Virus record (IMG/VR): IMGVR_UViG_3300031857_001375
Location: 1-24,015 of that record
Length of the DNA: 24,015 bases
Direction: 5' to 3' (one strand)
Source of the DNA: a virus
Below the pieces are notes generated by a model. The model was not told where the DNA came from. It did no database searches and saw only the letters and a list, made by a program, of their open reading frames with translations. The position numbers and the translations under genes were made by a program. Shown here one piece after another: positions 1 through 24,015 of the stretch. Each line of letters begins with the position of its first letter. Position 1 is the first letter of the stretch.

Positions 1-123
1 TTCTGCGTAGGAGTCGGCACATAGCGCCAGAATCGCCCACTGTTCGTTGGTCAGGGTTACCGAGCGACTGATTTCGTTCTCAGGCTCCCCTGCGAAAACA
101 ACTAGCTCTGTGTCAGTCAACAT
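1..123 (-). CDS. Unknown small protein, cut by the left edge
   Basis: An open frame of 41 codons starts at an ATG at 123 and runs off the window without a stop. A GAGAG ribosome-binding stretch precedes the ATG. The start lies inside the last codons of the gene upstream (11-base overlap), as usual in this tightly packed strand. The visible part is acidic, with a LTNEQWAIL segment like a short helix. I do not recognise the family. Confidence 0.6.
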   Translation of the reverse strand, partial: MLTDTELVVFAGEPENEISRSVTLTNEQWAILALCADSYAE

Positions 124-352
124 TTTCTCTCTCTTTGAAGAATTCCGCTGCGATTCTGTCCGCATTTCGCTTTATTTCGTAGCGCACCCAGGGGCTATCT
201 GGGTGATAGCGAACCTTGAACCAGAAACGTTGAAGCTCGATGCGGAGGAGCTTGGATTGCAACACTAACCAGTCATACACGTTGCTATCTTGAACAACAA
301 CGTAAACGAGGCAAGCGCCAATCGTGAACCAAGTTAGTGTGGCGACGTTCAT
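113..352 (-). CDS. Small membrane-anchored protein, unknown function
   Basis: 79 residues. Residues 1-21 (MNVATLTWFTIGACLVYVVV) form one hydrophobic segment that could be a membrane anchor. The rest is charged and rich in Arg, Glu and Trp, so a soluble tail is expected. The ATG overlaps the stop of the upstream gene (ATGA), and its own 3' end overlaps the next gene. No family recognised. Confidence 0.65.
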   Translation of the reverse strand: MNVATLTWFTIGACLVYVVVQDSNVYDWLVLQSKLLRIELQRFWFKVRYHPDSPWVRYEIKRNADRIAAEFFKERENVD

Positions 353-534
353 GCTAAGTCTGCCGAGTCAACTACTACAAGAGTTGAATCGATAGCAACT
401 AGCCACGTGTTCAACAGTTTTTTCAGTTTATCATTATCAACGTTCTCACCGTTGATGTTTAAGTTGAGGTCAGTGTCGTGATCGCCGTTGTAAGACCGGT
501 AGGAAAAGTCAACGGTGTTCTTTTCAGAGCTCAT
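349..534 (-). CDS. Unknown 61-residue protein
   Basis: I place the start at the ATG at 534 (MSSEKNTVDF), which overlaps the upstream stop by 11 bases; an in-frame ATG at 591 would bury 57 more bases in that gene. The protein is polar and acidic, with a repetitive DTDLNLNING segment and a C-terminal hydrophobic strand (STLVVVDSADL). It ends with an ATGA overlap onto the next gene. No family recognised. Confidence 0.6.
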   Translation of the reverse strand: MSSEKNTVDFSYRSYNGDHDTDLNLNINGENVDNDKLKKLLNTWLVAIDSTLVVVDSADLA

Positions 535-796
535 TTTGTTTCTTGATGTTGAGTAGGAGAAGGAAGCCTTCGTATTTTGAGAAGGTGGCAACAGGCTGCC
601 AGTGGTTCAGATAAGAGGTCGAAAGATACCACTCGTCGTCTTTTTTGTAGACGCGAGCGACAGGAACACCCTCGTAACTAGCAGCGTAAATCACCTCTGC
701 TTCTGAGGAGGAGACGATCCACAATGGTGACTGATAGTCCAAGGGTTTACCGTACTCGACGAATGTTCTCCCAGTAAGGAGAGTCTGGACGTTCAT
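524..796 (-). CDS. Unknown 90-residue protein
   Basis: The ATG at 796 lies 50 bases inside the upstream gene, so the two are translationally coupled; only a weak AGGTG ribosome-binding stretch precedes it. The protein is mixed alpha/beta with many aromatic residues (WIVSSSEAEVIYAAS, DDEWYLSTSYLNHWQPV), resembling a small globular domain. No catalytic motif, signal peptide or membrane segment is visible. Confidence 0.6.
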   Translation of the reverse strand: MNVQTLLTGRTFVEYGKPLDYQSPLWIVSSSEAEVIYAASYEGVPVARVYKKDDEWYLSTSYLNHWQPVATFSKYEGFLLLLNIKKQNEL

Positions 797-1055
797 TGGG
801 TTGCACCTTGATTGGAGTGAGAGTTGCTTTGCGACGCTTGAGAATTTCCCAGAGCCCTGCTTTCAATCGCGGGTCGGTAGTTGTATTATAGGCAGCCACG
901 AGTTTCGTAAATGCCTCGTCGCGTTCGGGAATGCGAAGGTTTTCACGCGAGAGAATGTCTTTCGTGAGGTCAAGATCGCCAGGTTTGCCTTGAACTTTTG
1001 CCCTGCCGAAATTGCCGGTGTGAACGCCAGTAGTTCGTAGTCCGTGATTTACCAT
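747..1055 (-). CDS. Unknown 102-residue basic protein
   Basis: It starts at the ATG at 1055, which shares a TGATG junction with the stop of the preceding gene. Residues 1-28 are Gly- and Lys-rich and probably flexible; residues 35-75 look helical (RIPERDEAFTKLVAAYNT); the tail is Arg- and Pro-rich. It could be a nucleic-acid-binding accessory protein, but nothing specific supports that. The long overlap with the next gene is unusual even for this strand. Confidence 0.55.
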   Translation of the reverse strand: MVNHGLRTTGVHTGNFGRAKVQGKPGDLDLTKDILSRENLRIPERDEAFTKLVAAYNTTTDPRLKAGLWEILKRRKATLTPIKVQPNERPDSPYWENIRRVR

Positions 1056-1588
1056 CAGTTGAAACCCTCCAGCTCGGCGGCGATGGCAAGGAGTTTGCCC
1101 CTAATCTCAAGCGCTTTCCCTAACACAGGGCTTTCATTGCGTTCGTAATACTCAAGCATTACAGCAGGTGGCACCACCTGCTCCGCAACAGCTTGCAGGG
1201 CGGCGGAAAGCATGGTGCGCTCATTGACGACCCACACGCCTTCTACATACTCACCATCACTAGCGTTTTCAAAGGCATCCAACACCGCCTGAGCGGCGGG
1301 GGAAAGCGTACCGTTCAAACCGTAAAAACCCTGCGATTTGTTACACATTGCCACCCTCCAGCTCGGCGGCTTGGGGCGGCGGGCGGCGCGGATGTAGCGA
1401 GCAAAGTTATAAGCATCCTCACCTGCGTCAATCTCAACCAGCCTTAGGCACGCCTCCAGCTCCTGGTCGGCGCCCGCTTGGAAGGCTTGAAGCAGCAGCA
1501 CATCGACGTTTTCGCGCTCGTCAAACCAGTCGTCTTCCCACTGCTTGAGAAGCTCCGGAGGTGGGGTGATCGGGTAGTTTTCGTTCAT
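1055..1588 (-). CDS. Two fused small cyanobacterial/cyanophage families (PPPEL..QW type)
   Basis: 177 residues with two halves. Residues 1-76 (start MNENYPITPPPELLKQWEDD, end RRPKPPS) match, from memory, a short protein family common in picocyanobacteria and their phages. Residues 81-177 (SPAAQAVLDAFENA to LAIAAELEGFN) resemble a second family that usually begins its own protein. Between them an in-frame ATG (codon 81) is preceded by GGAGGGTGGCA, a strong ribosome-binding site, so the second half may also be made alone. Function unknown. A leaderless-type promoter cassette ends 6 bases before the first ATG. Confidence 0.75.
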   Translation of the reverse strand: MNENYPITPPPELLKQWEDDWFDERENVDVLLLQAFQAGADQELEACLRLVEIDAGEDAYNFARYIRAARRPKPPSWRVAMCNKSQGFYGLNGTLSPAAQAVLDAFENASDGEYVEGVWVVNERTMLSAALQAVAEQVVPPAVMLEYYERNESPVLGKALEIRGKLLAIAAELEGFN

Positions 1589-1660
1589 GAATTAACTATA
1601 GCGCCTTTTGTCCGTTTTCGAAAGGGGGCAAACCGCCCTCCCAGGTACGGTTAACCGCCC
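1589..1660 (-). promoter_or_regulatory. Terminator-promoter cassette A, leaderless type
   Basis: Reading the minus strand: palindrome CGGTTAACCG (1657-1648), hairpin GGGCGGTTTGCCCCC then TTT (1638-1621), -35-like TTTCGA (1623-1618), 17 bp, -10 TATAGT (1600-1595), 6 bp, then ATG at 1588. The transcript would start at or next to the A of the ATG. Confidence 0.8.
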
Positions 1661-1788
1661 TACTCGTGATAACCGATAATTACGTATCCTTGCTTCCTCA
1701 GATCGTCTAAAGCGTGTTTTCCCCAAGGAACCCAGCGCCACTCAGTTTTCCCACCTGCTAGAAGCAAGTGAACGCACATGTACCTCAT
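1660..1788 (-). CDS. Unknown 42-residue protein
   Basis: A short frame (MRYMCVHLLLAGGKTEWRWV...) begins one base after the nuclease stop codon and ends with TAG immediately at the edge of the repeated terminator-promoter cassette. It is Trp-rich and ends with a hydrophobic strand (GYVIIGYH). The exact fit between two features supports a real gene, but the family is unknown. Confidence 0.5.
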   Translation of the reverse strand: MRYMCVHLLLAGGKTEWRWVPWGKHALDDLRKQGYVIIGYHE

Positions 1789-1789
1789 A

Positions 1790-2671
1790 TCAGCACCCAA
1801 GTGTCTGCAGGATTTTACCTTTGCGCTTCAACATCTGCTTGAACTCAAGCGCCTCAAATAGTGCCTCAACGTGAAGGGGAATGGGCGGACTCGACGCAAA
1901 CCAGACCAGATCCGGAACGTCGTGCTCCAGCGTTACCAAACGCAGGTTAGCGAGGAAAGTTCCTGCATTGTCTTTCACCTTCGGGTGAAGGCAAATTCGG
2001 TCGGCACCGGTGAGTCCCGAGAAAACGTCCTCCTTGGGGCGGCTTTCCTCGATAATTTTGACGGCAGTCTTCGGACCGATCTTAGGAATCCCTGCCACGT
2101 TATCGCTGGAGTCACCGCTGAGCGCCTTGAAGTATTTGACCTCTGCCGGGAACACACCGAAGTGATTAAGCACGCCGTCAATGTCAACAAGCTCGATCTT
2201 CTTCGTCGAGCTAAACAGCAGGACCTTCACCCTGTTGCTAACTAACTGAAGCAAATCTTTGTCACAAGTTAAGATGTGAACTTCTTCGTAAGCCGTTGAA
2301 TGACGTGAAATATGCGCGATTACGTCGTCAGCCTCGTAGCCTGGTGCCTTCGCGATCGTCATGCCCAGCGTGGGCAAAACTTCCTCCAGCAGCAGGCTTT
2401 GATCGGCGTAGTGGGCAATGTCGCCACCCTCACGATTGGCCTTGTAGGCAGTTGACTCTTTCTTGCGCCAGTTGTTTCCACCTTCGGCGCAGGGGATCAC
2501 GCAGCTGTACTCTTCCTTCGCCATGATGGCAAAGAGTGCGTTTAGGAACCCCATTGTCCCGGTAACGGGAATTCCAGCCGAAGTTGTGAGCTCACCGCAG
2601 GTGCGTGTGAGTGCAGATCGCGAGCGGTGGAACAGGGCGGAGCAGTCGATTAGCAGCAGGCGGTTCTTCAT
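1790..2671 (-). CDS. 5'-3' exonuclease / flap endonuclease (FEN, Pol I N-domain type)
   Basis: Predicted 5' nuclease that removes RNA primers and 5' flaps during replication. Visible family signatures: D9 in LLLIDCS, the arch-proximal STAYKANR (73-80), EADD (113-116), TCDKD (135-139), GDSSDN (186-191) and a helix-hairpin-helix GIPKIGPKTA (194-203). At 293 residues it matches stand-alone phage FENs, with no polymerase domain. The usual metal-binding Asp after the second beta strand seems replaced by Glu (PCAEGG, about residue 63). It starts with an ATGA overlap to the phosphatase gene, so it is co-transcribed with kinase and phosphatase. Start is the first ATG, giving a normal N-terminus. Confidence 0.93.
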   Translation of the reverse strand: MKNRLLLIDCSALFHRSRSALTRTCGELTTSAGIPVTGTMGFLNALFAIMAKEEYSCVIPCAEGGNNWRKKESTAYKANREGGDIAHYADQSLLLEEVLPTLGMTIAKAPGYEADDVIAHISRHSTAYEEVHILTCDKDLLQLVSNRVKVLLFSSTKKIELVDIDGVLNHFGVFPAEVKYFKALSGDSSDNVAGIPKIGPKTAVKIIEESRPKEDVFSGLTGADRICLHPKVKDNAGTFLANLRLVTLEHDVPDLVWFASSPPIPLHVEALFEALEFKQMLKRKGKILQTLGC

Positions 2672-3360
2672 TGAGGGTCGGTTTCGATCTGAAAGAAGGT
2701 GTCTTGGGTGGCGTTGTAAGCAGTTAGCACTCCGGTTTTGTACGCAAGAGTGTCAATGCAAATACCGTTCGGAATTCGGTAGGGCAATGCGCCTTTCGGA
2801 GTGTGACCGAAGACAACTTTCTTGAGGTGCGGAGTCCACTTTTCAAATTGCGGCCCATCATCCAGAAAGGGCCTCCGCATCCATAGAAATTGCTCTCGAA
2901 GGTAGTGCGTTCCCATCATCGTTTGGGGATCCTCACCAGGCGGGCAGCCTGCGTGTGTGAACAGCGTATCACCGATTACAGCGTAGTACGGCAGCTCGCG
3001 AAGCCATCCGACGTGTTTCCTTAGTTTTTCGAAATCTTCCCAGTTTCCACCATTCATAACCCAGTCTTCCCACCCGAAACCCTCGTCAGCGTTTAGAAAC
3101 ATCTGCTCGTGATTGCCACGAATCACGGTGAATGCCTCAAGACCGTTGCGAGTGGGATCCTCGAGAAGGCAGCGGGTGAGTTCCAGGACGACCAAGTCCT
3201 CACCGCCACGATCAACCAAGTCGCCAAGAAGAATGACATGGGCTCCGCTGTCGCGAACCCAGTCAAGAAACATTAGGTAAGGTTCTGCAGTTGCGTGAAT
3301 GTCACCAACGGCGATCACGTCGCCGGGATTGATAACATCGCAGAAGTTAAAAATATCCAT
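2668..3360 (-). CDS. Calcineurin-like metallophosphatase (PPP / lambda-PP type)
   Basis: 230 residues with the full PPP metal-site set: GDIH (19-22), GDLVDRG (46-52), GNHE (82-85), FTHAG and FGHTPKG further on. Such enzymes hydrolyse phosphomonoesters with a two-metal site. The ATG at 3360 shares TGATG with the stop of the polynucleotide kinase. In bacterial Pnkp RNA-repair enzymes a kinase domain is followed by a phosphatase domain of this same superfamily, so a role in healing 2',3'-phosphate RNA ends is a reasonable inference. A Ser/Thr protein phosphatase like lambda PP is the alternative. Confidence 0.9.
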   Translation of the reverse strand: MDIFNFCDVINPGDVIAVGDIHATAEPYLMFLDWVRDSGAHVILLGDLVDRGGEDLVVLELTRCLLEDPTRNGLEAFTVIRGNHEQMFLNADEGFGWEDWVMNGGNWEDFEKLRKHVGWLRELPYYAVIGDTLFTHAGCPPGEDPQTMMGTHYLREQFLWMRRPFLDDGPQFEKWTPHLKKVVFGHTPKGALPYRIPNGICIDTLAYKTGVLTAYNATQDTFFQIETDPQ

Positions 3361-3818
3361 CAAAAGATAAAGTTGATTCGATCAAAAGATTCGTTATAGA
3401 TGTTCTTCAGAGAAGCGTTCAGTTTCTCGTGCATGGTGCGAATCACATGCTCGGGAACTTTGCGAGTCCGAGAAGCGTTGCGCTTCAGGCAGGTTTCAAC
3501 AGTCGGGTTGACGACCACGGCTTCAATCTTGGTGTAACCGTAAGACTTCAGAAGAGCGATAGCCTCCTTCCGATAAGACGCTCGATAATGAGTACCGTCC
3601 AGAATAACAGGCATACCGCAAGCTTCAGAAACCAGCTCCTCAATTCGGTCCTGGATTTCCACCCAGTTGCCCTGGATGTCAGCGGAACCGTAGAGTTCAG
3701 CGCGAATGTCGTCACCGGAGATAACAAAAGCATTCTCAGACTCTGCCAGTTCGGAAGCAAAGGTGGATTTGCCGGAGCCGGGAGCCCCGACCATCACGTA
3801 AGCACGGAATTCGTTCAT
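3360..3818 (-). CDS. Polynucleotide 5'-kinase-like P-loop protein
   Basis: 152 residues. Walker A GAPGSGKST (11-19), a general-base type ISGDDIR (34-39), DGTHYRASYRK (74-84), and a lid-like RNASRTRKVPEHVIRTM (113-129) that resembles the kinase domain of T4 Pnkp. The T4 3'-phosphatase domain is absent. It would phosphorylate 5'-OH ends of nucleic acid. The start at 3818 is fixed by the promoter cassette, whose -10 ends 6 bases upstream; in-frame codons further up lie inside the cassette. It is directly followed by a phosphatase gene and, elsewhere, by an RNA ligase gene. Confidence 0.85.
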   Translation of the reverse strand: MNEFRAYVMVGAPGSGKSTFASELAESENAFVISGDDIRAELYGSADIQGNWVEIQDRIEELVSEACGMPVILDGTHYRASYRKEAIALLKSYGYTKIEAVVVNPTVETCLKRNASRTRKVPEHVIRTMHEKLNASLKNIYNESFDRINFIF

Positions 3819-3891
3819 GATATAACTATAGCGTTTTTTGGCCGAAAGGTAAAGGGGGTAAACCGCCCTCCGAGGTACGGTTAACCGCCCT
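3819..3891 (-). promoter_or_regulatory. Terminator-promoter cassette B, leaderless type
   Basis: CGGTTAACCG palindrome, hairpin GGGCGGTTTACCCCC plus TTT, -35-like TTTACC (3853-3848), 17 bp, TATAGT (3830-3825), 6 bp, ATG at 3818. The TAA stop of the upstream gene (3883-3881) is part of the palindrome. Confidence 0.82.
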
Positions 3892-4105
3892 TTCGAGAAG
3901 CTTCGTAGAACCGCCAACGATCGAGCCACTCCTTCCAAGGATTGGAATCGTCGATTACTCCTTGGTCAAGGTTCACAAAGTCTTGAACGATTCGCGCAGC
4001 ATCCTGAAGATCTTCGTCACTCCATGGTTCTTGCGGGAAGATGTTCTGGTTAGGAGTTGCGAGTAGGAGGTTACGCAGCTTGGACTTTAGAATTTCTGTT
4101 GTCAC
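3881..4105 (-). CDS. Unknown 74-residue protein, GTG start
   Basis: GTG at 4105 is preceded by GAGGAGC with good spacing, and lies 35 bases inside the nucleotidyltransferase gene. The protein is acidic and helical, with several Trp residues (WSDEDLQDAARIV, NPWKEWLDRWRFYEAS). Its last codons GGC GGT TAA are part of the repeated promoter cassette, so the cassette supplies its stop. No family recognised. Confidence 0.65.
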   Translation of the reverse strand: MTTEILKSKLRNLLLATPNQNIFPQEPWSDEDLQDAARIVQDFVNLDQGVIDDSNPWKEWLDRWRFYEASRKGG

Positions 4106-4607
4106 GGTGAAGCTCCTCTTTACGAAGGATCATAGCCAAGGCAGTCGCGTATTCATCTCCACCGTACAGACCGATAAGATCCTGGAGGAATTCCTCCGCA
4201 TCGATGAAGAATCGCATTTGCGTCGAAGAGTTGGTTCGGCGGTTGATGATTGTCGGACAGTCATAGACTTCTCCGAGTTTTCTCGCCATTTCCTGCTGAT
4301 CGGAACCGAGAACAATCGCGGCTTCCTTCCAGTAGGAAGATTCTACAGCTTCTGAGACTGCTTCGTACGGGCTCTTGGCTTTGTTAAAGTATACCCGATT
4401 CATGTCCAGTTTCGCTTCTCGGCACAGGTGCGTTAGAAGAAGCACACGAAGGTCCCAATCGTTGTTGTTCACTCCGTCGGACACGTAAACGTGGGCTTCA
4501 TCGCCGTGCTCCAACATCATTGCGATCAGCTGAACGTGACCGTTGTGGGCGATGTTGAAACGGCCGAAGGTGACGGTGCGCTCGTAACGAATGGGCTCAG
4601 TTTTCAT
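4071..4607 (-). CDS. NMNAT-like nucleotidyltransferase (HxGH superfamily)
   Basis: 178 residues. TVTFGRFNIAHNGHVQLI (12-29) is the GRF..xHxGH nucleotide-binding motif of cytidylyltransferase / NMN adenylyltransferase folds, and SSTQMRFF near the C-terminus resembles the ISSTxIR motif. It probably adenylylates a nucleotide such as NMN in NAD synthesis. I chose the ATG at 4607: it overlaps the end of the small membrane protein by 11 bases, whereas the ATG 14 codons upstream lies deep in that gene. No partner NAD-salvage gene is in the window; FAD synthetase-like or other transferase activity is possible. Confidence 0.8.
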   Translation of the reverse strand: MKTEPIRYERTVTFGRFNIAHNGHVQLIAMMLEHGDEAHVYVSDGVNNNDWDLRVLLLTHLCREAKLDMNRVYFNKAKSPYEAVSEAVESSYWKEAAIVLGSDQQEMARKLGEVYDCPTIINRRTNSSTQMRFFIDAEEFLQDLIGLYGGDEYATALAMILRKEELHRDNRNSKVQAA

Positions 4608-4764
4608 TGCTGTTGTTGCAGAAGTTGACGTAAAAAACGAGCATTCCAACGAAGCCGATCAACATGAGGACAGTTTGACCCGTAAACAGGGCGCCCAAAA
4701 ACATTCCGAAGAACATAGCGGTGAGCCGGGCACTGAGCCCACACAGGGGGAGTCTGAATTTCAT
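4597..4764 (-). CDS. Small hydrophobic membrane protein
   Basis: 55 residues, MKFRLPLCGLSARLTAMFFG then two hydrophobic stretches (about 17-28 and 31-47) separated by TGQ, ending in a polar NFCNNSNEN tail; two membrane helices are likely. The ATG is 6 bases after the -10 of a promoter cassette, which makes this the first gene of the nucleotidyltransferase operon. Family unknown. The location between a conserved cassette and a coupled gene is the best evidence that it is real. Confidence 0.7.
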   Translation of the reverse strand: MKFRLPLCGLSARLTAMFFGMFLGALFTGQTVLMLIGFVGMLVFYVNFCNNSNEN

Positions 4765-4836
4765 ACTTTAACTATAGCGCCTTTTCGCCGCAGACGAAAG
4801 GGGGTAAACCGCCCTCTCAGGTACGGTTAACCGCCC
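4765..4836 (-). promoter_or_regulatory. Terminator-promoter cassette C, leaderless type
   Basis: Palindrome CGGTTAACCG, hairpin GGGCGGTTTACCCCC plus TTT, -35-like TTTCGT (4799-4794), 17 bp, TATAGT (4776-4771), 6 bp, ATG at 4764. The upstream gene ends GGC GGT TAA inside the palindrome. Confidence 0.82.
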
Positions 4837-5009
4837 TCCTCACTATCAAACGTGAAATACTCGTAGATTTCGCTCATAACGCATTGCTCGATGTGCGCTA
4901 TGATTGACCCTTCGTTCGGATTTTCAACGTGTTTGTGGGCTCGTGCGTATCCCCGTCTCACACCCTGCTCGATTGCCATCTCCAGGATGACTCTAGTCTT
5001 CGGTTTCAT
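4827..5009 (-). CDS. Small conserved cyanophage-type protein
   Basis: 60 residues, IEQGVRRGYARAHKHVENPN in the middle and EIYEYFTFD near the end. I recall similar small proteins (IE.G...GY.RAHKH..NP) in cyanophages, function unknown. The ATG overlaps the preceding gene by 17 bases. The final GGC GGT TAA belongs to promoter cassette C. Confidence 0.7.
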   Translation of the reverse strand: MKPKTRVILEMAIEQGVRRGYARAHKHVENPNEGSIIAHIEQCVMSEIYEYFTFDSEEGG

Positions 5010-5172
5010 CGTCGTCTCCCCACCTTAGAACAAGGTGATCATAGGTGCCTGCGAAGTAGTGGTAAAGTTGTCGAGCAAAGATCTCGTACGGCTCGCCTTG
5101 CCCCTCGATGGCGGAAGTTACCGCCACTTGCCAGAAGATTCGAAGGTGGTCTTTTTCAGGGAGTGGTTTCAT
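4993..5172 (-). CDS. Unknown 59-residue protein
   Basis: MKPLPEKDHLRIFWQVAVTS then a segment rich in aromatic residues (PYEIFARQLYHYFAG) and an acidic tail WGDDDETED. The ATG overlaps the stop of the preceding gene (ATGA) and the 3' end overlaps the next gene by 17 bases, so it is coupled on both sides. It has no family I recognise. Confidence 0.6.
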   Translation of the reverse strand: MKPLPEKDHLRIFWQVAVTSAIEGQGEPYEIFARQLYHYFAGTYDHLVLRWGDDDETED

Positions 5173-5402
5173 CGTACCTTACTATCAAAGATTTTCTTGA
5201 GTTCGTTATGAACTGTTCGCAGTTCATCGTACCCATTGTTAATAGTCAATAAATCTTTATTGTGCCCCAAAAGATTGAAGAGTTGTCGCAGTTGCTCTTC
5301 TGAGAGTGTGAGTTTGTAGTTCGTTTGGATTTCAATCATTTTAGTTTCTCCATAAACGGTGGGTGTTTTACCATACATTCTTTCCCAATCACCTTCATCC
5401 AT
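5169..5402 (-). CDS. Unknown 77-residue protein at the AT-rich border
   Basis: ATG at 5402 follows AAGGAG with good spacing and a strong promoter. A second in-frame ATG (codon 22) also has GGAGAAACTAAA upstream, so a shorter form is possible. The C-terminal half looks helical (TLSEEQLRQLFNLLGHNKD). The segment ERMYGKTPTVYG resembles ARMYGGDSVIY in the protein at 7464-7703, hinting at a shared motif. No function assigned. Confidence 0.65.
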   Translation of the reverse strand: MDEGDWERMYGKTPTVYGETKMIEIQTNYKLTLSEEQLRQLFNLLGHNKDLLTINNGYDELRTVHNELKKIFDSKVR

Positions 5403-5415
5403 TTGAGTTCTCCTT

Positions 5416-5463
5416 TGTTTGTCCTACTATTATAAGGCATCAAAGGGCACCTGTGAAGTGCCC
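5416..5463 (-). promoter_or_regulatory. Terminator hairpin with the -35 box of a strong promoter in its loop
   Basis: GGGCAC-TTCACAG-GTGCCC-TTT (5463-5442) is a perfect 6-bp hairpin followed by T residues. Its loop holds TTCACA (5 of 6 to the -35 consensus), exactly 17 bp before TATAAT (5434-5429). A start near 5422 leaves a short leader carrying AAGGAG. It would end the AT-rich transcript and begin the next one. Confidence 0.75.
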
Positions 5464-5476
5464 CTGTGCCAGTTCG

Positions 5477-5659
5477 TTAAGTGTCCTGATAATATATCTC
5501 CTCCTCATAACGGACATAATCACTTTGAAGATAGTTAAAGAACTCTCCGTCTTCACTTCTCATAGTATAGCACCACTCATCAAAGATTTCTCCAATCCAC
5601 CACCAACCAACTTGGAGTTTCTCAAAGAAGTTCATAGGGCGATTGTAGAGTTTAGTCAT
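5477..5659 (-). CDS. Unknown 60-residue aromatic-rich acidic protein
   Basis: MTKLYNRPMNFFEKLQVGWW, then WWIGEIFDEWCYTM and an acidic tail VRYEEEIYYQDT. Very rich in Trp, Tyr and Phe, with AT-rich codons. Its ATG lies inside the end of a 27-codon ORF (shared bases with that stop). It is the last gene of the AT-rich chain before the hairpin at 5442-5463. Family unknown. Confidence 0.65.
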   Translation of the reverse strand: MTKLYNRPMNFFEKLQVGWWWIGEIFDEWCYTMRSEDGEFFNYLQSDYVRYEEEIYYQDT

Positions 5660-5735
5660 CGTATTTCAGTTTTAAAGTGAATAACATAATCAGGGATACA
5701 ATACTTACTAAATGCCCAATTTGCTCTCCAGTCAT
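5652..5735 (-). CDS. 27-residue membrane micropeptide, coupled on both sides
   Basis: MTGEQIGHLVSIVSLIMLFT then LKLKYDD: one hydrophobic helix flanked by polar ends. Its ATGA overlaps the stop of the upstream gene, and its stop overlaps the ATG of the downstream gene. This perfect tiling supports translation, though such a short frame could be a spacer. Confidence 0.45.
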   Translation of the reverse strand: MTGEQIGHLVSIVSLIMLFTLKLKYDD

Positions 5736-5914
5736 TCCATCCATTCCCTCAAATCAACAATCTCATACCAGTCATATCTATACTTTGATTTTGATGATAT
5801 TTCCTCCCATTTTTCTTGTGCTTCCTCTTTAGTTTCATAACAAGCAATCCAATCACCAGTATAAGCAGAAGGGTAGTAATTGTCCCCAGCAATCAAAAGA
5901 TAAGGTTTAGTCAT
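5732..5914 (-). CDS. Small cyanophage-type protein (YLLIAGDNYYP family)
   Basis: 60 residues, MTKPYLLIAGDNYYPSAYTG, then DWIACYETKEEAQEKWEEI and YDWYEIVDLREW. I recall proteins of this layout (LLIAG..YYP....DWI..F.TKEEA...YDWY.IVDL) in marine cyanophages; function unknown. The ATG overlaps the stop of the preceding gene. Confidence 0.7.
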   Translation of the reverse strand: MTKPYLLIAGDNYYPSAYTGDWIACYETKEEAQEKWEEISSKSKYRYDWYEIVDLREWME

Positions 5915-6129
5915 AATACTTTCCCAAGTTTTTCAAGTTCTTCACGTAGTAGATTTATTTCATCAGTATGAATTTCTGTAGCATATTCAAAACCATCATC
6001 CCAACCACATTTACGGATTTCTTCGGCAAACTTCAAGAGTTCATCTTCACAAGATAACCACATTCTACCCTCGTCAAGACCAATGAAGTCACAGGTTTTA
6101 GCAAGTTCAAGGATTTGTGCGTCAGTCAT
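5911..6129 (-). CDS. Unknown 72-residue acidic helical protein
   Basis: MTDAQILELAKTCDFIGLDE, then LKFAEEIRKCGWDDGFEYAT and a coiled C-terminus (INLLREELEKLGKVL). Overlaps both neighbours by a few bases. It has no catalytic motif. The two Cys are far apart, so no metal site is evident. Confidence 0.65.
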   Translation of the reverse strand: MTDAQILELAKTCDFIGLDEGRMWLSCEDELLKFAEEIRKCGWDDGFEYATEIHTDEINLLREELEKLGKVL

Positions 6130-6349
6130 TCTTCACTTCCTCATAAGTCGTTTCGTCTAAACGAGTTCTACCTGCCCACATTTTACCACAAGATGTACAA
6201 TTTACTTTAAAAGTAGTTGTGTTAGCATCAGGATTGATATTCACTCCATTTTTATCATAGATTGGTTGAAAATACATACAAGTTCTCATTTCAAAACTTT
6301 TAGTAAATTTACAATCCTCTCTGGGGCATTCTGGATTTGGGTTTTTCAT
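6122..6349 (-). CDS. Small Cys-rich, zinc-ribbon-like protein
   Basis: 75 residues with CPREDC near the N-terminus (two Cys spaced by four), one Cys in RTCMYF, and CTSCGKMW near residues 51-58 (CxxC). This could form a zinc ribbon, but the first half does not match the classic CxxC spacing. The ATG overlaps the preceding stop (ATGA). Function unknown. Confidence 0.65.
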   Translation of the reverse strand: MKNPNPECPREDCKFTKSFEMRTCMYFQPIYDKNGVNINPDANTTTFKVNCTSCGKMWAGRTRLDETTYEEVKND

Positions 6350-6921
6350 TTCTCATCCACCCAAATAAAAGAGAGACAATTTTTCATAAACCAACGAGTA
6401 ATAGCATTCGGTTTAGTCGGCATATAATACCTGAAAGACCTACAATTACCGAATGTATAATATCCTTCGTGGTTATTTCCTTGTTTGATTACATAGGTGT
6501 GTGAAACAAATGAAGGATTACTACCATTTGATACAAGATAAGAACCGTCTGGTGCTCCTATTACAATTTTAGATTTGAGTGGGAAAAATCCATTCTTACG
6601 GGCATACTCAAAGTTATCAATAATTCTATTGAACTTTTGATTGTAACGATACTCTTGAGTATCTCCAAGTTGATTAAACTTCTCTTTTACTCTCTCAATT
6701 CTTTTATCAATCCTCTCATCCAGTTCTTGTTGAATTTCTTCTAATGACTTGGGTGGTTCTGGAATAATAAGAAGATGTTTGATTTTATCAAAATGCTCAT
6801 AATCTTCACTAAAACTCAGTATACCCAGAAAGTATAGTATAGTACCTACACTTTCCCCTTTGAGTTTTTCAAAATTAATTGGATAAAAGTTTGGTGTTTT
6901 TGGTTGTTCAGTCATTTTCAT
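6346..6921 (-). CDS. Unknown 191-residue protein, largest of the AT-rich block
   Basis: Start given at ATG 6921 (MKMTEQ); the ATG two codons later (6915) fits the ATGACT start pattern of its neighbours. Residues 55-95 are a charged helix, probably coiled coil (SLEEIQQELDERIDKRIERV). Residues 110-191 look beta-rich, with SKIVIGAPDGSYLVSNGSN and TYVIKQGNNHEGYYTFGNCR. No signal peptide or membrane helix. I do not recognise the family. Confidence 0.7.
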   Translation of the reverse strand: MKMTEQPKTPNFYPINFEKLKGESVGTILYFLGILSFSEDYEHFDKIKHLLIIPEPPKSLEEIQQELDERIDKRIERVKEKFNQLGDTQEYRYNQKFNRIIDNFEYARKNGFFPLKSKIVIGAPDGSYLVSNGSNPSFVSHTYVIKQGNNHEGYYTFGNCRSFRYYMPTKPNAITRWFMKNCLSFIWVDEK

Positions 6922-6931
6922 TTACAAAGGG

Positions 6932-7090
6932 TTATGAAGTTGGAGTATTTTTCTTATACCATTCCGCATCTCGTTTTTCTCTTGTGAAGTTTGTCCAAAG
7001 GAGTCTTGTTTTGTATTTTAGATTCAAATAATCTGAGATTTCTTTAATACTTTCCAATTTTGGTTCAGTCTTTCTGGAAAGGTCAGTCAT
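6932..7090 (-). CDS. Unknown 52-residue basic protein
   Basis: I place the start at the ATG at 7090 (MTDLSRKTEPKLESIKEISD), which shares AATGA with the stop of the upstream membrane peptide; an in-frame upstream start would fall inside that gene. Lys/Arg-rich C-terminal half (TREKRDAEWYKKNTPTS). No family recognised. Confidence 0.6.
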   Translation of the reverse strand: MTDLSRKTEPKLESIKEISDYLNLKYKTRLLWTNFTREKRDAEWYKKNTPTS

Positions 7091-7233
7091 TTCAATACAG
7101 CAGCAGTTCCCCAAGCAATAAGAGACAATAGAAAATAAGAAAGAGACAGAATAGCAATACTAACTGGTTTGTCTCTTAGATTTTGTGCCAGATAAACATT
7201 AGCAACAATCATAAAAACATCTGCCTTAGTCAT
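7087..7233 (-). CDS. Small two-helix membrane protein
   Basis: 48 residues: MTKADVFMIVANVYLAQNLR, a polar turn (DKPVS), then a long hydrophobic stretch IAILSLSYFLLSLIAWGTA. Starts three bases after the preceding stop with GAGAGTGAAGA upstream, and overlaps the next gene by ATGA. Likely an inner- or thylakoid-membrane peptide; function unknown. Confidence 0.6.
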   Translation of the reverse strand: MTKADVFMIVANVYLAQNLRDKPVSIAILSLSYFLLSLIAWGTAAVLK

Positions 7234-7236
7234 TCT

Positions 7237-7467
7237 TCACTCTCCACAAAGTTTAAGTGCTGGAACTTTTTCGTGAGTTGTATTTTCGGTCCTCCACAAA
7301 CATGCCTCTTCGTGTTTTCCATAATACCAAGCATCATGGTAGTCCAGTAAGATTTCAAGTTCTTCAAAATGACTAACATCATTTACTCCAATCTCATAAC
7401 CACGAACAACCACTCTCAAATCTTGTGGATACTCTTTCAGTTTTTCAATCAATTCTGCAATAGTCAT
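7237..7467 (-). CDS. Conserved small phage/bacterial protein (ELIEKLKEYPQD type)
   Basis: 76 residues. The N-terminus MTIAELIEKLKEYPQDLRVV followed by VRGYEIGVNDV belongs, from memory, to a widespread family of small phage and bacterial proteins with the pattern LI..L...PQD..VVV.GYE.G..D. Function unknown. The ATG overlaps the stop of the preceding gene. Confidence 0.75.
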   Translation of the reverse strand: MTIAELIEKLKEYPQDLRVVVRGYEIGVNDVSHFEELEILLDYHDAWYYGKHEEACLWRTENTTHEKVPALKLCGE

Positions 7468-7703
7468 AGTGCCTCAAGTTCATTAATAAGAGTCAAAAGT
7501 TCATCCACATAAATCACACTATCTCCTCCATACATTCTAGCATAAAACTCGTCCATATTGGGGTCTGGTGGAAGAGAAGATGAGTATTGATTGATGATTT
7601 CTTTGATTGTATGAATAAGAAGTTTGGGTTGAGACAAATCTTTTTCCTTATCCATATAGGCATAAAGAACTTTTTTTGCTTGTTCGGTTTTGTAATTAGT
7701 CAT
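7464..7703 (-). CDS. Unknown 79-residue helical protein
   Basis: MTNYKTEQAKKVLYAYMDKE, then a Ser/Pro linker (YSSSLPPDPN) and FYARMYGGDSVIYVDELLTL. The MYG..x..YV segment resembles one in the protein at 5169-5402. It begins six bases after the EF-Ts-like ORF and ends by ATGA overlap. Confidence 0.65.
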   Translation of the reverse strand: MTNYKTEQAKKVLYAYMDKEKDLSQPKLLIHTIKEIINQYSSSLPPDPNMDEFYARMYGGDSVIYVDELLTLINELEAL

Positions 7704-7709
7704 AAGTCT

Positions 7710-7871
7710 TTAAATAGTATGATACGAACTTAGGTGTTCATTAATATAAGCAATCGATTTCTTAATATCTCCATTTGTTGAGTATAATGCCTTCTTGCAA
7801 TCCATTATCCCGGCACCAGTTATTTCACGCAACTCTTTAATTAACTTAGGGTCTTTATGAGGTTCAGTCAT
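7710..7871 (-). CDS. Free-standing EF-Ts N-terminal (UBA) domain
   Basis: 53 residues. [20 protein letters not shown] followed by [15 protein letters not shown] matches the N-terminal UBA domain of elongation factor Ts (E. coli pattern [20 protein letters not shown], then NGDI..AI..). In full EF-Ts this domain helps dock onto EF-Tu, while the nucleotide-exchange core follows. Here the protein stops right after the domain, so exchange activity is not expected; binding EF-Tu without exchange is my inference. Start ATG overlaps the preceding stop (ATGA). It is AT-rich like its neighbours. Confidence 0.85.
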
Positions 7872-8173
7872 TTCAAGTTATCCATAAGAAACTGTTTGTA
7901 ATCACCTTGTCCGTCATAATAGTTGGAATTATACTCTTTCCAACTATCTTCATCCTCTGCAATTTTCCAGTGTTTGTCCTGCAAGTCGCCGAACCGGTTG
8001 CTGCCGGTCCGAGTAGACACCCAGAAGAAGTATTTACGGTTCTCGGATGCCAGAAACAACTCACCGCCAGTGTCCTGTTCGACAATGCACAGCGGGTTGC
8101 CATCCATTGAGTTTGCTAGGCGATTCTTCGCCTTGGCGCTGAGTGCTTCGACTCTGACTTTTCGTTCAGTCAT
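7868..8173 (-). CDS. Unknown 101-residue protein with mixed composition
   Basis: Begins [20 protein letters not shown], then a beta-rich middle ([31 protein letters not shown]) and an acidic aromatic tail ([18 protein letters not shown]). The first two thirds use GC-richer codons than the last third, which matches the AT-rich island. ATGA overlaps join it to both neighbours. No family recognised. Confidence 0.7.
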
Positions 8174-8337
8174 CGTTCAGCAACCACAGTAAAGTCATTC
8201 ATAGAAACACTCCTCTTACTTTTAGCAAGAACTCCCTGATTTGGAAAATAAGGAACTGCTATAAGATTATAGAATGGTCTCAACTGCTCACAAAGAGTAT
8301 AAAGGTGTCCGTCTTTCTTGTATCGGTAGAGTTTCAT
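8170..8337 (-). CDS. Unknown 55-residue protein
   Basis: MKLYRYKKDGHLYTLCEQLR resembles the start of small proteins of the YRHKKxGxLY type (for example DUF1653-like), but the rest (PYFPNQGVLAKSKRSVSM) does not let me confirm it. Starts four bases after the stop of the primase-like gene and ends by ATGA overlap. Frames further upstream with the same stop run through that gene and are not used. Confidence 0.65.
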   Translation of the reverse strand: MKLYRYKKDGHLYTLCEQLRPFYNLIAVPYFPNQGVLAKSKRSVSMNDFTVVAER

Positions 8338-8341
8338 ATTC

Positions 8342-8944
8342 TTAAGCAAAAGACAAAACAGTGGGCATCTGAGCGTTGTAAGCAAGCTCCTTAAGATTGA
8401 GACGCTTCGCGTCATGAGCGTAGTGGAAGAAACCGCTGTTGGTTCCTTGCCACATTCTGGTCGGATTTGCAGCGTGCTTATCAGCAAGGTTGCCAGACTG
8501 AGCACGCATAGCTTTCAGGGCGCGAGCACACTCGTCGTATGACAGATTCAGGTCGGTTTCAACGCGCCACAGCAGGCGATAAGACTGGTTGCGGAAACGA
8601 CCGTCGTTACTGAAAGTGAAGTAACCGAGCCAGGGCTTCATGTCGAAGTAGTCAAACCACTGAACCATGTCGAGACCAGAAACTTCACAAACGTCAAAGT
8701 CGAGGCCGACAATGGTTTGAGTGCGCCAGCAGAGCTTTTCGAATTGAAGTTCCATCAGGTCGCGACCGTTCAGGAGACCGCCGTAAAAAGGGCAACCTTT
8801 CTCGGTCACAAGGCGAATGAATTCGTGCTCGTGAAGCGACTCCCAGGGACGCTGAATCATACGCTCGCGAAGCTTACCGTACTCCTGCAGAGTTTCGGGC
8901 TTGGACTGACGGGGATCGCCGAGGTGGCAGAGGACTTTGTTCAT
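8342..8944 (-). CDS. Primase/polymerase-like (AEP-type) protein, tentative
   Basis: 200 residues. VGLDFDV (79-85) gives a DxD, SYRLLWRVE (121-129) resembles the strand carrying the second archaeo-eukaryotic primase motif, and NPTRMWQGTNSG (160-171) resembles the conserved NP.R..R.PGT segment of plasmid and phage prim-pol proteins. These together suggest a small primase-polymerase core, with the classic His replaced by Arg (SYR). The start at 8944 is set by the -10 six bases upstream. It is the first gene of the long transcript into the AT-rich island. Another nucleotidyltransferase fold is possible. Confidence 0.6.
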   Translation of the reverse strand: MNKVLCHLGDPRQSKPETLQEYGKLRERMIQRPWESLHEHEFIRLVTEKGCPFYGGLLNGRDLMELQFEKLCWRTQTIVGLDFDVCEVSGLDMVQWFDYFDMKPWLGYFTFSNDGRFRNQSYRLLWRVETDLNLSYDECARALKAMRAQSGNLADKHAANPTRMWQGTNSGFFHYAHDAKRLNLKELAYNAQMPTVLSFA

Positions 8945-9014
8945 GATATAACTATAGCGTGGTTTGGCTGTTCTGGAAAGGGGGCAAACCGCCCTGTCAG
9001 GTACGGTTAACCGT
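8945..9014 (-). promoter_or_regulatory. Terminator-promoter cassette D, leaderless type
   Basis: CGGTTAACCG palindrome, hairpin GGGCGGTTTGCCCCC plus TTT, -35-like TTTCCA (8979-8974), 17 bp, TATAGT (8956-8951), 6 bp, ATG at 8944. The palindrome is inside the last codons of the upstream gene. Confidence 0.82.
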
Positions 9015-9185
9015 CCACTCCTCCCTCCACACCTTCGTAAAATGCCCGCACATGGTGCAGTGACGTTCACTCTGAATTTCGTCGTTTAAGTCTGCGATTT
9101 CATACGTCCCCTTACCGCACCTCTCGCACACTTTACCAGCCATGTTCACACTGCTGAAAAAGCTGAGTTGATTTTCTTGGGTCAT
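8997..9185 (-). CDS. Small zinc-ribbon protein
   Basis: 62 residues: MTQENQLSFFSSVNMAGKVC then CERCGKG and HCTMCGHF, two CxxC knuckles 20 residues apart, typical of a zinc ribbon, followed by a basic and Trp-rich tail. I start it at the ATG at 9185 (ATGA overlap with the 43-residue gene). The alternative start at codon 15 (MAGKVC) would keep both knuckles. The stop lies inside cassette D. Confidence 0.75.
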   Translation of the reverse strand: MTQENQLSFFSSVNMAGKVCERCGKGTYEIADLNDEIQSERHCTMCGHFTKVWREEWTVNRT

Positions 9186-9313
9186 TTCACCAGGAGAAGT
9201 TGTTTCTTCAGAGCGCGAAGCGCCTGTTTGCGGGCACGTACTTGGCCCTTGCACAGACCCTTAGTCTGCTTAGGCTTTCCTGAGTTGTGCAGCCAGTTCG
9301 GTACTCGTTTCAT
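9182..9313 (-). CDS. 43-residue very basic protein
   Basis: MKRVPNWLHNSGKPKQTKGL then CKGQVRARKQALRALKKQLL: a strongly cationic helix, suggesting nucleic-acid or ribosome binding (inference only). The ATG is exactly six bases after a TATGCT -10 box, as in the other cassettes, and the gene overlaps the next by ATGA. Confidence 0.65.
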   Translation of the reverse strand: MKRVPNWLHNSGKPKQTKGLCKGQVRARKQALRALKKQLLLVK

Positions 9314-9363
9314 GCTTCAAGCATAGCTCAAAAGGCGGTCCCCGTAAAGCCGGGAAACCGCCC
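9314..9363 (-). promoter_or_regulatory. Terminator-promoter cassette E (divergent copy)
   Basis: A strong hairpin GGCGGTTTCCC...GGGGACCGCC followed by TTTTG (9363-9330) carries TTTACG in its loop (9348-9343), 17 bp before TATGCT (9325-9320), then 6 bp to ATG 9313. A second perfect hairpin GGTAGGG/CCCTACC lies just upstream (9371-9388). Confidence 0.75.
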
Positions 9364-9439
9364 TAAGAAGGTAGGGGAAACCCTACCCGTCGAAAACAGC
9401 CTGCAGCGGGCCTCAACCGGTGGCTAGGCCCACCGTCCC

Positions 9440-9682
9440 TCACACAGCGGCAGGCTCCGCAGCGGGCTCCTCTGTGGCCTCAGGGAGCGTCAGGCCGAAG
9501 GCTTCAAGGATGTCAGGGTAACCAGCTTGAACGATCGCACGGAGAAGTCCGTCGTCGTCCATTTGGCTTACAGCAGCTTGGACAGCTTCGCTGTAAACAC
9601 GAATCAGCTCGCGCAGGGGAGCGTTTTCACAAACGCGGGAAACGAGAACGTTCACCACGTCGTCACGATTTTCGATAGCCAT
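9440..9682 (-). CDS. Small cyanophage-type protein, unknown function
   Basis: 80 residues: NRDDVVNVLVSRVCENAPLR, then MDDDGLLRAIVQAGYPDILE and an Ala/Glu/Pro-rich tail. I recall proteins of this layout (NRD.V...LV.RL...PLR...DD.QLR.AI.QAGY.D.L.A) in cyanophages. The protein is helical and acidic with no catalytic motif. It follows the Ser tRNA and may be co-transcribed with it. Confidence 0.75.
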   Translation of the reverse strand: MAIENRDDVVNVLVSRVCENAPLRELIRVYSEAVQAAVSQMDDDGLLRAIVQAGYPDILEAFGLTLPEATEEPAAEPAAV

Positions 9683-9737
9683 AGTATGTTGTTACTAAGA
9701 TTGTAAATTGGGCAGTTACGAGGAAGTTCGTAACTAA

Positions 9738-9823
9738 CGGAGAGAACAGGACTCGAACCTGCGAAGGGTTTTATCCCCCGACCGCTCTCGAAACGGCGTC
9801 CTCGACCGAACCGGACTCTCTCC
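9738..9823 (-). tRNA. tRNA-Ser(CGA)
   Basis: Acceptor GGAGAGA/TCTCTCC, anticodon loop TTCGAGA, long variable arm, T-arm GCAGG-TTCGAGT-CCTGT. The D stem GTCC/GGAC follows the acceptor directly, so positions 8-9 are unusual. Confidence 0.85.
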
Positions 9824-9827
9824 AAGG

Positions 9828-9909
9828 TGTCCCCTGCCGGACTTGAACCGGCACGACTACTGTCAGCGCATTTTAAGTGCGCAGCGCCTACCAATTACGC
9901 CAAGGGGAC
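9828..9909 (-). tRNA. tRNA-Leu(TAA)
   Basis: Acceptor GTCCCCT/AGGGGAC, anticodon arm GCGCA-CTTAAAA-TGCGC, 13-nt class II variable arm, T-loop TTCAAGT. No intron, unlike many cyanobacterial Leu(UAA) genes. Confidence 0.93.
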
Positions 9910-9912
9910 AAG

Positions 9913-9987
9913 GTGCTCAGTGCGAGGATCGAACTCGCCTGTATCCGATTATGAGTCGGGTGCTTTCACCAGATAGCTAACTGAGCA
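9913..9987 (-). tRNA. tRNA with CAT anticodon (Met, or Ile reading AUA)
   Basis: Acceptor TGCTCAG/CTGAGCA, loop CTCATAA, T-arm GCGAG-TTCGATC-CTCGC. The CGACTCATAATCG arm resembles Ile(k2CAU) tRNAs; sequence alone does not decide. Confidence 0.85.
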
Positions 9988-10014
9988 AAACCTGTGTTGC
10001 ACTCCGAAAACAGT

Positions 10015-10290
10015 TTAGCTGGAACTCACGAGCCGGTAAATTGGGCCGATGCGGTTTCGGAACATGAGCTCGATCGTTGCAAGTTCTGGCGACCTTTCAG
10101 CTTTCTTGCGAGATTGGGAATCCTTCCAGAAGATTAACGTCTCGACCATCCCTCCAGGGTTGACTGAGTGGGTCTTGCGCAAGAAGCCACGTTGACGTTG
10201 AAGCCAGGAGAGCCAGACTTGATTGTCGGCGGTGATAAAATCTTCTACAAGGTGGGGTGTAACCTGGAACAGCAGACGCTCAATTTCCAC
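10015..10290 (-). CDS. TIGR03792-like protein (antibiotic-monooxygenase fold)
   Basis: 91 residues, starting at GTG 10290 (VEIERLLFQV), preceded by GGGAGGAG at good spacing and overlapping the upstream stop by 11 bases. The sequence pattern IE.L.FQV.P...E.FI..D..VW...L....GFL.K...NP matches, from memory, the cyanobacterial TIGR03792 family of small alpha/beta-barrel proteins related to antibiotic biosynthesis monooxygenases. Catalytic role unknown. It is another link to a cyanobacterial host. It lies directly upstream of the tRNA-Met/Leu/Ser group. Confidence 0.7.
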   Translation of the reverse strand: MEIERLLFQVTPHLVEDFITADNQVWLSWLQRQRGFLRKTHSVNPGGMVETLIFWKDSQSRKKAERSPELATIELMFRNRIGPIYRLVSSS

Positions 10291-10543
10291 GCTTCCACTC
10301 CTCCCACTTGTCAACGGGGCACCGCATATTGGCTGACGCGGTCTTCAGCGGCATGAAACAACCGCAAACCTCACAGGTTTGACTGTCGCTGCGGTAACGG
10401 TCGCAGCTTTCACAGATTGCCATCCGCTCTTTCGCCACGGCGCGAGGGGCAATCGTCGGATCCTCGAGAAGTCGTTTCGCCGTGTCTTTGATCGAGGCTG
10501 CGAAACTTCGACGACAACAATCCGGATCGTTCACATCCCCCAT
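10280..10543 (-). CDS. Small zinc-binding phage protein
   Basis: 87 residues. ICESCDRYRSDSQTCEVCGC then FMPLKTASANMRCPVDKWEE: a CxxC...CxxCxC...C pattern with a C..CGCFM.LK.....CP..KW ending, as in small zinc-ribbon proteins frequent in phages. It starts at ATG 10543 behind a GGAGGAAAGC ribosome-binding site and overlaps the preceding gene. Function unknown. Confidence 0.8.
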   Translation of the reverse strand: MGDVNDPDCCRRSFAASIKDTAKRLLEDPTIAPRAVAKERMAICESCDRYRSDSQTCEVCGCFMPLKTASANMRCPVDKWEEWKRGN

Positions 10544-10716
10544 GCTTTCCTCCGTTGAGCGTTTTTAGGGTCGCAATTTTTCGCGTATTCCATTGGAGTA
10601 ACCATCAGCCATTCCCCCGAGTTTTCTCCAGAAATTAAAGGGAGAGTTTCGTCGTGGGTTAAATTCTCGTATTCGGATCCGTCTCGCATTTTGACTCGAT
10701 AAAGAGGTTCACTCAC
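10531..10716 (-). CDS. Unknown 61-residue protein, GTG start
   Basis: MSEPLYRVKMRDGSEYENLT, with a beta-hairpin-like N-terminus and a Lys/Arg-rich end (DPKNAQRRKAWGM). GTG at 10716 overlaps the upstream stop by 8 bases; the 3' end overlaps the zinc protein. No family recognised. Confidence 0.65.
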   Translation of the reverse strand: MSEPLYRVKMRDGSEYENLTHDETLPLISGENSGEWLMVTPMEYAKNCDPKNAQRRKAWGM

Positions 10717-10918
10717 TTTCGATCTCCCTCATTCGGTAAACGCAAGTAAACGTCTCGGCGGCTTGGTAAGCGAAGGAGGCTGCGGCGTCTAGTGCCCTTT
10801 CAATCTGCTTGGGGTCATCATGCAACAATACTGCGACCCTTTCCATTTGGAAGTCTTTCACTATACCGGTGTAGACTTTCTTGGCGACCTCGAGGTGGGC
10901 GGCTTTGATCGGATCCAT
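10709..10918 (-). CDS. Unknown 69-residue helical protein
   Basis: All-helical appearance: MDPIKAAHLEVAKKVYTGIV and IERALDAAASFAYQAAETFT. Starts by TGATG overlap with the upstream gene. No motif, membrane segment or family recognised. Confidence 0.65.
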   Translation of the reverse strand: MDPIKAAHLEVAKKVYTGIVKDFQMERVAVLLHDDPKQIERALDAAASFAYQAAETFTCVYRMREIESE

Positions 10919-11400
10919 CAGTCCCAGTACGAATGAAGTGTGCGAAGATGCGAGAGTATTATACCGTCCTCGACAGAGCGGTAAACTGAGGGCAGCTTTC
11001 CGTGTTCCTTGTAGTATGCCAGCTCAGAAACAATGGCACGAGTCACGGTGCAATCGGCAACCCACTCACGAAACCAGAAACAATCGAACTTTTCAATATA
11101 CCGCCAAGTGGGATCTTCGTGGGTCCACGCTCTGCCGTAACCATCGTACTTACTAGAAAGACTCCAGCCCAGATCGTCGCAAATCCAGGCATCGTAACGC
11201 TTAGGGTCGTCGATAGTGAGGACCTGCGTATACTCTTCAGATCCGCCCTTTGCTTGACACCAGACGAAGTCTTCGCCGGGATCGTTTGAACGACTGCATT
11301 TGAAAACGCAGTTGACTATCATGTAGGGGACATTGGGCCACGGTTTAGGTGACTCCGAGGTGCGAAAGTCCACCCGAAGGTTTGTGATTTGCAAGGCCAT
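10918..11400 (-). CDS. Unknown 160-residue protein
   Basis: MALQITNLRVDFRTSESPKP, then an aromatic-rich middle (DAWICDDLGWSLSSKYDGYG, FDCFWFREWVADCTVTRAIV) and a helical C-terminus (DGIILSHLRTLHSYWD). The ATG is preceded by CTGAGAG. Several Cys residues are scattered, without a metal-binding pattern. I do not recognise it; the composition fits a compact globular protein. Confidence 0.7.
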   Translation of the reverse strand: MALQITNLRVDFRTSESPKPWPNVPYMIVNCVFKCSRSNDPGEDFVWCQAKGGSEEYTQVLTIDDPKRYDAWICDDLGWSLSSKYDGYGRAWTHEDPTWRYIEKFDCFWFREWVADCTVTRAIVSELAYYKEHGKLPSVYRSVEDGIILSHLRTLHSYWD

Positions 11401-11422
11401 GATTTATCTCTCAGGAGAATAA

Positions 11423-11677
11423 TCAGTCATTGACGCCTCCGAGCAGTGCTTTGAAGAAAGCTAGCCGATCGGACGTGTAAGAACCGTCCACACCGTGACG
11501 AGCGCAGAACGCCAAAATAGCCTTGGTGGTTTCGCTTGGGTAAGGACTGGCGAAAGGACCGTACTCGATGTGATCGAGGAACTCTTGGCGCATGATTTTG
11601 CGGAGAGTTGCGATGTCGTCTTGATCCACGGTGATGGATCGTTCGCGCGGAGCGTAGCCGTAAAAGGTAATTTGCAT
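11423..11677 (-). CDS. Unknown 84-residue protein
   Basis: MQITFYGYAPRERSITVDQD, then a helix (IATLRKIMRQEFLDHIEYGP) and DGSYTSDRLAFFKALLGG. Looks like a small alpha/beta domain with no catalytic signature. It follows the prohibitin-like gene by 31 bases. Confidence 0.65.
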   Translation of the reverse strand: MQITFYGYAPRERSITVDQDDIATLRKIMRQEFLDHIEYGPFASPYPSETTKAILAFCARHGVDGSYTSDRLAFFKALLGGVND

Positions 11678-11708
11678 TGCGGTAGAAAGTGATGTGGACG
11701 CAGTTGGG

Positions 11709-12116
11709 TCACTTGTTCATTTGCAGAGTAGGAACAGGCATTCCACCCTCAGTGGGAACGTAGATGGTTACGTTACCTTTGTTGGAACCTTCTTCCAGTC
11801 CAGTGATGTACAGATACTGGAGGTACTCGCGATTGTCCTTCAGAGAATCGCCAATGATCTGGTTTGCCTTGGCAACACCAGAAGCACGGATGATTTCGGC
11901 ATCAGCAAGTTGTTGTGCAGAATCTTTCTTTGCTTGTGCTTCCAGAACTGCTACCTGGCGAGTGTATTCTGCCTTCTGCAGTTCTGCCTTACCGGCAAGA
12001 GATTGTTGCCACACATTGTACAGTGGACCACCAACAAAGAGGAGACCACCAACTACCACAATACCAACAGCAACAAGAGCAATGGCGGGGTCAATAAATC
12101 CGTTTTGAGTTTTCAT
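11709..12116 (-). CDS. Truncated prohibitin/SPFH-like membrane protein
   Basis: 135 residues. Residues 9-31 (DPAIALVAVGIVVVGGLLFV) form a membrane helix. A long coiled coil follows (KAELQKAEYTRQVAVLEAQA, DAEIIRASGVAKANQII), and then YLQYLYITGLEEGSNKGNVT with IYVPTEGG, the C-terminal signature of prohibitin/SPFH proteins. The globular SPFH domain is missing. I recall this reduced form in many phages; it probably assembles on a membrane, with unknown role. Confidence 0.8.
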   Translation of the reverse strand: MKTQNGFIDPAIALVAVGIVVVGGLLFVGGPLYNVWQQSLAGKAELQKAEYTRQVAVLEAQAKKDSAQQLADAEIIRASGVAKANQIIGDSLKDNREYLQYLYITGLEEGSNKGNVTIYVPTEGGMPVPTLQMNK

Positions 12117-12119
12117 GGT

Positions 12120-12422
12120 TTAGCGAGTAATAACGACAAGTTTTTCTTGGGGAATCAGACTCAGAATCTCATTCATCGTGGGAGATTCTTTCTCACCCAG
12201 AAACTCTTTACAAATTCCCCCATAGTTTAGTCCAAATTCGTGAGTGAATACAGGACGACCCAGTGACTTCTCAACTGCTTCGTGAAAGACATCGAAGGGG
12301 CAACAAAGTTCTTTTGTGAAAAGTTGAAATTCAGCAATTTCACGATAAGACTTTTCTTTCCACCACTCAGTATCATACAATGCAATTGCCTTTTCCGCAC
12401 CAATAGAATTTTTAGGAGACAT
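12120..12422 (-). CDS. Conserved phage protein of unknown function
   Basis: 100 residues, start MSPKNSIGAEKAIALYDTEW; then WKEKSYREIAEFQLFTKELC and CPFDVFHEAVEKSLGRPVFT. I recall this pattern (ALYDT.WW...S.REIA.FQLF..ELCMPF..FH.A.E..LGRPV.THE) in many tailed phages. I start it at the ATG at 12422, four bases after the preceding stop, since longer frames enter that gene. Acidic, soluble, helical. Confidence 0.8.
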   Translation of the reverse strand: MSPKNSIGAEKAIALYDTEWWKEKSYREIAEFQLFTKELCCPFDVFHEAVEKSLGRPVFTHEFGLNYGGICKEFLGEKESPTMNEILSLIPQEKLVVITR

Positions 12423-12426
12423 ATTT

Positions 12427-12954
12427 TCAGATTGCCTCCGTAACGATCTTGGCACCCTTGAACTTGGAGCGAGCACCTTTGTTCTTGGTGTCAACGCCTG
12501 TCACCACCGCAACTTGCGGCGTGGCGGAACCAGTGTGCAGCAGAATATCATCTTTCTTCAGAACACCGGGAGTGCCGATGTAATGGGTTTCTTTGCCATT
12601 GATAGAGGCGCTGAAGGTGTAAGGCACAACTTCTTCCAGTTGGTCCTTGTCCAGAACGTGAATGGCACCGGTGGTCTTTTCCTCAATCAGATACTTGTTC
12701 TGACTGTTAGTGCCAATGTGGGTGCCGTAAGCGGTCTTGCCGTCAACAGTGAAGGAGTACAGGGTTTTGGTGTCAGTCATTTCAGTTTCTTGTTCGTAGG
12801 GTTTCAGGTCGGTGCCGTAGGTGTGAAAGGCTTGGCCGGACTCAAGGTAGACGCACTTGTAGTAACCTTGCATATTGGATTCTTGACGACAAACTACTTC
12901 TGCTGGTTTTTTGCCGTTGAGCTTGGTGACGAGGTCACCGATTTGAAATTTCAT
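12427..12954 (-). CDS. Two-domain phage protein (KOW-like plus TLYSFTVDGK domain)
   Basis: 175 residues. Residues 1-57 (MKFQIGDLVTKLNGKKPAEV, ending LKPYEQETE) look like a small barrel domain common in T4-like phages. From MTDTKTLYSFTVDGKTAYGT onward a second domain resembles separate cyanophage proteins that end F....IVTE.I. The inner ATG has a GAAACTGAA context, so it might also start there. The first ATG (12954) is exactly six bases after a TATAAC box, matching the leaderless arrangement. Confidence 0.75.
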   Translation of the reverse strand: MKFQIGDLVTKLNGKKPAEVVCRQESNMQGYYKCVYLESGQAFHTYGTDLKPYEQETEMTDTKTLYSFTVDGKTAYGTHIGTNSQNKYLIEEKTTGAIHVLDKDQLEEVVPYTFSASINGKETHYIGTPGVLKKDDILLHTGSATPQVAVVTGVDTKNKGARSKFKGAKIVTEAI

Positions 12955-12999
12955 CGTCTTGTTATAGAGGAACAAAAAAGGGGGGAGATTTATCCCCCC
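12955..12999 (-). promoter_or_regulatory. Intrinsic terminator plus leaderless-type -10 (variant)
   Basis: GGGGGG-ATAAATCT-CCCCCC then TTTTTT (12999-12974) ends the DUF932 transcript just after its stop codon. TATAAC (12966-12961) follows, with 6 bp to ATG 12954. No clear -35 and no CGGTTAACCG, so it is not a copy of the repeated cassette, although it shares the 6-bp spacing. Confidence 0.75.
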
Positions 13000-13006
13000 A
13001 GTAGGG

Positions 13007-13840
13007 TCACACAGCAGCCAGTTCGGTCAGCACTCGCATCGCACGCTGGTTGATGCGAGAACCCTGGCCAAAGTTGGCGTAGTTGAAGCGACCAGCCGAG
13101 GTCTTCCGCGAGTAGTTGGAAGCGTATTCGGTCACAGCGTTGAACGCATCGTAGAAGGTGCGACCTTCGTTACCGCGACCCGTGTAGAACAGACCGTTCA
13201 GTTGGGTCACAAAGGAGTCACGCATGGTGTCAACATCTTTCTGGTAGATCGCCTCCAGAGCGTTACGGAACTGCGCCTGGGAGCAAGGCGTAACGGCCAG
13301 CTTATCCACGTACTCGGCGTATTTTTTCATCGCACCGTTGACGTAGTCAACCACAGCGGTGGATTCAAGCACACGCTCGTTCACACCAGCCTGGTGACGG
13401 TACTTCTCGCTCAGGTCAGAGTAGGCCATTGCGAAAGTGTTACCGCAGATGACGCGAGTGGCCGAAGGACCGATTGCAACGCTGGCGTTACCAACGTGGC
13501 CGTTCAGAAGGGTGATGTAAGCCTTGTAGTTCTCGCCGATGACTTTGAACTCTTGGTTAACTTGGGCTTGGGCGAAGACCCGAGCACCGTTGTTCAGGTA
13601 ACCCATGTTCTCAACGGAGAGCAAACCTTCTTCAACCATGGGGTTGATCAGTTTCAGAAGGTCGCTGTTTTGAACCGTCTCGTAATTGGGAGACACGGAA
13701 CCGAGGCACTTACCGTTGTCATCGCGGACTACGGCAACTTTCTCGTCCCACTTGATGGGTTGACCGTCGTTACCGGTGAAGAACAGGGGACGGTGAGACA
13801 CGGTCCAGTCGAGGTTGTTGGTGACAGCAAAAGCAGGCAT
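13007..13840 (-). CDS. DUF932 / phage-plasmid-like protein
   Basis: 277 residues. NLDWTVSHRPLFFTGNDGQP, then VVRDDNGKCLGSVSPNYETV and QNSDLLKLINPMVEEGLLSV belong to the DUF932 (TIGR03299) family found in phages and plasmids. A conserved RVICGNTFAMAYSD segment and C-terminal GRTFYDAFNAVTEYASN also fit. Function is not established. The start at 13840 (MPAFAVTNN) is chosen because the promoter lies between it and the upstream in-frame start. It is the only cassette-driven gene with a leader (about 26 bases). A terminator follows the stop. Confidence 0.88.
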   Translation of the reverse strand: MPAFAVTNNLDWTVSHRPLFFTGNDGQPIKWDEKVAVVRDDNGKCLGSVSPNYETVQNSDLLKLINPMVEEGLLSVENMGYLNNGARVFAQAQVNQEFKVIGENYKAYITLLNGHVGNASVAIGPSATRVICGNTFAMAYSDLSEKYRHQAGVNERVLESTAVVDYVNGAMKKYAEYVDKLAVTPCSQAQFRNALEAIYQKDVDTMRDSFVTQLNGLFYTGRGNEGRTFYDAFNAVTEYASNYSRKTSAGRFNYANFGQGSRINQRAMRVLTELAAV

Positions 13841-13938
13841 GTTGTTTTCGGAAGTTGTTTGAACTGTAAGTATTATAGCGGGTTTTGGGACGGAAGTAAA
13901 GCGGGTAAACCGCCCCGGCAAGGTACGGGAAACCGCCC
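13841..13938 (-). promoter_or_regulatory. Terminator-promoter cassette F, with leader
   Basis: Variant palindrome CGGTTTCCCG, hairpin GGGCGGTTTACCCGC plus TTT, -35-like TTTACT (13900-13895), 17 bp, TATAAT (13877-13872), then about 31 bp to ATG 13840. The only copy with a consensus -10 and a 5' leader. Confidence 0.8.
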
Positions 13939-14151
13939 TCAGCGCACGCAGTAGTCGCGCGAGCGAGTCCAGCCGATGGGGCAGGTTTCTCCACCATTGT
14001 AGAAAACTTGGGTGTTACCTTCAGGAACGCAGGCACCACCGGACGCAAACGTTCGGATTGGGCAGCTGCCAAATTTCTGCACAGGAATGCTCTGTGCCAG
14101 GACAACTTGGCCGAAGATCACAGAGCCGAGGCAAAACAGAAACGGTTTCAT
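13939..14151 (-). CDS. Secreted Cys-rich small protein
   Basis: 70 residues. MKPFLFCLGSVIFGQVVLAQ is a signal peptide with cleavage likely after VLA. The mature part has four Cys in two similar halves: SCPIRTFASGGACVPEG and TCPIGWTRSRDYCVR, that is two CPxxxxxSxxxCV units. From memory, bacterial proteins with CPSGY..SGNYCV repeats look alike. It is probably exported to the periplasm, with unknown role. Start at 14151 gives a proper signal peptide and an ATGA overlap with the upstream gene. Its stop abuts cassette F. Confidence 0.75.
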   Translation of the reverse strand: MKPFLFCLGSVIFGQVVLAQSIPVQKFGSCPIRTFASGGACVPEGNTQVFYNGGETCPIGWTRSRDYCVR

Positions 14152-14384
14152 TCTGAGAGATTCAGGTCGTTTATGAACAGAAAAGAAAGGCCAGCGTCGC
14201 AAGCGTCCGCCATGAAAAGACCTTCGTTGCGAAGCAGTTCCGCATCAGCATGGTTTCCTTGTTTATAGAGGAACTCAACCTGATCAGCCATGTCTTCAAG
14301 ACGACTCGCAACGAGCGTCTGAAGTTCAATTCCGCGCATATTTTCGAATTCCTCGATGAAATAAGAGTGTTCGGTGTGGTTCAC
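14148..14384 (-). CDS. Unknown 78-residue helical protein, GTG start
   Basis: GTG at 14384 overlaps the stop of the upstream gene as GTGA. Helical throughout: IELQTLVASRLEDMADQVEF and QGNHADAELLRNEGLFMADA. Acidic. No family recognised; coupled to the secreted protein by ATGA. Confidence 0.65.
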   Translation of the reverse strand: MNHTEHSYFIEEFENMRGIELQTLVASRLEDMADQVEFLYKQGNHADAELLRNEGLFMADACDAGLSFLFINDLNLSE

Positions 14385-14521
14385 AGGTACTTGAGCTCCA
14401 GGGTTTGAATGATCGGCTCAATCTCACGAGCAGTGTAAGCAGTGGCGCTGTAAACACCGTCAACGTAAATGTCGTATCGGGGACCGAGGTGGGTACGGCG
14501 AACCTTGGTGGTGATTTCCAT
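14381..14521 (-). CDS. Unknown 46-residue protein, first gene after cassette G
   Basis: MEITTKVRRTHLGPRYDIYV then DGVYSATAYTAREIEPIIQT and LELKYL: two beta strands and a helix. Its ATG is six bases after a TATAGT box and its stop overlaps the GTG of the next gene. These two anchors support it although it is short. Function unknown. Confidence 0.68.
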   Translation of the reverse strand: MEITTKVRRTHLGPRYDIYVDGVYSATAYTAREIEPIIQTLELKYL

Positions 14522-14594
14522 GATATAACTATAGCTGGTTTTGGCACGGGAGTAAAGGGGGTAAACCGCCCTGGCGTGGGCGGGTAACCGCCCC
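14522..14594 (-). promoter_or_regulatory. Terminator-promoter cassette G, leaderless type
   Basis: Altered palindrome (GGGGCGGTTACCCG), hairpin GGGCGGTTTACCCCC plus TTT, -35-like TTTACT (14556-14551), 17 bp, TATAGT (14533-14528), 6 bp, ATG at 14521. Confidence 0.8.
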
Positions 14595-14595
14595 C

Positions 14596-14889
14596 TCAGG
14601 CGTCCCCGAACTCTTTCTTCAGGCGTTCGTACTCCCGGCGACGACTGTTTCGAATGAACTCTTCTCTATTGAGACGAGCGTTAAACTCCTCGTCATTTTC
14701 CTCTCTTCGCTTGGTTACCGTAAAGATTGCGGTAACGCAGTCGTAATATCCTCGCTTGGCTTCCAGCTCCACTTGCGTGAAACCTTGTTCCATCGCTTCC
14801 GTCAAATTTGCAATAGCTGTTTGAATGGAACAATAGTCGATGTCGAGTTGACGAGTCTCGGTAATTTGTTGACGTTTTTGCGCAGTCAT
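14596..14889 (-). CDS. Unknown 97-residue coiled-coil-like protein
   Basis: MTAQKRQQITETRQLDIDYC, then NLTEAMEQGFTQVELEAKRG and a highly charged C-terminal helix (REENDEEFNARLNREEFIRN, RRREYERLKKEF). Probably coiled coil. Starts ATGACT. The stop lies next to cassette G. No family recognised. Confidence 0.68.
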   Translation of the reverse strand: MTAQKRQQITETRQLDIDYCSIQTAIANLTEAMEQGFTQVELEAKRGYYDCVTAIFTVTKRREENDEEFNARLNREEFIRNSRRREYERLKKEFGDA

Positions 14890-14902
14890 TGTTTTGTAAT
14901 TT

Positions 14903-15136
14903 TCAGGTTTTGGTAAGGGCTTGTTTTTGAGCCTCGATCCAGCGGCTTTCGAAAACTTCCCTCATACCGTCGCGAAAAGCGAGGATGGCTGCTTGCTGAG
15001 CTTTACTGTGCAGAGAGTCTGCCAAGTAAGTCGCGTGGTGGTGAACCAAGCTCTCGAAGTCTCTCGCTCCGGCTTCGTACGCTTTTGCGTAGAACTCTTT
15101 CAGGTCGGATGTCAGTGAATCGATGGCGTCAGTCAT
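14903..15136 (-). CDS. Unknown 77-residue helical protein
   Basis: MTDAIDSLTSDLKEFYAKAY, EAGARDFESLVHHHATYLAD, SKAQQAAILAFRDGMREVFE. All-helical. Start at the ATG at 15136, which overlaps the upstream gene by 8 bases; longer in-frame versions would cover that gene. No function assigned. Confidence 0.65.
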   Translation of the reverse strand: MTDAIDSLTSDLKEFYAKAYEAGARDFESLVHHHATYLADSLHSKAQQAAILAFRDGMREVFESRWIEAQKQALTKT

Positions 15137-15347
15137 TGTTGTCCCAGTCAGCAACTGTGGTATAGGTTTCGATAAGAACAAGCAACAAGCCACGGTAATC
15201 ACCCCGGACGGCTGCAATCGCTTCTTCGCGAGTCGGATAACCGTATCGGTTGAAGACGTAATCACCCCAACTGGTTATGGGGTCCGACAGATGACCTTCT
15301 CCAGAGAGAAGCTTCCAGCAGTAACTAACTTCGAGCTTTGTTTTCAT
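15129..15347 (-). CDS. Small protein, CWKL....ITSWGDYVFN family
   Basis: 72 residues from ATG 15347. VSYCWKLLSGEGHLSDPITS followed by WGDYVFNRYGYPTREEAIAA resembles a small phage/cyanobacterial family I recall by the ITSWGD..FN.YG segment. An alternative TTG start at 15386 would overlap the phosphatase stop as TTGA and add 13 residues. Function unknown. Confidence 0.65.
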   Translation of the reverse strand: MKTKLEVSYCWKLLSGEGHLSDPITSWGDYVFNRYGYPTREEAIAAVRGDYRGLLLVLIETYTTVADWDNND

Positions 15348-15382
15348 TTTGTGGAGGTCATAAACAACAAGTGGAATTGTAA

Positions 15383-16099
15383 TCAAGCTCGAATTTCAAC
15401 GAGTTCCTTCCGGTGGCAGTCCCAGAGGACCAGGGCAGGCGACTCTTCGCAGAACCACGACCGCTTGACCCCACCGCAACCGGCATCGAGCACCAAAGAA
15501 TTCTCGGTTGAGCAAACCACGTGGTAGTGTCCGGCGACGCGCACCCAGGGCCGCTCGCTGGCGTGCTCCCACCAGAATACACGACCTTTTCCTTCTTTAC
15601 TGTTTGGTCCGTACATCATCAGGCTCTTCGCCTTCTTCGGCACGTCAAATACCATGTGAAACAGCGGGTAATCAGGCACTTCGAGCCAGGAAGGGAAGTA
15701 TGCGTGTGAGCATCTGTACTCCTGGTTTGAATCATCGCGAAAACAGAAGCCGTAAGGCATCGTTTCCAGCCACTGGCCCACTTCCGACAGCGGAATCTCA
15801 GCCGCCGCGAAATCTTCAATCGTGCGAGCCAACTCAGGCGAAACGTGAACGTTATTTCCGCGAATGTATCGCTCCAGCTTGTCCTGGTGGTTGGAACGCA
15901 GAACAATCGCACCCAGTTCTTTCTGAGCTTGCTTCAGCAGCTGGTACACACCAGCGGAATCGCTGAAGTCGCAGCGGGAGTCAAACACATCGCCCAGAAT
16001 TACGGGAATCAGAGCGTTGTTTTGGCAATAGGCCAAAGCCTCCCACAGAGGGCGATACTGCGAGTGAATATCGCCGATCAGACAGTAGTTACGGTTCAT
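15383..16099 (-). CDS. Calcineurin-like metallophosphoesterase (second copy type)
   Basis: 238 residues. CLIGDIHSQY (6-15), VILGDVFDSR, LRSNHQDKLERYI (an NH-type motif III in place of GNHE) and VAGHYHVVCS supply the metal ligands of the calcineurin fold. The loops differ strongly from the phosphatase at 2668-3360, so it is a separate lineage with perhaps another substrate. The start lies three bases after the stop of the upstream gene. Candidate substrates are nucleotides, RNA ends or proteins; none is indicated by the sequence. Confidence 0.85.
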   Translation of the reverse strand: MNRNYCLIGDIHSQYRPLWEALAYCQNNALIPVILGDVFDSRCDFSDSAGVYQLLKQAQKELGAIVLRSNHQDKLERYIRGNNVHVSPELARTIEDFAAAEIPLSEVGQWLETMPYGFCFRDDSNQEYRCSHAYFPSWLEVPDYPLFHMVFDVPKKAKSLMMYGPNSKEGKGRVFWWEHASERPWVRVAGHYHVVCSTENSLVLDAGCGGVKRSWFCEESPALVLWDCHRKELVEIRA

Positions 16100-16102
16100 T
16101 AT

Positions 16103-16336
16103 TCAAGAACCACCGTAAACGTAATCCTTAACACCTTCTTCCTCGTCTACAACTTGGTAGACCGAGTAGGAGTTATTTTTGACGGCATCGTCGTACTCTT
16201 TCATATGCCAGCCGAACTCCTCCTCGAACAGCTCACGACAACGCTCCAGCGAGGAAGCAGCGATCACGACCATGCCCGCCGTGTAATCGTACAGGACGTC
16301 GTGGATGATGTACAGGTTCATTTTCTTCATTTCCAT
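16103..16336 (-). CDS. Unknown 77-residue protein
   Basis: MEMKKMNLYIIHDVLYDYTA, then GMVVIAASSLERCRELFEEE and an acidic tail ending DYVYGGS. Small alpha/beta domain. The start at 16336 is fixed by the -10 six bases upstream, although an inner ATG (MKKMNLY) is two codons on. It heads the unit that includes the second phosphoesterase. Confidence 0.7.
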   Translation of the reverse strand: MEMKKMNLYIIHDVLYDYTAGMVVIAASSLERCRELFEEEFGWHMKEYDDAVKNNSYSVYQVVDEEEGVKDYVYGGS

Positions 16337-16410
16337 ACCTTTAGTATAGCTCACTTCCCCCGTTTTCGAAAGGGGGGCAAACCGCCCTCCCAGGTACGGT
16401 TAACCGCCCC
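16337..16410 (-). promoter_or_regulatory. Terminator-promoter cassette H, leaderless type
   Basis: Palindrome CGGTTAACCG, hairpin GGGCGGTTTGCCCCCC plus TTT, -35-like TTTCGA (16371-16366), 17 bp, TATACT (16348-16343), 6 bp, ATG at 16336. Confidence 0.82.
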
Positions 16411-16423
16411 CCCTCCATGGCGC

Positions 16424-16948
16424 TCAGTCGTGGTTGCCGCTGTAATCTTCAACCTGGAAACCATCCCGCGTGGCGATTACCCGGTTGTCATCACCGAACA
16501 TTCCCAGCATGGGACCCTCAAAGGCGGAATTGCACAGCATCTTGGAAAGTGCCGCCATACTCCCCTTGTTGATACCTTCTGGGCGGCGGAGTAGATCAAG
16601 GTCTTCCACGTTCAAGCGGTTAGCTGCATTCTCTAGATACTTCAGGCCCCAATGCGTACACGCCCAAATGTCTTCTTTCTCACCGTCATAGTCTTCCCAG
16701 CGGATTTGATCCAGGTCTTCAGGTTCGATCGCGTTGGTGAAGACGCAGTCTTTCACTGAGAATGTGCAGGGCGCTCCATCGTTGAAATAAGGTGCGTACT
16801 GCGTCCAAACAACTGCGTTAATCCCGGGGTTCAGTTCCCAGAACTTCTCAAACATCTTGGAAATTTCTGCGCGAGCACGGGTTTGAAACTCCCGTTGAAA
16901 CCCCTCAAACTGCTCAATCAGCTCATTCATCGTGTTTTCCGTTTTCAT
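16424..16948 (-). CDS. Conserved phage-type protein of unknown function
   Basis: 174 residues from ATG 16948 (TAATG junction with the upstream stop). An N-terminal helix (MNELIEQFEGFQREFQTRAR) is followed by MFEKFWELNPGINAVVWTQY and an aromatic, acidic core (CTFSVKDCVFTNA, RWEDYDGEKEDIW). I have a memory of similar phage proteins with W.QY.PYFNDG....F.V but cannot name them. A second start at MNELIE, six codons in, is possible. Confidence 0.7.
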   Translation of the reverse strand: MKTENTMNELIEQFEGFQREFQTRARAEISKMFEKFWELNPGINAVVWTQYAPYFNDGAPCTFSVKDCVFTNAIEPEDLDQIRWEDYDGEKEDIWACTHWGLKYLENAANRLNVEDLDLLRRPEGINKGSMAALSKMLCNSAFEGPMLGMFGDDNRVIATRDGFQVEDYSGNHD

Positions 16949-17310
16949 TAGTCGATCTTCAGTGGAATAAAGCGGGATTGTTTGTTGCCTTTGGATGTTC
17001 CAGACATCCACGGTTGTGGAGTCATGTTCTCCAGGTATTTTTCCACCGTGGGAATAAAACCGAGGTCCTGTATGATGTGGTCCTCGGCAATGTCCCTCGG
17101 TGAGTAAGTTATTCCTGCGGAGTTGGTTCGGACTCGGCCGAACATTTGCTCTACGAGGAAGCAACCGAACGCGGAATGCAGAATCGCCCGGTGGCGAAAG
17201 TCCGGAAAGGTTGCTTTGCTGCTGTCGATAAAGTCATCGATGTCAGCGTAGTCATCGGGAAGTCCTCCGTACTTTTTAGCGTGGAGTCTCCCGTGTAGAT
17301 AGGGTTTCAT
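16948..17310 (-). CDS. DUF6915-like phage/bacterial protein
   Basis: 120 residues. The layout MKPYLHGRLHAKKYGGLPDD, IDDFIDSSKATFPDFRHRAI, LHSAFG, then ITYSPRDIAEDHIIQDLGFI and PTVEKYL follows a small family (H..S....GG...DY..I..W.D.SK....DFRHRA..H...G.......FG) that I believe is DUF6915. Function unknown. It precedes the ligase stop by 50 bases without an obvious terminator. Confidence 0.7.
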   Translation of the reverse strand: MKPYLHGRLHAKKYGGLPDDYADIDDFIDSSKATFPDFRHRAILHSAFGCFLVEQMFGRVRTNSAGITYSPRDIAEDHIIQDLGFIPTVEKYLENMTPQPWMSGTSKGNKQSRFIPLKID

Positions 17311-17359
17311 CGTCAGGATTCAATCAGGGTTCGAGGGTCGCAGCTGGGCTGTGTTAAAG

Positions 17360-18433
17360 TCACAGGCCCAACAGGGCGTCGAGCTGCTTGGGCTTCATTT
17401 GCCCCACGAATTCCGTGAAGTTCGCGTACTTGCCGGCACGAATGCCGAACATTGCACCGGAAACATTCGGGTGGTTTTCGAGGACAATGCCCGCAAATTC
17501 CTTCTGGGAGTAACCTTCGTACAGTCGCACGAAGCCCTCAACCATGAACCCGATATCGCCGATACGATCGCGCAAAGCGTTGAACTCTGCGGAATGGTCG
17601 GGGAAGTGCAGCAGGAACTCGTCCAGATCGTCGTTCAGGTACAGCTCGGAGAAGTCAGGATCCCCGTTACCGCGAACGCGATGCAACTGAACGTAAACGT
17701 CGGACTTGACCTTGATTCGGTTACCGTTCGCGTCGCAAACGATGAAGCCTTCGTGGTCGGCACCGCGAGCGTTGACTGCGTCAACGATGTTGTCAGCACC
17801 GAAATTGAAGGACTCAGCCACCCAGAATACGCGGGAGAAATCACCCAGCGGCAACTCTACGAAATCGTTCGCACGATCCCGCACTGCCAGCAGCCGTAAC
17901 ATCGGCTCGTCGTACTTCACAACGATCCGGTTCTCGGCAGCGCACAACTCAAACACGTAGCAGTAATTCGGGTTCAGGTCGAAAGCGTTATAGCGCATGT
18001 ACCGGAAGGTATCCCAGAACAGCTCTTCAAACGACTTACCGGAATCACCAACGCTGCCAGCACCGCCGACAGAACCGGAGGTAGAAACAACCCACTGCAC
18101 ACCGTTCCAGAACAGTTTGATCAGCGAGCCATCATACTTCTCGTATACGTTCGCGGAGGACCAGTCAATCTCATCAGCTTCAGCTTCGCCCAGGTTGAAG
18201 AAACGGTCGAACGCGTAAGCTACCAGAGAGAAACCGTCGTCGTCTTTCTGAACTACGGCACCACGGCAAGCACGCACGATCGGGTTACCCTTGTCGGTAC
18301 CAATTACTCCGTACTTCAGGTTGAACAAACCAGGGAAACGGTCGTCCGTAGAAACGCGGATGTCCAGGTCCGCCAGGCGAGCCAGCCCATAGTCATTCAG
18401 CCAGTTGATCAGGTTGTTTCGCAAGTTATCCAT
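17360..18433 (-). CDS. rnlA-like: T4 Rnl1-type RNA ligase
   Basis: 357 residues, close to T4 Rnl1 (374). YEKYDGSLIKLFW gives motif I KxDGS with the nucleophile at K99; RACRGAVV (54-61) and AFDRFFNLGE (74-83) precede it as in T4; EGFIVCDANGNRIKVKSD gives motifs IV and V. It should seal 5'-phosphate to 3'-OH RNA ends using ATP, typically repairing cleaved tRNA anticodon loops. The start at 18433 is six bases after a TATGCT box. Its physiological partners would be the kinase and phosphatase at 2668-3818 and the tRNA array just beyond. Confidence 0.92.
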   Translation of the reverse strand: MDNLRNNLINWLNDYGLARLADLDIRVSTDDRFPGLFNLKYGVIGTDKGNPIVRACRGAVVQKDDDGFSLVAYAFDRFFNLGEAEADEIDWSSANVYEKYDGSLIKLFWNGVQWVVSTSGSVGGAGSVGDSGKSFEELFWDTFRYMRYNAFDLNPNYCYVFELCAAENRIVVKYDEPMLRLLAVRDRANDFVELPLGDFSRVFWVAESFNFGADNIVDAVNARGADHEGFIVCDANGNRIKVKSDVYVQLHRVRGNGDPDFSELYLNDDLDEFLLHFPDHSAEFNALRDRIGDIGFMVEGFVRLYEGYSQKEFAGIVLENHPNVSGAMFGIRAGKYANFTEFVGQMKPKQLDALLGL

Positions 18434-18504
18434 GCTATAAGCATAGCTCTTTTTGGCCCAGGGGTAAAGGGGGTAAACCGCCCTCCCAGGTACGGTTAAC
18501 CGTC
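18434..18504 (-). promoter_or_regulatory. Terminator-promoter cassette I, leaderless type
   Basis: Palindrome CGGTTAACCG, hairpin GGGCGGTTTACCCCC plus TTT, -35-like TTTACC (18468-18463), 17 bp, TATGCT (18445-18440), 6 bp, ATG at 18433. The upstream gene ends GAC GGT TAA within the palindrome. Confidence 0.82.
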
Positions 18505-18666
18505 CTTTTCGTTATCTTTGATCTCTTTTAGCATATTTTCAATCAAGATCAACCGATTTCCGATTTGCATCAACAGATCAGTCAAACCTTCGATTTCTTC
18601 GTGAATGTCCTGGTGATGAAACCGCAAGGGTTTCTGGATGATCTTACGGAGTTTTGCTTTTTTCAT
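18496..18666 (-). CDS. Unknown 56-residue protein
   Basis: MKKAKLRKIIQKPLRFHHQD, then HEEIEGLTDLLMQIGNRLIL and IENMLKEIKDNEKDG: a basic N-terminus and an amphipathic, leucine-rich helix, probably a coiled coil. I start it at 18666, 15 bases after the Val tRNA, because longer frames enter the tRNA. The stop belongs to cassette I. Confidence 0.65.
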   Translation of the reverse strand: MKKAKLRKIIQKPLRFHHQDIHEEIEGLTDLLMQIGNRLILIENMLKEIKDNEKDG

Positions 18667-18681
18667 TCTGTTATAGAGAAA

Positions 18682-18753
18682 TGCTCCCAGACGGATTTGA
18701 ACCGCCGACAATCTCGGTGTAAACGAGGTGCTCTACCGCTGAGCTATAGGAGC
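18682..18753 (-). tRNA. tRNA-Val(TAC)
   Basis: Acceptor GCTCCTA/TGGGAGC, anticodon loop TTTACAC on stem CTCG/CGAG, T-arm GGCGG-TTCAAAT-CCGTC, discriminator A. Confidence 0.9.
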
Positions 18754-18825
18754 TAACGGCCCTTTTGTTGACGGTGTGAAGCCGAACTCCGGGGTACTTG
18801 CAAGTTTGGACCTTACTTTCCCCGA

Positions 18826-18898
18826 TCCGCCGTGCGGGAATCGAACCCGCTATCCAACTCCCTTGTCGGGGTGTCATTGCCATTTAGACTACCGGCGG
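18826..18898 (-). tRNA. Aberrant tRNA-like gene, anticodon unclear
   Basis: Acceptor CCGCCGG/ACGGCGG (one G.A mismatch), D-arm GTC..TGGC..GAC and T-arm GCGGG-TTCGATT-CCCGC are good. The anticodon region CACCCCGACAAGGGAGT gives only a 5-bp stem with a bulge and a 6-base loop without U33. It may be a damaged Glu-like tRNA or a non-decoding tRNA-like RNA. Confidence 0.5.
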
Positions 18899-18945
18899 AA
18901 GGTGGCCCGTAACGTGGGCCAATCGTCACACTTTTCGGGTCACTG

Positions 18946-18961
18946 GAGCCCCGAAGGGCTC
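18946..18961 (-). terminator. UUCG hairpin after the SLH gene
   Basis: GAGCCC-TTCG-GGGCTC, perfect 6-bp stem, 9 bases after the stop codon of the SLH protein. No T-tract follows, so it may protect or process the mRNA end instead of terminating. Confidence 0.5.
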
Positions 18962-18970
18962 AGCACTAAA

Positions 18971-19843
18971 TCAGAACTTAAAGCCCGCGCCAACTACGCC
19001 TACGGGAGCGTAAGCAGTGCCGTTCACACCAGATCCCTTGGTCGGAAACTTGATGTCAGCGAACAGGACGAAGCTATCACTCACACGACCTTCGATACCA
19101 GCCACGAATACGGCCTGGCTGCTTTGACCAACGGTCGACTGGAAGTTGGAACCGGTACCATTTACCAGCGGGAACTGACCACCACCACCGAAGTAGAGGT
19201 TGGCTTTGCTCACCTTGCTACCGTCAGCTAGAGTTGCCGAGGCAATCGACTTGTCGTAGGTGGCCAGGATACCAGCGCCAGCGCCGATTTGACCGGCAGG
19301 GGAACCTGCGAAGTTGAAGTAGGGGCGAGCCGAGATTTCGCCGCCGAGGGCGTTAGCCATGGGGAAACGACCCTGAATAGTGGCACCGCCAATCGTGCGG
19401 TTTTTGGTATAACCGTTGCCATCGACGCCTTGACGGGTCAGGGTCAAACCAGCGCCAAGATAGGAGCCAACATTCTTGGCTTTGCGCTCAGCTTTCAGTT
19501 CGATGGCGGCAACTCGGGCTTGAGTACCGTTCCACTTAGCAGCTTGCTCTTTCAGAGCAGCAGCGAGTTGAGCATCTTTGGCATCTTGGAAATCGCTAAT
19601 GCGATCCACGCAAGAGTTCACCAGGGCAGCCAGTTCAGCACGAGAAGCGGGTTGACCAGCCTTGAAGGTGCCGTTAGGGTAACCGGCAACGCAACCGTAG
19701 CGAGAAACCAGATTGCTAATTGCCTGGTAGCTCCACTCAGTTGGCTGCACATCTTTCAGTTGCGACACGGAGGTCACTTGGGCTGAAGCGGGAACCGCAA
19801 GGGAGACGGTAGCGACGCTAGCAGCAAGGATAGTTTTAAGCAT
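18971..19843 (-). CDS. SLH-domain outer-membrane protein (small cyanobacterial-porin-like)
   Basis: 290 residues. Signal peptide MLKTILAASVATVSLAVPAS, cleavage after ASA (about 21). Residues 22-78 form one SLH domain (SVSQLKDVQPTEWSYQAISN, GCVAGYPNGTFKAGQPASRA), which in cyanobacterial porins binds peptidoglycan-linked polymer. A short coiled-coil spacer follows (80-120), then Gly- and aromatic-rich alternating strands ending GVVGAGFKF, the C-terminal Phe typical of outer-membrane barrels. At 290 residues it is much shorter than host porins (about 500), so the barrel is small. It sits inside the tRNA array, 49 bases after tRNA-Gly. A virus-carried envelope protein is inferred. Confidence 0.85.
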   Translation of the reverse strand: MLKTILAASVATVSLAVPASAQVTSVSQLKDVQPTEWSYQAISNLVSRYGCVAGYPNGTFKAGQPASRAELAALVNSCVDRISDFQDAKDAQLAAALKEQAAKWNGTQARVAAIELKAERKAKNVGSYLGAGLTLTRQGVDGNGYTKNRTIGGATIQGRFPMANALGGEISARPYFNFAGSPAGQIGAGAGILATYDKSIASATLADGSKVSKANLYFGGGGQFPLVNGTGSNFQSTVGQSSQAVFVAGIEGRVSDSFVLFADIKFPTKGSGVNGTAYAPVGVVGAGFKF

Positions 19844-19891
19844 TCTTTATTCAGAACCTGTACAGATTGCCCGATTAGAGTATTCGGGCGA

Positions 19892-19963
19892 AGCGAACGA
19901 TCGGACTTGAACCGACGACATCTAACTTGGAAGGATAGCGTTCTACCACTGAACTACGTTCGC
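19892..19963 (-). tRNA. tRNA-Gly(TCC)
   Basis: Acceptor GCGAACG/CGTTCGC, loop CTTCCAA, T-arm TCGG-TTCAAGT-CCGA, discriminator T. Confidence 0.93.
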
Positions 19964-19967
19964 AAGG

Positions 19968-20040
19968 AGCCCCAAGTCAGATTCGAACTGACGACCGCTC
20001 GCTTACAAGGCGAGTGCTCTGGCCACTGAGCTACAAGGGC
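19968..20040 (-). tRNA. tRNA-Thr(TGT)
   Basis: Loop CTTGTAA on CTCGC/GCGAG-type stem, T-arm GTCAG-TTCGAAT-CTGAC. Acceptor GCCCTTG/TTGGGGC contains a T.T mismatch and wobble pairs. Confidence 0.88.
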
Positions 20041-20044
20041 GGAA

Positions 20045-20063
20045 GAAAAGGTGCTTTCGCACC
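20045..20063 (-). terminator. Intrinsic terminator after the RlpA-like gene
   Basis: GGTGC-GAAA-GCACC followed by TTTTCTT, between the RlpA-like stop and tRNA-Thr. Confidence 0.75.
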
Positions 20064-20092
20064 TAGCATAGTCACAAGCGAAGTTCGTAAAC

Positions 20093-20461
20093 TTAGGCTC
20101 GCGAGTAACACACGTTAATGTGGCCACGGCCAGGATTTGCCAGCGCCTGGAAAGCAGCGTAGGAGAGATCAAGGTCTCGCCCAGCCACGAATGGGCCACG
20201 ATCGTTGATTCGCACGACGACCGAACGGCCCCCGTGAGTTACTCGAAGTCGGGTTCCGAACGGAAGATTACGGTGTGCCGCTGTCAAGGCATAGGTGTTA
20301 AACCGTTCTCCGCTCGCTGTAGTTTGACCGTGATAGCCGTCACCTACCCCGTAATAGCTGGCGCCAGAGCATGACGAAGCTAGAGAAGGCGACGGAGCCA
20401 GGAAAGTCATTCCGGCAACGGCGGCCAAACCAAACAAACCCTTCAGTTTCGAAACAAGCAT
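20093..20461 (-). CDS. RlpA-like double-psi beta-barrel secreted protein
   Basis: 122 residues. [20 protein letters not shown] to about residue 30 is a signal peptide. The rest is one RlpA DPBB domain: [40 protein letters not shown] and [20 protein letters not shown], including the acidic residue of RINDRGPF used by RlpA lytic transglycosylases. No SPOR domain. It would act on peptidoglycan in the periplasm; a role in lysis or wall remodelling during infection is inferred. It has its own promoter, a long structured leader and its own terminator, so it is regulated apart from the tRNAs. Confidence 0.88.
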
Positions 20462-20619
20462 TTAATTAGATAGAAATCAACATCCACCTCGCAAAGTGTG
20501 GGTCCGTGTTTCAACGGCACTTGTGGGTGGCTCTAGGAGTTTAAGGAATGACTGCATTCCCGAGTTGCTCCCCGCAGTGTATCGTGGGGCCGACCTCATA
20601 AATCGGTGTTAAAAGCAAC
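20462..20619 (-). promoter_or_regulatory. Long structured 5' leader of the RlpA-like gene
   Basis: About 158 bases between the predicted start site and the ATG. It holds a stacked fold at 20530-20484 (CCACC/GGTGG, CAAGTG/CACTTTG, CCGT/ACGG) and a perfect hairpin GGAATG-CAGT-CATTCC (20560-20545). No known riboswitch class is recognised. Confidence 0.5.
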
Positions 20620-20625
20620 GCCGCT

Positions 20626-20658
20626 ATTATAACGGAAAAAGGGAGGCGTAAACCTCCC
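20626..20658 (-). promoter_or_regulatory. Terminator of the right tRNA block plus promoter of the RlpA-like gene
   Basis: GGGAGG-TTTACG-CCTCCC followed by TTTTT (20658-20636) is an intrinsic terminator. TATAAT (20631-20626) follows directly. TTTACG in the hairpin loop lies 15 bp upstream of the -10, similar to cassette E. Confidence 0.75.
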
Positions 20659-20777
20659 CGTGCGCTCAGAGTGCGTTGCTCAAACGGCAACAGCAGTCCT
20701 GCGGAATGAAACGATGTTGTTGAGATTTATTCTCACTTCACCCTGCACGGTCGATAACCAGTTTACCCCCGTAAAAT
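20659..20777. other. Intergenic spacer without a clear gene
   Basis: Between the terminator and the tRNA remnant. It contains GCTCAGAGTGCG and CAACGGCAACAG-type short inverted elements but no supported ORF or tRNA. Confidence 0.4.
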
Positions 20778-20846
20778 GGAGGTAAGGCGATTCGAACGCC
20801 TGTGTCGCACAGAGCGCCCCAGTTTATAGTCTTGTGAGAGGACTTT
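20778..20846 (-). pseudogene. tRNA remnant (3' half only)
   Basis: T-arm AGGCG-TTCGAAT-CGCCT and acceptor strand TACCTCC with discriminator A are intact, but no complementary GGAGGTA 5' strand, D-arm or 7-base anticodon loop can be fitted upstream. A CTGTG-CGA-CACAG hairpin occupies the anticodon region. The 5' limit is uncertain. Confidence 0.45.
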
Positions 20847-20860
20847 GCCCCGAAGGACAA

Positions 20861-20932
20861 TGGGCGATACTGGACTTGAACCAGTGACTTCTTCCGTGTC
20901 AAGGAAGTACTCTACCGCTGAGTTAATCGCCC
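20861..20932 (-). tRNA. tRNA-Val(GAC)
   Basis: Acceptor GGGCGAT/ATCGCCC, loop TTGACAC, T-arm ACTGG-TTCAAGT-CCAGT, discriminator A. Confidence 0.93.
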
Positions 20933-20935
20933 TGG

Positions 20936-21024
20936 CGGAAGGGGAGGGATTTGAACCCTCGGAGCCGGTTTCCCGACTCGGCAGTTTAGCAAACTGCTGC
21001 CTTAAACCACTCGGCCACCCTTCC
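20936..21024 (-). tRNA. tRNA-Ser(GCT)
   Basis: Acceptor GGAAGGG/CCCTTCC, anticodon stem CAGTT/AACTG with loop TGCTAAA-type GCT anticodon, long variable arm GTCGGGAAACCGGC, T-arm GAGGG-TTCAAAT-CCCTC. Confidence 0.93.
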
Positions 21025-21044
21025 AAATTTGCTCTCGCGAGCAA

Positions 21045-21118
21045 CGCCTCCTGTAGGATTCGAACCCACAACCCTCTGATCCGAAGTCAGATGCTCTAGT
21101 CCGTTGAGCTAAGAAGGC
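21045..21118 (-). tRNA. tRNA-Arg(TCG)
   Basis: Acceptor GCCTTCT/AGGAGGC, loop CTTCGGA on TCTGA/TCAGA, T-arm TGTGG-GTTCGAA-TCCTACA region, discriminator G. Confidence 0.92.
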
Positions 21119-21122
21119 AAAG

Positions 21123-21194
21123 TAAGAGATGGTGGATTTGAACCACCGACAACAGGGGTATGAGTCCTGCGCTCTACCACTGAGCTAATCTCTC
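21123..21194 (-). tRNA. tRNA with CAT anticodon (elongator Met or Ile-CAU)
   Basis: Acceptor GAGAGAT/ATCTCTT (G.T first pair), loop CTCATAC, T-arm GGTGG-TTCAAAT-CCACC. Confidence 0.88.
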
Positions 21195-21212
21195 AAATTC
21201 CCTTTCGGGAAA

Positions 21213-21293
21213 TGCCCCCAGTCGGACTTGAACCGACAAACCTTTCGGCGGCTGATTTTGAATCAGCTGTGTTTACCATTTCACCACAAGGGC
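21213..21293 (-). tRNA. tRNA-Leu(CAA)
   Basis: Acceptor GCCCTTG/TGGGGGC, anticodon arm GCTGA-TTCAAAA-TCAGC, class II variable arm, T-arm GTCGG-TTCAAGT-CCGAC. Confidence 0.93.
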
Positions 21294-21297
21294 AAGG

Positions 21298-21369
21298 CAC
21301 CCTCGGCAGGATTTGAACCTGCGGCTAACCGCTTAGAAGGCGGATGCTCTTCCACTGAGCTACGAGGGC
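21298..21369 (-). tRNA. tRNA-Arg(TCT)
   Basis: Acceptor GCCCTCG/CGAGGGT, loop CTTCTAA on CCGC/GCGG, T-arm GCAGG-TTCAAAT-CCTGC. Confidence 0.93.
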
Positions 21370-21372
21370 AAA

Positions 21373-21446
21373 CGCTCTCTGTAGGATTCGAACCTACGAC
21401 CTTCTGATCCGTAGTCAGACGCTCTAATCCGCTGAGCTAAGAGAGC
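21373..21446 (-). tRNA. tRNA-Arg(ACG)
   Basis: Acceptor GCTCTCT/AGAGAGC, loop CTACGGA on TCTGA/TCAGA, T-arm GTAGG-TTCGAAT-CCTAC. A34 would need host deamination to inosine. Confidence 0.93.
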
Positions 21447-21450
21447 ATGG

Positions 21451-21521
21451 CACCGAAACAAGGGCTTGAACCTTGGATAACAGTTTTGGAGACTGTCGTG
21501 TTACCACTACACTATTTCGGC
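21451..21521 (-). tRNA. tRNA-Trp(CCA)
   Basis: Acceptor GCCGAAA/TTTCGGT, anticodon arm ACAGT-CTCCAAA-ACTGT, T-arm CAAGG-TTCAAGC-CCTTG. Confidence 0.92.
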
Positions 21522-21541
21522 AAAGTTGCCCGTCAGGGCAA

Positions 21542-21615
21542 TGTCCGTGAGAGGACTCGAACCTCCAACAACTACCACCTCAAAGTAGCGCGTCTGCCAA
21601 TTGCGCCACACGGAC
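21542..21615 (-). tRNA. tRNA-Leu(GAG) with a short variable loop
   Basis: Acceptor GTCCGTG/CACGGAC, anticodon arm CTACT-TTGAGGT-GGTAG as in bacterial Leu(GAG), T-arm GGAGG-TTCGAGT-CCTCT. The variable region is only TTGTT, not the long arm normal for Leu. Confidence 0.88.
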
Positions 21616-21620
21616 ATTGG

Positions 21621-21692
21621 TTCTGGAGCTAGGACTCGAACCCAGGAATGGCGGGACCAAAACCCGCTGCCTTACCACTTGGCTACTCCAGA
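21621..21692 (-). tRNA. tRNA-Gln(TTG)
   Basis: Acceptor TCTGGAG/CTCCAGA with the U1-A72 pair typical of Gln, loop TTTTGGT, T-arm CTGGG-TTCGAGT-CCTAG. Confidence 0.93.
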
Positions 21693-21711
21693 TTACTTGG
21701 CACGAGGCCAA

Positions 21712-21783
21712 AGTTTCGGGTCGGAATCGAACCGACGCATGAAGATTTTGCAGACCTTCGCCTTACCACTTGGCTACCGAAAC
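21712..21783 (-). tRNA. tRNA-Cys(GCA)
   Basis: Acceptor GTTTCGG/CCGAAAC, loop CTGCAAA, T-arm GTCGG-TTCGATT-CCGAC, discriminator T (U73 is the Cys identity base). Confidence 0.93.
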
Positions 21784-21785
21784 GG

Positions 21786-21858
21786 GGTGGTCGATGAGAT
21801 TTGAACTCACATGAACCAGATCCACAATCTGGCGCATTAACCATTATGCTACGACCAC
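21786..21858 (-). tRNA. tRNA-His(GTG)
   Basis: Acceptor GTGGTCG/CGACCAC with C73, loop TTGTGGA, T-arm TGAG-TTCAAAT-CTCA. The base before position 1 is T, where bacterial His tRNAs normally encode G-1. Confidence 0.9.
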
Positions 21859-21860
21859 AG

Positions 21861-21945
21861 CGGAGAGGGTGGGATTCGAACCCACGGAGGCTTTCACCTC
21901 GCTAGTTTTCAAGACTAGAGCCATCAACCACTCGACCACCTCTCC
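21861..21945 (-). tRNA. tRNA-Ser(TGA)
   Basis: Acceptor GGAGAGG/CCTCTCC, anticodon arm CTAGT-CTTGAAA-ACTAG, long variable arm GAGGTGAAAGCCTC, T-arm GTGGG-TTCGAAT-CCCAC. Confidence 0.94.
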
Positions 21946-21949
21946 AAGG

Positions 21950-22021
21950 AGCGGATGAAGGGATTTGAACCCTCGACTTTCTCCTTGGCAAGGAGATGCT
22001 CTACCGCTGAGCTACATCCGC
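21950..22021 (-). tRNA. tRNA-Gly(GCC)
   Basis: Acceptor GCGGATG/CATCCGC, anticodon arm TCTCC-TTGCCAA-GGAGA, T-arm GAGGG-TTCAAAT-CCCTT. Confidence 0.94.
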
Positions 22022-22041
22022 GAACGTTCCCGAAGGAACGA

Positions 22042-22114
22042 TGGAGAATAGGAGACTCGAACTCCTGACATCCTGCTTGCAAAGCAGGCGCTCTACCAAC
22101 TGAGCTAATTCCCC
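22042..22114 (-). tRNA. tRNA-Ala(TGC)
   Basis: Acceptor GGGGAAT/ATTCTCC including a G3.T70 wobble (the Ala identity pair), anticodon arm CTGCT-TTGCAAG-CAGG region, T-arm CAGGAG-TTCGAGT-CTCCT. Confidence 0.93.
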
Positions 22115-22253
22115 AAGCAGGGCGAGAGTGTTCACCTACGATCACCTTAACAGTGCGTCTACGGTGTGACTTAGGGGACTCTTCATTTAATGCAACATTC
22201 CTCGTTGCACCCTCTTTGGCCTCCTTCCTGGCTATCTGCCAGACGAGTACCAA
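22115..22253 (-). other. 139-base spacer with hairpins
   Basis: Hairpins CTGGC-AGATA-GCCAG and TGCAAC-GAGGAAT-GTTGCA are visible on the minus strand. An open frame runs through it into tRNA-Ala and is not convincing as a gene. Confidence 0.4.
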
Positions 22254-22325
22254 AGCCATCACTGAGGTTTGAACTCAGGACCTCCATCTTACCAAGATGG
22301 CGCACTACCACTGTGCTATGACGGC
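22254..22325 (-). tRNA. tRNA-Thr(GGT)
   Basis: Acceptor GCCGTCA/TGATGGC, anticodon arm CCATC-TTGGTAA-GATGG, T-arm CTGAG-TTCAAAC-CTCAG. Confidence 0.93.
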
Positions 22326-22330
22326 GAAAG

Positions 22331-22412
22331 TGGGAAAGACTGGATTTGAACCAGTGAAGGCAGAGCCAAAGGTTTTACAGACCTCCTCCTTTAACCACTC
22401 GGACACTTTCCC
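22331..22412 (-). tRNA. tRNA-Tyr(GTA)
   Basis: Acceptor GGGAAAG/CTTTCCC, anticodon GTA in CTGTAAA, long variable arm, T-arm ACTGG-TTCAAAT-CCAGT. Confidence 0.93.
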
Positions 22413-22667
22413 AAAATCCCCTTGCGGGGGGATTTGACGGTCTCTGCAGAGTAGATTGTCAGTTCAACACCTTCAATCACCGTCGTTTGCCCAGTTACCA
22501 GCTGGGCGGTGTAGCATTCAGTAACCCGGAAATGCCAGAGGGGACCACTCGTATCAGGTCATTAGCCTCCCTTATGCCTCAGGAGTTTGGCGCACGGCAT
22601 AACTCTCCGTACCGGAGTTGCACTTTTTGGTCAAGGTAGCAAATATCTCCTTGTTGCCCGAAGGCAA
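22413..22667 (-). other. 255-base spacer, hairpin-rich
   Basis: Contains AAATCCCC...GGGGATTT (22435-22414), a nested fold ACCG-CCCAG-CTGGTAA-CTGGG-...-CGGT, CTCCG-GTA-CGGAG, and a UUCG hairpin TTGCC-TTCG-GGCAA (22667-22654). A frame without a start codon (VTECYTAQLVTGQTTVIEGV...) is visible; I do not call it. Confidence 0.4.
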
Positions 22668-22741
<74 letters not shown>

Positions 22742-22753
22742 TGATGGCCCCAT

Positions 22754-22936
22754 TTAACACGTGAAACGCTTCAAGAACGCACAGAGGTGGGGGCTCGTGG
22801 CTTCCAGCAGGGCTCGCATATTGGCCGGTAAGAGTGTTTCATCCAGCAGCACCAACGGCAAGACAGCCCTCAAGAAAGCACCACACATTAACGACTGTAT
22901 GAGTGGCCGTGTCGGGAACTTAACGACGTATTCCAT
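22754..22936 (-). CDS. Possible 60-residue protein, doubtful
   Basis: MEYVVKFPTRPLIQSLMCGA then FLRAVLPLVLLDETLLPANM and a Cys-containing tail. The ATG has CGGAG five bases upstream. It is hydrophobic in the middle (possible membrane helix) and lies alone in a long spacer between tRNAs. There is no family match I know, so it may be chance. Confidence 0.3.
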   Translation of the reverse strand: MEYVVKFPTRPLIQSLMCGAFLRAVLPLVLLDETLLPANMRALLEATSPHLCAFLKRFTC

Positions 22937-23457
22937 ACGACTCCGGTGTCTAGAACGGAGGGTGCTTCGTTCTCCCTAGGGCGATCAAAGAACGCGGGAC
23001 GGTGATTGCAGACCGCAGCCCGATGCTATGCCCGGACATTTCCGGACCACGCAGAGCGGGAACGAGGCAGGTGTCTCTACGTTGTACGTTCCACAAGTGT
23101 CACCAACTCTGTCGTACGTTCCACAAGTGTCACCGACAGTTCAACTCCTTTTACTTTCCTTACCTCGGCAGGGTGCCGCTACCTCCCTTGTTGCGGCGTG
23201 TGTGTACGTTTCGTACATCTGGGTACGTTACTAGACCCAGGATACTGCTTACTGTACCCGCATCAAGTCGTGAGTGTCGTTAACGCTTGAGCATGGAATG
23301 GGAGTTCACCCATTCATAACCTATTTGGGAGCCTGAACTATGACTCTTACAGACCGTTTGGCATTTTTCTCGCTCCCAGACTACGCAAACTGCCAAATGG
23401 CATCCGGGCACAAGCCTACTCCCCCCTCGTCTAGTAGGCATCGCATGGACGAGGGAA
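22937..23457 (-). other. About 520-base non-coding region with direct repeats and hairpins
   Basis: A 21-base direct repeat (23084-23104 and 23114-23134) with 30-base period and further GTACGTT motifs (23205, 23223) lie beside hairpins at 23032-23045, 23203-23217, 23219-23240 and 23296-23315. No supported ORF on the minus strand. It may be a structured RNA or a binding-site cluster. Confidence 0.45.
23084..23134. repeat. Two tandem copies of a 21-base motif
   Basis: GTACGTTCCACAAGTGTCAC plus C occurs identically at 23084-23104 and 23114-23134, separated by 9 bases. Confidence 0.85.
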
Positions 23458-23529
23458 CTGGCCCGGCAGGGATCGAACCTGCGACAACTTGATTAACAGT
23501 CAAGCGTTCTACCGCTGAACTACAGGCCA
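23458..23529 (-). tRNA. tRNA-Asn(GTT)
   Basis: Acceptor TGGCCTG/CGGGCCA (U1-A72), anticodon arm CTTGA-CTGTTAA-TCAAG, T-arm GCAGG-TTCGATC-CCTGC, discriminator G. Confidence 0.93.
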
Positions 23530-23530
23530 T

Positions 23531-23607
23531 TGGTGGCGGAGGCAGGATTCGAACCTGCGACCTCCAGGTTATGAGCCTGGCGAGCTACCGGACTGCTCTA
23601 CTCCACG
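23531..23607 (-). tRNA. Initiator tRNA-fMet(CAT), CCA encoded
   Basis: C1xC72 mismatch, D-loop AGCAGTCCGGTAGCTCG typical of initiators, loop CTCATAA, T-arm GCAGG-TTCGAAT-CCTGC and an encoded CCA end. The anticodon stem is CCAGG/CCTGG, so the usual three G-C pairs are A-U, G-C, G-C. Confidence 0.9.
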
Positions 23608-23717
23608 ATGAAGCCCCTGGTAGAAGTAACCGTTGCCAGCTGGACGCACTTACTCCTGATTTTTACAACGTTAAAGACCCCAGAGGTAGCGGCCTGCGGT
23701 TGTGCCCCGAAGGGCAA

Positions 23718-23791
23718 TGGGAACTGACGGATTTGAACCATCGACACCACGGGCTTCAACCGTGTGCTCTACCAATCTGAGCTAAGTCCCC
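23718..23791 (-). tRNA. tRNA-Phe(GAA)
   Basis: Acceptor GGGGACT/AGTTCCC, anticodon arm CACGG-TTGAAGC-CCGTG, T-arm GATGG-TTCAAAT-CCGTC. Confidence 0.93.
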
Positions 23792-23795
23792 GAGG

Positions 23796-23867
23796 TGGAA
23801 CCGACAAGACTTGAACTTGTGACCGCTCGGTTATCAGCCGAGTGCTCTACCACTGAGCTACGGTTCC
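23796..23867 (-). tRNA. tRNA-Ile(GAT)
   Basis: Acceptor GGAACCG/CGGTTCC, anticodon arm CTCGG-CTGATAA-CCGAG, T-arm ACAAG-TTCAAGT-CTTGT. Confidence 0.94.
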
Positions 23868-23898
23868 GTAGGTTAACTCCCTCCCTGGGAGTTACCAA

Positions 23899-23970
23899 CG
23901 ACCCTAACGGGATTTGAACCCGTGATACCACCGTGACAAGGTAGCGTGATCACCACTTCACTATAGGGTC
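23899..23970 (-). tRNA. tRNA-Asp(GTC)
   Basis: Acceptor GACCCTA/TAGGGTC, anticodon arm CTACC-TTGTCAC-GGTGG, T-arm ACGGG-TTCAAAT-CCCGT, discriminator G73. Confidence 0.93.
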
Positions 23971-23992
23971 AAGACGAGGTTTGTAACCTCTA

Positions 23993-24015
23993 TGGGTCGT
24001 CTGAGATTCGAACTC
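23993..24015 (-). tRNA. Partial tRNA at the right edge, probably Lys
   Basis: Only the T-loop TTCGAAT, half of the T stem and acceptor strand ACGACCC with A73 are inside the window. An acceptor GGGTCGT/ACGACCC equals that of E. coli tRNA-Lys, hence the guess. Confidence 0.6.

Follow-up and report, generated by a model that had tools for sequence, protein, structure and literature searches.

A putative wall-anchored protein with a predicted eight-strand barrel, probably one of the alleles exchanged at an outer-membrane-protein slot of cyanophages

The window, meaning the whole 24,015-nucleotide stretch of DNA analyzed here, is an IMG/VR virus record (IMGVR_UViG_3300031857_001375). An open reading frame of 290 amino acids was confirmed on the minus strand at positions 18971-19843 (stop codon included), as in the original prediction, and was assigned to an SLH outer-membrane protein on the basis of Pfam, a structure model and its relatives. 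All gene, tRNA and leader coordinates of the window given below are likewise on the minus strand. Residues 1-21 (19781-19843) form a putative signal peptide, MLKTILAASVATVSLAVPASA followed by Q, which looks typical when judged by eye alone, carries the cleavage motif A-S-A ahead of that Q, and is the least conserved part of the family. Residues 30-72 (19628-19756) constitute an SLH domain, an anchor to peptidoglycan or a secondary polymer (PF00395, E 1.9e-9), that also matches the SLH domain of OmpM1 crystal structure 8bz2 by profile (E 6.7e-14) and by Foldseek. In the structure model, a coiled-coil spacer helix at residues 88-123 (19475-19582), which would be periplasmic, leads to an eight-strand beta-barrel at residues 128-290 (18974-19462), also recognized by Foldseek, with its strands falling within residues 128-289 and its C terminus (...GFKF) ending in Phe. 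The SLH protein with a coiled coil and a beta-rich, Phe-ending domain that had been read from the letters alone was thus borne out by Pfam and by AlphaFold2.

The AlphaFold2 model was built on an input alignment of 43 sequences, and this structure prediction, originally suggested as a check for a barrel, returned one of the eight-strand outer-membrane type. By block, pLDDT in the barrel was mostly 76-95, with 62 in the block containing the last loop, and hydrophobicity alternates along most of the strands in the fashion of membrane strands. Confidence was poor in the SLH part of the model, so the assignment of this domain relies on Pfam and the OmpM1 profile match. The extracellular loops vary just mildly more than the strands, without hypervariability, and therefore carry no signature of a surface arms race.

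The gene lies inside a tRNA array, as had been noticed. Directly upstream is tRNA-Gly(tcc) (19892-19963, ARAGORN), the commonest tRNA in this position among relatives, followed by tRNA-Thr(tgt) at 19966-20040; downstream, tRNA-Val(tac) at 18682-18753 borders the slot. An atypical tRNA-like sequence, 72 nt past the stop codon (18826-18898), was missed by ARAGORN and scores 30.9 bits in Rfam (gathering threshold 29) with a fold z of -2.1; it seemingly does not have the usual U preceding the anticodon. The 48-nt leader between tRNA-Gly and the ATG (19844-19891) contains the hairpin GCCCGA...TCGGGC. Several relatives have a hairpin plus CTAAATAA at the leader position, and the window leader has the hairpin without a clear CTAAATAA motif. 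A riboswitch was ruled out, as no Rfam cis-regulatory family was found in the window leader. Upstream of the slot and still within the array, a secreted RlpA-like double-psi barrel protein is encoded at 20093-20461 (Pfam DPBB_1, E 1.9e-27); it is a possible envelope partner and has relatives in 26 Synechococcus phage records. Elsewhere in the window, an 89-nt intergenic repeat occurs at 1575-1663, 3805-3893, 4751-4839, 8931-9019, 14508-14596 and 18420-18508, with its core additionally at 13899-13938 and 16370-16409 (6-8 copies in total). It combines GGGCGGTTAACCG-type inverted repeats with a TATAGT-like box just ahead of gene starts and looks like a repeated promoter cassette.

The virus-borne nature of the gene, as originally proposed, is upheld by the virus record and by a 112-kb contig (G010, L002) that encodes an identical protein in a near-identical neighbourhood and is a sister of the window. 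The DNA polymerase and tail sheath of this contig are closest to those of Synechococcus phage S-CBWM1 (57% and 48% identical, respectively). The flanks are therefore not host chromosome, the first of two findings that had been named as speaking against the proposal, and host contamination is excluded by the virus record, this contig and the presence of gp23 in 14 of 21 records checked. No T4 gp23 capsid gene turned up in either the window or the 112-kb contig. From the sequence comparisons, the window phage is most likely a cyanomyovirus of the S-CBWM1 kind and not T4-like. PADLOC matched no known defence system.

The best PDB matches of the barrel by Foldseek were Ail, OmpA, OmpX, OmpW and OprF (Ail 2n2l, E 3.1e-6, a resemblance of fold only), and the modelled eight-strand antiparallel barrel with a C-terminal Phe places it among the OmpA/OmpX/Ail-type barrels. 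Eight-strand barrels of the OmpX/Ail class generally have no open pore. The protein had been thought to imitate cyanobacterial porins at little over half their length. This holds for the SLH part; the barrel is a separate fold and not half a porin. SomA/SomB-type SLH porins (por_somb; WH7803 homologue L200) share with the window protein a signal peptide, one SLH domain, a coiled coil and an outer-membrane barrel ending in Phe, but they are 450-620 aa long and carry an OprB barrel, to which the window barrel has no sequence match. The window protein misses the SomB cut-off (NCBIfam NF033921, por_somb; 84.7 bits against 100) with a match that covers model positions 1-71 of 485, the SLH part only; Pfam found no OprB domain (PF04966) in it, and the model has eight strands instead of the 16 of an OprB-type barrel. 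OmpM1 of Veillonella parvula (8bym, 8bys, 8bz2), in which an SLH stalk and barrel tether the outer membrane to the wall, matches by profile over SLH and coil (E about 1e-13); unlike the window protein, it is a cellular protein with a larger, trimeric porin-type barrel. For the window gene, the combination of a single SLH domain and a predicted barrel argues for an outer-membrane protein instead of an S-layer lattice protein.

A profile of the barrel detected 12 of 12 phage records carrying the short form and none of nine carrying the full-length (long) form. The same profile, which was checked on a positive control, found nothing in nine picocyanobacterial genomes or in 400 genomes of the same host family, and a scan of genome contigs with the barrel alignment (pattern matches only) revealed no relative. 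A host-derived small barrel was ruled out by the contig scan and the 400 host-family genomes, and a truncated or decayed porin by the distinct barrel fold, strong purifying selection and the family's own group in the tree.

The original prediction held SLH porins to be uncommon among phage genes, a view not supported by the 83 short and 80 full-length phage loci that were read. Short-form ORFs are 279-296 aa long and fall into 44 clusters at 90% identity; the full-length porins are 484-502 aa long and fall into 28. Scans of IMG/VR returned 324 matching stretches with the short-form alignment and 506 with the porin of phage S-SRM01; these sets may overlap through the SLH patterns present in both forms, and our conclusions rest on the loci read. 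With its SLH domain, eight-strand barrel and terminal KF, the window protein belongs to the short SLH outer-membrane-protein family of S-PM2 p170 type: the family profile, in which the window is itself a row, matches the window record at E 8.5e-71, and the protein is 53% identical to S-PM2 p170 in the family alignment. The median pairwise dN/dS across the family is 0.17, which together with conservation in 44 clusters shows that the ORF is not a chance one. Median regional dN over whole-gene dS was 0.07 for the SLH domain and 0.16 for coil and barrel. Strong purifying selection that peaks on SLH, along with loops that are not hypervariable, somewhat favours an unchanging partner, for instance the wall polymer.

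A phylogeny against host SLH porins, also suggested at the outset, was run on the SLH region, where only strong branches count given its 63 columns. Every short-form phage sequence lies to the same side of a branch supported at SH-aLRT 99, and the phage long forms are nested among host porins, 25 of 28 of them in one set at 94. The simplest reading is that the short family is old and phage-owned, and that host porins were captured later.

Several named phage proteins can be compared with that of the window. S-PM2 p170 (YP_195203.1, 'putative S-layer protein', T4-like GC 861) and S-CREM1 ORF199 (UYA57656.1, 'iron uptake porin') share its architecture at 279-292 aa and approximately 50-54% identity over 90-93% of the query; both phages are T4-like Kyanoviridae, whereas the window phage is S-CBWM1-like. 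tRNA-Gly lies directly upstream of both S-PM2 p170 and the window gene, and S-CREM1 ORF199, unlike the latter, has no tRNA neighbour. S-SRM01 gp283 ('porin', YP_010670258.1) occupies the same slot between the same tRNAs, but has 486 aa versus 290 aa in the window and matches through the SLH part only (65% identity over 63 aa). A 95%-identical homologue of gp283 carries an OprB domain, and its predicted structure, with 16 strands, matches OprB (best PDB match) and OmpM1. S-CBWM1 gp38 (A0A3G1L3F6; its identity as gp38 deduced from length and product) is a 156-aa protein with a signal peptide and a predicted eight-strand barrel, adjoining an RlpA-like gene and tRNA-Thr. It resembles the window barrel in structure (Foldseek E 8e-7, TMt 0.72), with weak sequence homology (9.4 bits), and has no SLH domain; if its locus is the same slot, the SLH anchor itself is optional. 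The 'S-layer domain protein' of T4-GC 425 (Sullivan et al. 2010) was set aside as possibly different, since its 564-633 nt could not accommodate this architecture.

The window and S-SRM01 have the gene order tRNA-Thr(tgt), tRNA-Gly(tcc), SLH protein, tRNA-Val(tac), as do many contigs, with either form in place. The slot recurs in two unrelated cyanomyovirus lineages and appears to be new. In 21 of 44 clusters the short-form ORF begins no more than 100 nt from a tRNA, compared with 40 of 520 other ORFs at the same loci (Fisher 6e-11, an optimistic p-value since the loci are related). The position of the window gene, directly behind a tRNA-Gly 48 nt upstream, is common in the short family, but not universal, and S-CREM1 and several other short-form loci have no tRNA link. 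The RlpA-like gene is present in 11 of 12 records with the short form and in 5 of 9 with the long form, so that an exclusive pairing of RlpA with the short form is not upheld at genome level.

Leaders are common to both forms, as tgtcgtttagtactaaaaacaaa or close variants precede both short (L003, L004, L010) and long (L009, L089, L099) genes. Short and long genes of one phage group also have in common a structured leader of 80 nt, AGGGG...CCCCT enclosing further hairpins (L012 5909-5992, L166 5887-5992, and L084), which had no Rfam match. Of 43 short-form representatives, 14 have CTAAATAA upstream and 10 have sigma70-like boxes there; among 356 other ORFs the corresponding counts are 7 and 20. 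According to PMC2984593, a second-hand source that covers this one homologue, the S-PM2 gene gives some of the earliest and most abundant transcripts; term searches of two S-PM2 RNA-seq papers (PMC10976474, PMC5931967) and of the S-SRM01 paper (PMC8557907) found no mention of this gene.

In the records checked, the two forms exclude each other: each of 20 phage records (112-284 kb, some of them fragments) encodes exactly one SLH protein, 11 short and nine long, and never both. The exchange is seen directly between loci L166 and L168, with the long form (501 aa), and L018 and L023, with the short form (291 aa), which come from four different data sets. L166/L168 and L018 are 98.5% identical over 5.5 kb upstream, as far as ATG+6, and identity resumes at the stop codon at 99.0% onward; inside the ORF, only the SLH part can be aligned, over about 165 bp and at 70%. 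The comparison with L023 gives the same pattern, with flank pieces at 90-99%. An assembly artefact is unlikely because there are two independent assemblies per side. The difference between L018 and L166/L168 is a near start-to-stop swap of the whole ORF, an eight-strand version for a host-type sixteen-strand porin. Three connected groups of loci, one of which holds L166/L168, share flanks between forms and show fainter, older exchanges.

Altogether, we consider it fairly probable that the window gene is one allele of an exchangeable slot and encodes an exported, wall-tethered barrel that changes or maintains the surface of the infected cell. During infection, the protein would be made with its signal peptide and, after export, would fold as an eight-strand barrel in the outer membrane of the host; its periplasmic coiled coil would carry the single SLH domain that grips host peptidoglycan and its linked polymer, as in host SLH porins. 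The infected cell would gain a phage-made, wall-tethered outer-membrane protein at a time when renewal of its own envelope proteins has presumably ceased. The likeliest effect is that the surface would be changed or maintained during the latent period, rather than a channel opened; candidate benefits are the blocking or hiding of surface sites from other phages or grazers and continued attachment of the outer membrane. The computations establish the anatomy, the viral location, the family, the conservation of the slot, the exchange with a porin allele and the purifying selection. We infer export, membrane insertion, wall binding, timing in the window phage and benefit, and we hold the anatomy and the slot firmly and the benefit loosely. 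Altered permeability, one of the roles first suggested, is less likely for the modelled short form, because the eight-strand class generally has no open pore and it is the other slot occupant that is porin-type.

What the exchanged forms share is a wall anchor and a barrel, not barrel size nor, as is general for such folds, an open channel, which suggests that the anchored barrel itself matters. S-CBWM1, a relative of the window phage, may manage with gp38 and no SLH, so wall tethering may not be essential. We regard as roughly evenly balanced the broader reading that at least two unrelated cyanomyovirus lineages keep a dedicated locus for one infected-cell surface protein, with interchangeable alleles swapped whole in nature (an eight-strand barrel with SLH, a 16-strand porin of host origin with SLH, and possibly a barrel alone), and that this is a phage-run envelope replacement in which the anchored barrel, and not a particular channel, matters. 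If the long form conducts nutrients, the exchange could mean alternative and not equivalent functions.

It is unlikely that the gene is a porin-type auxiliary metabolic gene that aids nutrient or iron uptake by raising outer-membrane permeability of the infected cell. The S-CREM1 homologue is annotated as an 'iron uptake porin', and the other protein that fills the slot is a complete SomB/OprB porin (por_somb 293.5 bits, cut-off 100) with 16 predicted strands and OprB as its best PDB match; the window protein, however, falls below that cut-off, matching by its SLH part only, and has no OprB domain and eight strands like the generally poreless OmpX/Ail. A lysis or release factor, which together with the RlpA-like neighbour would loosen the attachment of the outer membrane to the wall at a late stage, competing with host SLH porins for wall sites, seems equally improbable. 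Of 44 short clusters, 13 have an RlpA-like gene in the upstream flank, as does one of 28 long ones; late-type promoter motifs occur upstream, and competition between SLH domains for one wall polymer is conceivable. However, over half of the long-form records also carry RlpA at genome level, a whole barrel is kept that a mere competitor would not need, and early transcription is described for the S-PM2 homologue (PMC2984593). That the protein is a virion component, the other finding named at the outset as speaking against the proposal, or an adhesin carried in the particle is very improbable: the S-CREM1 virion proteome includes unassigned proteins (PMC9964418) and S-PM2 virion-protein genes start about 1 kb downstream on the other strand, but the signal peptide, the barrel and the Phe at the C terminus are typical of a protein exported to the outer membrane, and the window and S-CREM1 genes lie among tRNA or replication genes, not virion genes.

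The preferred reading, a surface protein of the infected cell, builds on ideas that are already known, namely phage SLH proteins and a protective role, the latter proposed in 2010 for the S-PM2 homologue (PMC2984593). In a literature search made mostly without subscription papers, we found no report of the eight-strand identity, the breadth of the family, the tRNA slot across lineages, the exclusion of porins or the start-to-stop exchange, and the literature consulted on S-PM2 p170 and S-CREM1 ORF199 does not recognize either as an eight-strand barrel or slot allele. Judging by these sequences, many viruses of freshwater and coastal cyanobacteria carry one gene for a predicted wall-anchored barrel, often beside tRNA genes, which suggests that envelope remodelling of the infected cell is a regular part of infection.

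Discussion of the auxiliary genes of cyanophages has mostly centred on photosynthesis, carbon and phosphate, and the outer envelope of the infected cell would be another, widespread target of such genes. Near-identical phages that differ in the anchored barrel they install provide a natural experiment. The barrel finding additionally corrects the database names 'iron uptake porin' and 'S-layer protein', which appear to derive from the SLH domain alone. S-CREM1 ORF199 (OP535465.1, locus L007) is of the short SLH/eight-strand type despite its annotation, and its name probably reflects the SLH domain. One further locus, L169 (CALGUV010000018.1, labelled as a Microbacteriaceae MAG), encodes a porin near the phage long forms with tRNA-Gly(tcc) 184 nt downstream, and although placed in an actinobacterial genome bin it is probably a mis-binned cyanophage contig.

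Follow-up and report, generated by a model that had tools for sequence, protein, structure and literature searches.

Background

An unpaired 1:72 position and an A11:U24 pair are hallmarks of initiator tRNAs, and G2:C71 and C3:G70 are the formylation pairs in E. coli. Initiators also carry three G:C pairs in the anticodon stem, which have been described as highly conserved in all domains of life (PMC7949028). According to a review, efficient initiation in E. coli needs one of them, G29:C41 (PMC11231383), and on E. coli ribosomes the 2'-OH of nucleotide 41 is the point at which G1338 touches pair 29:41 (PMC11497404). In E. coli, IF3 is reported to act against leaderless initiation and also against initiators that have lost the three G:C pairs (PMC2268962). 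Phage tRNAs substitute for depleted host tRNAs (PMC9964418; PMC10264068). Synechococcus phage S-CBWM1, a psbA-carrying cyanophage related to the one described here, has a large tRNA cluster, with no recognisable initiator among its 36 annotated tRNAs.

Here we describe an initiator-type tRNA gene with an A29:U41 pair in a 24,015-base IMG/VR record (IMGVR_UViG_3300031857_001375, positions 1 to 24,015), referred to below as the window.

Results

The window is nearly identical (99.9%) to part of a 112,424-base contig, IMGVR_UViG_3300042691_027855. This longer contig encodes the photosystem II D1 protein (psbA; Photo_RC, 3e-89) as well as ribonucleotide reductase, DNA polymerase, a topoisomerase subunit and tail fibres, and its DNA primase shares 58% identity with the S-CBWM1 primase; it is therefore a cyanophage. 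In addition to the main tRNA cluster (Table 1), three tRNA genes are located at 9738–9986 of the window and two more beyond its end on the 112-kb contig, for a total of 31 tRNAs that cover all 20 amino acids and include the initiator. The RNA ligase and the kinase-like protein encoded in the window could possibly repair tRNAs. The kinase-like gene, a phosphatase-like gene (15383–16099) and the RNA ligase gene each match a part of phrog_8238, as if a three-domain RNA-repair protein had been divided among three genes. S-CBWM1 has an annotated tRNA nucleotidyltransferase, of which no counterpart was found on the 112-kb contig. ARAGORN reports a possible tmRNA in S-CBWM1 (L162, 23885–24202). Short ORFs are numerous at positions 5000–8000 of the window, an A+T-rich island (about 35% G+C, with about 52% in the flanking DNA) that may have been inserted recently.

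Table 1. Features of the window discussed in the text
Feature	Position	Strand	Basis
Initiator-type tRNA gene, anticodon CAU	23531..23607	(-)	ARAGORN; Rfam RF00005, 63.9 bits; sequence
CCA encoded in the initiator tRNA gene	23531-23533	(-)	sequence
C1, unpaired with C72 (23535)	23607	(-)	sequence
U3, wobble with G70 (23537); host has C3:G70	23605	(-)	sequence
A29, paired to U41 (23566); host-group initiators have G29:C41	23578	(-)	sequence
tRNA-Ser(GCU), CCA encoded (...CCCTTCC-G-CCA)	20933..21024	(-)	sequence
tRNA-Trp(CCA), CCA encoded (...TTTCGGT-G-CCA)	21448..21521	(-)	sequence
tRNA-Gln(UUG), CCA encoded (...CTCCAGA-A-CCA)	21618..21692	(-)	sequence
Main tRNA cluster, 26 of the 29 tRNA genes of the window	18682..23971	(-)	
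RNA ligase, T4 Rnl1 type	17360..18433	(-)	Pfam RNA_lig_T4_1, 2.9e-20; phrog_562, 8.2e-45
Polynucleotide-kinase-like AAA_33 protein	3360..3818	(-)	Pfam/PHROG profile matches
Leaderless-type promoter, GGTTAACCGTACCT..AGGGCGGTTTGCCCCC..TATAGT + 6 nt + ATG (ATG from 1588)	1588..1658	(-)	
Leaderless-type promoter; ATG 3818 starts the AAA_33/polynucleotide-kinase-like gene	3818..3888	(-)	
Leaderless-type promoter; ATG 4764	4764..4834	(-)	
Leaderless-type promoter; ATG 8944	8944..9014	(-)	
Leaderless-type promoter; ATG 14521	14521..14591	(-)	

ARAGORN and Rfam agree on a tRNA with a CAU anticodon at the location given in Table 1. Its sequence reads CGTGGAG TA GAGC AGTCCGGTA GCTC G CCAGG CTCATAA CCTGG AGGTC GCAGG TTCGAAT CCTGC CTCCGCC A CCA. 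Judged by these letters it is a real initiator-type tRNA: there is no Watson-Crick pair at 1:72, and G2:C71, A11:U24, A73 and the CAU anticodon in a CUCAUAA loop are all present. The anticodon stem consists of C27:G43, C28:G42, A29:U41, G30:C40 and G31:C39, so that two of the canonical three G:C pairs are present and the third is replaced, which defines the A29:U41 type of initiator considered below. The two formylation pairs are not both preserved, as G2:C71 is kept and the other is U3.G70, which may weaken formylation. An earlier sequence-only reading of this DNA had pointed out the unpaired C1xC72 with an initiator-type D arm and the change of 29:41 to A-U, and the written-out sequence bears out both. 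That reading was mistaken in crediting this gene alone with an encoded CCA, as the Ser-GCU, Trp and Gln genes also encode it; among cyanobacterial initiator genes 64.1% have an encoded CCA, which is thus ordinary there (PMC5143459).

Relatives of the gene were found by a pattern scan of IMG/VR with the tRNA body. The same body is present on ten contigs (L010, L032, L035, L039, L040, L050, L055, L071, L075 and L086), on most of the contigs that share it the tRNA sits in a large tRNA cluster, and psbA was found on four contigs with the same initiator type besides the 112-kb contig. Alignment of the phage copies shows A:U at 29:41 and G:C at 30:40 and 31:39 in every one, whereas 27:43 is C:G, U:A or A:U. 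All aligned copies have A:U at alignment columns 11 and 25 (A11:U24), and position 1:72 in the close relatives is C1xC72 or U1xC72. Conservation does not extend to the encoded CCA, several copies running on with CGG or TTG. Chance is not an issue, given that at least 10 further phage loci retain the tRNA body and that their anticodon-stem changes are compensatory. Separately, psbA lies in two pieces in G300 (99966–101655) and G301 (31828–33553), an arrangement also seen in S-CBWM1, whose annotation includes group I introns.

The window also encodes, at 18971–19843 on the reverse strand, an S-layer homology (SLH) domain protein with a signal-like N terminus that resembles cyanobacterial outer-membrane porins and has relatives on four other IMG/VR contigs (L006–L009). 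Its single genome match (L004, JAAUUT010000054.1) is labelled Candidatus Gracilibacteria, and no host was assigned from it. L004 contains psaA/psaB and a cyanobacterial initiator tRNA, and the label looks wrong. We used this match solely as an entry to the host phylum, which was sampled (292 genomes) starting from a cyanobacterial genome reached through it. With psaA/psaB in 138 of the 292 genomes, the phylum corresponds to Cyanobacteria plus non-photosynthetic relatives.

The canonical pattern of G29:C41, G30:C40 and G31:C39 was found in 257 of these 292 genomes, and the A29:U41 pattern in a single one (G219). We did not accept the latter as cyanobacterial. It is a second copy with an alphaproteobacteria-like C1xA72, located in the same genome as a canonical C1xC72 copy, and for these reasons is probably a contamination. 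The A29:U41 pattern was absent from all 400 genomes of a picocyanobacterial family, that of a psaA-positive genome of 2.7 Mb; 35 members of this family are also part of the phylum sample, and each of them has the canonical pattern. C1xC72 is present in 39 of the 40 photosynthetic cyanobacterial initiators that were read. The phage initiator thus has the acceptor mismatch of its host group but not the group's anticodon stem, a comparison made at the level of phylum and family and not of the host species. The sequence-only reading had named identity of the stem with that of the host initiator as a refutation of its idea, and the counts above uphold the difference. Picocyanobacterial initiators match the phage initiator at 63–64 of 77 positions, and a core from one picocyanobacterial initiator had no match in any cyanophage record.

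The A29:U41 pair recurs in phages of many hosts. Of 21 phage records read one by one, 16 have it in an initiator-like tRNA, a share biased upward because most of these records were fetched with an A29:U41 query. The 16 are Gordonia phages GodonK and Phendrix, Mycobacterium phages Myrna and ScoobyDoobyDoo, Clavibacter phage CN1A, Pseudanabaena phage Pan5, prophage CBW1004C-Prop1, Cronobacter phage GAP32, Erwinia phage Kaldavass, Vibrio phage nt-1, Escherichia phage JLBYU50, Cellulophaga phage phi17:2, Prevotella phage Lak-A1, Phass-1, Roseobacter phage DSS3P8 and Rhizobium phage TM3_3_3; the initiators of JLBYU50, CBW1004C-Prop1 and Phass-1 are weak, with altered loops or D arms. G29:C41 was found in Mycobacterium phage Bipolarisk, Streptomyces phage pSt2308, Bordetella phage PHB04 and Nocardia phage NTR1, and U29:A41 in Caulobacter phage BL47. 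Searches with exact cores returned 16 records for one A29:U41 core and 197 for one G29:C41 core, 188 of the latter being Mycobacterium phages. A neutral IMG/VR sample gave, among the matches listed, at least 71 A:U and at least 46 G:C at 29:41; the sample is suggestive only, as it contains lytic phages together with prophages and host flanks, and bacterial-type, densely packed tRNA arrays account for several of its G:C loci. We regard the recurrence, seen on the phage side, as a lead and not as a measured frequency. Prevotella phages Lak-B2, B4, B7 and B8 match both an A29:U41 and a G29:C41 core; the two sites lie about 5 kb from each other, which suggests that each of these phages has two distinct initiator-like tRNAs. 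Plasmid searches yielded similarity to alphaproteobacterial sequences only.

In a distinct class of promoters, exactly 6 nt separate TATA[AG]T from the downstream start codon; 8 ORFs on the 112-kb contig and 8 in G300 have this spacing, and any other spacing occurs in one or two ORFs only. The window contains five such promoters (Table 1), compared with a mean of 0.05 in Markov-shuffled sequence. Most are preceded by the upstream block GGTTAACCGTACCT..AGGGCGGTTTGCCCCC, and G304 has the same 6-nt spacing with a different upstream block. Transcription starting about 7 nt past the −10 box would have the A of the ATG as its first nucleotide, which predicts leaderless messages; the prediction comes from promoter geometry, and agrees with the earlier suggestion that the genome makes leaderless mRNAs. 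The class is absent from the stretches read of G299 and G301, and from S-CBWM1. Under a crude choice of starts, Shine-Dalgarno cores of 4 nt precede 13 of 103 ORFs (10.9 expected) and 5-nt cores 7 (2.4 expected); this weak-looking use does not speak for leaderless mRNA, and we set it aside.

Discussion

These results lead us to propose that the gene is probably a functional viral initiator that completes a 31-tRNA replacement set, its stem being a phage-type variant compatible with initiation. We infer that this tRNA is expressed, charged and formylated and has a part in initiation. The set would most likely keep phage protein starts and elongation going once host tRNAs become scarce in the infected cell. 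The host Met-tRNA synthetase, formylase and IF2 would treat the phage initiator like the host's own, because C1xC72, G2:C71, A11:U24, the CAU loop, G30:C40 and G31:C39 are retained, and A29:U41 would be a tolerated variant rather than a switch to another mode of initiation. Initiation should still work with this pair, considering that G1338 makes its contact through the 2'-OH of nucleotide 41 and that the alphaproteobacterial initiator-type tRNAs that were read also have A29:U41; some effect is possible in view of the E. coli requirement for G29:C41. The complete tRNA set, the psbA context, the conserved initiator body, the counts from the host group with its shared C1xC72, the recurrence of A29:U41 in the phage records, the RNA ligase and kinase-like genes, and published work on phage tRNAs that stand in for host tRNAs (PMC9964418; PMC10264068) support this proposal. 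The E. coli requirement and a possible lowering of formylation by U3.G70 weigh against it, as does S-CBWM1, which manages with 36 tRNAs and no recognisable initiator, so that an initiator is not needed for such a lifestyle.

A29:U41 may be kept because it evades a nuclease that recognises the stem of the host initiator, by ancestry, or under relaxed selection. The changed stem may make the tRNA a poor substrate for VapC-type initiator-cutting toxins of the host or a superinfecting phage, while the ligase and kinase repair other tRNAs. In its favour, the junction of anticodon stem and loop is where VapC toxins cleave tRNAfMet (PMC8522696), the window holds RNA-repair-like genes, and phages of many hosts show the stem change. 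Phage tRNAs hit by anticodon nucleases tend to have changes in the anticodon loop (PMC10264068), but the CUCAUAA loop here is the same as the host's; moreover, no initiator-cutting nuclease was identified in a host here and alphaproteobacteria have the A29:U41 stem without any phage, and we consider evasion somewhat unlikely as the explanation. We give a similarly low weight to ancestry or drift, in which the gene came from an A29:U41 bacterium, such as an alphaproteobacterium, or from another phage, and the pair was kept as harmless. Plasmid-borne alphaproteobacterial initiators are indeed closer in sequence than picocyanobacterial ones, but the C1xC72 of the phage is cyanobacterial and not alphaproteobacterial, related phages hold 29:41 constant while 27:43 varies, and the pair is found in phages on many hosts.

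The sequence-only reading had proposed that an initiator with this stem could load in another way and so promote translation of leaderless phage mRNAs. The promoter class does exist and co-occurs with the tRNA in some phages, and in E. coli IF3 is reported to check leaderless initiation as well as the three G:C pairs (PMC2268962). However, G299 and G301 have the initiator with the same stem and lack the promoter class in the stretches read, and A29:U41 is shared by unrelated phages and by alphaproteobacterial initiator-type tRNAs. Since IF3 disfavours both, an altered stem and leaderless mRNAs are not obviously helpful to each other, and the proposal now appears very improbable. That the tRNA is an elongator Met tRNA is still harder to believe: its CAU anticodon would fit, but the phage has two other CAU tRNAs that lack the unpaired 1:72 and A11:U24 found in this one.

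By keeping the C1xC72 of the host group and holding 29:41 at A:U, this cyanophage group constitutes a natural experiment on the role of the pair. If other phages repeat A29:U41, as our sample suggests, virus–host pairs could test whether 29:41 acts in fidelity, in toxin resistance, or in neither. It is conceivable, if quite unlikely, that phage initiators as a class break the three-G:C rule at 29:41 and that in the cyanophage group, together with leaderless promoters, they provide an initiation channel less sensitive to IF3 checking by the host or to initiator-cutting toxins.

Comparison with known systems

Cyanobacterial tRNAfMet shares with the phage initiator C1xC72, G2:C71, A11:U24, the CUCAUAA loop, G30:C40 and G31:C39, and often an encoded CCA. 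It differs in having G29:C41, U27:A43 and C3:G70, where the phage has A29:U41, C27:G43 and U3.G70. The initiator-type tRNAs on plasmids of the alphaproteobacteria Paracoccus and Tistrella are 88–90% identical to the phage gene and have the same A29:U41, G30:C40 and G31:C39, whereas their C1xA72, C3:G70 and U27:A43 set them apart. The initiator-like tRNAs of GodonK, Myrna, CN1A, Pan5 and GAP32 belong to phages of other hosts and have other acceptor stems, and some of them change 31:39, yet they have A29:U41 in common with the cyanophage gene, mostly within the same CCAGG/CCTGG stem.
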